Shown here piece by piece: positions 1 to 56,190 of a DNA stretch of 56,190 nucleotides. The notes below the pieces were generated by a model. It was not told where the DNA came from, searched no databases, and saw nothing but the letters and a program-made list of their open reading frames with translations. The position numbers and the translations under genes are program-made. Source of the stretch: a virus. The stretch is taken from positions 1-56,190 of the IMG/VR virus record IMGVR_UViG_3300047476_001428; one strand, given 5' to 3'. Each line of letters begins with the position of its first letter. Position 1 is the first letter of the stretch.

Positions 1-45
1 CATGTAGACAGTTAAGTCTGACAATATCTTTTGTGATGCGTCCAT
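1..45 (-). CDS. N-terminal fragment of a possible ribonucleotide reductase
   Basis: Only the first 15 codons are in the window; the gene continues off the left edge. It begins with an ATG at 45-43 and reads MDASQKILSDLTVYM without a stop. The ILSD-x-TVYM pattern resembles the start of phage ribonucleoside-diphosphate reductases (B12-dependent or large-subunit type), which often open with a similar phrase before a KYA motif. A ribonucleotide reductase beside replication genes would fit a T4-type phage. With so few residues this is a hint only; it could be another gene or a chance reading frame. Confidence 0.33.
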   Translation of the reverse strand, partial: MDASQKILSDLTVYM

Positions 46-72
46 TTTGTTTAATTATAATTTTTTTGTTTG

Positions 73-1458
73 TTAATTCAAGTTAGTTTCTTGCTCCTTT
101 TGTTTTCTTCGTTCCATCAATTCTTTAATTCTATCTCGTTTTTGTTCTTCTTTCTTTTCTTCAAATCCTAAGAAAGTAACCGAACTTTCAGTATCAATTT
201 CGAGAAGCTCATTATCGAATTTACAGTTTTCAAATACAACCCCGTCTTTACCCAAACGTGATTTGGTAATAGCGATGGTTGCTAAGTTCATTTCTTTTTG
301 TTGTAAAGTTTTAGCCACGGAAATGATAACGTGTCCAACTTGTGCCTTTTTAATAGAACCACCCATTTGGTCGGTGGTTACAACCTCAGAAGATATAGAG
401 CTTCTGTTACCCTGTGTTGCGGTCCAACCCACAACTCCTAGTTCGTGACATAACGCCTCAAACCCTCTCATAACTGAACCTTCACTTTTCCATTCATCAC
501 CCAAGTTTTTATCGGGTACAACACAATCGATATAGTCCATAACTATCATGTCGATATTATGACCATCAGCAATCATCTTACGAATCATGTTTTTGATTTG
601 GGTCATAGTGTGTTGGTCTGAAGGTAATTTTTTTAGAAATAACTTATTTGTCATTTCTTCTCTTACCACACGTGCCTTTTCTAAAACTTCTTCTCTATGT
701 AGTGGTAATAAATCAGGAGCAATACCCGTCCACATAGTGAAGTGTTTTCTTTGAATTACTTTTGGATTGTCTTCAAAAAACAACTGTAATACATCGTATC
801 CATTGTTAAATGCCGTATTAGCAATTTTAGAAAGAACCGTAGTTTTACCTACCCCAGTTGGTGCCAAGATTACACCGAGTTCTCCCTTTGCTAATCCACC
901 TTTAAGAAGTTTATCAATCCCTGTAATTCCCATAGGAATTGGATGACGGAAGTCTTCATTTAATACGTCATCTAAATTTGTAAATACGTCCTCAATTTTG
1001 TTATTGTTTTCACCGACTTGTAATGCGGTTCTAACCAACTCCTCAAGTTTGTCATAGTTTTCAAATTCACCATTGTCAAGAATTTTTTGTGATTTTGTAA
1101 TCGCCTTCTGTAACTCTTGTTGTTTACAGAACTTAAGAGATTTCTCTTGTACGAAAGACGCTCCTTCAGTCGGTGCGTCTTTTACTTGTTTAATGGTATC
1201 GTTAAGAATTTTTAACATTAACTCTTGAGGAAACTCACTCTTCACCATTTGTGAAAGAGTTTCAAAAGAGGGAGTACAGTCATACTTCACATAATACTCC
1301 TTTATGAGTTGGAGTAATGTTTTGAAGTATCTGTTTTCAAAGTGTGATGGTTCAATTACGTCAATGATAGAATGTGCGAAATCTTTGTCTAAAATGATTT
1401 GATTTAGTAGTTGAAGTTGAAATGTATTACCTAGATATTCGAAGTTCTTGTTTGACAT
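73..1458 (-). CDS. DnaB-type replicative helicase, T4 gp41-like
   Basis: This 461-residue protein is a RecA-fold hexameric helicase that would unwind DNA 5' to 3' on the lagging strand at the phage fork and recruit primase. The N-terminal half (about 1-150) is helical, as in DnaB/gp41. The motor domain carries a Walker A motif APTGVGKTT at 199-207 and a Walker B strand IVMDYID at about 305-311. The tail is charged and Lys/Glu-rich. Length is close to T4 gp41 (475 residues). It follows gp32, UvsX and RNase H genes on the same strand, a replication neighbourhood like that of T4. No separate primase is visible here and may lie to the left. Start chosen at the ATG at 1458; a TATTTAT element lies 27 bases upstream. 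Confidence 0.9.
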   Translation of the reverse strand: MSNKNFEYLGNTFQLQLLNQIILDKDFAHSIIDVIEPSHFENRYFKTLLQLIKEYYVKYDCTPSFETLSQMVKSEFPQELMLKILNDTIKQVKDAPTEGASFVQEKSLKFCKQQELQKAITKSQKILDNGEFENYDKLEELVRTALQVGENNNKIEDVFTNLDDVLNEDFRHPIPMGITGIDKLLKGGLAKGELGVILAPTGVGKTTVLSKIANTAFNNGYDVLQLFFEDNPKVIQRKHFTMWTGIAPDLLPLHREEVLEKARVVREEMTNKLFLKKLPSDQHTMTQIKNMIRKMIADGHNIDMIVMDYIDCVVPDKNLGDEWKSEGSVMRGFEALCHELGVVGWTATQGNRSSISSEVVTTDQMGGSIKKAQVGHVIISVAKTLQQKEMNLATIAITKSRLGKDGVVFENCKFDNELLEIDTESSVTFLGFEEKKEEQKRDRIKELMERRKQKEQETNLN

Positions 1459-1485
1459 AATTTTTTATTCCTTTTACTGGTCTTG

Positions 1486-1492
1486 ATAAATA
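1486..1492 (-). promoter_or_regulatory. TATTTAT element upstream of helicase gene
   Basis: On the minus strand the sequence reads GTATTTATC, 27 bases before the helicase ATG. It belongs to the recurrent sense-strand TATTTAT family seen before many genes in this window. Promoter function is inferred from position only. Confidence 0.4.
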
Positions 1493-1495
1493 CTA

Positions 1496-1945
1496 TTATA
1501 CCAAGCTATAATTCATGTAAGTTGTAACAAAATTTTCACCTGAAAAAATGTCAGTCAAGTCCTTTAATACACTTTTTACTTGCTGGCGTATGTCTACGGT
1601 GTATCTTATTTTAGGTGGTAAAATTTTGGCGTTTAATATTCTATGACAAATTGTCTGTTCACCGACTTTAATATAAAAATTAAAAATTTCGGGACCACTA
1701 GTATTTGACGTTTCTAGAACATTTGGGTCTTCAGAAATTTGTTCTTGGTTCTCTAAAAGATAGACAACTGAACGCATTTTTTGGTCGTACTCAAATTGAG
1801 CAACGAAGTCTTTTAGGTAGTAGGATACATTCAACGAGTTCTTAGCAATCGGATTGTACCCACGGACATTGAAATACCTTTGAATAACAATGTTGTCATT
1901 CAGAGTGATAAGGAATTCCATTTTAATTACATCTGTTTCTTTCAT
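1496..1945 (-). CDS. Hypothetical protein in the replication block
   Basis: A 149-residue protein of unknown function. No catalytic motif, membrane segment or signal peptide is evident; it looks like a mixed alpha/beta soluble protein with an acidic middle (about residues 65-85). It lies between RNase H (20 bases upstream) and the helicase (37 bases downstream) on the same strand, so a replication role such as a helicase-loading or fork accessory factor is possible. I see no sequence support for gp59, gp61 or any other named T4 factor. The start could be the ATG at 1945 or an internal Met at residue 9; the region upstream is A-rich with no Shine-Dalgarno sequence. Confidence 0.7.
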   Translation of the reverse strand: MKETDVIKMEFLITLNDNIVIQRYFNVRGYNPIAKNSLNVSYYLKDFVAQFEYDQKMRSVVYLLENQEQISEDPNVLETSNTSGPEIFNFYIKVGEQTICHRILNAKILPPKIRYTVDIRQQVKSVLKDLTDIFSGENFVTTYMNYSLV

Positions 1946-1965
1946 ATTTTTTTTATTATAGTGTG

Positions 1966-3003
1966 TTATTTGTCTTCTCTAAATTTTCTTTTTTCTTTTC
2001 TTGTAAGTTTCATAAACGGTTGGATAAATCTCAAAAACTCATCGTCACTTTTTCCAAGGTACTTGAAGAACCCGTCATTTGTCATCATACGTATTAAGTT
2101 TTTGTAACCCCTACCTTCAGGGTCTAAAGTGTCGGCATAATATTGTTCAACAACTCCTTTACCCTCATCAGAAATGATTGGGTTTTGTAGGTCCACAATT
2201 TTTTCATTAATCTGAAAAAATTTCTCTCCGAGTATTCCGTCTTTTGTTTTTCCACTAACTAAGTTTTTAAGTGCCGTGTTTTTTTCGTCTTCTTTCAGCA
2301 GTTGTTCTGCCTTTAGTAAAATATCACTAATCTTGACAGGTTTGTCAAGGAACTCAGGAAAATATTTGATTAATGTTTTTTCACCGAAATAATATATTCC
2401 GTTAATATTATCGGACTTATCACCAGTTATGATTTTATATGGTAAAATATTACAAGACGGCATTTCATATGTACCAATCTTTACCTTCTTACCGTGTGTA
2501 TAGAATACTTTAGCAATTGGAGAATATATGGTTGTGTTTTCATCCACCAACTGTAGTAAGTCTTTATCAGCAGATAGTATCGTTTTTTTCTCGTCTACAG
2601 CTATTTTACAGTAGTGGGCTATCAAGTCATCAGACTCATTCTTATCTACTCTTACCTGACGAATAAAACACTCCTCAATGTATTCTTTAACTCGTGCTTT
2701 TTGGCTATGATATGATTCGAGTTTGTACTCGTTCATATCTTGTCTTCTATTTAATTTGTAATTAGGATATAATTCACGACGCACGGATGCGTTGTCGTCA
2801 CCGTCCCAAAATACGAGAACTTTGTCGTAGTTGTGTTCATCAATTTGTTTTCGTAATGTGTTAATAAAGTGGAAGACACCCCCAATGTGGTTACCTTCTA
2901 CAAATAAGTCTCTAACTCCATGAAACCCAATCTTAAATAGGTTATCACCATCAACTAAAAGTGTCTTCACATTTATTTTATTATGCCAATTCGGCAGATT
3001 CAC
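1966..3003 (-). CDS. RNase H / 5'-3' exonuclease of the FEN family (T4 Rnh-like)
   Basis: A 345-residue member of the PIN/FEN nuclease family, expected to remove RNA primers and flaps from Okazaki fragments. The N-terminal LLVDGDNLFK strand carries the first metal-binding Asp. FWDGDD at about residues 65-70 supplies further acidic residues, and NESDDLIAHY followed by SADKDLLQL and GDKSDNI are typical later FEN motifs (metal sites and the H3TH region). T4 RNase H is 305 residues. The ATG at 3003 overlaps the end of uvsX by 23 bases. A GTG at 2970, just after the uvsX stop and immediately before the conserved core, is an alternative start. It forms part of a gp32-uvsX-rnh-helicase replication set. 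Confidence 0.85.
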   Translation of the reverse strand: MNLPNWHNKINVKTLLVDGDNLFKIGFHGVRDLFVEGNHIGGVFHFINTLRKQIDEHNYDKVLVFWDGDDNASVRRELYPNYKLNRRQDMNEYKLESYHSQKARVKEYIEECFIRQVRVDKNESDDLIAHYCKIAVDEKKTILSADKDLLQLVDENTTIYSPIAKVFYTHGKKVKIGTYEMPSCNILPYKIITGDKSDNINGIYYFGEKTLIKYFPEFLDKPVKISDILLKAEQLLKEDEKNTALKNLVSGKTKDGILGEKFFQINEKIVDLQNPIISDEGKGVVEQYYADTLDPEGRGYKNLIRMMTNDGFFKYLGKSDDEFLRFIQPFMKLTRKEKRKFREDK

Positions 3004-3985
3004 TTAATTCAAAATCACCATCAACACCAATTATTTCTTTCCAATAATCAGCATGTTCTTTCTTGTAAGCCTCAATCGAAGCCTTCTCTTCAGTCGCATC
3101 TTTCCCTGCCAAGAAACCGTGGGGGGTAACAATAATTTTACCATCCTCATATCCCAAACCATTAATGTGGTTTTTCATAACAGAAACTTTTGTACGGATT
3201 GCAAACTTAACAGTTCGTTTGTCTTTGGTTGCAGAAATTTTGTTTGTACCAGCACCTTTTTGATTTCCAAATAAGAACACCAAAGATGAGTTCAACCAAA
3301 TCGCTTCACCACCTTTTGCTTTAATCTTTGGTTGACCAAATGGATTATCAGGTAATTCAACCCAAGGTTGATTGATAATGATTAAAGTATTCTCGTGTTT
3401 TGAATCTGATTTTCTTGAACCTGAAATACGTTGGTTAATACCCATACCAATCTTGTCAGCAAGAACTGCTGCGTTGTGTTGTTTACCACCTTTACCTTCG
3501 TAAGTCATCTTACAAGGAACTGAACCAACTGAATCCCAAATAAAACATAAACTGTAATCCAATTCACCTTTTTCTTGAGCATCTAATAATTCATTAATGT
3601 AATCCGTAATCTGTTCAATGTAACTAAAGTTATTATTGAAGATGAAGAATCCATCCCAATCCGCCTCACCTGTTGATTCATCAACAACTTCTTCACATTC
3701 AAAACCCATAAGTTTTGCGTGTTCAAAACTCCATTTTTGTTCAGTAATAATAAACACAGGAAGGATATTCTGTTTTTGTGCTGACACGGCTGATTTTACT
3801 GCAGCAGTTGTTTTTCCTGTATCAGAGTGACCCAAGAACATATTCAAGTGTCCAATAGCTGGACCTGGTAATCCTACAGCATCTAAGAAATCCGTTCCCA
3901 ACTCCAAAAAACGTTGTGGTTTATATTTTGCTGAAGTAGAAAATTTTTTCTTTATTGAACTGAAATCGTTTTTTTTAATTGCCAT
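2981..3985 (-). CDS. uvsX: UvsX/RecA-like recombinase
   Basis: A 334-residue RecA-fold protein that should form filaments on single-stranded DNA and drive strand exchange in recombination-dependent replication and repair. Walker A is GHSDTGKTT at 52-60; a Walker B strand LCFIWDS ends with Asp at about 150. An IIINQPW segment matches the following RecA core strand. The C-terminus is acidic (ELSESAELA), as is common in this family. T4 UvsX is 391 residues, so this is a compact version. It lies directly downstream of gp32-like SSB, its usual partner, separated by a strong terminator hairpin. The leader before ATG 3985 is A-rich with no Shine-Dalgarno sequence and no TATTTAT element, consistent with a non-late expression class. 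Confidence 0.88.
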   Translation of the reverse strand: MAIKKNDFSSIKKKFSTSAKYKPQRFLELGTDFLDAVGLPGPAIGHLNMFLGHSDTGKTTAAVKSAVSAQKQNILPVFIITEQKWSFEHAKLMGFECEEVVDESTGEADWDGFFIFNNNFSYIEQITDYINELLDAQEKGELDYSLCFIWDSVGSVPCKMTYEGKGGKQHNAAVLADKIGMGINQRISGSRKSDSKHENTLIIINQPWVELPDNPFGQPKIKAKGGEAIWLNSSLVFLFGNQKGAGTNKISATKDKRTVKFAIRTKVSVMKNHINGLGYEDGKIIVTPHGFLAGKDATEEKASIEAYKKEHADYWKEIIGVDGDFELSESAELA

Positions 3986-4009
3986 TGTCTATGTGTTGTT
4001 TGTTTTTTT

Positions 4010-4059
4010 TATTAAAAAATAAGAGCATGGACACTATGTCTATGTAAGTGTCCATGCTC
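4010..4059 (-). terminator. Rho-independent terminator after the gp32-like gene
   Basis: A perfect 13-base-pair inverted repeat, arms 4023-4035 and 4047-4059, encloses an 11-base loop. On the minus strand the arm is followed by TTATTTTTTAAT, a U-rich tract. It lies 7 bases past the gp32-like stop codon and upstream of uvsX, so it should end or attenuate the SSB transcript. Confidence 0.85.
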
Positions 4060-4066
4060 AATATAA

Positions 4067-4921
4067 TTAGAATGGTAGGTCCTCGTCAGGTTCAGCGTTA
4101 ATCTGAGGGTCTGAGTGGAATGGACTTGGAGTGTTTGTTTTAGCACCACCCATGGTCATTACACCTTCATCACCATAAAGGTATTTTCCTGTTTCAGAAT
4201 CCCAACGTGGTTCTTCTCCACGAGAAAGAGCTTCCAAATACTCAACAGGTTTCTTAGAGTAAACATCTGCCCAAGTCAAAGGGTCTTTTAACCACTCGTC
4301 TTTAGTTGCTGCATCATCATGAAGAGATGATGGGTCATCATGCATGATTGTTTGGATTGATGTGTAATCCTTACCAGCAGGTGTCTTAGATTTTACTAAC
4401 TGTACGATAAGGTCTCTACCTTTATCAGGGTCGGTAATATCACCCTTTTGTCTCCAAATAGGAATGATTTTGTCCAAGATACCATCGTTCTTGTAATTGT
4501 GTTTGAAACGCCAGAATTTTACACCTTCTTCTTCAGCATCACGGTCAATAACTTTTACGATGTAAAATTTACGTGATTTGTATTGTTTTGCTAATTCTTT
4601 GTCAGATTCTTTACCTGTTGACATAAGTTCTTCATGAACTTCATTCAAAGGTGAACGCTCGTTATCATTCTTACCTGGGTCATAAAATTTTTGCCATTTA
4701 CCACCAACTTGTAATTCATGGTACCATACTTCTTTGAAAGGTGAAGAACCATCTGGTGTTGGAAGGATTCGGACTCTACGTTGTCCTTGTGCTTGACCTT
4801 GTGGAAGGATACAAGCGAAATACTTTTTCATTCTTTCCTCTTGAGACATTTTGTTAGAATCTCCGAAAGATTGTGTGTTTTTTTCGTACTGTGAAAGTAC
4901 CGCGTCAAGTGAGCTCATCAT
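4067..4921 (-). CDS. gp32-like single-stranded DNA binding protein
   Basis: A 284-residue SSB that would coat single-stranded DNA at forks and recombination intermediates. Recognition rests on RRVRILPTPDG (about 48-58) followed by a YHELQVGGKWQKFYDP segment, a KFYIVKVIDRDAEEEG strand and a KFWRFKHN strand, which match the gp32-type OB-fold arrangement (T4: VIRFLP, NGKWY, ANILVVKDP, KVFKYRFG). T4 gp32 is 301 residues. Two oddities: the zinc ligands of T4 gp32 (His and three Cys) are absent, with only one Cys in the protein; and the C-terminus ends in an acidic stretch plus DEDLPF, like the tip of bacterial SSB that recruits partners. A terminator follows. The leader is A-rich and unstructured to the eye. 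Confidence 0.8.
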   Translation of the reverse strand: MMSSLDAVLSQYEKNTQSFGDSNKMSQEERMKKYFACILPQGQAQGQRRVRILPTPDGSSPFKEVWYHELQVGGKWQKFYDPGKNDNERSPLNEVHEELMSTGKESDKELAKQYKSRKFYIVKVIDRDAEEEGVKFWRFKHNYKNDGILDKIIPIWRQKGDITDPDKGRDLIVQLVKSKTPAGKDYTSIQTIMHDDPSSLHDDAATKDEWLKDPLTWADVYSKKPVEYLEALSRGEEPRWDSETGKYLYGDEGVMTMGGAKTNTPSPFHSDPQINAEPDEDLPF

Positions 4922-4988
4922 AATTTTGTTTTTGTTTTGTTAGTTAATTATAGGTTATGTTTTTTAATTCGTCAAATTATTCGCCAAT

Positions 4989-5012
4989 AAAAAAGGGTCA
5001 CAATGTGACCCC
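4989..5012 (-). terminator. Rho-independent terminator at the end of the tail block
   Basis: GGGTCA (4995-5000) pairs with TGACCC (5006-5011) and is followed on the minus strand by six Ts (4994-4989). It lies about 30 bases past the stop of the 226-residue gene, at the downstream end of the long minus-strand structural block, separating it from the replication genes. Confidence 0.85.
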
Positions 5013-5039
5013 TAAAGTATAGTAAAATTTTCACAAAAA

Positions 5040-5720
5040 TCAACCCATCTTAAATGTTGATTGGGTTGGTTCGTCTCCGTAATTGTCAAAGGTTTTTTTA
5101 ATTTCTGATGGAACAATTTGTTCTACTTCGTCAGATGTTAATACATATTCGTTCTTCCCTGACTTTTCCATGTCCTCTTGTTTGTCATCAAAAAAACTTG
5201 AAAGTTTTTGATTAAATGGACCACTATCAAGAGTTCTTAGTTCTAATTTTTCTTGAGCAGTTTTTGGTCTGTATTTTTCAATCTTATCTTCCATTGAATT
5301 TAATTTCTCAAATACTTGGTCCATTGAATTTAATTTACTTTGCATGTCCTCAATTTGTTTGAACATCATGTCAAAATATTCTTGTTGTTTTGTTTCAATA
5401 TTTTTTTGAGAGTTAACTAACTCAGTAATGTCCAATTCTTCGCTGTCTGAACTACTTTCAGATTCTTCAGATTTTCCGGCAGAATCAATTTTCTCAACTT
5501 CAGTATCTGTAGTAGTATCGATTACTTGTGGTTCAACAGGTGCAGCAGCATCTAATGTTGGGTCAGCAGGGGCTGCAGCATCCAATGCTGGGTCAGCGGG
5601 TGCCGCCGCATCAGGTGCTGGTGGAATATCACCAAGCCCTGCAGCGTCTTGCTCCATAATATAAGAATTTATCTTATTATGTCTTTTAATCTCTTCAATG
5701 ATTTTTCTATCTATAGCCAT
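5040..5720 (-). CDS. Acidic Ala/Pro/Asp-repeat and coiled-coil protein, unknown function
   Basis: A 226-residue protein I do not recognise. After a basic helix (1-20) it has three imperfect ten-residue units of the type DAAAPADPAL (37-66), a Ser/Glu/Asp-rich linker (about 70-105), and a predicted coiled coil (about 108-150, with repeated MDQVFEKLNSMEDKIEK-like heptads). A charged C-terminal region ends in STFKMG. The design, flexible linker plus coiled coil, suits an assembly or scaffold protein, but there is no direct evidence. It is the last gene of the structural block, 5 bases after the 74-residue gene, and is followed by a clear terminator, so it is probably co-transcribed with the baseplate genes. 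Confidence 0.72.
   Translation of the reverse strand: MAIDRKIIEEIKRHNKINSYIMEQDAAGLGDIPPAPDAAAPADPALDAAAPADPTLDAAAPVEPQVIDTTTDTEVEKIDSAGKSEESESSSDSEELDITELVNSQKNIETKQQEYFDMMFKQIEDMQSKLNSMDQVFEKLNSMEDKIEKYRPKTAQEKLELRTLDSGPFNQKLSSFFDDKQEDMEKSGKNEYVLTSDEVEQIVPSEIKKTFDNYGDEPTQSTFKMG
5523..5612 (-). repeat. Three imperfect 30-base coding repeats
   Basis: Codons 37-66 of the neighbouring acidic protein form three tandem ten-residue units beginning DAAAP. The DNA copies differ at several third positions, so the repeat is old or under coding constraint. It encodes a flexible Pro/Ala linker. Confidence 0.65.
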
Positions 5721-5725
5721 TTGAA

Positions 5726-5950
5726 TTATCCGTTTAATAATTGTTTAACACCATGTGGTGTCTCAACTTGAACTCGTCTATTTGTTTTAAGAGTGTTATC
5801 GACTCTTTCAATAAGACCGTCTCTATCTCTTACAGTGTAGCAACTTCCACTATCTAAGTCGCAAACCTCGGTATAACCATTACCTGTATTTTTTTCAGTG
5901 TATCTTGAATTTTTACCAAGATAGTTGTCTAAATGTTGTTTAATATCCAT
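5726..5950 (-). CDS. Small hypothetical protein
   Basis: A 74-residue protein, unrecognised. It is polar, with two Cys near the middle (VCDLDSGSCYTV) and a C-terminal VETPHGVKQLL segment; it looks like a small beta-rich fold. It begins 24 bases after the hub-like gene's stop and ends 5 bases before the next gene, with a TATTTAT element 13 bases before its ATG, which argues that it is real and expressed with the structural genes. Function unknown. Confidence 0.65.
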   Translation of the reverse strand: MDIKQHLDNYLGKNSRYTEKNTGNGYTEVCDLDSGSCYTVRDRDGLIERVDNTLKTNRRVQVETPHGVKQLLNG

Positions 5951-5963
5951 AATATTTTTCTTA

Positions 5964-5970
5964 ATAAATA
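5964..5970 (-). promoter_or_regulatory. TATTTAT element before the 74-residue gene
   Basis: Minus-strand TATATTTATTAAG lies between the hub-like gene's stop and the next ATG, 13 bases from the start. It is a candidate late promoter for the last two genes of the block. Confidence 0.4.
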
Positions 5971-5974
5971 TATC

Positions 5975-8900
5975 TTAAAGGGTAAATAGTTTATAAACCT
6001 CACATATATGTAAAGCCTCATCCGCCGCTTTTATAATATCGGTAAAAGTACTGTCATTAGATTTAATCCAATTATCTCGTTCTTCAGGAGTTTGAAATCT
6101 TTTTGTTGGCCAATTATTAATCCAAAGCGCAACCATATATTTTGTAATTGTATCTCTATCTAAATTATCCCACTTTCGACCATCGGCATATATTAAACTA
6201 CTACTTGGTTTTGATTTGTTATAATAATAATCAGATATGAATCTAACTGAGTTTTCAAAATTAGAAAAGACCGCGTAAGGTGTTGTTTGTCCAAAATTAG
6301 ATTTACAAGCATATTGGTTTGTTAAATATGTATTTCTACCCGCATAAGATATTTGTGGGAAAGGAATACCACCTAATGGCGTTCCACCTAAATCATGGTT
6401 AAATGAATATATTGTCTTATCATCATGTCCATTAACATACATAGTAAAGAATGTCATAAGTCTTGCAACATTATTTGGTACTATAGATTTAATTGTTTTA
6501 CTAATATCAGCAATTGACACATTAGTAACAACGTTTTCAATACCATTAAACTTTTGATATGCCGTATTTGCGTCTTGTATGTCTTTTAAGCAATAAATTG
6601 ATGGTGATGCCGTATATTTGGCGTTTAATTGGACACCGTTTCCTATTGTAATTATATTAACAGCTGGTTGAGCGGTAGTTGTTGCAGTTTCTTTGAGCCT
6701 ATAAATTGATTGTACTAAATCATTTAACAAATTTTGATTGATTGACATGATTTGTTTACTAATCAATGGAAGTGAATAAACAGGCATTCTAGTACCAGTA
6801 AAGAATGTTTTGAAACTACCCGAGTCAATAACGTGTTCAACAGACTGAATCATGTATGGACCTCTAAACATTGGTACATGTCTTAAGTTGAAATACATAG
6901 TTGGTTGTATCATCACATTTCCTAACGATTCAACTCTACATTCATAACTTCTATTTTTATATAAATTATACAAACTAACACTTTGTGTGTTAACTTTTCT
7001 ACCTGAAGCCCCCATAGCCATGTCTGTCATGACTTTATTACCTTCAGTCGTTGCGGCAGCCGGATTTTGGTCTAACTGAATACTATAGAAAATACCTTGG
7101 TTTCTTGTTCCAAAATCTACGTTAAACGCAACAACTTTGTTTGATGTTGCCCAATCTGTTTTACCTTGTAACTTTGAAACTATTGGATTATCAGAACTTC
7201 TTGTTAAATCAAAAGCATCTGTTCTCCATCTATAATCAGCATTATCTCTCATATCCAAGTGTTCACTTGGTTTACCAGCGTAGTAACAAACTAATTTTGG
7301 TTGTGAACTTCTATAATCAACATCTAAAAAGGTTCCAAATAAGGAATTTGCTAATGATTCTGACGATTCGGCATTAGGTGTAACGCCTTGTTTTACTTCT
7401 CCAACACCCCAAAAATTTATATATGCCGGTAATGGCATCATTTGGAATTGGTTATCAGCAATAATTTTACTAACAAAATCAATAACCCTCGTATCCATAG
7501 ATGTGGTTCCTGAAAAGAAATTAATTAATTTGAATACGTCCACTAATATTTTGTCACCAATATCTCTGTTAGCTCTATCTAAAAATAAAACATCTGAAAA
7601 TAATGTTTTATCAGTATATTCGGTACCAGCAATCCACTTATCATTAAATGTCTTAAACGATTCATAAAATTCTAATTTAGGTTGTGTACCATCAACAGCC
7701 GATAATATTGGTTTTTCAACTGTTTCGGTAACATCAGGTAATGTTTTTTGTAATGAAAAAAACAATTGTCCTAAAATTTCATTTGTGTTATTATTTTTTT
7801 CAGTAAGGTATTCATTTAATCCGTCTATAAAATTAGTCTTAGTATAAATTGTTGCCGATGATTCGTTTTTGAGTTTCTGTGTTCCAAAAATTTTAATTAA
7901 TGGGGCGAAATTAACAACATTCTGTTGTGTAAATTCAATATTCATTGTTGGGAAGAAATCAGTAAAATAACTTCCATTATCAGTATATGTCATACCTGAC
8001 TGAGTACCAAATCCAACATAAGTATACATGGCCTTCCATGCTGATGTATTGTTTGTATAAGATTGTAGGTATGTTGTTGTACCACCCTGTGTTGGTAATG
8101 TATTAGGAACATACGGATTGTATGTATAACCATCAATTACTTTACTAGGTGGTAATGGTAATGTTGTAAATGTACCGTACAATTTACGGTTAAAATTACT
8201 TGGGTTACCATATCTAAATGTTTTATAATAATTTAAGAATCCATTGATAGTATTACCAATGTTTTTCATTTGTTCTGTAGAACATCTACTAACATAATCA
8301 TTCGCATTGATTTTATTATCAACCTCAGGAATAAATAAAAGGTTTGTCATCAACGCTTGGAAATTCTTATTTGAATCTGAAGTATTGGCAACATCATCAT
8401 GTGTTAAATCAAGATAAGATTTTGAGAAATTTAAGAATTCTGTTTCAAACGAATCTAAAATATCTTTCTTGAATGTTCCAAATATATCTTCAATTTTTGA
8501 ATATCTTTGTCCTAATTTGAACGCATCTTGATTTGTTTTATCATTATAAATTTGTTTTAGATATTCATTGTAATCAGGTTTTTTAATACTTTGTAATTCA
8601 AAATAACCGTAGTTTGGTGCCGTCCAAAATGTACGAACAGAACCATTTTGAATTGCCTTGTTATTAAACACTTCTTGAGTAATTGTTGTACCAGTGGCTT
8701 GTGTTGTAAAACACTCATCTTTTACTTGGTTCACCAATGAACCAAAAGATGGTATAACCATCGTAGTATTATTCTTAAATCTATCTTTTATTTGAACAGA
8801 ATTATTACCAAAATTAAATGTCGCATACCAAGTGTTTATATTTAACACTCTATTTGGATTGGTTTTATCAAATCCTAATGGTAAAGAAATTTGTGATTTT

Positions 8901-11900
8901 TGAATATTATCCAAATTCAATCCTTTAGAAATTCCTGATTGTATTTGACTATTGGTATACCCCGTAAATAAGTCTAAACCAGTTGCCATATAATAAACAT
9001 CATTTATGACTTTAGGATAGAAACCTATATTCATAGTTGATGATGTAATATTTGTACCACCAGGACTTGTGCTAACAACCGACTCTTGACCAACAACTTC
9101 AAATGTTTTTGATTGTTGATTTGTAAATGTATATTTTGTTTTTAAGTCTGATGTTGTTGGGTCATAAAGATTTGCAACATTAACATTTGTCCAAGTACTA
9201 TCTAATATATCAATGTTGTCTTCAATATATTTCTTATATCTGTACCAAATCGAACCGTACTTAAGAATCCAAGCATATGGTAATCTATGAACACCACCAA
9301 ATTTTGTTAGAGTTGCAAAAATATAATCCAAATCTTTTTCTAAAGATTTATCAGTCGCAGATGGTATATCTTTATATCTTTCCCTTAATGTTCCCAAAGG
9401 TAGTGAATTTAAGAACAAGTAAGCCGATTTAACATATGGATATAGGGTACCGTCAATTCTACTTAGATTGATAGATTCCAATAACGCATTTGTAAATATT
9501 GGTGTGTTAAGTAATGATGTGGTTTGTTCCGCAGTTACATTTCCTGAGTTATTAGCGTAAGACACTGGACCCTCAGTCACCAAATATTTTTCAGAAATAG
9601 TTCGACTATTATAAAATGCTGAAAAGTCGTTTGATGGTAATGGTTCTGTTAAATTTGAAAATAACCCATTAACAAATGGAACATTTTCTTTTTCATTGTA
9701 CGGCTTGTAATTACTAATGAATTTTTTATCAGTATTTAATACCAAACTTTTTGTTGTTTCATATCTATTACCATTTTTAGTGAAACCAGCCAAGTTTTGT
9801 GCCGACCAAATATCACTGGTAAATGGATATAAATCAGTAAAATCAGTTGTTGTCGATAATGAACTCTTGATGTATTGGTCAATATTAGTTAACGACTCAA
9901 CATTTTTAGATGTACTTGGTGATGTCGGTGTTAAATAATCAAAATCTAAAATACTATAATCTTGATTTGTAACCGTTTTCAAATATTCCGAAGTAAATTC
10001 ACCACGAATAAATTGTTGCCAACTAGGTCCTGTTCCATCATTTGAAATATTTCTTAATAACACTAAAATATCCGTAGGTGTTAATGTAAGACTTTTTAAT
10101 ATTCTTACAAGACTAGGACTGGTACTATTAAGAGCCGTTGTAATATTACTTGTTTCTAAATCAGAAATTGTTTTATAAACCGAAAGTTGTGACGAATTTG
10201 GTCTTGACAGTCTATCGTAATAAACAGACATTATTACTCTTTCATAAATTTCATATATAAACTTAACAATTTCATAGTTAGAGTATGGTAAATTTGTCAT
10301 TGGGAAATCAACAGCGTTTACCGATATTCTTGCAATTGTTTTTCCCTCGTTATTATCACCTGAAGCATTTGCAGTATCACTAGCCGATTGGCTTTTTATA
10401 ATACCTTTTAGATATTCTTCAACAAACTGAACCTCAGGCCATACTTCGAAATTATTTCCACGAGTTCTTGATATTTCTTTAGAATCACCAGGATATCTTA
10501 ATTCAAACTGTTCACCATCAGGTGAATTTGTTTCAACATAATATAATGGCCAAGGATAAACCGGAATGTTGGCTAAAGAATTAGTATTGGTTGTTTGTAC
10601 CAAATTTTTACTATCAGGCGTTACACTTGTTTTTGCACCATCAAATACCGCTCGTTTTCTTATTGGATTCAATCTTTGTGACCAAGCATCTCTATGAACG
10701 TCATCCATCATTAGATAAAACGCTTCAACAGACGCAAATATCATACCCATGATATTTCTCATTGTTGGTTTGAATCCTAAACCGTTTGGTCCCTCAATTT
10801 TCTTTTCTAAAAATTCACTAAGAGCCAAGACTAATTTTTCTTTTTGTTTTGATACTTCAGCGAATGTCTTATCAATTAAACTATTGAATGACGGTACACC
10901 GAAATAAGTACCATCAAATATAAAATTGTATGTTGGAACTAAAACATCGTTTTCGGTTTTTTGATATGTTGGTCTAAAAAATTGAGATTCTTGAGCAGCT
11001 AACAACGCAACTTCAGCATCGGTTCCAACTCTACTATTTCTAACTTGGAATGTTTGTTTCCAATCAATATCTTGAGGGCTTAACGCTTTTCTAAATGTAT
11101 CAGGTATTGCAACTTCTTTTACACTTGGTGCAACAAACAACGCATTAAGTGTAGATATTTGTGATTGGTATTTAACACCATCAACGGTAAAGTTACCATT
11201 TAATCCTAATGTTTTATTTTCATCTAAAATCTTTTTATATTCAACAATTAACTTTCTTAATTGATTATAAGCATTAACAGCCGACTGATTACTTTTATCA
11301 GTTCTAATATTGTTGTTATAAATCCAAGTTGTTATTGTTTCACCACTTGTTTTATTTGTATCTAAAATAAATGGTTTATTTTGGTCAATATATTTAACAA
11401 ACCAAGAGTTTGGGTCATTTGATGTTATATCATCACGTAATTTTGTTAGAGTTTCCGAATAAGTGTTAACATCACTTAATGGTGTAAACTCAGCCTGACC
11501 AAAACTTTTATTTAGATTAGACTCCAAAGTATATAACCTAATCCTTAATTCAGGTACTGATAATTCAGGTAAGTCTGTAGGTATTAAACCCTCAGCTTTA
11601 TACTTTTTGTAAACATTTTTTATTTTTTCCATTCCTTTGGAAGTCCTAACATTCGCTGTTAAACTTGTAGTATTTCCATTGGATGCCAATGCCGCATTTA
11701 CAGCACCTGTTTGAGCCGCAGTTGCACTGATTTTATAGTTTGTTGAATACATGTACGGTGTCGCAAACAATGCACCAACTTGTGTTTCGGCAAGTACTGT
11801 ATATTTGTAAGAATAAAATTTTAGACTAATTCTATAGTTTCCCGTGTTTCCTTCAAAGGCTGCCGAAAAATTTGTAAGAATTAATTGATATCTAATAGCT

Positions 11901-12499
11901 TTACCATAATAACCTTTAAGTGTTAAATAAAATGTTGGGTATGGTAAGTTAAAGAAACAGGCGTATTCAGAGTTTTCACCCTTCTCAAACAAAGCTCTAC
12001 CTTGAGTATCAATCAAAGTCATCTCAACCGTAGGTGTCATACTACGAGTATTTCTAACCCTAATGGATTCGATACCTAATAAACCAGTATCAGAACTGTT
12101 TATTGTATTTTGTTTAATGTAGAATTCGTTTGTTTTATTTTGTTGTTGGATATTATCTTTAGATGGTTGATTTGTTCCTCTACCACTAACAGAATTTAAT
12201 CCTGTTATTTCATCTAAATAATCATTTGTTAAGTTTGTTTTTCCACCAGGTCTTAAAAAATTAATCGATGCAATTGGTGTCGTTTGAACCGAATCTAATA
12301 AATTTGCACCAACAGCAAGTTTTGTTCTTGGTAACATTTTTGCTTCCAAGTTGGCATACATAACCAAATTTTCATGATGAATTTGTCTCTCTTGTACCGT
12401 TCCGTCAAGGTTTACCGTTTTATTCGGGTCAACCAACACAACGTTTTGATAGTCAAAGTCAACTAATATATTGTCATTTGTCTGAAAGTTATCTGCCAT
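5975..12499 (-). CDS. Giant baseplate hub-like protein with possible C-terminal hydrolase domain
   Basis: At 2174 residues this is the largest protein here and almost certainly a virion component. The N-terminal region (about 140-270) reads like a tail-hub domain: strands of the form IRVRNTRSMTPTVEMTLID, then a glycine/tyrosine-rich LTLKGYYGKAIRYQL and an FSAAFEGNTGNYRI strand. Near 1835-1905 a second hub-type signature appears: LGNVMIQPTMYFNL, then FRGPYMIQSVEHVIDSG with a closing FFTGTR, the pattern of gp27/gpD-type central hub proteins. The last 130 residues (about 2043-2174), with YAVFSNFENSVRFISDYYYN, faintly resemble glucosaminidase-type wall hydrolases; that part is uncertain. It overlaps the gp53-like gene by 11 bases. 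T4 gp27 and gp5 together are under 1000 residues, so this is greatly expanded. Confidence 0.72.
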   Translation of the reverse strand: MADNFQTNDNILVDFDYQNVVLVDPNKTVNLDGTVQERQIHHENLVMYANLEAKMLPRTKLAVGANLLDSVQTTPIASINFLRPGGKTNLTNDYLDEITGLNSVSGRGTNQPSKDNIQQQNKTNEFYIKQNTINSSDTGLLGIESIRVRNTRSMTPTVEMTLIDTQGRALFEKGENSEYACFFNLPYPTFYLTLKGYYGKAIRYQLILTNFSAAFEGNTGNYRISLKFYSYKYTVLAETQVGALFATPYMYSTNYKISATAAQTGAVNAALASNGNTTSLTANVRTSKGMEKIKNVYKKYKAEGLIPTDLPELSVPELRIRLYTLESNLNKSFGQAEFTPLSDVNTYSETLTKLRDDITSNDPNSWFVKYIDQNKPFILDTNKTSGETITTWIYNNNIRTDKSNQSAVNAYNQLRKLIVEYKKILDENKTLGLNGNFTVDGVKYQSQISTLNALFVAPSVKEVAIPDTFRKALSPQDIDWKQTFQVRNSRVGTDAEVALLAAQESQFFRPTYQKTENDVLVPTYNFIFDGTYFGVPSFNSLIDKTFAEVSKQKEKLVLALSEFLEKKIEGPNGLGFKPTMRNIMGMIFASVEAFYLMMDDVHRDAWSQRLNPIRKRAVFDGAKTSVTPDSKNLVQTTNTNSLANIPVYPWPLYYVETNSPDGEQFELRYPGDSKEISRTRGNNFEVWPEVQFVEEYLKGIIKSQSASDTANASGDNNEGKTIARISVNAVDFPMTNLPYSNYEIVKFIYEIYERVIMSVYYDRLSRPNSSQLSVYKTISDLETSNITTALNSTSPSLVRILKSLTLTPTDILVLLRNISNDGTGPSWQQFIRGEFTSEYLKTVTNQDYSILDFDYLTPTSPSTSKNVESLTNIDQYIKSSLSTTTDFTDLYPFTSDIWSAQNLAGFTKNGNRYETTKSLVLNTDKKFISNYKPYNEKENVPFVNGLFSNLTEPLPSNDFSAFYNSRTISEKYLVTEGPVSYANNSGNVTAEQTTSLLNTPIFTNALLESINLSRIDGTLYPYVKSAYLFLNSLPLGTLRERYKDIPSATDKSLEKDLDYIFATLTKFGGVHRLPYAWILKYGSIWYRYKKYIEDNIDILDSTWTNVNVANLYDPTTSDLKTKYTFTNQQSKTFEVVGQESVVSTSPGGTNITSSTMNIGFYPKVINDVYYMATGLDLFTGYTNSQIQSGISKGLNLDNIQKSQISLPLGFDKTNPNRVLNINTWYATFNFGNNSVQIKDRFKNNTTMVIPSFGSLVNQVKDECFTTQATGTTITQEVFNNKAIQNGSVRTFWTAPNYGYFELQSIKKPDYNEYLKQIYNDKTNQDAFKLGQRYSKIEDIFGTFKKDILDSFETEFLNFSKSYLDLTHDDVANTSDSNKNFQALMTNLLFIPEVDNKINANDYVSRCSTEQMKNIGNTINGFLNYYKTFRYGNPSNFNRKLYGTFTTLPLPPSKVIDGYTYNPYVPNTLPTQGGTTTYLQSYTNNTSAWKAMYTYVGFGTQSGMTYTDNGSYFTDFFPTMNIEFTQQNVVNFAPLIKIFGTQKLKNESSATIYTKTNFIDGLNEYLTEKNNNTNEILGQLFFSLQKTLPDVTETVEKPILSAVDGTQPKLEFYESFKTFNDKWIAGTEYTDKTLFSDVLFLDRANRDIGDKILVDVFKLINFFSGTTSMDTRVIDFVSKIIADNQFQMMPLPAYINFWGVGEVKQGVTPNAESSESLANSLFGTFLDVDYRSSQPKLVCYYAGKPSEHLDMRDNADYRWRTDAFDLTRSSDNPIVSKLQGKTDWATSNKVVAFNVDFGTRNQGIFYSIQLDQNPAAATTEGNKVMTDMAMGASGRKVNTQSVSLYNLYKNRSYECRVESLGNVMIQPTMYFNLRHVPMFRGPYMIQSVEHVIDSGSFKTFFTGTRMPVYSLPLISKQIMSINQNLLNDLVQSIYRLKETATTTAQPAVNIITIGNGVQLNAKYTASPSIYCLKDIQDANTAYQKFNGIENVVTNVSIADISKTIKSIVPNNVARLMTFFTMYVNGHDDKTIYSFNHDLGGTPLGGIPFPQISYAGRNTYLTNQYACKSNFGQTTPYAVFSNFENSVRFISDYYYNKSKPSSSLIYADGRKWDNLDRDTITKYMVALWINNWPTKRFQTPEERDNWIKSNDSTFTDIIKAADEALHICEVYKLFTL

Positions 12500-12809
12500 A
12501 ATAATAGAAATAGTTGTCTAAACCATTTTTGTAGTCTTGTAATGAAGATACAAGTGGATATGGTATAGTCAATACAGAGTTATTAGGGATGTTCCATTCT
12601 AAACCCCCAAATTGAGGGTTAGCTTGTAGTATCAACCAACCAAAAAATGGTGTTCCGTAATATTCCTGTGAAACTTTATCCAATCTACTAAAACCAGTTC
12701 TATAAACGTATCTTTGGTCAGATGTTTTTGAAGGTAGTGGCACAAATGGAACCACAGTTTGTTCACCGTTAATCAAAAATTGTTGGTATCGGTTGTAATA
12801 TGCGTCCAT
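12489..12809 (-). CDS. gp53-like baseplate wedge protein with LysM-like fold
   Basis: A 106-residue protein with a LysM-like signature: RLDKVSQEYYGTPFFGWLILQANP at about 42-65, then a proline/glycine turn and LTIPYPL. This arrangement (D-x-x-S-x-x-YYG, a Trp, an Asn-Pro and a late IP) is shared by T4 gp53 and other baseplate LysM-type proteins. It would sit in the baseplate wedge or hub interface. Its ATG overlaps the stop of the 1634-residue gene (TAATG), and its end overlaps the giant hub gene by 11 bases, showing tight translational coupling and supporting a shared structure. Confidence 0.72.
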   Translation of the reverse strand: MDAYYNRYQQFLINGEQTVVPFVPLPSKTSDQRYVYRTGFSRLDKVSQEYYGTPFFGWLILQANPQFGGLEWNIPNNSVLTIPYPLVSSLQDYKNGLDNYFYYYGR

Positions 12810-15800
12810 TATAAGAATTTACGTTTGAAGTTGTATGGGTTTTTATCACTATTATTATTCTTATTTGAATAGATATTTTGAAGTGTTTGTTTACTTGAAC
12901 TTGGTGGTACCAAATCTTCAGAAAATACTGTAACTCTTTTTTGTGTGGTACCAAAACTTGGTGTATATTTGATATACGATTTTGCAGTATCACTAGTATT
13001 ATAATCACTTAACAATTCTAACCCACCTTTATTTGCCAAATCCCATTGAACTCTTACCGATACGTTACTTGTATCATAAAAGAACTTAACCGCATTTGTT
13101 GTCGCTTGGTCTAAGTTGTTAACCAATGCGTTAATGAAACCTTCTTTCAAATCTTTTTGTAATAAAGCTCTACTCATTAATGTATACTCTCTTTGTCTAT
13201 ATTGAGTTAAAGATACATAGTCAAATTTATCTGAAGGTGATGTCCAAGTACCAGGTGTTTTAGGTACATAAGCTGTTGTAACATAAAGTTTTGAATTTGT
13301 TAAACCCGATAAAAATGAATTATTACTATTCCCAATAGAAATATAATCATTTCTCAAAGATGTTAAACTATCAATTGTTGTACCGTTAACATCTTCAGGT
13401 GTTCCACTTATTTTATAAAGAATTGCAATGTTTTTGTTATTTAATTTACCATCATAACTAAATGATGAACCTGAAGCAATAAAGTTCATTCTATCAACGT
13501 TAAACACATATTCTTGTTGTATTGTTGATAATGTATTAACAGGCGTTGTTAAACTATTTAAGAATGTTGTACGATATGTTTGAACATAATTTGTGTAGTT
13601 TTTCTTAAATAATCTTTTTTGAGCCGCAGTTATTATTGGATTAGTGAATTCATAACTACTGAATATTTCTAAATTTCCGTCATCAATATCTTTTAATAAC
13701 TGTCTAAATGTTTCGTCAACATATGTCTGTGTGTTTTGTGGCTTACCATACAATGAAACATCCAAATCAGTTGTTGAGTTGAATTTACCTGTATTATAAG
13801 CTTGGTTTTTATCACCATAATTTAACATTGACAAAATACCATAATTGTAATTTGTCAATACACTATCAAACATATTAAGTGTTGAGTTGTAATATTCTTG
13901 TGTTTGTGTAACAAGATTATTCATAAACGTACCATAGGTTAAAGTACCTGTTTGACCACTTGCAGTCGTTCCTGTTGACACGAATACACCAATAGTATTA
14001 CCACCACTATTACTAATGGTATTATCAACATTTGATACCCCCACTGTTGGGTTTTGGTTTATAATACCTTGAATAACTTGTTTGTCTAACTTACTTGTAT
14101 CTTCAGTAGCCTCAGCTCTTTCATCATACATTTCAGTATTGGCGTAGTAGTTAAATGATAAAGCATTTTGTAATGTATCGATTGGGTTTTTCAATCCCAT
14201 ACCACCAACTAAGTTGAAACTTAAATTAACTTCAACAATCATTGGTTGGAAACCAATACCTTCAGGATTCATATCCCATGTCTTATCATAAGCAAAGTTT
14301 ATACCTGTTGGTATTATTTTAGTGTTAAAGAAATCACCGACCCTCAATACTAATACTGGGGGTGCTCCAAATGATGTGTTTAACGCATCATTGTAAAGTT
14401 TCTCACCATTTGGTCCAATCGTAGGAATTGTTTCACCAGGTCTTGCACATTGTTGTAAGAACGTTAATCTTGAGTTCAAACCTTCAGGTGTCATAGAGTG
14501 AAACGCTGGTTGGAAGTACTTTAACTTTTCTTTAATTGAATCGTAAATAAATGGATTGTCGGCTTTAAGAACCTCAAAGTAATCACACTCATTCAACAAA
14601 TATCTTAATAACTTTTTAGACGCTCCTTTATATAAATCTTGTGTTGGTTGTACTTGTGGTGGTGTTGGTTTTTTTGGTTCCAACTTTTGTCCATTCTCCA
14701 AAGTAGTTTGTTGAGCAGCATCGTTATTTGGTTGTGGGTTTGGTTGTTCAGGTATTACCACAACCTCAGTCAAAATAACCGCTCTACAAGACATTGCATC
14801 TGTAGAGTAGGTTCTATCCTTACCCGTAGTATCTTTGGTACAATCAGCAGAACCCCAAGCCTTTTTATCAGATTGGATTGGTGTGATATTATTCAACTCC
14901 TCACCAACAGCATTTTGTGCTATTAATATTTTTGTTCCGACTAAATCACCTAAACTATTTGTTCCGTCAAATTTATATGTCTTCAAAAATTGTGTAACAG
15001 AATCAATTCTTCTTGCAGATAATTTAAGGTTATATTCCTTCTCAGCTGGCGGTGACGCACTACCTTGTAATCTTAATACAACTTGCGATGCTTGTTTTTG
15101 TGCAAATAAATTATATAACTCTCCAACAAGTTTTTGTAAACTTGTGTAGTTATCCTCTACAACACTTGTAAAGAATTTTTGAGTTTGTCCTGAAGTTGCT
15201 GGATTGTCAGCAATATATTTTTGTTTGTTTGCAACTGATGTGTAAGCTGCATATGCGGTTTGGAAATCAGTTGATGTTGTTAATTGTGGGTTAGTACCAG
15301 GAACATTATTATCGAAATAAAAACCTAAGTTAATAAACTCATCAAATGTTTTTTGTGGTGTAGCATCAGTTTGATTACCACCGGTTGTTGGACCTGTTCC
15401 ACCAACTGGTTGTATATTATCAACCGCTTCTTTGAATTGTTCTTGAGTAACTTGTGGGTTATTAATAACTTCTTGCCAAGCCTGTAATTCAGTCAATGGA
15501 ACCGTGTTGTAAATTTGAGCTAAGTCGTATAAGTCATATTTTTTACATCCGGCAAAGAATGAATTAATAATTGAATCAGCCTTTTGTCTGTCACCTTCGT
15601 TAGCCAAAACTCTATTAACAATCAAATCCATAATAGAAGGATGGTCAACAATCATCTTCCACTTTAATGTTCCACTTCTTGATGTGTTTCTATAAGTGTA
15701 AATTGGTTCAGGTCTTCCTAAAAATACGTTCTCGTTAAATTGTGGTCTTGTATCCTCAGTGATTGCGATATCATATGGGGGGAACCACATAATTCTACCA

Positions 15801-17713
15801 CCATTTGGACCTTGTTCACACGCTGGTAAATCACTTACACGGTAACCGGCTCTATGTCCTGTTCTCCACGCTAAGTTCTCAATAGAGAATAAATATTTTT
15901 TAACCTTACCTTGAGTTATTCCATTTATACTTCCTGTCGTAACCACACTATCACCACCTTTTTCAGGAGCGATGTTTAAGTTATATGTAGAATCTAAAAC
16001 TGAATAACTAAATTTACGAATATTACCTTCTTTCTTTTGTAAATCATTAAATGAATAGTATGGTGTGTCTTTGGTAAACACACGACAATATTCAATACCT
16101 ACATTGGCTTGTCCATCACTATACTTAATAACTTGTGAACCTTTCGTAATTTCTTTGTATCCATCAAAGAATACTTTAGATGTTTGGTCAATAGCATTTC
16201 CAACGTGTCCAAAACGAGCTCCTGAAGTTGGTTGGGAATCAATTAATCGTTGGGTATTATCTAAAATAGAACCTGGTTTGAATTCGTAATTTACCGACTC
16301 CGTTGATATAACTTGGTCGGAAATTGATTGCCAATCAGGACTTTCAGTACCGTAATCTCCACCCGGCCTTTGTCTTCTACCAGCATTTGGAGCCCATTTA
16401 CCACTTACCCATGTAAATCCACCTGTAATATTACCATCATCTTCAAACGCTCTACCCGCTAAACCAAATTTGAAGTTTTTGTCAACACCTTCATACTCTT
16501 TACCTAAAATATCAGGACCATAAACAGGTGCGTTTACTTGAGCGCCGTATTGGTCGATAGGTACTTGACCCGCTGGTGATGTTAAGTACTCAGGTTCTCT
16601 TGAAGGACTACCAACATAGTAATTACCTTGACTCATATCTTGAGAGAAGGCCGCGGTGATTGCATTTCCAATAGAAGAAATAATACCCCCACCACCTGTA
16701 TTGTATTTAGGTCTATATTTGTTGGTATCTAAATTGTTAGTAAGTTGTTCTCTTTGACCTGAACCAGTATAATCTAAAAATAATTGTGAAGGTGATGTTG
16801 GTCTTGAACCAAATAACCCAAATAAACCACCACGTTTACCATTACCTGCCGCAGCAGTTGCTGATTGTGATGAATTATAATCTCTATATTGATAATAACT
16901 TCCCGGTATTGGTGAAAATGGTAATGTAAAACCGGCAATTCTTTCAACAATATCTTGTCCTTGTGATAATATGTTTCCACCACCTGAGGTAATTTTATAG
17001 TCACGAGCGATTAATGGACGTTTACCCGCAATAATCATTGCAAGTTGTACAGGGTCTTGTAGACCATTAAGAATATTAACTCTTCCTAATGTTTGAGATA
17101 AAACACTTTGGTTAACTCTTTCTTGAAAAGAATATTTTCCACGTTCAACACCAATTTGAGCAAGTTTTGAATCCGCAGAAACTGGTCCGTTATCACCTGT
17201 TGGGTCTGCTTGTAATAAAACAGAGTATGGTGAATAAGATGAAGGTCTGAAACTTGGTGGGTCCCAATAAGACGCATTCTTTTGAACATTGATAACATCA
17301 CCGATATCATAATATCTGAATACTTTATCGTTTGGACTATAGGCATTTTTTACATAAACTTTCTGTTGGAATGAAACAGAATAGTCTTGTAAAGCATTTG
17401 TATATGGTGGAAAAGCACCATATGGTCCTTGATTTGAAGTAACTTGTTGGGTATTGATTAAACCATTAATGTTTTTATTATACCCACCATTTGGACCAAA
17501 AATATTGTTGGTATACAATATATCAGCAAATGGGTCGTTATCAATTAACGCATCAGGTGAATCAATAACAGCGTAATCATTTTGAACTAAATCACCAGGC
17601 GCTGGTGAAGAAGTTGGGGTATACACGCCAGGTTTTGTATAAGGTGTTAAATTCCTTACTAAAAGTTTGTTTCTTAAAAGTTGTGTAGCACTAAAACTTA
17701 ACGGACTTGGCAT
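12809..17713 (-). CDS. Large baseplate/tail-tube-initiator-like protein with OmpA-like domain
   Basis: A 1634-residue structural protein. The N-terminal 400 residues are Gly/Pro/Tyr/Asn-rich. A middle region (about 610-720) contains MWFPPYDIAI, an FLGRPEPIYTYRNTSRSGTL block and IVDHPSIMD, a combination seen in phage baseplate proteins near the tape measure. An OmpA-like peptidoglycan-binding domain follows at about 855-985 (LRLQGSASPP, then LSARRIDSVTQFL). A later block (about 1120-1200) has MNPEGIGFQPM and IDTLQNALSFNYYAN. It lies between tape measure and gp53-like genes, the place of the T4 gp48/gp54 tube-initiation genes. The OmpA domain suggests contact with peptidoglycan during injection. 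A TATTTAT element lies 17 bases before the ATG. Confidence 0.7.
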   Translation of the reverse strand: MPSPLSFSATQLLRNKLLVRNLTPYTKPGVYTPTSSPAPGDLVQNDYAVIDSPDALIDNDPFADILYTNNIFGPNGGYNKNINGLINTQQVTSNQGPYGAFPPYTNALQDYSVSFQQKVYVKNAYSPNDKVFRYYDIGDVINVQKNASYWDPPSFRPSSYSPYSVLLQADPTGDNGPVSADSKLAQIGVERGKYSFQERVNQSVLSQTLGRVNILNGLQDPVQLAMIIAGKRPLIARDYKITSGGGNILSQGQDIVERIAGFTLPFSPIPGSYYQYRDYNSSQSATAAAGNGKRGGLFGLFGSRPTSPSQLFLDYTGSGQREQLTNNLDTNKYRPKYNTGGGGIISSIGNAITAAFSQDMSQGNYYVGSPSREPEYLTSPAGQVPIDQYGAQVNAPVYGPDILGKEYEGVDKNFKFGLAGRAFEDDGNITGGFTWVSGKWAPNAGRRQRPGGDYGTESPDWQSISDQVISTESVNYEFKPGSILDNTQRLIDSQPTSGARFGHVGNAIDQTSKVFFDGYKEITKGSQVIKYSDGQANVGIEYCRVFTKDTPYYSFNDLQKKEGNIRKFSYSVLDSTYNLNIAPEKGGDSVVTTGSINGITQGKVKKYLFSIENLAWRTGHRAGYRVSDLPACEQGPNGGRIMWFPPYDIAITEDTRPQFNENVFLGRPEPIYTYRNTSRSGTLKWKMIVDHPSIMDLIVNRVLANEGDRQKADSIINSFFAGCKKYDLYDLAQIYNTVPLTELQAWQEVINNPQVTQEQFKEAVDNIQPVGGTGPTTGGNQTDATPQKTFDEFINLGFYFDNNVPGTNPQLTTSTDFQTAYAAYTSVANKQKYIADNPATSGQTQKFFTSVVEDNYTSLQKLVGELYNLFAQKQASQVVLRLQGSASPPAEKEYNLKLSARRIDSVTQFLKTYKFDGTNSLGDLVGTKILIAQNAVGEELNNITPIQSDKKAWGSADCTKDTTGKDRTYSTDAMSCRAVILTEVVVIPEQPNPQPNNDAAQQTTLENGQKLEPKKPTPPQVQPTQDLYKGASKKLLRYLLNECDYFEVLKADNPFIYDSIKEKLKYFQPAFHSMTPEGLNSRLTFLQQCARPGETIPTIGPNGEKLYNDALNTSFGAPPVLVLRVGDFFNTKIIPTGINFAYDKTWDMNPEGIGFQPMIVEVNLSFNLVGGMGLKNPIDTLQNALSFNYYANTEMYDERAEATEDTSKLDKQVIQGIINQNPTVGVSNVDNTISNSGGNTIGVFVSTGTTASGQTGTLTYGTFMNNLVTQTQEYYNSTLNMFDSVLTNYNYGILSMLNYGDKNQAYNTGKFNSTTDLDVSLYGKPQNTQTYVDETFRQLLKDIDDGNLEIFSSYEFTNPIITAAQKRLFKKNYTNYVQTYRTTFLNSLTTPVNTLSTIQQEYVFNVDRMNFIASGSSFSYDGKLNNKNIAILYKISGTPEDVNGTTIDSLTSLRNDYISIGNSNNSFLSGLTNSKLYVTTAYVPKTPGTWTSPSDKFDYVSLTQYRQREYTLMSRALLQKDLKEGFINALVNNLDQATTNAVKFFYDTSNVSVRVQWDLANKGGLELLSDYNTSDTAKSYIKYTPSFGTTQKRVTVFSEDLVPPSSSKQTLQNIYSNKNNNSDKNPYNFKRKFL

Positions 17714-17730
17714 GTTATTTTGTTTCCTCT

Positions 17731-17737
17731 ATAAATA
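17731..17737 (-). promoter_or_regulatory. TATTTAT element before the 1634-residue baseplate gene
   Basis: Minus-strand CTATTTATAGAGGAAAC, 17 bases from the ATG. The GAGG immediately downstream is one of the few Shine-Dalgarno-like strings in the window, though it is rather far from the start. Confidence 0.42.
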
Positions 17738-17755
17738 GAAGTTAGTTTATTTTTT

Positions 17756-19615
17756 TTAGTATCCACCCGATTTACTTGGCATATTTGGGTAAGTTCCTTG
17801 TGCTTGCATATCCTTAAACATTTTTTGAATTGTTTTTTGGAACTCAGCACTATTAATCACTTGTTGTACTTGGTCTTGTGTTAATTTAATTGTTGACCCG
17901 TCAGGACTTTTCATATTAAAATTAACTTCACCTTCTACTTTTAATGGATTAAAAGCTACATTTGTCGTTTGTTGTACATTAGTTTGTTTTTCAACCTCAG
18001 GTTTTTTTGTTGGTCCACCACTAAACATCGCCTCAGCCTTTTTTCCTAAACTTGTTAAACCGTTATAGGCGGCACCGGCAGCTTCAGCAATTTTGTTTCC
18101 TGATGAAATATATGGTTTTCCAGCACTTTCAAAATCAAATTTTGAAAAAGAATCGGCCATTTTCTTAATACCACTTTCAACATCACTTCCACCTTTTTTC
18201 ATGACTTCAGCCAATTTATCTAAACCACCTTTACCTGACATCACATCAATTAAACTTTGCCCAGTTTCTTCATAAAATTTGTTGGCACCCCCAATTCCAC
18301 CTCTAACATTACCCCCACTTTCACGAGCTGCTTTACCACCAGCAACAATAGTTCCTCTAAGAACTTCTCGTAAATCTGCAGGTGCTCTTGAACCCGCGGC
18401 AGTCGCTTGTAAAGTAGCTTTGATTTCACCAAGTGTTCTTGTTTGTAACTCAGATTCAGTAAGTTGTTCACGAGCCAAATCTTCAAGTGAAACAGGTGAT
18501 TGTGCTTCTTTTAATTCTTTTAAGTCATTAGTATTTAATTGAGATACTAACTTTTGTTCTCCACTAACTTTAACAGTAAATCCACCTTTTTCTTTACTAT
18601 ATGTCGCAACATTGGCTATAAATTGTTTTGACTCTTCATCAATTCCTGGTAACTTAAAGTCTTTGGCAATCATACTCATTTTTTGACTTGCCGTTGACAT
18701 TTTAATCAACTCTTCATAACTAATACCTGTTTGTTGAGCGATTTCTCTTAAATCACGTTTAGCATTTGGGAATACCTTAAATTCTTTTGTTTTTTCATCA
18801 AAGTATGTGAATTTTTCGGTCATCTTAACAACTTGTTTCTGTAGTTCTTCAGTATCTTCTGAAGCCAAATACATCAATCTAAATGGGTCTGCCAAGTCAC
18901 CTGCAGCAACGCCCATTCTTTGAAATGCTGAAACCATTTCAACAGCACCTTCAGGATTAAACACCCTTTCAGCAAATCCAAAAATTTCCTGCATGTTAAT
19001 ACGTAATCCCGCAGCTTGTGCCGACATTCTTGCCAATCCTTCAACACCACCTTGAAATCCGTATTTATTAATGGTTGATAAATTCTGTTCAACATTTTTG
19101 AACACGGCACTTGTGTTAACACCAACCCTACGAGCAATGTCCACCGTAGACTGCATGTTATCTTTAATGTTCGCAGTTTGAATACCAGCGCTTTGAAAAC
19201 CTTCAACAACTCTACCAACTTCATTACTTGATAGACCAACAGCTTTAGCCCCCGCAAATAATCCACTAACAGTCTCACCTAAGGTTATAACATTAGTTCC
19301 TAATTGTTGAGCAATTCCTTGTTGAATTGTTTGAACATCCGCAAATTCACCCCCAAGTCCGACAATTGTTGGGTAAGCAATAGCTGCTTCTTGTCTTAAT
19401 CCAGTAATAGCTCTTTGAGTTTGACCCAAAGTACCAGCCATACTTGCGTTAAGATTGGCTAATTGTTTTTCTAATAATACAGTTCCGTCAAGAAGATTGT
19501 CATAAACCTTATTAACCTCTTCTTTCAATCCCTTAAGCATTTCACTAACAGAATTAATACTGTTAGATAACCCTGAAGTGTTCGGTGTATTTGGATTTGG
19601 CGGTGTCGCTTGCAT
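17756..19615 (-). CDS. Tape measure protein (T4 gp29 position)
   Basis: A 619-residue, Ala/Gly/Gln-rich, largely helical protein. It opens with a coiled coil (about 15-65), then long alanine/glycine-rich helices (80-330), a charged middle with KMTEKFTYFDEKTKEFKVF, and a C-terminal KVEGEVNFNMKSPDGS strand before a final helix. The helical repeats and position between tail-chaperone genes and baseplate genes are typical for a tape measure, which sets tail length and is ejected ahead of DNA. T4 gp29 is 590 residues, so a tail of roughly T4 length is expected if the usual length rule holds. It begins 28 bases after the small chaperone frame, with its own TATTTAT element. Confidence 0.8.
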   Translation of the reverse strand: MQATPPNPNTPNTSGLSNSINSVSEMLKGLKEEVNKVYDNLLDGTVLLEKQLANLNASMAGTLGQTQRAITGLRQEAAIAYPTIVGLGGEFADVQTIQQGIAQQLGTNVITLGETVSGLFAGAKAVGLSSNEVGRVVEGFQSAGIQTANIKDNMQSTVDIARRVGVNTSAVFKNVEQNLSTINKYGFQGGVEGLARMSAQAAGLRINMQEIFGFAERVFNPEGAVEMVSAFQRMGVAAGDLADPFRLMYLASEDTEELQKQVVKMTEKFTYFDEKTKEFKVFPNAKRDLREIAQQTGISYEELIKMSTASQKMSMIAKDFKLPGIDEESKQFIANVATYSKEKGGFTVKVSGEQKLVSQLNTNDLKELKEAQSPVSLEDLAREQLTESELQTRTLGEIKATLQATAAGSRAPADLREVLRGTIVAGGKAARESGGNVRGGIGGANKFYEETGQSLIDVMSGKGGLDKLAEVMKKGGSDVESGIKKMADSFSKFDFESAGKPYISSGNKIAEAAGAAYNGLTSLGKKAEAMFSGGPTKKPEVEKQTNVQQTTNVAFNPLKVEGEVNFNMKSPDGSTIKLTQDQVQQVINSAEFQKTIQKMFKDMQAQGTYPNMPSKSGGY

Positions 19616-19629
19616 AATTAGTTATTCTA

Positions 19630-19636
19630 ATAAATA
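19630..19636 (-). promoter_or_regulatory. TATTTAT element before the tape measure gene
   Basis: Minus-strand TTTCTATTTATTAGAA, 14 bases before the tape measure ATG and just after the stop of the preceding small gene. Confidence 0.42.
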
Positions 19637-19643
19637 GAAACTA

Positions 19644-19829
19644 TTATGTTTTTGAAAAACTTTCAATAATTTTGTCAATCAAATATCTACGAGCAAATGT
19701 AGGTATCTGATGATACTCAGTCCAAGAAATATTCAAATTCTTGTTTAGAATATAAAATTCGTCTAATTGGTATTTTTTATAATCAGAAGAAAACCCGAAA
19801 AAACTCCACCCCGAAGGCGATGTCAACAT
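19644..19829 (-). CDS. Small tail-chaperone frame (gp51-like position), probably reached by frameshift
   Basis: A 61-codon frame beginning with an ATG inside the end of the gp26-like gene and extending 139 bases past its stop. The encoded tail contains SSDYKKYQLDEFYIL and RRYLIDKIIESF, short helices typical of tail-assembly chaperone C-termini. It lies in the +1 frame relative to the gp26-like gene and ends just before the tape measure, the classic place for a G/GT-type frameshifted extension. It may be translated as its own small protein from the internal ATG, as a fusion to the upstream protein, or both. T4 genes 26 and 51 are likewise adjacent. Confidence 0.6.
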   Translation of the reverse strand: MLTSPSGWSFFGFSSDYKKYQLDEFYILNKNLNISWTEYHQIPTFARRYLIDKIIESFSKT

Positions 19830-20532
19830 CTACCTTTTCTCCTGACGGGGTCATAACTGTTTTTCTTAAATCTAATTGGGGTTCATTTTCATTAATAAAG
19901 TTCCTTATAAACTTGGAATCCATAATTGGTAAACCTTCAACAAATTTGTTAATTGTACCTTGGTCACCGTCACCCTCGACAGATACAATTTGTTTTTGAA
20001 GTTTCCAAGTAACCTTTGGAGCTACTCTACCAACAGGATAACTTTCACCCAATTTATTAATATCTTGAATTTCTCTCCATGTTAATGGTTTAATTCTAAC
20101 ATTAACACCAGATTTTGGAAGTGTCACATCAAATGTTCCGTCTTCATTTGGTGGTACAGATGTTTTTTTGAAATCCAAAGCATCCAACATAATATCGGTT
20201 TGGAATCTCTTATTAGTTTGGGGGTCAATAACAGAAATCTTATATTCAGGACCAAAAGAAGTGTTTCTTAAAAAAATTAACAATGCTTCAATGTCACCAT
20301 TTAACATGTCTTCAGGTCTCAAATCCGGTTCATAAACTTTACTACGGAGTAAAGTCATAATCATGTCATCTCCATTGGAAGCCATGATTGTATTTTCATC
20401 AGCCGCAGTTAAGTATCCAACTTTAACCGACTTCTTTTTTGATTTGTAGAATTTACCTTCAGATGGAAGTTTAACCACATCGTGTGGTAAGTTAAATTCT
20501 TGTTGACCATATTTCATTAAATTTTCATCCAT
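19783..20532 (-). CDS. gp26-like baseplate/tail assembly chaperone
   Basis: A 249-residue protein of the T4 gp26/baseplate-chaperone family. The diagnostic N-terminal part has LPSEGKFYKSKKKSV, then VGYLTAADENTIMAS, and a later DIEALLIFLRNTSFGPEY. This is the LPS-G-x-Y, DE and LR-x-x-S-F/YG pattern of the family. A C-terminal LTWREIQDINKL segment follows. It should bind the tape measure and help start tube polymerisation or hub assembly. It is preceded by a terminator whose T-tract touches the ATG, and its 3' end carries a T6C run that could shift ribosomes into the next frame. Confidence 0.75.
   Translation of the reverse strand: MDENLMKYGQQEFNLPHDVVKLPSEGKFYKSKKKSVKVGYLTAADENTIMASNGDDMIMTLLRSKVYEPDLRPEDMLNGDIEALLIFLRNTSFGPEYKISVIDPQTNKRFQTDIMLDALDFKKTSVPPNEDGTFDVTLPKSGVNVRIKPLTWREIQDINKLGESYPVGRVAPKVTWKLQKQIVSVEGDGDQGTINKFVEGLPIMDSKFIRNFINENEPQLDLRKTVMTPSGEKVDVDIAFGVEFFRVFF
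19797..19803 (-). other. Candidate programmed frameshift site (TTTTTTC)
   Basis: On the minus strand the gp26-like frame reads GAG TTT TTT CGG GTT TTC TTC TGA. Slipping +1 from TTT to TTC before the CGG codon enters the 61-codon frame, giving FFGFSSDY. CGG should be a rare codon in such AT-rich DNA, and the stop is only four codons further on, both features seen in +1 sites. A -2 slip would reach the same frame. Confidence 0.5.
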
Positions 20533-20563
20533 AAAAAAAACACAGGGAATTAGTCCCTGTGTT
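20531..20563 (-). terminator. Terminator between tail tube and gp26-like genes
   Basis: ACACAGGGA pairs with TCCCTGTGT (arms 20539/20540-20548 and 20554-20562/20563) around a five-base loop, followed on the minus strand by eight Ts that run straight into the ATG of the gp26-like gene. It should limit read-through from the abundant tube gene into the low-copy chaperone gene. Confidence 0.85.
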
Positions 20564-20611
20564 AAATATACCTTAGATTAAATATTAATCAATATAAAAG
20601 TAAACACTATA

Positions 20612-21100
20612 TTAGTAAACCAAGATACAACGGTCCATTTGTAATGTAACATCTAATCCTGCTAATTTGTCATCACTATATGCTACGTTGTCCCAAGCAG
20701 CTTTAGTAATCATACATCCGTCCAAAATCCATTTTTCTACAACAACACCAGTTGGGTCTAACATTTCAAGGTCAACATTTTTCTTGTAACCTGCAGCATA
20801 ACCCATACGACCTGTAACAGATTCAGCATGTAAACGAACCCACTCCATAAGAGCCTGAGTCGCTGATGGACCAATTGGGTCACGGAATTTAACAGAAATT
20901 GGGTTCCATTTGAAACGACCTGCTACGAATGTAGAAGTATTCAAAAATTGTATTTCTGTAGAGTTGATGTCAATAGATGGTCTTCCTGATGATTCTACGA
21001 ACCATTCATTAATACCTAAAGTTGTGTCGAATCTCAATATAAATCGGTTCGCTCTTTTTGGTTCGTAAGGAACCGGCATTTTCATTAATAAATCAGCCAT
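20612..21100 (-). CDS. Tail tube protein, T4 gp19-like
   Basis: A 162-residue protein, almost identical in length to T4 gp19 (163). It stacks as hexameric rings to form the inner tube under the sheath. Family features are an N-terminal PYEPKRANRFILRF strand, then a VESSGRPSIDI loop, a KWNPISVKFRDPIGPSA strand-loop and an MEWVRLHAESVTGRMGYAAGYK helix/loop, followed by a C-terminal strand pair. It lies downstream of the sheath and HAD genes and upstream of a strong terminator, so it is probably one of the most highly expressed genes here. A composite upstream element containing both TATTTAT and T4-type TATAAATA precedes it. Confidence 0.92.
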   Translation of the reverse strand: MADLLMKMPVPYEPKRANRFILRFDTTLGINEWFVESSGRPSIDINSTEIQFLNTSTFVAGRFKWNPISVKFRDPIGPSATQALMEWVRLHAESVTGRMGYAAGYKKNVDLEMLDPTGVVVEKWILDGCMITKAAWDNVAYSDDKLAGLDVTLQMDRCILVY

Positions 21101-21132
21101 GGTATATTTGTTTTTTTACTTTTGTTTTAGTT

Positions 21133-21148
21133 TATTTATATATAAATA
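21133..21148 (-). promoter_or_regulatory. Composite late-promoter candidate of the tail tube gene
   Basis: The minus strand reads TATTTATATATAAATA, joining the recurrent TATTTAT element to an exact T4 late-promoter string TATAAATA. It lies about 32 bases upstream of the ATG, in a 103-base gap that otherwise holds no gene. The sheath gene has the same pairing of elements. Confidence 0.55.
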
Positions 21149-21203
21149 CATACTACTGGAAAATTTTTGTCTTTACTTTGTTTTTTTCAAAATTATACTC
21201 CCA

Positions 21204-22040
21204 TTAGTATCTAGTTTTAGCTCCTTTACCAGTATAGTAATTCTTTAACATTGGTTCATCTTCAAAACTCTTCTTCATTACTTCTACATTTCTAATATCA
21301 TCATCTGAAAAACCAATACTAGGAACAAAGTTATTTTTCACATCATTTTTAAGATATAATTTTTTACCTAATTGTTTTGCTTGAGATTTTACATAAGAAA
21401 TAAATTCCCTCATTGCGTCCACTTTTAATTGTTCAGGATTTCCCGCTCCTGTTGGGTCAAGAAAACTAACAGGGTAATATTTGTTCATATCTAAATAATC
21501 TTTTATTAACTCGACATCAGATTTGTCTTCCATACCTGCAATGTCTCTGTATTTTCTAAGATTCTTTAATAATAATTTTTTATTAATACCTTGATGGTCG
21601 GACACAATTAAATTATAAATCGCATCTTTAAGTGTATTTGGGTTGTGACCACGAGCGGTGATTATTGAAAAAATTGACCCGTTGTTGATTGCTTCCACAA
21701 AATCAGACCAAGCCGGACCGGTTTTTGCTTTCATAGCGTCAATCTTAAATTGTTTGTCACCACCTTCTCTAAAATTTCTATAAGGTTGGTCAGCATACCC
21801 AACAATTTTATGTCCATTATAATCAAACTCTTCTTTACCGATTTGGTGTCTATGTTCCGCAAAATCCTCAGTAGACATTGGAACTTCATTACCTTCTTCA
21901 TCCCTTAAAATAATTTTTGTTGGCATGTACATTAAGTTGTCATCCCAATCAAAAGCGTAATACTTTAAGTCTGGCGTACCAGCATCATCGAAACCTTCAC
22001 GTAACGATGATACTGGATTATTTTTTTTGTTTTTCAACAT
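21204..22040 (-). CDS. HAD-superfamily hydrolase between tube and sheath genes
   Basis: A 278-residue protein with the four-part HAD pattern: DWDDN (nucleophile Asp31 and acid Asp33), IITARGHNP with Thr128 as motif II, a lysine-rich segment KKLLLKNLRKY as a possible motif III, and GFSDDDIRNVE (246-248) as motif IV. HAD enzymes hydrolyse phosphate esters using Mg2+; candidates for the substrate are nucleotides, sugar phosphates or a phosphoprotein, and the sequence does not say which. It starts 6 bases after the sheath stop, so it is made with the sheath, and is followed by a gap with the tube promoter. An enzyme at this spot is unusual; a virion or assembly role is possible. Confidence 0.78.
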   Translation of the reverse strand: MLKNKKNNPVSSLREGFDDAGTPDLKYYAFDWDDNLMYMPTKIILRDEEGNEVPMSTEDFAEHRHQIGKEEFDYNGHKIVGYADQPYRNFREGGDKQFKIDAMKAKTGPAWSDFVEAINNGSIFSIITARGHNPNTLKDAIYNLIVSDHQGINKKLLLKNLRKYRDIAGMEDKSDVELIKDYLDMNKYYPVSFLDPTGAGNPEQLKVDAMREFISYVKSQAKQLGKKLYLKNDVKNNFVPSIGFSDDDIRNVEVMKKSFEDEPMLKNYYTGKGAKTRY

Positions 22041-22046
22041 AAATTA

Positions 22047-25000
22047 TTAGATGTTTTCAAACGATGCTCCTGTTGGAGTTATTAAGAAATCAATTTCAAT
22101 GAATTCCAACGCTTTTGTTGGTTTCAAATAAATTTTTCCTGTCATTGTATTTCTATCTAAGTCTTCTGGTGAGTTACTTACAGTAACACGGAAGTCGTAT
22201 AAACCTCTGTCTCTTCTAATAGCATCTAAGATAGGGTTAACCGCATCTAAGAAGTCTTGTCTTACTTTAGCGTCGTTTTGTTCAAACAACAATCTTACAG
22301 AAACAGCCGAAATCAACTTACGAGCTTGTAATAACAATCTTCTTACGTTAATTCTGTTTAATGCCGAATCAGCGATTTGAAGTGTTTTGTTACCCCAAAT
22401 TACAGTTCCAACATCAGAGAATGTTGCGATAGGGTTAATTCTACCTTGATACAATGTATCTCTATCTTGTTGTGTAAGTTTCTTACGAGCCTTAACTGAG
22501 TTAACCAAACCTCTTGTGTAACCCGCAGTTGCAAACCATGGGAATGAAATGTTATCTGTCAAAGCCAAGTTTCTACAAACTTCACCTGTTGGTGGTAAGT
22601 AGATTTGTGTGTTATTAACAGTATCTCTTACCAAAATCCAAGGGTAATAAGTTGCTGTGTAGTTAGAGTCAATTCCTGTATTTACTAAGTTGTCAACAGC
22701 TTCTGTTGGGTAAATGAAGTTTCCTGTCTGAACAGGGATATTCAAGTTACAATCAGGTGTTGTACAGATGTAGATAGAATCAGCTCTGTCATATGTAACC
22801 ATTGAGATAGCATCTTCAACTAAGTTTGAGTTATTCACATAATCAATACCTGGTGTTGCAAATACGTTAATAGTAGTTGCTTCAGGGTTAGCGAATGTAC
22901 TAATACCTAACAAGTATGCGTAGTAATCAGTGTTTGCATAATCAGTGAAGTTATCGATTGCGATTGGTTTGAATGCTCCCCAACCAGTTGCGTTTGGATA
23001 TCTTGTTGTTGAACATGCACCTTTTTGGTAACCCGCTCCACCTAATTGGAATCTATCAGTGTTTGTTCTTTTTTCTGTGTATATGTCCCAACCATCAAAA
23101 CCTTTTTGAACCAAGAATGTGAATTTTCTTGCTTGGATTTGGTAGTAAGGGTTTGCTGGAGTTTCAGGGTCAGATTGGAACGATGCATCACCAACTTCAA
23201 ACGCTGATGTTCCTGATGTTGGACCAAATGCGATTGTTACAACAGTCGCTCCTGAATCCATGTGGAAACCTTTTGTTTGATAGTTCCAAGGTAACGCAGG
23301 GTCTTCAACACACAAGTCGTTTGGTTTTTGAACACCTTTGAACATAAAGAAGTCAGGGTCATAACCAATTTGTGATGAGATACCTAAGTAAGATGTTCTT
23401 ACTCTATCACCAGCACTTTGTACTGTGTTGTCACCAGCTGTTGTACCAAATGGTGGGTTATAAATAATTTCACTTGGGTAGTTATATGATGTCTTGTAAA
23501 CTGGGAATGGAGGAGTTGCGTTAGCGTATTCTCTAATTTCATATCCTTCAAATCCACAAGGTAATGAATCAGGGTTAGCATCCTCATTCATTTCCAACAT
23601 GATGTATTTTGAATTCAAAGCGTATTCACCATCAGCAGTACCAACTTTAACAGCGATGTAACTATTAGAAGCTGGGTCTAAACTACAGTTAGTGTATTTT
23701 TCAATAACTACAGGGTTTGAGTCAGTATCGTAGAATGAACGAACAGCCAAATCAAATGTACCATTAGTAAATGAGATATTTTGAATTGAAATTTTAATTT
23801 GTAAGTTTGCCGAGTCACCGTCACAAACAGTGATTATCTTAAACAATCTTTGTACTGTATTACCACGAAGTTGAGAAACAACCCAAGGTGATTCAGCAGA
23901 TTTGTAAGGAACCAAATAATCAGCAATAGTATCAGTAGTTGAAGTATATCTTACACCTGGTAAAGCCACGAAGTCAGAATTAATACCTCTGATGTAACCT
24001 TTGTTATAAGAGTAATTTAATAAGTTAGAGAATTTTTCTTCAACAAACAAAGGAACTTCAGTTCTTAATTTACCAAAGTTTGTTTGACCAAACACTTTAG
24101 TAATGTAGTTTGTATCTGAAGTATTCAATGAAGTCATGAAACTAAAGTCAGTTCCATCTGCAGTTTGACCTGAAATCGCAAATTCCGCAAATGGGTTTTG
24201 TGTAATAGCCGAATAAGTTCCTGAGTTGTTAATGATAACACTAGTTAAACCTGTTACTGTGTAATCAGGACCTGTATTAGCACCAGCATATGTTGCAATA
24301 CCTCTTGAACGTAGTGTAGCTGCAACCATATTATTGTATTCTGTATATGCTGTTCCTGAGTAGTAATAAACCGAACCTGAAGCAGTTCCTGAGAAATTTC
24401 CTGAACCTAAATCAGTTAATGATGAAACTACTGAGAACCAAGAGTAACCTGTATAAGCATCTCCTGATGAAATGTTGAAGTTTGCATAGTACCAAGCGTC
24501 GTTAGTTGATGCTGAATAGTTAGCATCCGCGGTAGTTACTCCCGAAACTTGATATACGTTTGTTGATGCTGTATACGCTGATACACTTGGGGTGATAGCC
24601 GATGAAACAGTACCGTAATAATAAATCGTAGTAGCTGATGTTGCAGAACTTGCGATTACACCACTCAATTCAGCATCAATTTGGTCTCTTAAAGTACTAG
24701 TACTTCCGTCAAATTGAGTAAATGGTACATCCAAATTATTTTGAATGATACTTGGGAATGATGTTAAGAAGTTTACAGTACCGCCAGTATTACCCGAGAA
24801 ATTCACTGTATATGCTTGAGGTGAACCACTGAAACCTATTGTTCCTGGGTCAACGTTTGCAATTGTGGTAATTGACCAAGATGGACCCGCATCGTAACCC
24901 GAAAGACCCAAAACTCTGGTAACAAACAATTGGTTAGATTGTTGTAGATAAGATTTAGCAATGTACGCCAATTCGTACTTTGGAATTTGTGTGTTCACAA

Positions 25001-25199
25001 ATTTTTCTGGGATTGTACCTCCGAAATATGCTTCAAAGTCACTGTAGTTTGTGATGAAGATAGGTTCAAAAGCTGGACCTGTTTGTGTTTCACCCACAAC
25101 ACCCAAAGTTGTAACACCGACACTTTGAGCAACATAACTTAAGTCATATTCAGATGTATAGACACCTGGAGAAACGAAAATTTTATTTGATACTGCCAT
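22047..25199 (-). CDS. Contractile tail sheath protein, T4 gp18-like
   Basis: A 1050-residue sheath subunit. The N-terminus has the family phrase SPGVYTSEYDLSYVAQSVGVTTLGVVG, cited here by its key parts (SPGVY, an ES/EY-D loop, GVVGET-x-GPA), and the C-terminal 150 residues hold the conserved polymerisation domain with FEQNDAKVRQDFLDAVNP, a YDFRVTVSNS strand and a KIYLKPTKALEFIEIDF strand. Between them lies a long Thr/Ser/Tyr-rich region (about 150-600), so this subunit is much larger than T4 gp18 (659) and probably carries outward-facing insertions. On contraction it drives the tube through the envelope. It heads a transcript with the HAD and tube genes. Confidence 0.93.
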   Translation of the reverse strand: MAVSNKIFVSPGVYTSEYDLSYVAQSVGVTTLGVVGETQTGPAFEPIFITNYSDFEAYFGGTIPEKFVNTQIPKYELAYIAKSYLQQSNQLFVTRVLGLSGYDAGPSWSITTIANVDPGTIGFSGSPQAYTVNFSGNTGGTVNFLTSFPSIIQNNLDVPFTQFDGSTSTLRDQIDAELSGVIASSATSATTIYYYGTVSSAITPSVSAYTASTNVYQVSGVTTADANYSASTNDAWYYANFNISSGDAYTGYSWFSVVSSLTDLGSGNFSGTASGSVYYYSGTAYTEYNNMVAATLRSRGIATYAGANTGPDYTVTGLTSVIINNSGTYSAITQNPFAEFAISGQTADGTDFSFMTSLNTSDTNYITKVFGQTNFGKLRTEVPLFVEEKFSNLLNYSYNKGYIRGINSDFVALPGVRYTSTTDTIADYLVPYKSAESPWVVSQLRGNTVQRLFKIITVCDGDSANLQIKISIQNISFTNGTFDLAVRSFYDTDSNPVVIEKYTNCSLDPASNSYIAVKVGTADGEYALNSKYIMLEMNEDANPDSLPCGFEGYEIREYANATPPFPVYKTSYNYPSEIIYNPPFGTTAGDNTVQSAGDRVRTSYLGISSQIGYDPDFFMFKGVQKPNDLCVEDPALPWNYQTKGFHMDSGATVVTIAFGPTSGTSAFEVGDASFQSDPETPANPYYQIQARKFTFLVQKGFDGWDIYTEKRTNTDRFQLGGAGYQKGACSTTRYPNATGWGAFKPIAIDNFTDYANTDYYAYLLGISTFANPEATTINVFATPGIDYVNNSNLVEDAISMVTYDRADSIYICTTPDCNLNIPVQTGNFIYPTEAVDNLVNTGIDSNYTATYYPWILVRDTVNNTQIYLPPTGEVCRNLALTDNISFPWFATAGYTRGLVNSVKARKKLTQQDRDTLYQGRINPIATFSDVGTVIWGNKTLQIADSALNRINVRRLLLQARKLISAVSVRLLFEQNDAKVRQDFLDAVNPILDAIRRDRGLYDFRVTVSNSPEDLDRNTMTGKIYLKPTKALEFIEIDFLITPTGASFENI

Positions 25200-25222
25200 T
25201 TTGTTTGATATTGTTCATGTTT

Positions 25223-25239
25223 TATTTATAACATAAATA
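25223..25239 (-). promoter_or_regulatory. Composite late-promoter candidate of the sheath gene
   Basis: The minus strand reads TATTTATGTTATAAATA, again TATTTAT followed by TATAAATA, about 23-33 bases before the sheath ATG. The match to the tube gene's element is close in order and spacing. Confidence 0.55.
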
Positions 25240-25275
25240 TTCAGTATTTTTAGAAAAACTTTACTTTCCAATATC

Positions 25276-25282
25276 TATTTAT
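25276..25282 (+). promoter_or_regulatory. TATTTAT element before the small RHH gene
   Basis: Plus-strand TCTATTTATAAAA, 36 bases before the preferred ATG at 25319. It lies back to back with the sheath promoter. Confidence 0.38.
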
Positions 25283-25288
25283 AAAATG

Positions 25289-25306
25289 GGCAGACTATTT
25301 TCTGCC
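25289..25306 (+). promoter_or_regulatory. Hairpin in the leader of the small RHH gene
   Basis: GGCAGA (25289-25294) pairs perfectly with TCTGCC (25301-25306) around a six-base loop, 12 bases before the ATG at 25319. As an inverted repeat it could be an operator for the dimeric RHH protein encoded just downstream, or a leader hairpin. Function inferred. Confidence 0.4.
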
Positions 25307-25318
25307 TTTATTCTGACT

Positions 25319-25474
25319 ATGGAAAAGAAAATTAAAAATCTTAAGATATCGATAGAGTCACACACAATTTTGAAAAACTACTGTGACAAACGAGGTATCA
25401 AAATGTATAAGTTTTTGGAAAACTTAATCAAAGAAAAATGTTCTGAAAAAAAGGATATATACGGAGAAGATTAA
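25319..25474 (+). CDS. Small ribbon-helix-helix-like regulator
   Basis: A 51-residue basic protein starting MEKKIKNLKIS. An N-terminal beta strand (KNLKISIE) followed by two helices (HTILKNYCDKRG and MYKFLENLIKEKC) is the ribbon-helix-helix (Arc/CopG) layout, which as a dimer binds short inverted repeats. I prefer ATG 25319 over the in-frame ATG at 25286, because the longer form would run through the hairpin and adds no conserved residues. It is the only plus-strand gene within the tail block, sits between the sheath and gp15-like genes, and overlaps the latter tail to tail by 4 bases. It might repress late genes or itself. Confidence 0.6.
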   Translation: MEKKIKNLKISIESHTILKNYCDKRGIKMYKFLENLIKEKCSEKKDIYGED

Positions 25475-26559
25475 ATGTATGGAATTGCAGGTGGTTCCAA
25501 AACAATTTGATAACTTAATGATGCAACCTGACCTGGTGTTGTCTTAGTAATTTCAAAACGAAGTGTATCGTTGGTATTAACTTGTATTACAGGAACATCA
25601 GTTCCGTAAAAATCAAAAGTTAAAGAACCTTGTGGTTTAATATAAACATCAATACCATTTTCATTATCAATATTGGTATTACCCATTAAAGAAAAATTTC
25701 CTGTATAATCGGCAATAATATCTTTTGTCGTTTCAGACACACCAAAGTTCAAGGTATAATCAAATGATGATGGATTTTCGGGGAACTTTCTTCTTTTTGG
25801 TGGTGGAATATTTCCAACAACCTCAAAAGTATTGAAAACTCTTGATACCGCAGGTGCCACTTCAAATTCGTCAGGGTCTAATAAAAACCCTAACATTGTG
25901 AATTCATAATTTTGAATGTAAAATCTTCTTTTTTCCACCTCAATAACAGATTCATCTGAAATGTTACCCATGATGATTGGAATATAATGACCCTCAATTT
26001 TTCTATAGGCTTGACGAGATGCAAAAGTTTGAATCACATTTTTATTGAACTCGTTTAACTCTCTCATTCTATTACAAACAATTTTAACATTGTAAGTAAT
26101 ATCAACAGGAACAGGTTGTGGAATTTTGTAGATATCCATACCTTTAATGTTTCCATTCCATGTTGGGACTGCGGCATAATAAAACTCTTTTCTATTTGGA
26201 ATATTCCAAAGAAGTGCCGGATTACTACCGTACTTTACTTCAGGTTGACGGACAACAGTTATGAATGGTGGATTTGGATTACCATTCAAATCATTAAAGT
26301 CCCAAGTTTCAGTAAACTGAGACCAGTTCTGTGTTGTAATAATAATATCAACCATTGGAATTATCTTTCCTGCAACAATAGTTTCCAAATCTTCTTTTAC
26401 AAAATCTAAAAACCCCCTATCTAATTCAGGGTGTAATAATTGTTTTGGTAAATAAGTTCCGTCTTCTGTAATATAACTAAGCAATTGTTCTCTTCTCTGA
26501 AGAAGTGTCTTTTCAGGTGTAAGATTAATTGTTGGTATAACTTTTTTAGGATAACCCAT
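25471..26559 (-). CDS. Tail sheath stabiliser/completion-like protein (gp15 position)
   Basis: A 362-residue structural protein. The first 230 residues carry a hydrophobic PVDITYNVKIVCNRMRELNEFNK segment, a FASRQAYRKIEGHYIPI strand-loop and an RRFYIQNYEFTMLGFLLDPDEFE stretch, which resemble tail terminator/sheath-stabiliser proteins of T4-like phages. The C-terminal 120 residues are a beta-rich extension (YTLNFGVSE ... YQIVLEPP) not present in T4 gp15 (272 residues). It lies between the gp14-like neck gene, whose stop overlaps its ATG (TAATG), and the sheath gene, the expected place for a tail terminator. Assignment to gp15 is by position and resemblance. Confidence 0.58.
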   Translation of the reverse strand: MGYPKKVIPTINLTPEKTLLQRREQLLSYITEDGTYLPKQLLHPELDRGFLDFVKEDLETIVAGKIIPMVDIIITTQNWSQFTETWDFNDLNGNPNPPFITVVRQPEVKYGSNPALLWNIPNRKEFYYAAVPTWNGNIKGMDIYKIPQPVPVDITYNVKIVCNRMRELNEFNKNVIQTFASRQAYRKIEGHYIPIIMGNISDESVIEVEKRRFYIQNYEFTMLGFLLDPDEFEVAPAVSRVFNTFEVVGNIPPPKRRKFPENPSSFDYTLNFGVSETTKDIIADYTGNFSLMGNTNIDNENGIDVYIKPQGSLTFDFYGTDVPVIQVNTNDTLRFEITKTTPGQVASLSYQIVLEPPAIPYI

Positions 26560-27074
26560 TAGATTCCATTAAATTCGTTTTCACTTACAGGTGTTGCAAT
26601 GTATGAAACATAAAATGGTTTATAACCACCATAAGTGTGTTTATTGTCAAAGTTAGGAACACCAGCATTTACCACTGAATAATATCTAACTTGTGATTCT
26701 GTTATCCAATAACCAATATAGTCACCCAATTTAATATTCATTTCCAAATCAATTAAATCTTGGTTATATATTGCAAATTTCAAATTACCAGGTTCGTTCT
26801 GTAATACCTTAGAACTACCCAAGAATCTTTCTTCAGGTTGTAAAATCTGAACGTAGGCTTTTACAGATACTGGGGGTAAGAATTGAATACCTTGTGGTAA
26901 TACCTCACCATAAACATCATCGTTAACAGTTTTAGTTCTATCAACACGATAAACTACAATAGTGAAATTCATATCACCGTCTAACCATTCTCTACCCATA
27001 GAGATGTCTAAGTTGTAATCTTCACCACCGAAGAATTTACCTAATCTTGTTATTGGAACTAATTTTTGTGACAT
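26559..27074 (-). CDS. Neck/head-completion-like protein (gp14 type, tentative)
   Basis: A 171-residue beta-rich protein. Notable strands are a VYGEVLPQGIQFLPPVSVKAYVQI block, a GNLKFAIYNQDLIDLEMNIKLGDYIGYW block and a VRYYSVVNAG strand, a pattern (pro-rich loop, GDYI and a Y-x-V near the end) found in neck or head-completion proteins. It is the first gene of the minus-strand tail block and overlaps the next gene by one base, which supports a head-tail junction role. T4 gp14 is 256 residues, so the match in size is imperfect and the name is tentative. A TATTTAT element lies 15 bases before the ATG. Confidence 0.52.
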   Translation of the reverse strand: MSQKLVPITRLGKFFGGEDYNLDISMGREWLDGDMNFTIVVYRVDRTKTVNDDVYGEVLPQGIQFLPPVSVKAYVQILQPEERFLGSSKVLQNEPGNLKFAIYNQDLIDLEMNIKLGDYIGYWITESQVRYYSVVNAGVPNFDNKHTYGGYKPFYVSYIATPVSENEFNGI

Positions 27075-27089
27075 ATCAATACCTTATTG

Positions 27090-27096
27090 ATAAATA
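27090..27096 (-). promoter_or_regulatory. TATTTAT element at the head of the tail block
   Basis: Minus-strand GTATTTATCAATAAGG, 15 bases before the ATG at 27074, in a 49-base gap between divergent genes. It is the first candidate promoter for the long structural block. Confidence 0.45.
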
Positions 27097-27123
27097 CTTA
27101 GTTTTTGATTATCTTTTACAAGA

Positions 27124-28893
27124 TTGGAAAATGTTGAGAACATAAGTAATGTATCAGTCTTGGAAAGGAAGGCTCTTGACTTGTTGGAAACCTACTCAGG
27201 CGCCAACAATTACATTATGCGCTTAAGACAAAAACAAATTGATAATAAAAAGTTTTATCCAACAAGAGCTCAAGCCGAATATATTGTAAATTACTTTAAT
27301 ACAACACCAAAGGTTGCCAAGAAGTGGGTTGATTTGGATGAATATTTTTCCAAAAAAATTTCTGACGAAAAATTATTTACCAAAATTGCGACCAAAGTTT
27401 ATGTTGAAAAACTTTTGATTGAAAAAGATACTTCTTACCATATTTGGGGGAAATTCTTTGATAGTCAGGAACTTCATGACTTTTGGTTACCTAAAGTTGC
27501 GTTACTTAAAAACAATAAGGTTGAGAACGTTGTTATTGATTACGAGAAGTATTCACACCGTCCACCACTTGACCACCAAAAAGAAGCAATTCAAAAATTG
27601 GTGGAGAATAAAAAATTCATTTTGGCTGATGATATGGGTTTGGGTAAAACTACTTCAACCATTATTGCCGCTTTGGAGACGGGAGCTAAGAAAGTTTTAA
27701 TCATTTGTCCAGCATCTTTGAAGATTAACTGGCAACGTGAGATTGAAAACTATTCTCAGAGAACGACAAGTATTATTGAAGGAAAAAAATGGGACGATGC
27801 CGACTTTGTAATTATCAATTATGATATTATTAAAAATTTCCATGACGATAAAAAGAAAGACGCATCAACAATCGTTAATTCAAAGTTTGATTTAGTAATT
27901 GTTGATGAAGCACATTATATTCAGAACTCACAAGCACAACGAACCAAGTTAATTAATGACATTGGAAAGAAAGTTGACCGTGTTTGGTTGTTGACTGGTA
28001 CTCCAATCACATCAAGACCAATAAACTACTACAACTTATTGAACTTAATTGATTCACCTGTTGCTCAGAATTGGATGGCATTTGTAAAAAGGTATTGTAA
28101 CGGGTTTCAGTTCCAAGCAGGAAGACGTAAAATATGGAATGTTAGTGGAGCATCCAATTTGGAAGAGTTAAGAGACCGTACCGCACCACTTGTCCTTCGT
28201 AGATTAAAGGAGAACGTATTGGATTTACCTGAAAAAATAATTACACCCGTTTATTTGAGGTTGAAATCAAAAGAGTATGAAGAACTTATGGGTGAATACT
28301 ACGATTGGTACGATAAAAGTGGTGAGGCAGATTCATTAACCCTTCAATTTACCAAGTTAACCAAAGTTCGTCAGGTAATTGCCGATGAAAAAACAAAGGC
28401 AACCATCGAATTATGTGAAAATATTATCGAACAAGGTAAAAAAGTTATTGTGTTTACTAACTTTACAAAAAGTTTAGAACTTATCTTGGAACATTTTGGT
28501 AAAAAAGCAGTAAGACTTGACGGACAAATGTCTCAAAAAGAAAGACAATTATCTGTTGACCGTTTTCAGACTGAAGAGGATGTTATGGTTTTCGTTGGAA
28601 ACATTAAAGCTGCTGGTGTTGGTATCACATTGACTGCCGCTGAAGCCGTTGTGATGAATGACTTATCGTTTTTACCTTCTGACCACTCACAAGCTGAAGA
28701 CCGTAGTTACCGTTATGGACAAAAAAATAACGTATTAGTTTATTACCCGATTTTTGACAATACAGTTGAAGGAATTATCTACGACATACTCAAAAAGAAG
28801 AAAAACATCTTTGAGACAATCATGGGTGACAATGCAAATTCAATGGATTCTGTCGAAGAAATCATGAATTTAATTAATGAAATGAGAAGATAA
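27124..28893 (+). CDS. SNF2-family helicase/translocase
   Basis: A 589-residue SF2 enzyme that uses ATP to move on or remodel double-stranded or branched DNA. The N-terminal 145 residues are a lysine-rich helical region. Then come LADDMGLGKTT (Walker A, 168-177), VIICPASLKINW-type motif Ia, VIVDEAH (DEAH 261-264), LLTGTPI (motif III), and in lobe two a VRLDGQMS segment, GVGITLTAA and QAEDRSYRYGQ (motif VI of SNF2 proteins). It resembles SMARCAL1/HepA-type annealing helicases more than T4 UvsW. The reading frame opens at TTG 27124, with a stop 18 bases upstream and no in-frame ATG until residue 31; translation from TTG or a later codon is uncertain. It may rescue forks or counter host defences. 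Confidence 0.88.
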   Translation: MENVENISNVSVLERKALDLLETYSGANNYIMRLRQKQIDNKKFYPTRAQAEYIVNYFNTTPKVAKKWVDLDEYFSKKISDEKLFTKIATKVYVEKLLIEKDTSYHIWGKFFDSQELHDFWLPKVALLKNNKVENVVIDYEKYSHRPPLDHQKEAIQKLVENKKFILADDMGLGKTTSTIIAALETGAKKVLIICPASLKINWQREIENYSQRTTSIIEGKKWDDADFVIINYDIIKNFHDDKKKDASTIVNSKFDLVIVDEAHYIQNSQAQRTKLINDIGKKVDRVWLLTGTPITSRPINYYNLLNLIDSPVAQNWMAFVKRYCNGFQFQAGRRKIWNVSGASNLEELRDRTAPLVLRRLKENVLDLPEKIITPVYLRLKSKEYEELMGEYYDWYDKSGEADSLTLQFTKLTKVRQVIADEKTKATIELCENIIEQGKKVIVFTNFTKSLELILEHFGKKAVRLDGQMSQKERQLSVDRFQTEEDVMVFVGNIKAAGVGITLTAAEAVVMNDLSFLPSDHSQAEDRSYRYGQKNNVLVYYPIFDNTVEGIIYDILKKKKNIFETIMGDNANSMDSVEEIMNLINEMRR

Positions 28894-28896
28894 TCA

Positions 28897-28939
28897 AAGT
28901 TCGGCTTATTTATAATTAATAAAAACAAAAGCCGAACTT
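28897..28939 (+). promoter_or_regulatory. Long-arm hairpin with a promoter-like loop abutting the SOD-fusion start
   Basis: An 11-base perfect inverted repeat, AAGTTCGGCTT (28897-28907) and AAGCCGAACTT (28929-28939), encloses a 21-base AT-rich loop holding a TATTTAT element (28907-28913). The right arm ends at the base before the ATG at 28940. In a read-through transcript this hairpin could end transcription or hide the start codon; a transcript starting inside the loop would lack the left arm and be free to translate. Confidence 0.5.
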
Positions 28940-30493
28940 ATGAAAAATCTCAAGAACAGAATAGAAGTTTTGGAAGAACAATTAGAGAAGAAAGAACAAA
29001 AAAGACAACAAGATGTTAAACATAGAAAAGTTGTTGAAGAAGCCCAAAAAATTAGTGTAGAAAAATTACCTTACGCATATTCGGCACTTAAACAGTTCAT
29101 TGACCCCGAGACAATGAACGTACATTACAACAAACATTACAAAGGTTATGTAGATAAGTTGAACGCCGCATTAGGTGATAAAGACTACGGTGACTTAAGT
29201 TTGGAAGAAATTGTAAAAACAATTGAACGATTCAACAAGTTTATTAGAAACCAAGCGGGTGGAGCATTTAACCACCAATTGTTTTGGAAAATGTTATCTC
29301 CAAAGACAATGACACCAAAAGGTTTAATATTAAAGAAACTTAATCAAAACTTTGGTTCATTCGCTGCGTTCAAGAAAAAATTTGATGGTCAAGCAAAAGA
29401 CAGATTTGGTTCAGGATGGTGTTGGTTAGTATTAACCAAACGTGGAACCTTAAAAATTATGACCACACCAAATCAAGACAATCCATTAATGGATGTTGTT
29501 GAACAAGGTGGTTATCCATTGTTGGGATTAGACTTATGGGAACATGCCTATTACTTAAGATATAGAAATAGAAAAGAAGAATATATCAAAAACTTTTGGA
29601 AAGTTGTGAATTGGGACTACGTTGAAGACGTATTGAAAAAACAACTTGACAAGACTATTAAAGAGAGTGAACAAGCAAAAGAATTCTTAACCGAAGCTGT
29701 TAAAAGTGAACCTTGTTCATCTGCCGACAGAATGGCATCAAAACAATTCTTCAATCAAAACCGTGATGCGTTGAATGTTTACAAAAACGCAATTATGCAA
29801 ATCTTAAAAGAGGTATTCCCTGAAAGATATTATGGTAGAGATGAATACTCACCAGGAACAATGTCGGGAATTTACAACTTGGAAGGTGAAGGTAGGTCAA
29901 TTATCAATTATTTGAATACAAATTATTCAGCATTTTGTGTGTTGAAAAAAGACTTAAACAAATATCTTGAAAAGATTAATAAACCTTTAATCGACTTCAA
30001 CAATAAAACTCCAAAAGAACAAGTTGATGAAATGGTTAGGATGTTAAAGGTTCTTAATCATGTTAAATTTAGAGTATTTAATACAGAATCAGAAACACTT
30101 AAGACAATGATGAGTGTCATGGGTGCGTCATCTAAAAAAGGTGGACAAACTGAAGATGCTGTTGTTGTTAAATTGAAAAAACAATTTGGTGATGACAATG
30201 TGATTCAAATTGGTGAACTTGGTTCCAAAGAAGATATGTTAAAAGGTGTTGATGTTAAAATCATTGTTGATGGTAAAGAACATACCGCACAAGTTAAACC
30301 ATTTAGTCATATTACAAAAACAGAAAGTGATATGTACAAAGTGGATGGAACAGCAAATGTTAAAAAATACCAAACTGATTGGATGATTTTTATGAAAAAT
30401 CTTGGTGACATGGTCATCTTTGATAATAAGAATTCAAGAATATTTGACGGAGTTTATTACTTTCCGATTGACGCTAAATTGTATCAATTGTAA
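28940..30493 (+). CDS. Mn/Fe superoxide dismutase fused to a PD-(D/E)XK-like domain
   Basis: A 517-residue fusion. Residues 1-36 form a charged coiled coil. Residues about 38-235 are a full Mn/Fe superoxide dismutase: metal ligands His62 (VHYNKHY), His112 (FNHQLFW), Asp198 and His202 (GLDLWEHAYYL), gateway His66/Tyr70, and the Mn-type AGG and NQDNPLM (Gln179) signatures. It should convert superoxide to peroxide and oxygen. Residues about 240-390 are helical and unrecognised. The last 125 residues contain QTEDAVV (Glu405), GVDVKI (Asp438) and AQVKPF (Gln451, Lys453), a spacing like PD-(D/E)XK nucleases with Gln in the third position. The nuclease reading is inference. The gene lies between SNF2 helicase and neck protein genes and has no signal peptide. 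Confidence 0.85.
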   Translation: MKNLKNRIEVLEEQLEKKEQKRQQDVKHRKVVEEAQKISVEKLPYAYSALKQFIDPETMNVHYNKHYKGYVDKLNAALGDKDYGDLSLEEIVKTIERFNKFIRNQAGGAFNHQLFWKMLSPKTMTPKGLILKKLNQNFGSFAAFKKKFDGQAKDRFGSGWCWLVLTKRGTLKIMTTPNQDNPLMDVVEQGGYPLLGLDLWEHAYYLRYRNRKEEYIKNFWKVVNWDYVEDVLKKQLDKTIKESEQAKEFLTEAVKSEPCSSADRMASKQFFNQNRDALNVYKNAIMQILKEVFPERYYGRDEYSPGTMSGIYNLEGEGRSIINYLNTNYSAFCVLKKDLNKYLEKINKPLIDFNNKTPKEQVDEMVRMLKVLNHVKFRVFNTESETLKTMMSVMGASSKKGGQTEDAVVVKLKKQFGDDNVIQIGELGSKEDMLKGVDVKIIVDGKEHTAQVKPFSHITKTESDMYKVDGTANVKKYQTDWMIFMKNLGDMVIFDNKNSRIFDGVYYFPIDAKLYQL

Positions 30494-30501
30494 TTGATTG
30501 A

Positions 30502-30508
30502 TATTTAT
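30502..30508 (+). promoter_or_regulatory. TATTTAT element before the gp13-like neck gene
   Basis: Plus-strand GATATTTATTAAGAAAA, 12 bases before the ATG at 30521, in a 27-base gap. Confidence 0.42.
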
Positions 30509-30520
30509 TAAGAAAAAACT

Positions 30521-31636
30521 ATGGCAGTTATTGCAGAACCAGAAAGAACCAGACTTTATAATCGTATCCTAAATCAATTGGGAGCTCCTTTAAGAGCAGT
30601 TGAGTTGGATATGGAACAGATGGATTCCTTAATGGAATTATCTATTGGTGACTACACACAATACATCTATGATTGGTTGATTGAAAGTCAATGGACTAGT
30701 TTGTATGGTATGGATTTGGCAACTCAATCTGTCGCAAATGCTTTAGTTAGAAGAACGTTAGATTGGGAAACTCAATATACCTACGCATATTCTAAAATTG
30801 TAGGTTTACAAAACTCAGGTCCTTGGGTTTTGAAAAAAGACTTTTTTAAGTTAGAACAAAATGTTCAAATATATGAAATTCCTGCAGGTCGTGAAATTAA
30901 CGAATTGCTTTGGTACTCACCCGCAGAAGAAAATAGTCTTCTTTATGACCCTTGGTCATTTGGTGGATTTGGTGGACCTGGTATTGGGGGTGCTGGTGGA
31001 TACGCACAACCTGGATGGGGTGGTGGTGGATACTTTATGTTCTCGGCTTATGATGCACTTGCACGTATGCAGGACGTAAACATTAAAAGAAGAATCATCC
31101 AACCTGATGTTAGTTATCGTGTAACGGCTTTACCAAATGGTAAAAGAGCCATCATGTTATACAACACACCAGGTGGTAAGTTTGACTTTGGTAATAATGA
31201 ATTAATGAGAGGTCAGGTTTGGTATTGGTATTATGATACCACAGACGCTGACCGTGACCAATGTCTAAAAGATAATCCTGATATCGTAAAATTACCTTCC
31301 GATATCCCATTAGATGCTCTTAACTGGCAGGACTTAAATGACCCTGCACAACAATGGGTAAGAAGATGGTTTACAGCCTATTGTAAAGAAACTTTAGCAA
31401 GAGTTAGAGGTAAGTTCAGTGGTAACTTAAAAACACCTGATAGTGAACTTATTATGGATTATCAGTCATTATCGACTGAGGCTAAAGATGAAAAAGTAAC
31501 TTTGGTTACTGAACTTAAAGAAAGGTTGGAACGTCTTCGTCCTGAAAAACAAATGGAAAAAGAAGCGTTAATTGCTGAAAATTTGAACAAACAGTTGAAA
31601 TTTAGAGCAATGCCTATACCAATTACAGTAGTATAA
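30521..31636 (+). CDS. Neck protein, gp13-like
   Basis: A 371-residue structural protein likely to sit at the head-tail connector. The N-terminus (RLYNRILNQLGAPLRAVELDMEQMDSLMELSI) resembles neck/adaptor proteins. Residues about 145-170 are an extreme glycine-rich loop (GGFGGPGIGGAGG, then PGWGGGG). The C-terminal third has WVRRWFTAYCKETLARVRGKFSG, then PDSELIMDYQSL and a long charged helix, the pattern of T4-type gp13 proteins, which close the packaged head before tail joining. T4 gp13 is 309 residues; the glycine-rich loop explains part of the extra length. It is followed one base later by a small gene. Confidence 0.65.
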   Translation: MAVIAEPERTRLYNRILNQLGAPLRAVELDMEQMDSLMELSIGDYTQYIYDWLIESQWTSLYGMDLATQSVANALVRRTLDWETQYTYAYSKIVGLQNSGPWVLKKDFFKLEQNVQIYEIPAGREINELLWYSPAEENSLLYDPWSFGGFGGPGIGGAGGYAQPGWGGGGYFMFSAYDALARMQDVNIKRRIIQPDVSYRVTALPNGKRAIMLYNTPGGKFDFGNNELMRGQVWYWYYDTTDADRDQCLKDNPDIVKLPSDIPLDALNWQDLNDPAQQWVRRWFTAYCKETLARVRGKFSGNLKTPDSELIMDYQSLSTEAKDEKVTLVTELKERLERLRPEKQMEKEALIAENLNKQLKFRAMPIPITVV

Positions 31637-31637
31637 T

Positions 31638-31973
31638 ATGTCTATAATAAAATCAATTCCCATCGAAAAAATCATCAATGGTTACAGAATAAGAACTTCT
31701 GACTATTGTGTAGTGTCTGAACCTGAATATAAAACAAGTGGTGAATACGCCATTGTTATTACAGGTGTTCCTAATTGTAAATTAAAATTGGATTCAACAA
31801 CTACCGACAGGGTAAAAATCAAAGCAATGACTAATGTTTTGATAATACCCGATATCGGTTCTGTTGATGAAGAATGGGATGAAATATCAATCGATAAAGG
31901 TGCTTGTGTTGAATTTGTATTCATCAACAAGTGTTGGTATATATTATCTTCAGACGGTTTGAAGATTTGGTAA
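31638..31973 (+). CDS. Small hypothetical protein after the neck gene
   Basis: A 111-residue beta-rich protein with no recognised domain. It reads like a small all-beta fold with repeated strands (YAIVITGVPNCKLKLD, VKIKAMTNVLIIP, CVEFVFINKCWYIL), which resemble the short trimeric decoration or fibre-attached folds of virions, but no family can be named. It starts one base after the neck gene's stop, so it is co-expressed with it. Its last 24 bases overlap the end of the DNA polymerase gene on the other strand. Confidence 0.7.
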   Translation: MSIIKSIPIEKIINGYRIRTSDYCVVSEPEYKTSGEYAIVITGVPNCKLKLDSTTTDRVKIKAMTNVLIIPDIGSVDEEWDEISIDKGACVEFVFINKCWYILSSDGLKIW

Positions 31974-34766
31974 ACCTGTGATTTGACTTTCCCAACCCTC
32001 TTCAGCATTTTCATAAATGTAGAATGGTTCCAAACCACGTTTTCCCCAATATAACATTTCTTGTTCTGAAATTGTTAATACATCACCCAAATCATCTTGG
32101 TCACCTTCACCTAATGGATTTCCATTAATCAATTCACATTGTGCGGTTGTAAAGATTCCTCTGTCTTCAGGGTTATCAACAATCAAACCTGCTCTAACTT
32201 CATCTTTGAACACTACCATTAGTGGTTCAATACGTTTGTTAAAAGTTGATATTGCTCTTGGTACATTGTACTCACCTGTCATGTCAGGATTTTCCTCCAA
32301 ATCAGATGGATTCAACATATAACAATTAATTCTAACCATTGATTCCATGGCATCACTAGGTGCTTTTCCATTTGCCGCCATGTAATAATCTAAATCATCT
32401 TTTCTCCAACCACTTTTTAATTTGTTAACTTTTTGAACATCACCGTGTGATGCCTTAGTTCCGTTATTTACATAAAGAATTACATCTCCAAGATTGACTG
32501 CCAATTTGTTATGAATTGCAAGTTCCATATGAGCTTGACGAGACATTAACGAACCAGCTTTTGTTGTTTGGGTACAACGAACCTGATAATCTTTCAAACT
32601 TTGTTTTACTTTAGCTCTTTGAGCAATCTTAGCCAAAGGAACTTTTTGGTCATATATCTTTTGAAGATATTCATAGTAATATTCGATAAATTCTTTACCC
32701 TGACCGTTCAATAACATCTTAATTCCTTTATCCAAGAACTCTTCAATATAACCTGGTAGTTTTTTTGATTTGATAGTATTACCAACCAATTTAATTTTAC
32801 CTTTATCCGTCATCAAAGCGTAGTTCTTACGAGCCAAATTAATACATGATGGCCAAACACCATCGTTATCTAACGCCATCTCACCTCTCATGAATATGTC
32901 ATTATATTCGGCAATATCGGCAGCTGCACCTGTATATTCTTTACCCGCTTTAACTTTCCAATTCAAACCACGACCAATGTATGTACGTTCATGGACATTT
33001 GGTGGTGATGAAAAGTTCACACCGTCCGTATCCATAACCAATGGTTCGTATCCACGTTTCATAAAGAAACCAATCATCTGACGTAAGTATTGTCTACCCG
33101 TACAAGTAATCTGTTCCCCCATGTACATATCACCCCAATGGAACACTTGAGGTGCTGACAAAGCTCCGAACATCGAGTTAATAAAGATTTTAATAGGTAA
33201 CTGTTTACGGTCATAAGACTTTGATTTCTTAGGGTCGGTCTTTTCAAACTTTTCAGCCAATTCTTTGTACATGATACGTGAACTTCTAAAGAAACCCAAC
33301 AAACCTTTCATCGCCCCTGTCACATCACACTCGGGGAATACATCATGTACCAACTGAATAGATGGATAAAGTGAACTAAAGTCCAATTTCAACACGTTTG
33401 TTGAATATCCAACTTTAATCAAACGAGAAAGACCACCAACGAAATCCGTCTTACCTTGTTTTTCAGGAATTGCCAAGTTGTACTTGTAAGACCAAGCCAA
33501 CATAATCATCTTCCACAAAGTTGCAGTACCCATAGTACTTACACGTTCATAAGTTGTGGGAACCAACGAAGCCAAAAGAAACGAACCTTGGTTGAACTCG
33601 TCATCCACACGTAGGGTTTCATCTAAGTCATCGTCAAGATACTGTTCTACAATTTTATCACCTGTAGTTTTGATATATGTACCAGGAAATCTTTCATCAA
33701 GATTATCAAATTGGGGGTTGTCAGCCTTTTTGTACTTTCCGTTTTTAACATTTAACCAATAATCTTCCTTTTTTGAATACATAGGACCGATTTCTGTGTG
33801 GTCAATGTATACACGGTCTTCATCTTCGATTTCCAAATATTGAGTTATGTATTTCAAACCCGCGGACTTAATGTTTGAGTTAATCGCTTGGGCTCTACGA
33901 ACCGAATGTAAGATATCAATGATGTTATATCCCCACATTGATGTTTGTGGGTATCTTTCTACCTCGTTGGCAAGCTTCAACATTTGTTCCTTCTGTGTTA
34001 TCGGTCTTTCAGGGTTGAGTGACTTAGATATCTTTCTAATGTCCAATCCAAGTGCTTTAGCTCGTTCAAATATCCAAAACCAGTCAAAGTTAAATGAGTT
34101 ATAACCACCGATGATACTTGGTTTAAGTTCGTCAATTGTCTTAAAGAATTCAACAAGACCCAACTTTTCAGTTTCAGGGGTATCACACTCAATTACTTTG
34201 TGGAACCCTTTGTTTGTTTTCATTCCAATCATGAATATACGACCATCCTTTGGTTCAAGTGAGGTCGTTTCTAAGTCGAATACAAACCTTGTTATGTCGT
34301 TGTATTCTTCAAATCCTTTGAATAATCGTTTTTCTTTTTGAATAAGATATTGTTCTACGGGTGGTAACATCAAGAATAACTCTTTTGATTTTTCACCCCA
34401 CGGGTCAATACCACCATCACGGAAAAACTGAACTAACTCACGATATCCCGCAAGTGATTTAACCATATAGGTCAAACCTTTTTCTAATCTCTCATTTCCA
34501 TGTGTTTCTAATTTGTCAATAACAATCTTGTGTTTTGACATTGCTTCTTTTTGAAGGGCTTTTGAACCTTGATAAAAATTCAAACCCTTTAGGTCACCAA
34601 CCCAAGCAAATGGAATAAAATGGTCTTTTTGGATTGATTTCCCTTTACCGGGAATTTCTTTAATTTTGTAGATTGAGTTGGTTACATAGTCAAACTCGAT
34701 GGCGACTATGAATTGTTCTGGGTCATTACCCTCTAAGAACGACTTAATTTCTTCGTTAGTTATCAT
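31950..34766 (-). CDS. Family B DNA polymerase, T4 gp43-like
   Basis: A 938-residue replicative polymerase with proofreading. The exonuclease domain has VFDLETTSLE (Exo I), GGYNSFNFDWFW (Exo II) and YLDDDLDET (likely Exo III, Y-x3-D). The polymerase domain has LKLDFSSLYPSIQ (motif A), KIFINSMFGAL (motif B) and VMDTDGVNF (motif C, DTD). T4 gp43 is 898 residues. It lies alone at the downstream end of the minus-strand fibre/glycosyltransferase block with a 96-base leader carrying a small hairpin and a TATTTAT element, so it may have its own control. No T4-type C-terminal clamp-binding peptide is apparent. It overlaps the opposing small gene by 24 bases. Confidence 0.95.
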   Translation of the reverse strand: MITNEEIKSFLEGNDPEQFIVAIEFDYVTNSIYKIKEIPGKGKSIQKDHFIPFAWVGDLKGLNFYQGSKALQKEAMSKHKIVIDKLETHGNERLEKGLTYMVKSLAGYRELVQFFRDGGIDPWGEKSKELFLMLPPVEQYLIQKEKRLFKGFEEYNDITRFVFDLETTSLEPKDGRIFMIGMKTNKGFHKVIECDTPETEKLGLVEFFKTIDELKPSIIGGYNSFNFDWFWIFERAKALGLDIRKISKSLNPERPITQKEQMLKLANEVERYPQTSMWGYNIIDILHSVRRAQAINSNIKSAGLKYITQYLEIEDEDRVYIDHTEIGPMYSKKEDYWLNVKNGKYKKADNPQFDNLDERFPGTYIKTTGDKIVEQYLDDDLDETLRVDDEFNQGSFLLASLVPTTYERVSTMGTATLWKMIMLAWSYKYNLAIPEKQGKTDFVGGLSRLIKVGYSTNVLKLDFSSLYPSIQLVHDVFPECDVTGAMKGLLGFFRSSRIMYKELAEKFEKTDPKKSKSYDRKQLPIKIFINSMFGALSAPQVFHWGDMYMGEQITCTGRQYLRQMIGFFMKRGYEPLVMDTDGVNFSSPPNVHERTYIGRGLNWKVKAGKEYTGAAADIAEYNDIFMRGEMALDNDGVWPSCINLARKNYALMTDKGKIKLVGNTIKSKKLPGYIEEFLDKGIKMLLNGQGKEFIEYYYEYLQKIYDQKVPLAKIAQRAKVKQSLKDYQVRCTQTTKAGSLMSRQAHMELAIHNKLAVNLGDVILYVNNGTKASHGDVQKVNKLKSGWRKDDLDYYMAANGKAPSDAMESMVRINCYMLNPSDLEENPDMTGEYNVPRAISTFNKRIEPLMVVFKDEVRAGLIVDNPEDRGIFTTAQCELINGNPLGEGDQDDLGDVLTISEQEMLYWGKRGLEPFYIYENAEEGWESQITGLPNLQTV

Positions 34767-34799
34767 TTTGTATAATATTAGCCGAGTGACGTATTATCT

Positions 34800-34814
34800 T
34801 CCGTAGTATACGGA
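34800..34814 (-). promoter_or_regulatory. Small hairpin in the DNA polymerase leader
   Basis: TCCGTA and TACGGA pair around a three-base loop, about 33 bases upstream of the polymerase ATG. T4 gp43 represses its own translation by binding a leader hairpin; this hairpin is further from the start than in T4, so any such role is a guess. Confidence 0.35.
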
Positions 34815-34834
34815 GTTTGTCTTACTCATTACCA

Positions 34835-34841
34835 ATAAATA
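34835..34841 (-). promoter_or_regulatory. TATTTAT element in the polymerase leader
   Basis: Minus-strand TATATTTATTGG, 68 bases before the ATG and 21 bases after the stop of the upstream gene. It could start a polymerase transcript that includes the hairpin. Confidence 0.33.
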
Positions 34842-34862
34842 TATACGTTAGATTTGGTCCCG

Positions 34863-35243
34863 TCAACAACAGGGTGATTTTACTACAAAACTTTCTTGGA
34901 TATAAATTGTCAACTCTTCTCTGATTGGTAAAATCAAATCACCAGTATCATTATGGATTAAAAACTGACCTGTATACACACCGACTTGGTTTGTATCCCT
35001 TTCAGTAAATCTATAATAAACATAATATTCAGGTAAGGCATTTACGTCAAGATTTGTTAAAGTTGTAATATAACATGGTTTGGCCACAATTTTTGGAATA
35101 CCTGTAGCACTATTAATCATAGTAAATGTGATTGTAGCGGTTTCTAATGAATCCATAAATTGTTGGTATTCACTTCTACCATCCTTAACCACTTGCATCT
35201 TCAAAAGTGGTAATGTCGCATTTTTCTTGATGTAAAAATCCAT
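34863..35243 (-). CDS. BppU-like N-terminal-domain protein (baseplate/fibre)
   Basis: A 126-residue beta-sandwich protein. It has the layout of the N-terminal domain of baseplate upper proteins (BppU): an opening FYIKKNATLPLLKMQVVKD strand, a TITFTMINSATGIPKIVAK strand-turn, YYVYYRFTERDTNQVGVYTGQF and a closing PIREELTIYI. Such domains attach receptor-binding proteins to the baseplate. Here it stands alone, without the receptor-binding C-terminus, and ends CC. It is the last structural gene of the fibre/glycosyltransferase block. A TATTTAT element lies 12 bases before its ATG. Confidence 0.6.
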   Translation of the reverse strand: MDFYIKKNATLPLLKMQVVKDGRSEYQQFMDSLETATITFTMINSATGIPKIVAKPCYITTLTNLDVNALPEYYVYYRFTERDTNQVGVYTGQFLIHNDTGDLILPIREELTIYIQESFVVKSPCC

Positions 35244-35255
35244 TTGTTTTTACTA

Positions 35256-35262
35256 ATAAATA
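35256..35262 (-). promoter_or_regulatory. TATTTAT element before the BppU-like gene
   Basis: Minus-strand GGTATTTATTAGTAAAA in the 22-base gap after the glycosyltransferase operon, 12 bases before the ATG. Confidence 0.42.
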
Positions 35263-35265
35263 CCA

Positions 35266-36939
35266 TTAAGATTCTTTTCTTAATGAACCATCGTAAAATT
35301 CGAACCTATCGTGTTCAGTTGGGGTCATAAGTAGTAGTCCCGGATTGATTTTTCCCTTGATAGTTTCTTGAAAAATAAAACTCATCCATGTCTGTTCAAA
35401 TGGGTGTGCCCATTTTGTTTCTAAGAACATTTTCTTATTACCATGACGGGTTACAACTTGAGGCCAGTTACAATAATAAACCTCACCAGATACAAATGGA
35501 ATACCATTATGTGTCCTTATATGTTTGAATTTTGTTCTTGGAGCATTTGGGTCTTGACCATGAACAGGTAAGTTTGGTTTTTCGGGCCAATGTTCTACTC
35601 TAAAGTTTTGAGGAACATTATACCAAGACCATTGGGTACCATTATCACCATAAAACTCACTATAATTAAACTTTAAGAAATCAAAATGATTCTTTTTTGT
35701 TATTTCTAATGTGTTCTTATATAAATTTGGAACGTATCTATTAAATCCATTTCTACATACTTCTCCTTTTTGGGGGTAAAAGAACATATCATCCTCAAAA
35801 AAGAAATGAAAATCAAAACCATTTTCTTCCGCATGTTCTGCAACCCATTGTCTACCACCACAAATACCTAAATTGTCTTTCTTAATATGTTCAAAACCAT
35901 ATTCCTTACAAAGTTCCGAGTATTTCTCGGTAGTTGATAAATCGGATGAGTTATCTAATAAAAACTTTTTTGGTTTATCCAAAAAATCTTTATCATAGAG
36001 GGTCATCGAATTAAGTAATGTTTCGAATTGTTTTGGACTATTAAATGTGATTACATACAAAGCCGTATTATCAAGGTTTAAGTCATCGTTAATTGGAATA
36101 AAACCTTGTTTGTTTTTTCGTTCTAACGTGTCATTTTTTAAGTCCTCAAAAAACTTACCAAACAAACCGTTAGAGTCAATTTCAAAATAATCAATTACGT
36201 CTGAATGTTTGTAACACATAATTGAAAATATTGACTCCTCAGTCCCCATAAGTCCTCGAGACAACGTAGATGATAACAAGTTGTAATAAATCCCGTTAAT
36301 ATCACCTATTGTGTGTTTTGGACCACCAAAGAACCCTCCACGAGCAACCATTTCTACCTTTTCACCTACAATTCCATTAATCTGATTAAAATTAAATCCG
36401 TGAATCTCATTTTCGGCTTGGTATGGGAAACAAACAAAAGAAAATTTATTAATATAGTTTGGTAATTTATCTAAAACTTTATCGTGTGTAAAATAACCAG
36501 GGTGAACGGTATTTGTTAATCCGGCATCAATCCAAAACATCATATCTGAATTAAATGGGTCCATAATTTTGGCATCATTTAACAAAAATACCTTTGACAT
36601 AACCAAAGGATTGTACATTTCTAATCTTGCCTGTGTTGATTGTGGTAACCAACCTGCTTGATTATACCAATCAGGGTTTGTTCTGATTGTTTGTATTTTG
36701 TCATAAAATTCATTTTTGAACCATTCTTGACTACGAGAGATAAACATTGTATTATCTTTATTTCTCCTTTCAAAAACGAATGATTCTAAATCAGAATCAC
36801 CAAAAATTATCATTGGATTATCAACCTTTAATAGTTGGTCAAACTTATCCAAATAATGTTGGAATGAACGAGACCAACCTTCTTGTAGTTCATCACGTTT
36901 AATATTCCAAAGTCCCGTTACCAATGTTATTTTAGACAT
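35266..36939 (-). CDS. HtrL/YibB-type domain fused to a GT2-like glycosyltransferase
   Basis: A 557-residue two-domain protein. Residues 1-265 resemble the HtrL/YibB/WlaTC family: TLVTGLWNIKR, MIIFGDSD, YNPLVMSK, FWIDAG (Asp138) and GGFFGG. Residues about 290-557 are a separate GT-A-like domain with LYVITFNSPKQFETLL, LGICGGRQWVAEHA and FFEDDMFF (Glu382-Asp384), the last a DxD-like metal and nucleotide-sugar site. It would transfer sugars from nucleotide donors. It overlaps the previous gene by 8 bases and closes a seven-gene operon of glycosyltransferase-type genes. Acceptor unknown. Confidence 0.72.
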   Translation of the reverse strand: MSKITLVTGLWNIKRDELQEGWSRSFQHYLDKFDQLLKVDNPMIIFGDSDLESFVFERRNKDNTMFISRSQEWFKNEFYDKIQTIRTNPDWYNQAGWLPQSTQARLEMYNPLVMSKVFLLNDAKIMDPFNSDMMFWIDAGLTNTVHPGYFTHDKVLDKLPNYINKFSFVCFPYQAENEIHGFNFNQINGIVGEKVEMVARGGFFGGPKHTIGDINGIYYNLLSSTLSRGLMGTEESIFSIMCYKHSDVIDYFEIDSNGLFGKFFEDLKNDTLERKNKQGFIPINDDLNLDNTALYVITFNSPKQFETLLNSMTLYDKDFLDKPKKFLLDNSSDLSTTEKYSELCKEYGFEHIKKDNLGICGGRQWVAEHAEENGFDFHFFFEDDMFFYPQKGEVCRNGFNRYVPNLYKNTLEITKKNHFDFLKFNYSEFYGDNGTQWSWYNVPQNFRVEHWPEKPNLPVHGQDPNAPRTKFKHIRTHNGIPFVSGEVYYCNWPQVVTRHGNKKMFLETKWAHPFEQTWMSFIFQETIKGKINPGLLLMTPTEHDRFEFYDGSLRKES

Positions 36940-37798
36940 TTAATTCTTCTAATATTTTGTAAAAACTTTTATTCTGTTCAAAAAACTCTTTGGTTCCTTC
37001 TTTATGATTATCTTCGTGCCACCAAATATCGAAGTTTAATGTCTTAAACCAATCTTTATGGTTTTGATACATTAATGACATGTAATGCTCTTCATAAAAC
37101 AATTTCTTTTGTTCAGGAATAATAAGTCTAACATAATCATCAAATTGTTTAACTACTTTATCCCATAGTTCAGTTTTTCCACCAAAGAAACCACCAATTA
37201 CATGGACACTATTGTCATATGTTGTATAGAACTTAGGGTCAACAGTACCTTCCCAAAAATTCCTTGAGTTTTCTTTTGCAACCATTACAAATTTATCACC
37301 AGCATACTCAATCAAATTATCTAAAAATTTATCATTGAATAATGATGCTTCATAATAAAATCTATAACCTGGTGCTGATAAATATTTGTCAGGAATTAAA
37401 CCTGTGTGTGATAAACCTGCATCAAACCAAAAATAATAGTCGTAAGATTTATCTTCGTTTTTGAACCAAGAAAACTTGGAGTATTGGATTTCATAACACC
37501 TATCAGATTTTTTTATTTGTTCAATATCCTTAACACCATTAATTAATTCGGCATACTCATTTTGAGACAACTCAAATAAAACAAACTTTAATCTATCTTC
37601 AGAAATATTATGTGTTTTATAAAAAAAATCTTTTAAGTCATCAACCTCTCTTTCAGAAGTATAACAGATAAAATCTGCTTGTGTCATCTTTAATAAAGAC
37701 AACAAACTAAATCTATAATGGTCTTTTCTACCAGGTCTTCCACCTAATTCAGAACCATAAAGGTCTGAATAAATACTTGTCATTATTTTAACTCTCAT
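36932..37798 (-). CDS. HtrL/YibB-family putative glycosyltransferase
   Basis: A 288-residue protein related in layout to the N-terminal domain of its downstream neighbour: MTSIYSDLYG near the start, CYTSERE, FWFDAGLSH (Asp126 in the DAG motif) and VIGGFFGGKTELW. The DAG motif and GGFFGG pair are the family hallmarks. HtrL/YibB proteins occur in LPS or surface-polysaccharide gene clusters; transferase activity is presumed from their GT-A-like fold. It overlaps its neighbours by 8 and 11 bases, so all are translated together. The two paralogous domains side by side suggest a duplication in this operon. Confidence 0.68.
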   Translation of the reverse strand: MRVKIMTSIYSDLYGSELGGRPGRKDHYRFSLLSLLKMTQADFICYTSEREVDDLKDFFYKTHNISEDRLKFVLFELSQNEYAELINGVKDIEQIKKSDRCYEIQYSKFSWFKNEDKSYDYYFWFDAGLSHTGLIPDKYLSAPGYRFYYEASLFNDKFLDNLIEYAGDKFVMVAKENSRNFWEGTVDPKFYTTYDNSVHVIGGFFGGKTELWDKVVKQFDDYVRLIIPEQKKLFYEEHYMSLMYQNHKDWFKTLNFDIWWHEDNHKEGTKEFFEQNKSFYKILEELNV

Positions 37799-38516
37799 TG
37801 TTGTTTCTTAGTTCTATACATTTATCGTAGTCCATATATTTTCCATCAATTTTATCGGGAAAATATACATTCCAATTATATGTCATTACATAAAAATTTG
37901 AATCGATTGTTTGGTTAATATCAGAATAATCTCGTTTTTGAACCACTAACGGTAATTTAGCCGAAAAAGATTGTATATTAGGATAGACTGCCCTATCTAA
38001 AAATTCATCAATTGGAATTTGCATATGACTATTCTCAATAATGTCATTGGTATTCCATTTAACAATATATTCACAAGCCTTTCTTGTTAGAATAAATCCT
38101 GAAGTACCAAAAATACCTCTATGTCTATTAAGGTCTTTTGGTGGTAATGTTGTTAAATCAATTAAGTTTTCTGAGAATCTATTTAACGGTCTATGAATTG
38201 ATGGTGCCAAATGAAAAAAATACCATTCATTATTATTCAACTCTTCTTCAATCATTGGAATAAGATTTTTGGTATATGGCATAAAGAAAATGTCATCTTC
38301 AAATACCATGGCATATTCATATCCTCCATCTAAAATCATTTGTGCAATTTTTTGATGGGAATAAGCACAACCCTCATAACTATTTGTATCAATTGCGTTG
38401 AACCTTTCAAAAGTCCAACCCATATATTCAAATTCTTTTGTAACATCTTTTAACCTATCAGGCCTTCTTTCAAGATTGACTACAAATTTTGGTATTTCAT
38501 TAAAATTAATTTTCAT
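37788..38516 (-). CDS. Glycosyltransferase family 25-type
   Basis: A 242-residue enzyme of the LPS-type GT25 family (LgtB/LpsA relatives). Signatures are FVVNLERRPDRLKDV (11-25), CAYSHQKIAQMI (the conserved SH after the first strands), VFEDDIFF (71-78; Asp74/Asp75 as DxD-like site) and GTSGFILTRKACEYI. Members add galactose or related sugars to LPS or, in other organisms, to collagen-type proteins. It sits fourth from the downstream end in the overlapping operon, with 11-base overlaps on both sides. Whether it acts on a virion protein, host LPS or DNA cannot be told from sequence. Confidence 0.8.
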   Translation of the reverse strand: MKINFNEIPKFVVNLERRPDRLKDVTKEFEYMGWTFERFNAIDTNSYEGCAYSHQKIAQMILDGGYEYAMVFEDDIFFMPYTKNLIPMIEEELNNNEWYFFHLAPSIHRPLNRFSENLIDLTTLPPKDLNRHRGIFGTSGFILTRKACEYIVKWNTNDIIENSHMQIPIDEFLDRAVYPNIQSFSAKLPLVVQKRDYSDINQTIDSNFYVMTYNWNVYFPDKIDGKYMDYDKCIELRNNNES

Positions 38517-39267
38517 ATATTAAATTTTGTCTGTTTTCATATCCTCGTCTATGAACAAAAATAACCGCATTATTTTCCATTGCGGTTTGATAATTTCTAT
38601 TTGTGTCAGTCCAATAACCAAAAATATCGATGTTTTGTTTTGGACAAGAGTATCTTGACGCTAAAATTGATAAAACACTTTGGTCATTTCTATGGTTTTC
38701 TTCCTGACCAATAGTACATCCTTGTAAAGCGTATTGATAAGCCTTTTCAAATAAATGGTCGAATTTACCACCTTTTTTATATCCTATAATACCAGCTGAT
38801 AGTTGAGTGTCATTCATTTCAGATTCAGTTGCTTCCATAATAGTTGAACATGTTTTATGAGTATAGTTTCTATTCAAATGAATATCACCAACCATAAAAA
38901 TTTCATCTTTTTCAATTAATTCATAAATGACACACATATTGTTAATTGGTGCTGCACCAGCATCTAACCAAAAAATGTTTTCAGCAAAATTCTTACAATA
39001 GGTTAAACAGAATAATTTATACATATAACTTTTTGGTACCAAAGAATGTTCGTGACTATCAATATAATCTTGTGGATAATCAACAACACTAACATTCTTC
39101 AAAGATTTCAAAGTGTTAATTTCTGAAATATCTAAACCCAAATTAAATACGTAAATTTGTTCTACACAATCAAGACCAAAAGTGTGTACCCCACTAATCA
39201 ATGTTAATAAAGAATAGTAGTAGGCACTATTTGCTGTTGTAACTAAAATATTCTTATAAATTTGCAT
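38506..39267 (-). CDS. GT8-like putative glycosyltransferase
   Basis: A 253-residue GT-A-like protein. It has an opening ILVTTANSAYYYSLLTLISGVHTFG (strand plus helix), IYVFNLGLDISE, a lysine/leucine segment SYMYKLFCL, FWLDAGAAPI (Asp in a DAG motif in place of DxD), and a late NDQSVLSILASRYSC segment with NIDIFGYW, as in GT8 and related families that read acceptor positions in surface glycans. Sugar and acceptor are unknown. It overlaps the next gene by 11 bases and the preceding GT10-like gene by 14. Confidence 0.65.
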   Translation of the reverse strand: MQIYKNILVTTANSAYYYSLLTLISGVHTFGLDCVEQIYVFNLGLDISEINTLKSLKNVSVVDYPQDYIDSHEHSLVPKSYMYKLFCLTYCKNFAENIFWLDAGAAPINNMCVIYELIEKDEIFMVGDIHLNRNYTHKTCSTIMEATESEMNDTQLSAGIIGYKKGGKFDHLFEKAYQYALQGCTIGQEENHRNDQSVLSILASRYSCPKQNIDIFGYWTDTNRNYQTAMENNAVIFVHRRGYENRQNLIYEN

Positions 39268-40063
39268 TCAAAAAATTATTAATGATTATTTCAGGGTGCA
39301 TATATTGTTTGGCAATATCAAAATTCTTTTTAATCGATTCCATTTTTGATTGGTAAAGTTCATCTGTTAGTTTTTCCAAGATGTTTGGTAAATCTTCATC
39401 ACCCTCAAAGTGTATAATACCGTTTTCATCAAAATAATCGTTCACCGATTTTGAACCAACATAGATTGGAATGGTACCTGATAAGAAACAATCAAGTAAT
39501 TTTTCGGTGAAATACCCATTTTCAATACTATTTTCAATAACGATTGAGAACTTATAATCTTTTAACGATTCGATTTTATATTCAATAGGTTTTTCACATC
39601 CTGTTCCATAGAAATCAACACGAGTATCATCTTTTAATCTATCGTAAACACGGAATCTCATTCTGTGATATGGGTTCCATTGTTTCCATGAAAAAACACA
39701 ACTAACCAACTTACTTTTATCGTGAATACCAATATCTTCAGTTCTTAACCAAGTTCCACCGTGTGGAATAAAAATAATATTTGAGTCATCTGAAACAATA
39801 TTTTTATGATGTGTAAAAATATATTTGAAATTGTCCTTTTCTTTAACAATATTAATATAGTTTTCACCGTTTATAATTGGTGGTTCTATTAACCAAGCAC
39901 AATTTGTTTTACTACCATCCTTTGGTTGAGTAAAACACATTCTATCGACATAGATACCAACATCATATGTTTCAGGTTCACGTTCCCAATTACTTTGGGG
40001 GTCTATATATCTTGATAATCCTGGTTGTCCAACCAAGTTCTCATCAAATAATTTTACATTCAT
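39254..40063 (-). CDS. GT10-type fucosyltransferase-like enzyme
   Basis: A 269-residue GT-B enzyme. The C-terminal half has the hallmark of alpha-1,3/1,4-fucosyltransferases: YKFSIVIENSIENGYFTEKL, followed by DCFLSGTIPIYVGS (about 170-205), where the Glu, Asn, Tyr and Thr-Glu-Lys bind GDP-fucose. Upstream is a divergent acceptor half with CAWLIEPP and IFIPHGGTW. It would transfer fucose or a related GDP-sugar to a glycan. Phage GT10 homologues are uncommon outside large genomes. It overlaps the genes on each side by 20 and 14 bases. Confidence 0.78.
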   Translation of the reverse strand: MNVKLFDENLVGQPGLSRYIDPQSNWEREPETYDVGIYVDRMCFTQPKDGSKTNCAWLIEPPIINGENYINIVKEKDNFKYIFTHHKNIVSDDSNIIFIPHGGTWLRTEDIGIHDKSKLVSCVFSWKQWNPYHRMRFRVYDRLKDDTRVDFYGTGCEKPIEYKIESLKDYKFSIVIENSIENGYFTEKLLDCFLSGTIPIYVGSKSVNDYFDENGIIHFEGDEDLPNILEKLTDELYQSKMESIKKNFDIAKQYMHPEIIINNFLNANL

Positions 40064-40802
40064 TTTTTTGTTCCATTAAATAAATTAAATTGTTTATTTG
40101 TTGTTTGTATTGATTATAAGGTCTCAATGAGTGACAGTCGTAATAGTATTCTTCTAAAACTAAATTAAAATCATGTGAACCCCAATTACCTCTATCAATT
40201 CTTTTTGTGGCATAACCAGTTCCAAAACCTCTTTGTAATTTTACAATTTTTTCTCTGTTCGATTGTTCCCATTCAAAAACACACGAACCAAAAAATATTT
40301 CATCAGTGTCCCACCCAAGTCCAAGGGTGTTTAACTTAATAGCAAAATCTTGAAATGATGAATCTATATTCATGATTTCCTTAAATGTTTTACTTGTTGC
40401 TAAATTATAACACATTGGATATCTTTTTTGGTCTTGATATCCGTAAGCGTCTGATGTGTAGATTAATAAACTATCATTACTTACACCTTTTGCATTATCT
40501 ACAAAATATGTTTTTGATAATGGAATCATATCCAAATCAGAAATTAAACAAGTTTTTTCACCAAATAGTGATGATACGTACAATCTAGCAATTTGAGATT
40601 GTAAACCTGTGTTAATACCATCAACTTTTTTGTAACTTACTAAGACATGTTCTTTAGTCTCTTCAAAACTATCTTCATCACCGATGGTAACTAATATTGG
40701 TTTTACACCAATAATTTTGTTCCAACAACCTTTAACTAAATCCCAAAAACCATCATATAATTGATTACCATCGGTAGAAACTATAGCATAGTCAATATTC
40801 AT
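40044..40802 (-). CDS. GT-A-fold putative glycosyltransferase with DLD motif
   Basis: A 252-residue protein with an opening strand DYAIVSTDGNQLYDGFW, an ARLYVSSLFG helix and LISDLDMIPLS, where Asp89-Leu-Asp91 is a clear DxD metal/nucleotide-sugar site. A later WDTDEIFFGSCVFEW segment supplies a further acidic pair and the C-terminus has NWGSHDFNLVLEEYY. Family cannot be named precisely; it is GT-A by layout. It starts 2 bases after the GT60-like gene and overlaps the GT10-like gene by 20 bases, so it is an early member of the operon. Confidence 0.65.
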   Translation of the reverse strand: MNIDYAIVSTDGNQLYDGFWDLVKGCWNKIIGVKPILVTIGDEDSFEETKEHVLVSYKKVDGINTGLQSQIARLYVSSLFGEKTCLISDLDMIPLSKTYFVDNAKGVSNDSLLIYTSDAYGYQDQKRYPMCYNLATSKTFKEIMNIDSSFQDFAIKLNTLGLGWDTDEIFFGSCVFEWEQSNREKIVKLQRGFGTGYATKRIDRGNWGSHDFNLVLEEYYYDCHSLRPYNQYKQQINNLIYLMEQKNECKII

Positions 40803-40804
40803 AA

Positions 40805-42052
40805 TTATAAATTTCCTGTGATTCTATTACACCAGTCTTTAGAAACTGAGTGAGGCCAAACAACCCAATACTTTGGTTTATGTTCTGTTTGGAATTCTCT
40901 CCATACTTTACAGTAACCATCAGGGTCGTTCATCATTCTATTGATTTCATCTTTGTCAGCATCTTTTCTGAATAAGGTTTCATCATTTTCACCGTGGAAA
41001 GCGACAACCCAAAAATCATAATCTTTTTCAGGGACTTGTGAGAATCCAATATCGATACAATGTTTGAATACTTGAGCAAAATTTTTCTTCCATTCTTCTT
41101 CAGATTCAAAGTTATATGGATTTGGTGGGTAATTCTTATCTAACGTATACTGTTGAACCGCTCTCTTTTCAAATAAAAGACCTGAATATTTTTCATAATC
41201 TCGTAATGTTCTAACAGGTCCAAAACCATAAGGTCCATCATGACCTTCTTGTTTTTCACCATCCATACCAAATAATTTTCTATTGGTAAAATGTGAATGA
41301 CTATTTTTTTCACCCCAAGATTTATCGTCATCCCATTGTTTTGTTCTACCTTTACGAGTATATTCGTGCCAAATCAAAACTTTATGTGGGTGGAACAAAT
41401 CATAACCCCAAGTGTAAGCTCTTGCGGCAATTGATATTTCTTCACCGTGAAAATAATATTCAGGATTGTGTTGCACTTCTGTTGAGAATTGTCCCAAAGT
41501 AAAACAATAATGTGCTGAATAGAAACGAGAGGTAATTGGTTCGGTCATATCTCTCCAACCTGGTATTGTTTCAGGTAAGAAGAATACCGCACCTTCAGGA
41601 ATGAATCTATCAAACACCATTCTCCAAGGTTCTTGCATTCTACCTTGAGGGTCATTATCTGGGTCAAACGAAGAAACATAACCCGTTAACAATGGTTTTT
41701 CATGTCCTTTCTTTTGAAGTTGTTTAATCATCTTAATCATTTCATCATCCCAATTGGGTGCGAATCTCATATGTGAATCGATTTGAAGTGTATACTCTTC
41801 ACCTTGATACAATTGTTGGACTTGGTGTCTTGCCCAACAAACACCTTTTGATTCTTGATAAGGAATGTTAAGGATTCTAAATCTTTTATCGTTTTCGTAT
41901 TCTGACATGTTATCAAACCCGTCTTCAGGGTGAAACTGTCTTGCAATACCAATTCTTAAATTTTTTGGTTTTTTGGCATTCTCAATCATGTTTTTGATTG
42001 TGTGAACCAACTGAGGGTCACGATAAGAAGCAATTTGAACAAATATTTTCAT
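40805..42052 (-). CDS. GlcNAc-transferase-like enzyme (GT60 type)
   Basis: A 415-residue enzyme resembling the GlcNAc transferase family typified by the Skp1 glycosyltransferase. Key parts are IFVQIASYRDPQLVHTI (3-19), IGIARQFHPEDG, GVCWARHQVQQLYQGE, and LQIDSHMRFAPNWDDEM with an Asp92-Ser-His94 motif in place of DxD. An AARAYTWGYDLFHP segment and IWHEYTRKGR follow, as in that family, which adds GlcNAc to hydroxyproline or other protein hydroxyls in eukaryotes. It is the first of seven glycosyltransferase-type genes and begins 54 bases after the lectin adhesin gene. That neighbour's Thr-rich stalk is a plausible acceptor, an inference. Confidence 0.75.
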   Translation of the reverse strand: MKIFVQIASYRDPQLVHTIKNMIENAKKPKNLRIGIARQFHPEDGFDNMSEYENDKRFRILNIPYQESKGVCWARHQVQQLYQGEEYTLQIDSHMRFAPNWDDEMIKMIKQLQKKGHEKPLLTGYVSSFDPDNDPQGRMQEPWRMVFDRFIPEGAVFFLPETIPGWRDMTEPITSRFYSAHYCFTLGQFSTEVQHNPEYYFHGEEISIAARAYTWGYDLFHPHKVLIWHEYTRKGRTKQWDDDKSWGEKNSHSHFTNRKLFGMDGEKQEGHDGPYGFGPVRTLRDYEKYSGLLFEKRAVQQYTLDKNYPPNPYNFESEEEWKKNFAQVFKHCIDIGFSQVPEKDYDFWVVAFHGENDETLFRKDADKDEINRMMNDPDGYCKVWREFQTEHKPKYWVVWPHSVSKDWCNRITGNL

Positions 42053-42106
42053 GAAAATAGTTTTTCAAAAAAATATCAAAGGAATTGAAAAAGTTAATAG
42101 GAAAAA

Positions 42107-43282
42107 TTAAGTAAATGTCAATTTCCAATTCACTAACTCGTGGTTATCATTTGAACCACCTGTGGCGGCACCAAATCCCATATAGTAACTTGTTGAATCA
42201 AATGTAAATCCTGTGTAGGTAAATTGAGACGAGCCAGGTTTTGTACTTGTTGTTGAAATGTATAAATTGGCCGTTGAAGTTGCATGATTATAATCCAACC
42301 AGTAATACAATGTTTGTCTCCAACTTGTTCCATAAGATTGACTACCTTGAGAAACGCTACTTTCCCACCATGTTACATCATTATTACCAAATGTCGTAAA
42401 ACTAAGAGCATTTATTGTTGATAAAGAATCTATTCTACTAACACCTCCACCAGCGAGTCCTGTTGAATTATTTGTTGTTGTCCACTGAACACAATATCCG
42501 TCAGCGCCAGTTCCTCCACCAATAATGAACTCCCATTGAGCTGAGAAATTTCTATTATATTGGATTGCACTTGTTCTATAGACATTACCCGATTGACCAT
42601 TTGTATTTGTTGTTAAATAAAGAATGTTTGATGATAATGTTGTACTACCAACAGAAACCGTATCTGCTGTTGATGCGAAGTTTGTATAATCAAATCCTTG
42701 TAAATTTGGTGTGTTTGTTGGGGTTGGTGTTGGTGTTTCTGTTGGTGTTTCTGTTACCGTAGGTGTTGGAGTTCCTGTTGGTGTTTCTGTTACCGTAGGT
42801 GTTGGAGTTCCTGTTGGTGTTTCTGTTACCGTAGGTGTTGGAGTTCCTGTTGGTGTTTCTGTTACCGTAGGTGTTGGCGTTTCTGTTGGTGTTTCTGTTA
42901 CCGTAGGTGTTGGCGTTTCTGTTGGTGTTTGAGTAGGAGTTTCGGTATATGTAGGTGTTACAGTTAGAGTTGGTGTTGGTGATTCAGTAACTGTTGGTGT
43001 AATGGTAGGCGTTACCGTTAGACTTGGTGTTGGAGTTATAGTTGGTGTTAATGTAGGTGTTGGTGTTGGACACGCACCGCTAACAATTAATGGATATGTT
43101 GTGTCACTCCCTGAGAAATACATAAAATAACTCCCCTGTGGAGTTCCATCTGCAGGAAAAAATGTAAACGGGATAGTTTCTTCACCCAACAAATATGTTA
43201 GATTAGTTCCATCTTCCAAAAAAGTCACTTGACAAGTTTGTCCTGAAAATTTAACACTTGAAATTAATACACCACAAGCCAT
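42107..43282 (-). CDS. L-type lectin adhesin with Thr/Pro mucin-like stalk
   Basis: A 391-residue protein, probably a tail fibre or capsid-surface adhesin. Residues 1-70 are a small beta-rich anchoring region. Residues about 70-195 are almost entirely Thr, Pro, Glu and Val in [10 protein letters not shown]-type units. Residues about 197-391 form a legume-lectin-like domain: [61 protein letters not shown], cited as separate blocks, the usual L-type lectin order ending GFSAATG-like. It would bind sugars on the host surface or outside matrix. It has no signal peptide. It is coupled to the upstream fibre gene (2 bases), and seven glycosyltransferase-type genes follow; the many Thr residues are possible O-glycosylation sites. 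Confidence 0.75.
42741..42930 (-). repeat. Five 36-base tandem repeats encoding the Thr/Pro stalk
   Basis: Five tandem 36-base units (42741-42776, 42777-42812, 42813-42848, 42849-42884, 42885-42920) plus a ten-base partial copy. The first three copies are identical on inspection; the last two share a GGCGTTTCT variant. Each unit encodes 12 residues of the [11 protein letters not shown] type. Near-identity at DNA level indicates recent expansion and likely copy-number change. Confidence 0.9.
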
Positions 43283-43284
43283 TT

Positions 43285-45438
43285 TTAATAAATATATTGG
43301 TAAGTAAAGTCACCCTCTATATTAACATCACAGTTCTTACAGTATGGGTTTAATAGTTTATATTTGTTTTTCAACACTCTTGCGTTGTGCTGTATTTCAG
43401 GAACCGACAATGGTTTGGCATATAGACTAAATGTTGAAATACCCCCATCAAAAGTTCCCGCAAAATTTTGTTCAATTAATATATTAGTTGTTAAAGCGCT
43501 TAAACTTGTTCCACTTAAAATATTTGGTGGGAATAATTCAGGGTCTTGTATATACTCGTTATAAAGTGATGAAGGTAATCCACTGAAAACTAAATTTTCG
43601 TGTAAACCTTGTGTTCCACCACCCCAAGAAATATTAAACGGTACCCCAACTTGTGTTTCTTTTGGTCCATATAATCCACGAGGAATAATTTCTTCAAAAT
43701 CATCAAATGTAACAAAATGTTTTCCATTCACATAAATTTTTAATTTACCTTTACGGTAATCTTTTTCTAACAGCCAATTATTGTTTAAGTCAACCAATTC
43801 AATAACTGGTGGGATTAATTGGTAATGTGTTATTGGTGGTGATATCAACGAAACAGAGTTTTGGTCTGTAGATGCGGTGTATGGAACTGATGTTATTACA
43901 CCTAATCCTCCACGATAAACCAAATCACAAGTATCAAACCAAGTGTATCGTTCAAATACAACATCAACTAACACCCAATGTTCTTGGTTATCATATGTCG
44001 TACCACTACAATCATCGTATATTCCTTTGGTAGAACAATAATTGTTAATAGAATAACCTGTAACCGATTCTCTACCTAATGTTTCACACGCTCCTGTAAA
44101 AATACAATCACCTGTAAATGTTAATGTTCTTGCACAAATTTTTGGATTACGTGGGTCACCACTAAATTTAATCGCTAAGGCGTTTGACATTGAATCGTAC
44201 CATGTGTTCAAATCGTCCACCCAATCTTGAGGTCCTGTACAACATGGTGTATTGGTATAATGATAATTTGTCGTACCTGTTGGGGGGTAAACAGGATAAC
44301 AGTTTGAAACAGCATATTCTAAAAAGTCTGGTTTGTCTACCAGCCAAAACTCAAATTCTGATGGGTGTACTCGTTCGGTTACTGTAAACCCTATATATCC
44401 TGTGGACGCTGTGTAACCAGTAACGGTACCAATAACATAACTTTCAAAATCGTGATAAACCAATATGTCGTCACCCGTCATCCATGATAAGTTTGGAGTA
44501 ATCCAAAGATTACCACTTGATGTGTACATGTCAAAATACGTGGTCGATGATGATGTATAACCAGGGTTTAAGTCTTTACACATACAAGTTGTTTCACCTG
44601 TTAATGTTTCTGTCACACGAGTGTAGGCTGTATACCCTGAATTTGAACCGTTTGCATGGTGCCAATATTTGTTTTCAGCACGTGTTCCCATATAAAAGAA
44701 AATCCCTGCGTTATCAGGATAATAATCATTTAATGTTGTTTGACCCGATTGAGGTAAATACTCATCGTATAATCTTGGCTTTAATGTTAATTCAACGGAC
44801 CAACCTTTATGATATCTTTCAGGTAAGATTTGGTAATCATACCCAAACAATTCATAAAATCCTTGATAAAAACCACCATATAATTCGTGATAAATTCCAA
44901 CATCTGCAGCATTATATGAAACAACTTCATACATTGTTCCTGCGGTAACACCTGAAAATCTATGATTTGGGTTCCAAGTATAACCTGTTACTTGGTGCAT
45001 TTTTAATCGTCTATCAAACTTTTTTCTATCAAATTTGTCAACATCTGGTAATAATCCATTTGTGAATGTAATCGTCTCACCCGTCATTTGTGTTACCAAA
45101 CCATTATCAGTACCTGTAAGTCCAATATCACAAATTGTTTTTGATGAAAAACAACTTAAATCTAACTGTAAGTCATTATAATAATTTTCTGAAATAATAA
45201 TATTTTCAGGTACGTATTCACCATAATTCAAAATATATCCTTCACTTGAACCCGAACTATTTAAGTTCATTTTTACAGGTAAAACATTACCATCGTTAAC
45301 ACCAATAATGAATGGTGAGAACACAACTTCTTCGTTATATTCACGTTCATCGTTGGATAATGATAGGTCTTCAACTTGCTGAACAGGTTGTAAATACCAC
45401 TTATTATAGACATATTGATTAATGTTCTGATAAGACAT
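43285..45438 (-). CDS. LamG-like fibre/adhesin structural protein
   Basis: A 717-residue virion-type protein rich in Tyr, Thr, Asn and Gly. The N-terminus ([18 protein letters not shown]) may anchor it. The middle has repeated VTGYT, TGTDNG and STTYFDMY segments and several Cys pairs. The C-terminal region (about 540-705) looks like a LamG/concanavalin-type domain: [61 protein letters not shown], with the usual G-x-I-x-x-F-x-x-Y and late EI-x-HN pattern. It therefore probably binds carbohydrate, like its downstream neighbour. It begins the minus-strand fibre/glycosyltransferase block; a TATTTAT element lies 5 bases before its ATG. Confidence 0.68.
43288..43294 (-). promoter_or_regulatory. TATTTAT element overlapping the end of the LamG-like gene
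   Basis: Minus-strand ATATATTTATTAAAAATG; the element lies within the last codons (TAT ATT TAT TAA) of the upstream gene and 5 bases from the lectin ATG. It could be a real element or just codons for Tyr-Ile-Tyr. Confidence 0.3.
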
Positions 45439-45443
45439 ATAAC

Positions 45444-45450
45444 ATAAATA
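45444..45450 (-). promoter_or_regulatory. TATTTAT element of the LamG-like gene
   Basis: Minus-strand GGTATTTATGTTATATG, 5 bases from the ATG. It shares a 46-base divergent intergenic region with a plus-strand copy. Confidence 0.42.
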
Positions 45451-45462
45451 CCTTTGACGCAG

Positions 45463-45469
45463 TATTTAT
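45463..45469 (+). promoter_or_regulatory. TATTTAT element of the plus-strand small-gene operon
   Basis: Plus-strand CAGTATTTATAGTAAAAAA, 15 bases before the ATG at 45485. With the minus-strand copy 12 bases away it makes a symmetrical divergent promoter candidate. Confidence 0.45.
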
Positions 45470-45484
45470 AGTAAAAAAATAATC

Positions 45485-46291
45485 ATGATTGATTTTGGTA
45501 AAGAATATTATTCAGACAACACCTACTTCTTTCTAAAGAAAAGAACAAAGAATATTGATGTCTATTTTTCAGTTGGAGATACTTTAACTGAGGCGAGAAA
45601 CATTGATGAGTTAATTTCTCTTCCTTTAAGTGCCGAATCCAATATTAAAAGATTGGTGGAAAAAGTTATAAAATCTAAAAAGAAATTTTCTAAATCAGAT
45701 ATTAGAAATTTAATTAAAAAAGTTTCACCTGAAAAAAAGGAAAAAGAAGAGATTGAAGAATTAATTGATTTTGACGGAACATTAAACAATTCCAAAATTC
45801 CAATTCACGACCCAACATTGTCTCCAATAAACACTATGGACACAATTGTAAGAGCAACTAGACAACCAAGTAATCCATTAACTCGTGGTTATAGAATTTA
45901 TTATGGTGAGAGTGTTCAAAGAGAAGAGGATATGTCAAAAGCTTTTGGTTATGAAGAAACTAAAGATTTACCGCCAGATGAAACAATTAAAGTTTTAGCT
46001 GATATGGGAGTTGAAGACCCTGAAGGTAGAGCAATGGAATTTGGTAAAGACCCAAAATTTGATAAGAAAAAGAAAAAAGGGGCTGATATGAGAATTTTAA
46101 CATTGGAAAGAGAAAAAATGATTAAGGTTCTTGAGGATATCTTAACCAAAAAAAGTAAAGATACTGATGTCCAATCAAAAGAAATAAACGCATCTAAATT
46201 ACTTATGAAAAACTTAAAGACATTGAAAAAAATGGCTGAAAAAGAAGGTTTAAGTAATTCGGATATTATGAAACTAATGAAAAGTGAATAA
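45485..46291 (+). CDS. Hypothetical Lys/Glu-rich protein
   Basis: A 268-residue highly charged protein, unrecognised. It has an N-terminal region with YYSDNTYFFLKK and VYFSVGDTLTEARNID, a long lysine-rich helical stretch (about 50-95, with KSKKKFSKSDIRNL), a proline/glycine middle (IHDPTLSPINTMDT) and a C-terminal helical half ending LSNSDIMKLMKSE. No catalytic motif is visible. It starts the plus-strand cluster and overlaps the next gene by 8 bases; the neighbours are also small and unknown. A head or assembly role is possible but has no support in the sequence. Confidence 0.75.
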   Translation: MIDFGKEYYSDNTYFFLKKRTKNIDVYFSVGDTLTEARNIDELISLPLSAESNIKRLVEKVIKSKKKFSKSDIRNLIKKVSPEKKEKEEIEELIDFDGTLNNSKIPIHDPTLSPINTMDTIVRATRQPSNPLTRGYRIYYGESVQREEDMSKAFGYEETKDLPPDETIKVLADMGVEDPEGRAMEFGKDPKFDKKKKKGADMRILTLEREKMIKVLEDILTKKSKDTDVQSKEINASKLLMKNLKTLKKMAEKEGLSNSDIMKLMKSE

Positions 46292-46754
46292 TCAACTTTA
46301 CGATAAAGTTTGGCAGTTTCCACAACATATGCAACAACATATGAGAATATGTTTTGCTAAAGTTAAAAATGCCGATGCTAATGTTGAAGGATACAATCGT
46401 AATAGAAGATTACAAACAGCAACTCAAGTTGGATACCCTGAATTAAAAAGAATAAAGAATTTTTTTGATTCATATTCTGGAAATCCACAAGACGCACCAT
46501 TCATATTAAATGGTGAGAACAAAATGAAAGATTTTGTAAACTCAGTATTATCAGGAGCAAGACAATCTTTATCTACCTCGAAGGACATTAGAAATAATAC
46601 GGGCATGACTGGTACAAAACCTGAATTGGCTGACCCTAATGTTAATTTGAATATTTCTCAAGATACCGCAAATAAAAGTACTATTGAAAAGTATGACTTA
46701 CAAGTAACTGAAAGCCTTAAAAGGATAAATGAATTAATAACAAAAATTTTATAA
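46284..46754 (+). CDS. Hypothetical helical protein
   Basis: A 156-residue protein, unrecognised. The N-terminal part holds a QFPQHMQQHMRICFAKVKNAD segment and the region 55-85 has YPELKRIKNFFDSYSG. The last 30 residues form a helix with leucine spacing (YDLQVTESLKRINELITKIL). It is coupled by an 8-base overlap to the gene before and is followed after 2 bases by the next. The set looks like a phage-specific operon. Confidence 0.72.
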   Translation: MNNQLYDKVWQFPQHMQQHMRICFAKVKNADANVEGYNRNRRLQTATQVGYPELKRIKNFFDSYSGNPQDAPFILNGENKMKDFVNSVLSGARQSLSTSKDIRNNTGMTGTKPELADPNVNLNISQDTANKSTIEKYDLQVTESLKRINELITKIL

Positions 46755-46756
46755 CT

Positions 46757-47047
46757 ATGGAAAAATTACCTTTAGATTTTTCACAACCAGCTAACAGATT
46801 AACTGCAATTGCTGATACTGAAAGAAAAAAGAATCTTGTTAAAAATGACTATAAACAACAAGGAAATGAATACTCATCAACTAATCCTGATGCCATGGGT
46901 GATGGTGATACTTTAGGTCGTGGTACTGGTTCGTTCTTAGATGTTTACAATGGTTTAGCGGGAACTTCAGTTGATATTACTGAAAGAAAAAATGAAATCA
47001 AAATCAATAAATACCAACCAAACAAACCATACAAGGTAGAAGGTTAA
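46757..47047 (+). CDS. Small hypothetical polar protein
   Basis: A 96-residue hydrophilic protein with no recognised motif. It is probably partly disordered: Lys/Asn-rich ends flank a glycine-rich centre (DAMGDGDTLGRGTGSFLDVYNGLAG). It lies 2 bases after the preceding gene and 1 base before the WYL-type gene, so it is expressed with them. It may be a structural minor component; no direct evidence. Confidence 0.68.
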   Translation: MEKLPLDFSQPANRLTAIADTERKKNLVKNDYKQQGNEYSSTNPDAMGDGDTLGRGTGSFLDVYNGLAGTSVDITERKNEIKINKYQPNKPYKVEG

Positions 47048-47048
47048 C

Positions 47049-47444
47049 ATGAAACTTTTAGGTTCGTTAAAATCATTAATAACTGAGGCAGCATCAATTG
47101 ACGATATCAAAAAATCAATTGAGCAAAGACAAGTATGCTCGATTTATTATGAGGGTGATGAACCAGGTGGTAGAGGTTTAAGAGAAATAGAACCTGTTGC
47201 TTTAGGTCGTTCAAAAGCAGGTAACTTAGTGTTAAGAGCTTGGGATAAAGAAGGTTCTTCTCATACCGCTTATAAAGGTGAACAACCGCTCCCATCTTGG
47301 AGATTATTTCGTGTTGATAAAATAACTATGTATAAACCTTTACGTGATATCTTTACAGAACCTAAACCAGGCTATAACTTTAACGGTGATAAGAGTATGA
47401 CCCAAGTTATAGTTATCGCTAAATTCCCAACACAAACAGTTTAA
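47049..47444 (+). CDS. Stand-alone WYL-domain-like protein
   Basis: A 131-residue protein whose centre matches the WYL domain layout: CSIYYEGDEPGGRGLREIEPVALG, then GNLVLRAWDKEGSSH and SWRLFRVDKITMYKPL. In bacterial regulators this SH3-like fold binds nucleic acids or ligands and often sits beside an HTH domain; here it is alone with an N-terminal helix (LKSLITEAASIDDIKKSIEQ). WYL proteins occur in transcription control and in phage defence regulation. It could modulate host RNA polymerase or a defence, or be a DNA-end binding factor. It is tightly packed in an operon of small unknown genes. Confidence 0.68.
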   Translation: MKLLGSLKSLITEAASIDDIKKSIEQRQVCSIYYEGDEPGGRGLREIEPVALGRSKAGNLVLRAWDKEGSSHTAYKGEQPLPSWRLFRVDKITMYKPLRDIFTEPKPGYNFNGDKSMTQVIVIAKFPTQTV

Positions 47445-47446
47445 TT

Positions 47447-48037
47447 ATGAATAACGAATTAATGCAAAAATTAGTAGTCGCTAAAAAAATAATGGATGTA
47501 CATAACGGTACACCAAGAGGAAGTGCAAGAAATATATCTATGCCTGAGTTGCAAAATTATGACGCACCTCCAGCAAATTATAATATACCACAAGAATATT
47601 TGTCTGAGGTACAACAGCCTGTTGCTCAAACACAAAATCAATTACCAACAAGAGACAAAATATTAAATTCAAAATTACCAAACGAAATAAAACAATTAAT
47701 GATGGAACATCCAATAGAACAACCTGCAGGTTTTGGTGGACCAACATTATCAAATGAAGTAGTTGAAGCCGCGGCAAGATTAATGAAAACTGATGCTAGA
47801 GGTAACGTACAAGAATCTAACACTCAAAGACAATCTCAAGGACAACCTCAAGGACAATATGTCCCTGGTATTGATTATAGTTTATTAAAATCAATCATCA
47901 GAGACACAATAACCGAAGTTTTAACTGAAAAAGGTTTAGTTGCTGAAAGTTCATCTAAAACAAAAGAGCAAATTAGTTTCAGAGTTGGTCAACACGTATT
48001 TGAAGGTGTTGTAACAAAAATTAAAAAGATGAAATAA
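47447..48037 (+). CDS. Hypothetical protein with Gln/Pro-rich linker
   Basis: A 196-residue protein of unknown function. The middle is Pro/Gln-rich and probably flexible (PAGFGGPTL and QRQSQGQPQGQYVPG), while a helical segment YSLLKSIIRDTITEVLTEKGLV precedes a compact C-terminal beta motif FRVGQHVFEGVVTKIKKMK. The latter is SH3-like in look and may mediate an interaction. It is the last of the five-gene cluster, before a hairpin and the first glycosyltransferase of the sugar island. A capsid-assembly accessory role is possible but not shown. Confidence 0.7.
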   Translation: MNNELMQKLVVAKKIMDVHNGTPRGSARNISMPELQNYDAPPANYNIPQEYLSEVQQPVAQTQNQLPTRDKILNSKLPNEIKQLMMEHPIEQPAGFGGPTLSNEVVEAAARLMKTDARGNVQESNTQRQSQGQPQGQYVPGIDYSLLKSIIRDTITEVLTEKGLVAESSSKTKEQISFRVGQHVFEGVVTKIKKMK

Positions 48038-48053
48038 TACTTTTTTTTATGTG

Positions 48054-48084
48054 ATAAACTTACTATACTTTAGTAAAAGTTTAT
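48054..48084 (+). promoter_or_regulatory. Hairpin separating small-gene cluster and sugar island
   Basis: ATAAACTT-ACTA pairs with TAGT-(AA)-AAGTTTAT (arms 48054-48065 and 48071-48084, two-base bulge) around a five-base loop, 2 bases before the ATG at 48087. The stem lies in the leader and could block or tune translation start. A run of eight Ts (48041-48048) lies on its 5' side, so it is not a standard plus-strand terminator. Confidence 0.45.
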
Positions 48085-48086
48085 CT

Positions 48087-49298
48087 ATGTCAAAAATAAA
48101 AATATTAGTATTACCATCCGACAGAACAGGAGTTGGTAAGTTTCGTTCAATTGACCCACACATTTTCTTACAGAATTTATACCCAAATGATTTCCACGTG
48201 GATATCGTTTATGACCCTCCAATGGAGGATATGAACTTTTGGAAAGAATATCCAATTGTACATTTTCATAGAACTATTGGTTTAGATTACGATAAATCAA
48301 AATCATTTATCGAAAAACTAAATGATATGGGTATCATCACCGTTATGGATTTAGATGACTATTGGTTACCAACCAAAGACCACCCAATTCATGATTTGGT
48401 AGTTGTTAATAAAATACACGAAAAAATTATGGCTAACTTAAAAGTTGCCAAGTATGTAATAACAACTACAAGTGTATTTGCAGATGAAATTCGTAAATTA
48501 AATAAAAATGTTGTAGTTTTTCCAAACGCAATTAACCCAAAAGAACCACAGTTTTGTGAAAAGACTGAAAAATCGGACAAATTAAGATTTGGTTGGTTAG
48601 GCGGTTCATCACACTTACATGATTTAACAATCTTAAATGATTTATTTCAAAGAATGGAACCATATAAAGACAAGTCACAAGTTTATCTTTGTGGTTTTGA
48701 TATTAGAGGTACTGTTACTGAGATTAATTCTCAAACTAAAGAACAAACTAGAAGAGATATTAAACCTCATGAAACAGTGTGGTACCAGTTTGAAAATATT
48801 TTCACCGATAAGTTCAAATTGATTAGTCCTGAATACCGAGAATTCTTGGAAAAATTCAAAGAAATGGATGATTCAAATTTTAAGGATGAGTTTTATCACA
48901 GAGTATGGACAAGACCCGTACAATCTTATGCTAAAAATTATGCAAAATTTGATGTATCTTTGGCACCATTGAAAAATCACATTTTTAATAAAGTAAAATC
49001 ACAATTGAAAGTAATTGAGGCAGGTTTCTATAAGAAAGCGTTGATTGCTAGTAATATCGGTCCTTATACTATTGATTTGAAACACTCACTTAACCAAGGT
49101 AATTTTGTTGATGGTAACGCTTTGTTAGTTGATGAAAGTAGAAACCATAGTGATTGGTTCAAATACGTTAAGAAATTAATTGATAACCCGACTTGGGCTG
49201 AAGATTTAGGTGAAAGATTATACGAAACTGTAAAAGACAAGTATGATTTGAATGTTGTTACACACACAAGAGCAGAATTTTATAAATCACTATTATGA
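48087..49298 (+). CDS. GT4-like glycosyltransferase (GT-B fold)
   Basis: About 403 residues when started at the ATG at 48087 (an upstream GTG start at 48051 would place codons inside the leader hairpin). The N-terminal half has KILVLPSDRTGVGKFRS, VHFHRTIG and VMDLDDYW. The C-terminal half has RFGWLGGSSHLHDL (a GT-B nucleotide-sugar strand) and a late VIEAGFYKKALIASNIGPY, matching the GT4 E-x-x-x-x-x-x-x-E region. It would transfer a sugar from a nucleotide donor to a glycan. It opens the plus-strand sugar island and overlaps the exonuclease gene by 4 bases (ATGA). Confidence 0.78.
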   Translation: MSKIKILVLPSDRTGVGKFRSIDPHIFLQNLYPNDFHVDIVYDPPMEDMNFWKEYPIVHFHRTIGLDYDKSKSFIEKLNDMGIITVMDLDDYWLPTKDHPIHDLVVVNKIHEKIMANLKVAKYVITTTSVFADEIRKLNKNVVVFPNAINPKEPQFCEKTEKSDKLRFGWLGGSSHLHDLTILNDLFQRMEPYKDKSQVYLCGFDIRGTVTEINSQTKEQTRRDIKPHETVWYQFENIFTDKFKLISPEYREFLEKFKEMDDSNFKDEFYHRVWTRPVQSYAKNYAKFDVSLAPLKNHIFNKVKSQLKVIEAGFYKKALIASNIGPYTIDLKHSLNQGNFVDGNALLVDESRNHSDWFKYVKKLIDNPTWAEDLGERLYETVKDKYDLNVVTHTRAEFYKSLL

Positions 49299-49996
49299 TA
49301 CAACCAGCATTAACTAAAGTTTTATTCTTTGACATTGAAACTGTCGGAATAACAAAAGATTTTCCCGAACTTGAGGAAAAGTACCCCGCATTGGCCAAAC
49401 AATTCCACAATTATTTTGATTGGTTTTTGAAAAGGTTTCCTGAAGACCAAGGATTGACACCTGGTGAGGTTTTTGTAAATAGAGCGGCATTGGTGCCTGA
49501 ATTTTCAAAAATAGTTTGTGCTAGTTTTGCGTTTGTTGGACCTGATGGAAAAACACACGCACAAACTTTTTCAGGTGACAACGAAAAAGAAGTTTTGTCA
49601 GGTATTAATGGGCTTTTAACCAAAGTATTCAAATTAGATTTTTGGTTGTGTGGACATAATATTAAAATGTTTGATATACCAGTATTAAGTAAACGTATGG
49701 TTATCAATGGAATAAAACCATCACCATTATTACCTTCTTACGATACAAAACCATGGGAAATTAAAGCAATTGACACTATGGATGTATGGAAAATGGGTAA
49801 TAACTTTGCATTATCATCGTTGGAACTTATGTGTGCCGCAATGGGTGTAAAATCACCTAAAGAAGGTGAGGTTACAGGTAACCGTGTTCATGAAGCTTAT
49901 TATGACTTTAATCAGCTTGACTTGATTGTTGAGTATTGTGAAAGAGATGTAATGGTACTAATTGACATAATTAAAAAATTAAAAGAACTACAATAA
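49295..49996 (+). CDS. DEDDy 3'-5' exonuclease
   Basis: A 233-residue DnaQ-fold nuclease. FFDIET (first Asp and Glu), CGHNIKMFDIPVLSKR (second Asp with the usual G-x-N) and YCERDV (Tyr-x-x-x-Asp) give the full DEDDy set. It resembles the predicted 3'-5' exonuclease of the PolB-type group (DNA_pol_B_exo2-like). It would trim 3' ends of DNA or RNA, in repair or in turning host DNA over to nucleotides. The phage polymerase already has its own proofreading domain, so this is a separate activity. It overlaps the upstream glycosyltransferase by 4 bases and precedes dUTPase by 1 base, a nucleic-acid pair inside a sugar operon. Confidence 0.83.
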   Translation: MIQPALTKVLFFDIETVGITKDFPELEEKYPALAKQFHNYFDWFLKRFPEDQGLTPGEVFVNRAALVPEFSKIVCASFAFVGPDGKTHAQTFSGDNEKEVLSGINGLLTKVFKLDFWLCGHNIKMFDIPVLSKRMVINGIKPSPLLPSYDTKPWEIKAIDTMDVWKMGNNFALSSLELMCAAMGVKSPKEGEVTGNRVHEAYYDFNQLDLIVEYCERDVMVLIDIIKKLKELQ

Positions 49997-49997
49997 T

Positions 49998-50591
49998 ATG
50001 AGCGAAGAAATTGATTTATTAAGAGACGAATTAAGTAAAATTCTAAAACAACTTCAAGAAGAATCTGAAGGCGAAACTAAGTATGAAATTGAAGAAATTG
50101 CTGGTGTTAATTTGAAAGAACTTGAAAAAGCATTTGACAATCAACAACCTAAAATGACTTTGGAGTTTATTAAAATTCATCCAGATGCTGTAAGTCCAAA
50201 ATATAATTACCCAACAGACTCAGGTTTTGATTTACACTCAACTGAAGGTGTTGGTATCCCACCACAATCAAGAATGATTGTTGGTACAGGTTTGAAATTT
50301 AATATTAAAGATGGTTTTGAAATGCAAGTAAGACCTAAAAGTGGGTTAGCATTAAAACAAGGATTGACGGTTTTGAATACACCTGGTACTGTTGATTCAG
50401 GATATGACGGAGAAGTTAAAGTTATTCTATATAATTCATCACATGACACCGTTTACATTGAAAGAGGTCAGAAAATTGCTCAGGCATGTATTTGTCCTGT
50501 AGTAAATGGTAAATGGATTCAAACAAAAGAAGTAACAGAAATTAGTGGAAAAGATAGAGGTGATAATGGTTTTGGTTCAACAGGAATATGA
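49998..50591 (+). CDS. dut: dUTP diphosphatase (trimeric dUTPase)
   Basis: A 197-residue enzyme that hydrolyses dUTP to dUMP and pyrophosphate, lowering uracil in DNA and feeding dTMP synthesis. All five trimeric-dUTPase motifs are visible: DSGFDLH (74-80), RPKSGLA (112-118), GTVDSGYDGEV (130-140), RGQKIAQACI (156-165) and RGDNGFGSTG (187-196, the C-terminal arm). It has about 50 extra N-terminal residues, a charged helix, compared with typical dUTPases of 140-150 residues. It starts 1 base after the exonuclease gene and overlaps the next glycosyltransferase by 4 bases. Wide in phages, but here it is embedded in a glycan operon. Confidence 0.95.
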   Translation: MSEEIDLLRDELSKILKQLQEESEGETKYEIEEIAGVNLKELEKAFDNQQPKMTLEFIKIHPDAVSPKYNYPTDSGFDLHSTEGVGIPPQSRMIVGTGLKFNIKDGFEMQVRPKSGLALKQGLTVLNTPGTVDSGYDGEVKVILYNSSHDTVYIERGQKIAQACICPVVNGKWIQTKEVTEISGKDRGDNGFGSTGI

Positions 50592-52018
50592 TTACAATAG
50601 GCTTTAGTACAAGAAAAATTGACGAAAATTACATCACATTACTTGAAAAAAGTTGTGGAAATAAAAACGTACAAATAATACCAATAGAAAACAATGGCGA
50701 ATACTCATTGTCTGAGGTATATAATAAGATTTTAGACCAAGCAGAAAACGACATTGTTGTTTTATGTCACGATGACTTAAAGTTTGATACAACAGGTTGG
50801 GTTTATAAATTAAAATCTCATTTTGAGAAAAACCCTGAATATGGTATTATCGGTTTAGCGGGTTCCAAATACATGCCAAAGTCTGGTATGTGGTGGGAAG
50901 TACAATCAACGATGTATGGTATTGTAAACCATGAACACGAAGGTAAGAAATGGGAATCAAAATACTCAAAAGAAATTGGTAATAAACTTGAACCAACTGT
51001 TATGGTAGATGGTTTATTCTTTGCGGTTCACAAACAAAGAATCAAAAAGAATTTTGACGAAACAGTTAAAGGATTTCATTTTTATGATGTAACATTTTCA
51101 TTCCAAAACTATTTGGAAGGTGTTAAAGTTGGTGTTTGTACTGACATACGTGTAACCCACTTGTCTATTGGTCAAACAAACGAACAATGGGAATCAAACA
51201 GAGTCGAATTTGCAAAGAAATTTGAAGATGTATTACCAGTTGATAACACAATTTCAGATAAAACGTTAAAAACCTTTATTTTTGTTCACGACCAAGATTT
51301 GGTTGAGTTGTTTGAAGAGAACAATAAATTCAAAGGTTTCAATGATTATACTTATGTGTTTGTTGGAAACAGACCTTGTAATAAAATTGAGAATTTATCA
51401 AATGTTATTATTTCAAGAAACTATGAAGGTCACTTGGAAGATTACCCTAAGTTAACATCATTTAGTGGTTGGTACACATTGTGGAAACACAAGTTAATTG
51501 ATACTGAATATGTAAACTTATTTGAGTATGACGTAAACTACGTACCTGATTTCTTACCACAGATTTCAAAAATGTTATATGATAAACAAGATATGATTGG
51601 ATATATTCCATTTCCAGCACCTCATCAAATGTTTATTCAACACCCACCATTCATTGATACCTTATTCAGAACAATCAGAAAGACATACCATCTTGATATT
51701 CAAAGATTGTTGATGAACGCAATTAATGAGGGTAAAATGGCCTACTGGTCATCAACATCTAACACAACATTTAGAAAGAGTGTCTTTGACCAATACATGA
51801 ATTGGATGTCACCTATGGTAGATGAAATTAAAGTCGACCCAAATGCAGGTCACTTACATGAAAGGTCAATTACTATCTTTGCATCAATGAAAAATAAAAA
51901 ATTGATACTTACAAATGGTTTCTTAAAACATTATCAAATGGATTCACATAAAACACAAGGACATTATGTGGATGAAAAAAGTTCAATAAACCAACTTTTA
52001 GAAAATAAAGTACAATAA
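50588..52018 (+). CDS. Two-domain GT2-like glycosyltransferase
   Basis: A 476-residue protein. Residues 1-215 form a GT2-type GT-A domain: ITIGFSTRKIDENYI, a long nucleotide-binding region and VVLCHDDLKF (His61-Asp62-Asp63 as DxD-like), then MVDGLFFAVHKQRI. Residues about 230-476 look like a second, divergent GT-A-like half: IFVHDQDLVELFEEN, SGWYTLWKHKLI, NLFEYDVNYVP and MAYWSSTSNTTFRKS. Two such modules in one protein suggest alternating sugar addition to a polymer. It overlaps dUTPase by 4 bases and the following gene by 1. Confidence 0.72.
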   Translation: MITIGFSTRKIDENYITLLEKSCGNKNVQIIPIENNGEYSLSEVYNKILDQAENDIVVLCHDDLKFDTTGWVYKLKSHFEKNPEYGIIGLAGSKYMPKSGMWWEVQSTMYGIVNHEHEGKKWESKYSKEIGNKLEPTVMVDGLFFAVHKQRIKKNFDETVKGFHFYDVTFSFQNYLEGVKVGVCTDIRVTHLSIGQTNEQWESNRVEFAKKFEDVLPVDNTISDKTLKTFIFVHDQDLVELFEENNKFKGFNDYTYVFVGNRPCNKIENLSNVIISRNYEGHLEDYPKLTSFSGWYTLWKHKLIDTEYVNLFEYDVNYVPDFLPQISKMLYDKQDMIGYIPFPAPHQMFIQHPPFIDTLFRTIRKTYHLDIQRLLMNAINEGKMAYWSSTSNTTFRKSVFDQYMNWMSPMVDEIKVDPNAGHLHERSITIFASMKNKKLILTNGFLKHYQMDSHKTQGHYVDEKSSINQLLENKVQ

Positions 52019-52677
52019 TGAATTATGTGAGTTTCAGTTTGTGGGGTAACCAACCAATTTATAACGTTGGTGCTATCAGAAATGCAGAACTTATGAAAAC
52101 AATCTATCCTGATTGGAAAATGATTGTTTATTATGACAACACAGTCCCAACTGAAACAATTGAAAAATTGAATGAGTTGGGTGTTGTTGTTAAAGATATG
52201 ACAGGTACGGATATCTATGGTATGTTTTGGAGATTTTTTGCTCATGATGAATCTGATTGTCAATATTCCGTTTTCAGGGATGCTGATGCCAGAATAACTG
52301 AAAGAGAAAAACTTGCTGTAGATGAATGGATTAATAGTGGAAAATCAATCCACGTAATGAGAGACCATCCCGCACACCAAATTCCATATGGAAATAATTC
52401 ATTAGGAATACTTGGTGGTATGTGGGGAATTAAATCAGGTGTTATTCCACTAACGGATTTAATACGAAGATTTCCAAAATCTAAAGAACTCCAATATGGT
52501 AATGACCAAACATTCTTAAAGACCATATACTCAATTTTTCAAGATGATAGATGTACTCATGATGAATTTTTTGAGAATAAACCTTTCCCTATCAAAAGAA
52601 ACCCTGGTGAGTTTATTGGAAGTCGTATTGACCAAAATGATAAACCATTTGGGACCGACCACTTGGCCGTATCGTAA
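52018..52677 (+). CDS. Putative glycosyltransferase with DAD motif
   Basis: A 219-residue protein with SFSLWGNQPIYNVGAIRNAEL near the start, a VYYDNTVP segment, FRDADARITERE (Asp88-Ala-Asp90 as the DxD) and GGMWGIKSG, the same layout as capsule-type transferases. Acceptor and donor are unknown. It shares its first base with the preceding stop (TAATG) and is followed by an 11-base gap, so it is translated with its neighbours. Confidence 0.66.
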   Translation: MNYVSFSLWGNQPIYNVGAIRNAELMKTIYPDWKMIVYYDNTVPTETIEKLNELGVVVKDMTGTDIYGMFWRFFAHDESDCQYSVFRDADARITEREKLAVDEWINSGKSIHVMRDHPAHQIPYGNNSLGILGGMWGIKSGVIPLTDLIRRFPKSKELQYGNDQTFLKTIYSIFQDDRCTHDEFFENKPFPIKRNPGEFIGSRIDQNDKPFGTDHLAVS

Positions 52678-52688
52678 AAAATATTACA

Positions 52689-53420
52689 ATGACAAAAAAA
52701 ATTTTAGTCTTAGTTCAAGAACATGACACAACAGATGAGGTATTTTTAACATATAAAAAAACTTGGTTAAAAATAATTCAATATATTAAGGATAAAAAAA
52801 TACCTATGGACGTATTATTCTTAAATACAAATGAGAGTATTAATGAAGAATATGAAATCATTGACAATACAATTTACAGTAAATACGAAGAAAATTATTG
52901 GGACGCGTTATTGATAAAAGTCATGAACGGGTTTGATTTTTTTATGAAAAACGATTATGACTTAGTCTTCAAAACTAACTTGTCGACAATAATAAATGTA
53001 GAATTATTTTATAATTTTTGTAATGAACGATATAATAATGATGAAATTGTTTATGATGGTTTTGTCGGTCATCACAATGATTTTGCATTTTGTTCAGGTG
53101 CCGGAATGTTGTTAAATAAAAATTGTGTAAACATACTTATAGACAATAAAGATAAAATAAGTAAGGAATGGACTGATGATATTTTTTTTGGATATGTTTT
53201 GAATAAATTAAACTCTATATCCCCGAATAATCGTGGGTTATCAAGATTTGACATATTGTCTGACATAAATTTAACAAATAACATTAAAAATTTCACACAC
53301 ATTCGTATAAAAATAAGAAATAATAATAAAGACATTCATTATACTAATGAGGTCTACAATATACTTTTCACTGAAGATGAATATAGGATTATCAACAATG
53401 ACCAAAAACCAAGGATGTAG
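52689..53420 (+). CDS. GT31/fringe-like protein with an altered metal motif
   Basis: A 243-residue protein. LVFKTNLSTIINVELF (about 98-113) lines up with the fringe/beta-3-galactosyltransferase segment KTDDDTFVN, but the acidic triplet is replaced (NLS). CSGAGMLLNK and TDDIFFGYVLNKL match later family segments, the latter providing acidic residues. It may be an inactive partner, use another metal site, or be a different GT-A group. Its AT content is even higher than its neighbours, with many Asn/Lys/Ile codons. The following gene begins inside it. Confidence 0.55.
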   Translation: MTKKILVLVQEHDTTDEVFLTYKKTWLKIIQYIKDKKIPMDVLFLNTNESINEEYEIIDNTIYSKYEENYWDALLIKVMNGFDFFMKNDYDLVFKTNLSTIINVELFYNFCNERYNNDEIVYDGFVGHHNDFAFCSGAGMLLNKNCVNILIDNKDKISKEWTDDIFFGYVLNKLNSISPNNRGLSRFDILSDINLTNNIKNFTHIRIKIRNNNKDIHYTNEVYNILFTEDEYRIINNDQKPRM

Positions 53421-54087
53421 GTTAAAAGAATGGGTCACATATCATAAAAATTTAGGTCACGATAAATTTATTATTTTTTTAGACAATTGTACTGACAATT
53501 CTGAAGAAGTATTAACTGAATTGAAATCAACAGGAATCGATATTGATTTTTTTTTGACTAAAGATTTTGAACTTACAATTCCAGACGCCGAGTGGGTTAG
53601 AAGGTCTCATAAAATGTACGATTTTGTACTTGAGAATTATTCTCATTTAGATTGGATATCATTTATTGAAGTTGATGAATTTATTTTTCCTCAGAAAGAG
53701 GATTTTCCATTTAGAGAATTTTTATCAGGAATTAACACTAATTGTCTGTATATTAACTCTTGGGATTTCAAACCACCATTTGATGAAACTAAAGAAATTT
53801 TAGGACAATCATATCATGTTTGGACCGACTCACAAAGATTTCACTCACCATATAGATGGAGAGGTAAATCGGTCATTAAACCAAAAGAATTTATTGAGTG
53901 TGTTGATGCACATCATTTTAGACAAAAAAATGGTGATGTGTCAAATGAATTAAAATGTGAACATGAAAATTATACACAAAAATTCTATGGAGATGAAGTT
54001 ATAATGGATGATACACTATTAAGAATTTATCATTTCCGTAATCATACAGAACCTACTCTAAACGAATATCAAGAAATAAAGTATTGA
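53377..54087 (+). CDS. GT92/GT2-like glycosyltransferase
   Basis: A 236-residue protein from the preferred ATG at 53377, overlapping the previous gene by 44 bases; an earlier in-frame ATG at 53347 would add ten non-conserved residues. Motifs are LSTMTKNQGCRLKEWVTYHKNLG, FLDNCTDNS (nucleotide-sugar strand), ISFIEVDEFIFP (E-V-D-E as the metal site) and RWRGKSVIKPKEF, the order of DUF23/GT92-type enzymes that typically add galactose. It is the last glycosyltransferase of the plus-strand run. Confidence 0.75.
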   Translation: MNIGLSTMTKNQGCRLKEWVTYHKNLGHDKFIIFLDNCTDNSEEVLTELKSTGIDIDFFLTKDFELTIPDAEWVRRSHKMYDFVLENYSHLDWISFIEVDEFIFPQKEDFPFREFLSGINTNCLYINSWDFKPPFDETKEILGQSYHVWTDSQRFHSPYRWRGKSVIKPKEFIECVDAHHFRQKNGDVSNELKCEHENYTQKFYGDEVIMDDTLLRIYHFRNHTEPTLNEYQEIKY

Positions 54088-54088
54088 T

Positions 54089-55078
54089 ATGAAGATTGCA
54101 ATTATAGGTGGTGGATGGGTTGGTTGTCATTTGGCCAGCAAGTTAAAAAATGACCATGACATTACCTTGTTTGAAAAAAATAAATCTATTTTTGGTGAAA
54201 CATCAAGTAAAAACCAAAACAGGGTCCATGAAGGTTATCACTATGCAAGAAGTTTTAACACAAGAGAATTATGTAAAACTACAATCAATAAATTTACCGA
54301 TGAATATGGTTTTGCAATAAACAATGTTGACAAAAACTACTATTGTGTTCCCGAACATAAATCAATTGTTGATTATAAAACATACCTTCAAATTTTTAAT
54401 GGTTTTGATTTTATTGAAACTAATCATAATCTTAACAATTTAGAAGGTTGTATCTTAACATCAGAAAAACACATTGATTTTAATAAGATAAAAAATTATT
54501 TTGAAGAAAATCTTTCGGACATAATTGTAAAAAAAGAAATTAATAAAAAAGATTTATCTGACTTATCTGAAAATTTTGATTTAGTCATTAATTGTACCAA
54601 TAATCAATTAAACAATTACCATGACGATGATTTTTTTTATGAATTAACAATCTCTCTTATTTATCAAAAAATTAATGAAACTGAATTTGATTCCTTAACA
54701 ATGGTTGATGGAAAATTCTTTTCAATTTACCCATACAAAGATGATTTGTTTACATTAACTGATGTTGAACACACCCCCATTAAGAAATTCAAAAAATATA
54801 AGACACTTAAAGATTTTGAAAAAAATATCAACCCCAAAAAAGTTTCCAAAATCAAAGAAAAAATGGAACAAAAAGTTTTGGAGTACTTTCCACAGTTTAC
54901 CGATAATTTCAAATATCAAAATTATTTCTTGGCGGTAAAATCAAAGATTAACGATACCTCAGATACCCGATATCCCATCATTACTCATCAAAATAATGTA
55001 ATTAATTGTATTACAGGTAAAATACAAGGAATTTATATTATTGAAGATTATATTAATGATGTTATATTGAAGAAATGA
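54089..55078 (+). CDS. FAD-dependent oxidoreductase of the DAO type
   Basis: A 329-residue flavoprotein. The N-terminus has AIIGGGWVGCHLASKL (G-x-G-x-x-G dinucleotide fold), FEKN (Glu for ribose) and GETSSKNQNRVHEGYHYARS, a loop typical of DAO-fold oxidoreductases found in surface-glycan clusters. Near the C-terminus CITGKIQGIYII should close the FAD site. It probably oxidises a sugar or amino-sugar intermediate, but the substrate cannot be read from sequence. It begins 1 base after the last glycosyltransferase and overlaps the SDR gene by 4 bases. Confidence 0.75.
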   Translation: MKIAIIGGGWVGCHLASKLKNDHDITLFEKNKSIFGETSSKNQNRVHEGYHYARSFNTRELCKTTINKFTDEYGFAINNVDKNYYCVPEHKSIVDYKTYLQIFNGFDFIETNHNLNNLEGCILTSEKHIDFNKIKNYFEENLSDIIVKKEINKKDLSDLSENFDLVINCTNNQLNNYHDDDFFYELTISLIYQKINETEFDSLTMVDGKFFSIYPYKDDLFTLTDVEHTPIKKFKKYKTLKDFEKNINPKKVSKIKEKMEQKVLEYFPQFTDNFKYQNYFLAVKSKINDTSDTRYPIITHQNNVINCITGKIQGIYIIEDYINDVILKK

Positions 55079-55836
55079 GAGTATTAATAGGTTCAACGGG
55101 TTTAGTAGGGTCAACGTTAAAAGAAAGTATAGAATTTGACTACGAATTTAACTCAAAGAATATTCACACATTTGAACAAGTGGTTCCTGATGGGTGTGAA
55201 TTATGGTTGTCATGTTTACCAGCGACAAAGTGGTTGGTAAATAAAAATCTAAAACAAGATATGGAGAATATCATGAGGATTCTAACCATAATCAAACACA
55301 AGACATACAGTAGAGTAATTCTTATCTCTACGATAGATGTTTATAACGAATCACCAATGTTATCTAATGAAGATTATAAACCAAATTTTGGGGGATTAAG
55401 TTATGGTAACAACAGATTATTATTTGAATACTTGATTGACAAGTTCTTAACCAAAGATGATTATAAAGTTTACAGATTACCAGCATTGTTTAATAATAAA
55501 ATTAAAAAGAATATTTTATTTGATTTAATGAACGACAATAATGTTGAATCGATTAATCGTAGTTCTTATTTTCAATGGTATAACTTAGACAATCTTCACA
55601 AATTCATTTCAGAAACTTGTGATATGGAACGTTGTGTTTTCAATGTATTTACTGAACCATTAAGAAGTTTGGAAATTATCGAATTGTTTCCACAACACAA
55701 AGACAAAATACCTTACACACCAGGTGGGGTTGTATATGATTACACAACTAATTTAACAGAATCTGGTTATGTACAAACTGCACAAGAAGTATTAAATGAA
55801 ATTAAACAATTAGTTGATGAATTTAGCCGTAAGTAA
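55075..55836 (+). CDS. NAD-dependent epimerase/dehydratase-like protein (SDR)
   Basis: A 253-residue extended-SDR-like protein. VLIGSTGLVGSTL (3-15) is the NAD(P)-binding turn; VILISTIDVY has the catalytic-region Ser/Thr (85-86), and SYGNNR places Tyr110 with Arg114 where the usual Y-x-x-x-K has Lys. The Lys-to-Arg change may alter or weaken activity. A YRLPALF strand and an AQEVLNEI helix complete the layout. It probably makes a modified nucleotide sugar for the adjacent transferases. It overlaps both neighbours (4 and 20 bases). Confidence 0.72.
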   Translation: MRVLIGSTGLVGSTLKESIEFDYEFNSKNIHTFEQVVPDGCELWLSCLPATKWLVNKNLKQDMENIMRILTIIKHKTYSRVILISTIDVYNESPMLSNEDYKPNFGGLSYGNNRLLFEYLIDKFLTKDDYKVYRLPALFNNKIKKNILFDLMNDNNVESINRSSYFQWYNLDNLHKFISETCDMERCVFNVFTEPLRSLEIIELFPQHKDKIPYTPGGVVYDYTTNLTESGYVQTAQEVLNEIKQLVDEFSRK

Positions 55837-56190
55837 TTTTGCTTGGGATTTTAATAATATTGACCACGTTGGTAAAATATTAAATGAAAATAACATCAAT
55901 CATATTGAATTGGTTTTTTCAAAATATAAAGATTGGTCTGAATTAAACGAATCTGAAATCCATAACTTAAAAGAATTATTAAATAAACATAACTTATCTT
56001 GTTTATCATCTCAATCATTATTCTTTAATATTGATTGTAACTCTATGGTCACTGAAAGTGAAAAATTCGTAAACCATTTTAGAACTTTAATTTCATACTC
56101 GAAAATATTAGGAATTAAAACATTGGTTTTTGGTTCACCAGGTTTAAGAAAAACTAATGATGTTATTTATTCTAATTTACATGAAACATT
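55817..56190 (+). CDS. Sugar phosphate isomerase/epimerase-like TIM barrel, partial at window end
   Basis: The frame starts with ATG at 55817 inside the SDR gene's end and is open to the window edge (124 codons). It reads MNLAVSNFAWDF, then INHIELVFSKY, HNLSCLSSQSLFFN and YSKILGIKTLVFGSPGLRK, the strand-helix pattern of xylose-isomerase-like (AP-endonuclease 2 superfamily) TIM barrels. The opening A-x-S-N-x-A-W and a late phrase like LVFGSPG are typical. It would act on a sugar or sugar phosphate, fitting the preceding oxidoreductase and SDR genes. The C-terminal half is not seen. Confidence 0.68.
   Translation, partial: MNLAVSNFAWDFNNIDHVGKILNENNINHIELVFSKYKDWSELNESEIHNLKELLNKHNLSCLSSQSLFFNIDCNSMVTESEKFVNHFRTLISYSKILGIKTLVFGSPGLRKTNDVIYSNLHET

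Follow-up and report, generated by a model that had tools for sequence, protein, structure and literature searches.

A superoxide dismutase domain fused to a predicted PD-(D/E)XK nuclease in large freshwater phages

Layout of the locus

Large freshwater bacterial viruses carry a gene in which a superoxide dismutase (SOD) domain is joined to a predicted nuclease. It is described here from a fragment of 56,190 nucleotides (IMG/VR record IMGVR_UViG_3300047476_001428), which was analyzed at its full length and is called the window. The gene and its surroundings comprise the following features:

27124..28893, plus strand: SNF2-family helicase, upstream neighbor, without a TATTTAT motif upstream
28897..28939, plus strand: hairpin in the gap from helicase stop to fusion start, stem of 11 bp (-15.7 kcal/mol, z -5.8)
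28907..28914, plus strand: late-promoter-like motif TATTTATA, proposed as the fusion gene's own promoter
28940..30493, plus strand: SOD-nuclease fusion gene, 517 aa, ORF boundaries exact
28940..29041, plus strand: N-terminal coiled coil, residues 1-34, ending in V32-E-E34/A35; candidate propeptide
29057..29626, plus strand: Mn-type SOD domain, residues 40-229 (Pfam, PDB, conservation, Foldseek)
29657..29704, plus strand: disordered linker, residues 240-255, holding I240-K-E242/S243 and L250-T-E252/A253; pLDDT <50
29720..30076, plus strand: helical subdomain of the core, residues 261-379, without match to a known family
30092..30490, plus strand: PD-(D/E)XK nuclease fold, residues 385-517, with E405, D438 and Q451-x-K453
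30521..31636, plus strand: neck/head-tail adaptor protein, downstream neighbor (phrog_211, 3e-10), with its own TATTTAT motif

The initial annotation, made from the window alone, had proposed an N-terminal coiled coil and a position beside an SNF2 helicase and a neck gene. Both were found, the coil as a helix over residues 2-36 in the full-length structure model, and the neighbors as the helicase upstream and the neck/head-tail adaptor gene downstream. Three features were not part of that annotation: a helical subdomain of approximately 120 residues that lies between the SOD and the nuclease fold, the conserved LxE sites, and the late-promoter-like motif. As a whole, its interpretation is partly supported. 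Elsewhere in the window, two blocks of glycosyltransferase-like and sugar-modifying genes (35266-42052, minus strand; 48051-56188, plus strand) flank the virion genes and include HtrL_YibB, a match to a TET-associated glycosyltransferase and DAO. Between tail tube and sheath lies a gene for a 278-aa protein (MLKNKKNNPVSSLREGFDDAGTPDLKYYAFDWDDNL...; 21204-22040, minus strand) without Pfam or PHROGs match, of which an FDWDDN stretch resembles the HAD phosphatase motif.

The SOD domain, its origin and its loss

The SOD domain is matched by the Pfam families Sod_Fe_N (1.9e-20) and Sod_Fe_C (2.2e-39), finds MnSODs of the PDB in a sequence search with E = 5e-60, and in the full-length model is matched to MnSODs by Foldseek with E = 4e-17 and a target TM of 0.87, which confirms the fold. 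The residues H62, H112, D198, H202 and Q179, on which the Mn-type assignment had originally been based, are found without exception in the 93 distinct SOD-bearing members of the family, and the same is true of H66, Y70, W160, W162, E201 and Y205. The roles of these residues are those that we assume by analogy to E. coli MnSOD, and Gln179 in the C-terminal half of the domain is taken to point to the Mn type. From its sequence, the domain can be predicted with high confidence to be active as a dismutase.

In the phylogenetic tree the fused SODs form one clade (support 100/99) beside a Bacteroidota-dominated MnSOD group, and therefore the SOD was probably acquired once. The fused SOD is approximately 52% identical to Bacteroidales SODs, and a Bacteroidota host is the most likely donor. 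Five members at the same locus (L090, L160, L165, L169, L171; 278-294 aa) have retained coil, linker and nuclease, and exactly the SOD is missing. They form one clade nested within the SOD-bearing members, with starred branches in the tree that force a second change, which indicates that the SOD was lost once while the nuclease stayed. The contigs of L090, L160, L165, L169 and L173 yielded no second SOD. Since the SOD was lost and the nuclease kept, the family appears to be built around the nuclease, with the SOD as a passenger that is dispensable in some settings. A gene for defense against host ROS as the sole explanation is disfavored by this clade.

The C-terminal core

By sequence, residues 240-517 gave no Pfam, PHROGs or PDB family above noise, also when the family search was repeated with 24 members. 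Weak PDB sequence matches of the core to the SHP2 phosphatase were taken as chance, and no cellular homologs were found in a pattern-limited search. An AF2 model of residues 240-517, built from 49 relatives (pLDDT 88.9), consists of the helical subdomain followed by a helix with E405, a strand, a strand with D438 and a strand with QxK, so that E405, D438, Q451 and K453 are placed on the helix and strands expected for the nuclease fold. The best PDB fold matches of the core model in Foldseek are I-Ssp6803I, Hjc and RecU, where the match to I-Ssp6803I has a probability of 1.00 but a modest E of 5e-3. The likeness to Hjc and RecU is one of fold only, without sequence-level homology or a Pfam or PHROGs match, and the motif is QxK, not ExK. 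The spacing of E405, D438 and Q451-x-K453 had led to the suggestion of a PD-(D/E)XK enzyme, and this suggestion held: the modeled fold is restriction-endonuclease-like, and all homologs retain the E/D/QxK residues. All 98 distinct members have E405 and D438; one of them lacks coverage at 451/453, and the remaining 97 have Q451 and K453. Invariant in the helical subdomain are G310, N323, N326-T-N328, D338 and N340, and also C259 just before it.

The active site variant has a characterized counterpart. In the SPARDA nuclease DREN, which resembles I-Ssp6803I, D..QxK is active, as cleavage is lost with the exchanges D41A and Q60A and reduced with K62A (PMC12205087). It is very likely that the core is a nuclease, and it defines a new predicted PD-(D/E)XK family that neither Pfam nor PHROGs contains. 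Among known phage proteins, the T4 end protector gp2 showed no detectable homology to the core, and T4 gp4 gave an hhalign probability of 0.1%, in a profile comparison of weak power because the gp4 side was a single sequence.

Distribution and paralogs

Relatives of the whole fusion protein are encoded by 199 IMG/VR stretches and the core by at least 476. The family set analyzed comprises 98 distinct members, 93 with and 5 without SOD, all from metagenomic phage contigs; one further locus (L114 4288-5828), in which SOD ORF and core ORF are split, likely by a frameshift in one contig, was left out. One TAA lies inside the stretch matched by the core search in another record (L049, G010; 49071-49895). 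Members reach down to 34-45% identity with both catalytic sets invariant. Of 99 distinct loci, 95 have the order helicase-fusion-neck, and another three end before the neck gene would be visible. UniProt holds A0A6J5L953 of an uncultured Caudovirales phage (501 aa, 35% identity, TMq 0.86), which matches the whole core in structure and is almost certainly a family member; it is annotated only as "superoxide dismutase" and the fusion is not described there. The statement that no standard phage protein has this build thus stands for characterized families, whereas the protein itself is widespread in IMG/VR and has a UniProt homolog.

Outside of this locus, an SOD-less core homolog of 290 aa with the E/D/QxK set is encoded by the 735-kb phage LR756501; a search for relatives of this homolog in IMG/VR gave none. 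Furthermore, two types of paralogs exist, both with the nuclease residues kept. Type 1 has 493 aa with a Cys-rich N-terminus (hhalign probability 96.9, E 1.6e-10; E385/D417/Q426xK428), and type 2 has 359 aa and is encoded by a related phage of 295 kb. The first type and its short forms are located as follows:

L153 455-1933 and L174 435-1919, minus strand: nuclease core behind a Cys-rich (CxxCGW..CHxCGH) domain, second protein type
L090 1474-2007, minus strand, as an example: Cys-rich half alone, short forms present in many relatives

A late-promoter-like motif

The motif TATTTAT stands within 90 nt upstream of the fusion in 90 of 97 distinct members, at a median of 26 nt before the ATG, and a late promoter belonging to the fusion itself is therefore probable. 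In six of the seven members missing it, the motif lies just inside a start codon that was called too early, and these cases are start-codon artefacts. In the window, TATTTAT is located, in gene orientation, 12-48 nt before virion genes, among them those of sheath, tube and neck. The window genes with the motif upstream are:

73-1458, 12809-17713, 17756-19615, 20612-21100, 22047-25199, 26559-27074
28940, 30521, 34863-35243, 42107-43282, 43285-45438, 45485

The first of these encodes a DnaB-like helicase, and the motif is absent before the SNF2 helicase, UvsX and ssDNA-binding genes of the window. In the 80-nt upstream stretches of the window TATTTAT was observed 13 times against a background expectation of 0.8. 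In the 295-kb relative it precedes 84 of 310 genes compared to 30 in reverse orientation, and this orientation is the better control because the upstream DNA is AT-rich. The T4 late promoter TATAAATA gave no directional signal, and it is the reverse-orientation form TATTTATA that is found upstream of genes. Neither 8-mer is enriched across the whole window, so that the signal lies solely in position and orientation. TATTTAT probably serves this phage group as a late promoter that differs from T4 TATAAATA, and judging by the position of the motif only, the fusion is likely to be a late gene. The hairpin overlaps the motif, which starts at the end of the 5' arm, and the 3' arm ends at the fusion ATG. 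As the hairpin is conserved solely among close relatives, it was kept out of the mechanism.

LxE sites and head machinery

The T4 prohead protease gp21 cuts after L/I-x-E (PMC9026906). When the frequency of [LI]xE was scored at each of the 517 positions in 98 members, E252 ranked first (98%), followed by E201, which lies beside the SOD ligand H202, by E242 and by E34. The glutamates E34, E242 and E252 are conserved in 98, 95 and 99% of members, respectively, and the residue two positions before is L/I/V at E34 and E242 and L/I at E252; in some members, that of the window included, the site at E34 is V-x-E. In 97 of 98 members, E252 is followed by G, S, A, Q or T. The flanks of the three glutamates are variable, with a mean conservation of 0.44-0.50, in contrast to conserved LxE in helicase and polymerase controls, which have conserved flanks (0.78-0.87); in the neck control, one of three conserved LxE sites also lies in variable flanks (0.50). 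Moreover, the full-length model has pLDDT <50 only at residues 28-35 and 240-255, just before and just after the SOD, and it is in these two segments that E34, E242 and E252 fall. This is the layout to be expected of a protease-released inner domain, and that the precursor is cut at the linker appears somewhat more probable than that it stays whole. The idea of a redox-linked nuclease is weakened accordingly, as the linker looks built for cutting and one clade has lost the SOD and kept the nuclease.

Of 13 related records, 7 contain a gp21-type prohead protease (PF03420, above cut-off) and 8 a gp23-type capsid protein. The 295-kb related phage (G001) has both, with the protease at 109013-109741. 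The window, being a 56-kb fragment, shows neither capsid gene nor protease, and both were found only in the relatives. The N-terminus of the gp23-like capsid protein reads LINE/A immediately ahead of the segment that corresponds to the mature protein, and the protease genes share the late-promoter-like motif. In the 295-kb phage, paired LxE occur within the first 45 residues of 13 genes versus 2.3 in shuffles, and N-termini such as MKKIIRLTESDLTRIVRRVISEQ and MKIIISESQ recur. LxE near the N-terminus is associated with the late motif (odds 2.6, p = 6e-4). The 359-aa nuclease paralog of the 295-kb phage begins with MGFKFLKILKTIITE followed by N and has the late motif upstream. At approximately 165-197 kb of the same phage (G001; loci L198-L199), a cluster of unrelated small genes has common LxE-bearing N-termini (such as MKIIITESQ, MKKIIRLTESDLxRIVRRVISE and MKNLLNISEEEKNRILEMH), which have the look of propeptides that target many internal head proteins to the capsid. 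The N-terminal coil of the fusion has an LxE-type site at E34, yet is unlike N-termini of the MKIIITESQ type. A WYL-domain protein of the window (47049-47444, plus strand) has a propeptide-like N-terminus, MKLLGSLKSLITE followed by AAS.

Possible roles of the fusion protein

We give about an even chance to the fusion being a late head-associated precursor of two enzymes, which would be cut into SOD and nuclease and packaged. The precursor would be expressed late, beside the neck gene, and its N-terminal coil would bring it into the prohead core, where the prohead protease might cut after E34 and after E242/E252. The resulting SOD of approximately 24 kDa and nuclease of approximately 30 kDa would probably be too large to leave the head, and may be ejected with the phage DNA into the next cell. 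There the nuclease could have host or competing DNA as its target, or it could process the DNA of the phage; the SOD could clear superoxide, be it inside the head or in the cell just infected. Targeting, cutting, packaging, ejection and substrates are all steps that we infer. The complete polyprotein version, in which the prohead protease frees both enzymes inside the capsid and both are delivered with the DNA, has a little less than even odds, and the presence of the fusion product in the virion is, from the sequence features, equally likely and unlikely. A virion-delivered factor, as the initial annotation had suggested, receives indirect support from the late-promoter-like motif, the prohead-protease-type sites and the propeptide-like N-termini of the paralogs, its packaging being a proposed step. 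What counts against the head precursor is the shortness of L/I-x-E, of which the helicase and polymerase controls have conserved copies as well. The helicase neighbor and the Hjc/RecU-like fold are also compatible with a DNA-processing enzyme of the infected cell.

The main competing explanation is an uncut, unpackaged late DNA-processing nuclease with the resolvase or head-completion role of T4 gp49/gp4, whose attached SOD shields DNA or the metal centre from superoxide. It would account for the fold matches to the resolvases Hjc and RecU and to I-Ssp6803I, for the late motif and for the helicase-neck placement in 95 of the 99 loci. Five large related contigs have no RuvC and no endonuclease VII above cut-off, a weak argument because the contigs are incomplete. 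T4 gp4 is a PD-(D/E)XK protein required for head completion (PMC1189080), and it was not found in eight contigs, so that its role may be vacant. However, homology to T4 gp2 or gp4 is not detectable, the paralogs carry propeptide-like N-termini, and the conserved LxE in the disordered linker is given no role, and we regard this explanation as possible but on the unlikely side. It is improbable that the gene serves as an intracellular antioxidant for an oxidatively stressed host, with the nuclease core as carrier or DNA tether for the SOD. Every SOD active-site residue is invariant, and other jumbo phages have stand-alone SODs (the PA5oct group, Vibrio phage 2.275.O), but these are not close relatives, the nuclease residues are no less invariant, the late motif points to expression during assembly, and the SOD-loss clade kept the nuclease without a second SOD in those contigs. 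Least probable is a purely structural role, with the SOD as dimerizing scaffold and the PD-(D/E)XK core as DNA-binding head or neck protein, neither of them enzymatic: the fusion adjoins the neck gene in the same orientation, but both catalytic sets are fully invariant down to 34-45% identity and the D..QxK variant is catalytic in DREN (PMC12205087).

SODs are packed in the particles of some giant eukaryotic viruses (PMC9405923), and the open PMC papers searched contain no description of a phage that packs or injects an SOD. If the packaged precursor is true, it would give the first known case of a bacterial virus that packs and injects an antioxidant enzyme, and the enzyme would join a large group of internal proteins that are trimmed by protease in these phages. 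If the cleavage model holds, superoxide would be a hazard for these phages no later than at DNA entry, and the LxE grammar would make the injected proteome of uncultured huge phages readable from sequence. Moreover, the nuclease family is carried by hundreds of metagenomic phage contigs, where it is masked by the annotation "superoxide dismutase".

Comparison with known systems

The SOD resembles Bacteroidota MnSODs such as that of Sphingobacterium T2 (6gsb/6gsc) over the whole domain, in metal ligands, second-sphere residues and the Mn-type Gln179, and is unlike bacterial MnSODs in being joined to a coiled coil and a nuclease core and in forming its own clade. It shares with the SODs of the PA5oct group and of Vibrio phage 2.275.O that a member of the Fe/Mn SOD family is encoded by a jumbo phage; the latter are, however, only approximately 28-30% identical, unfused and do not adjoin virion genes. 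The nuclease core has the core fold of I-Ssp6803I and the D..QxK active site of DREN (D41/Q60/K62), but it has no detected sequence similarity to either, carries an extra N-terminal helical subdomain and is encoded by a probable phage late gene without intron or Argonaute partner. With T4 gp4 it has in common that a PD-(D/E)XK protein is encoded next to virion genes, whereas gp4 consists of 150 aa with neither SOD nor helical subdomain, and profile homology is undetectable. The T4 internal head proteins IPI-IPIII and Alt, which gp21 processes, are similar in being products of late genes with L/I-x-E sites, and a gp21-like protease is present in relatives of the window. In contrast to these, the N-terminus of the fusion has no T4-type targeting sequence and its packaging is a prediction, and the precursor would consist of two ready enzymes with the sites flanking the inner domain.
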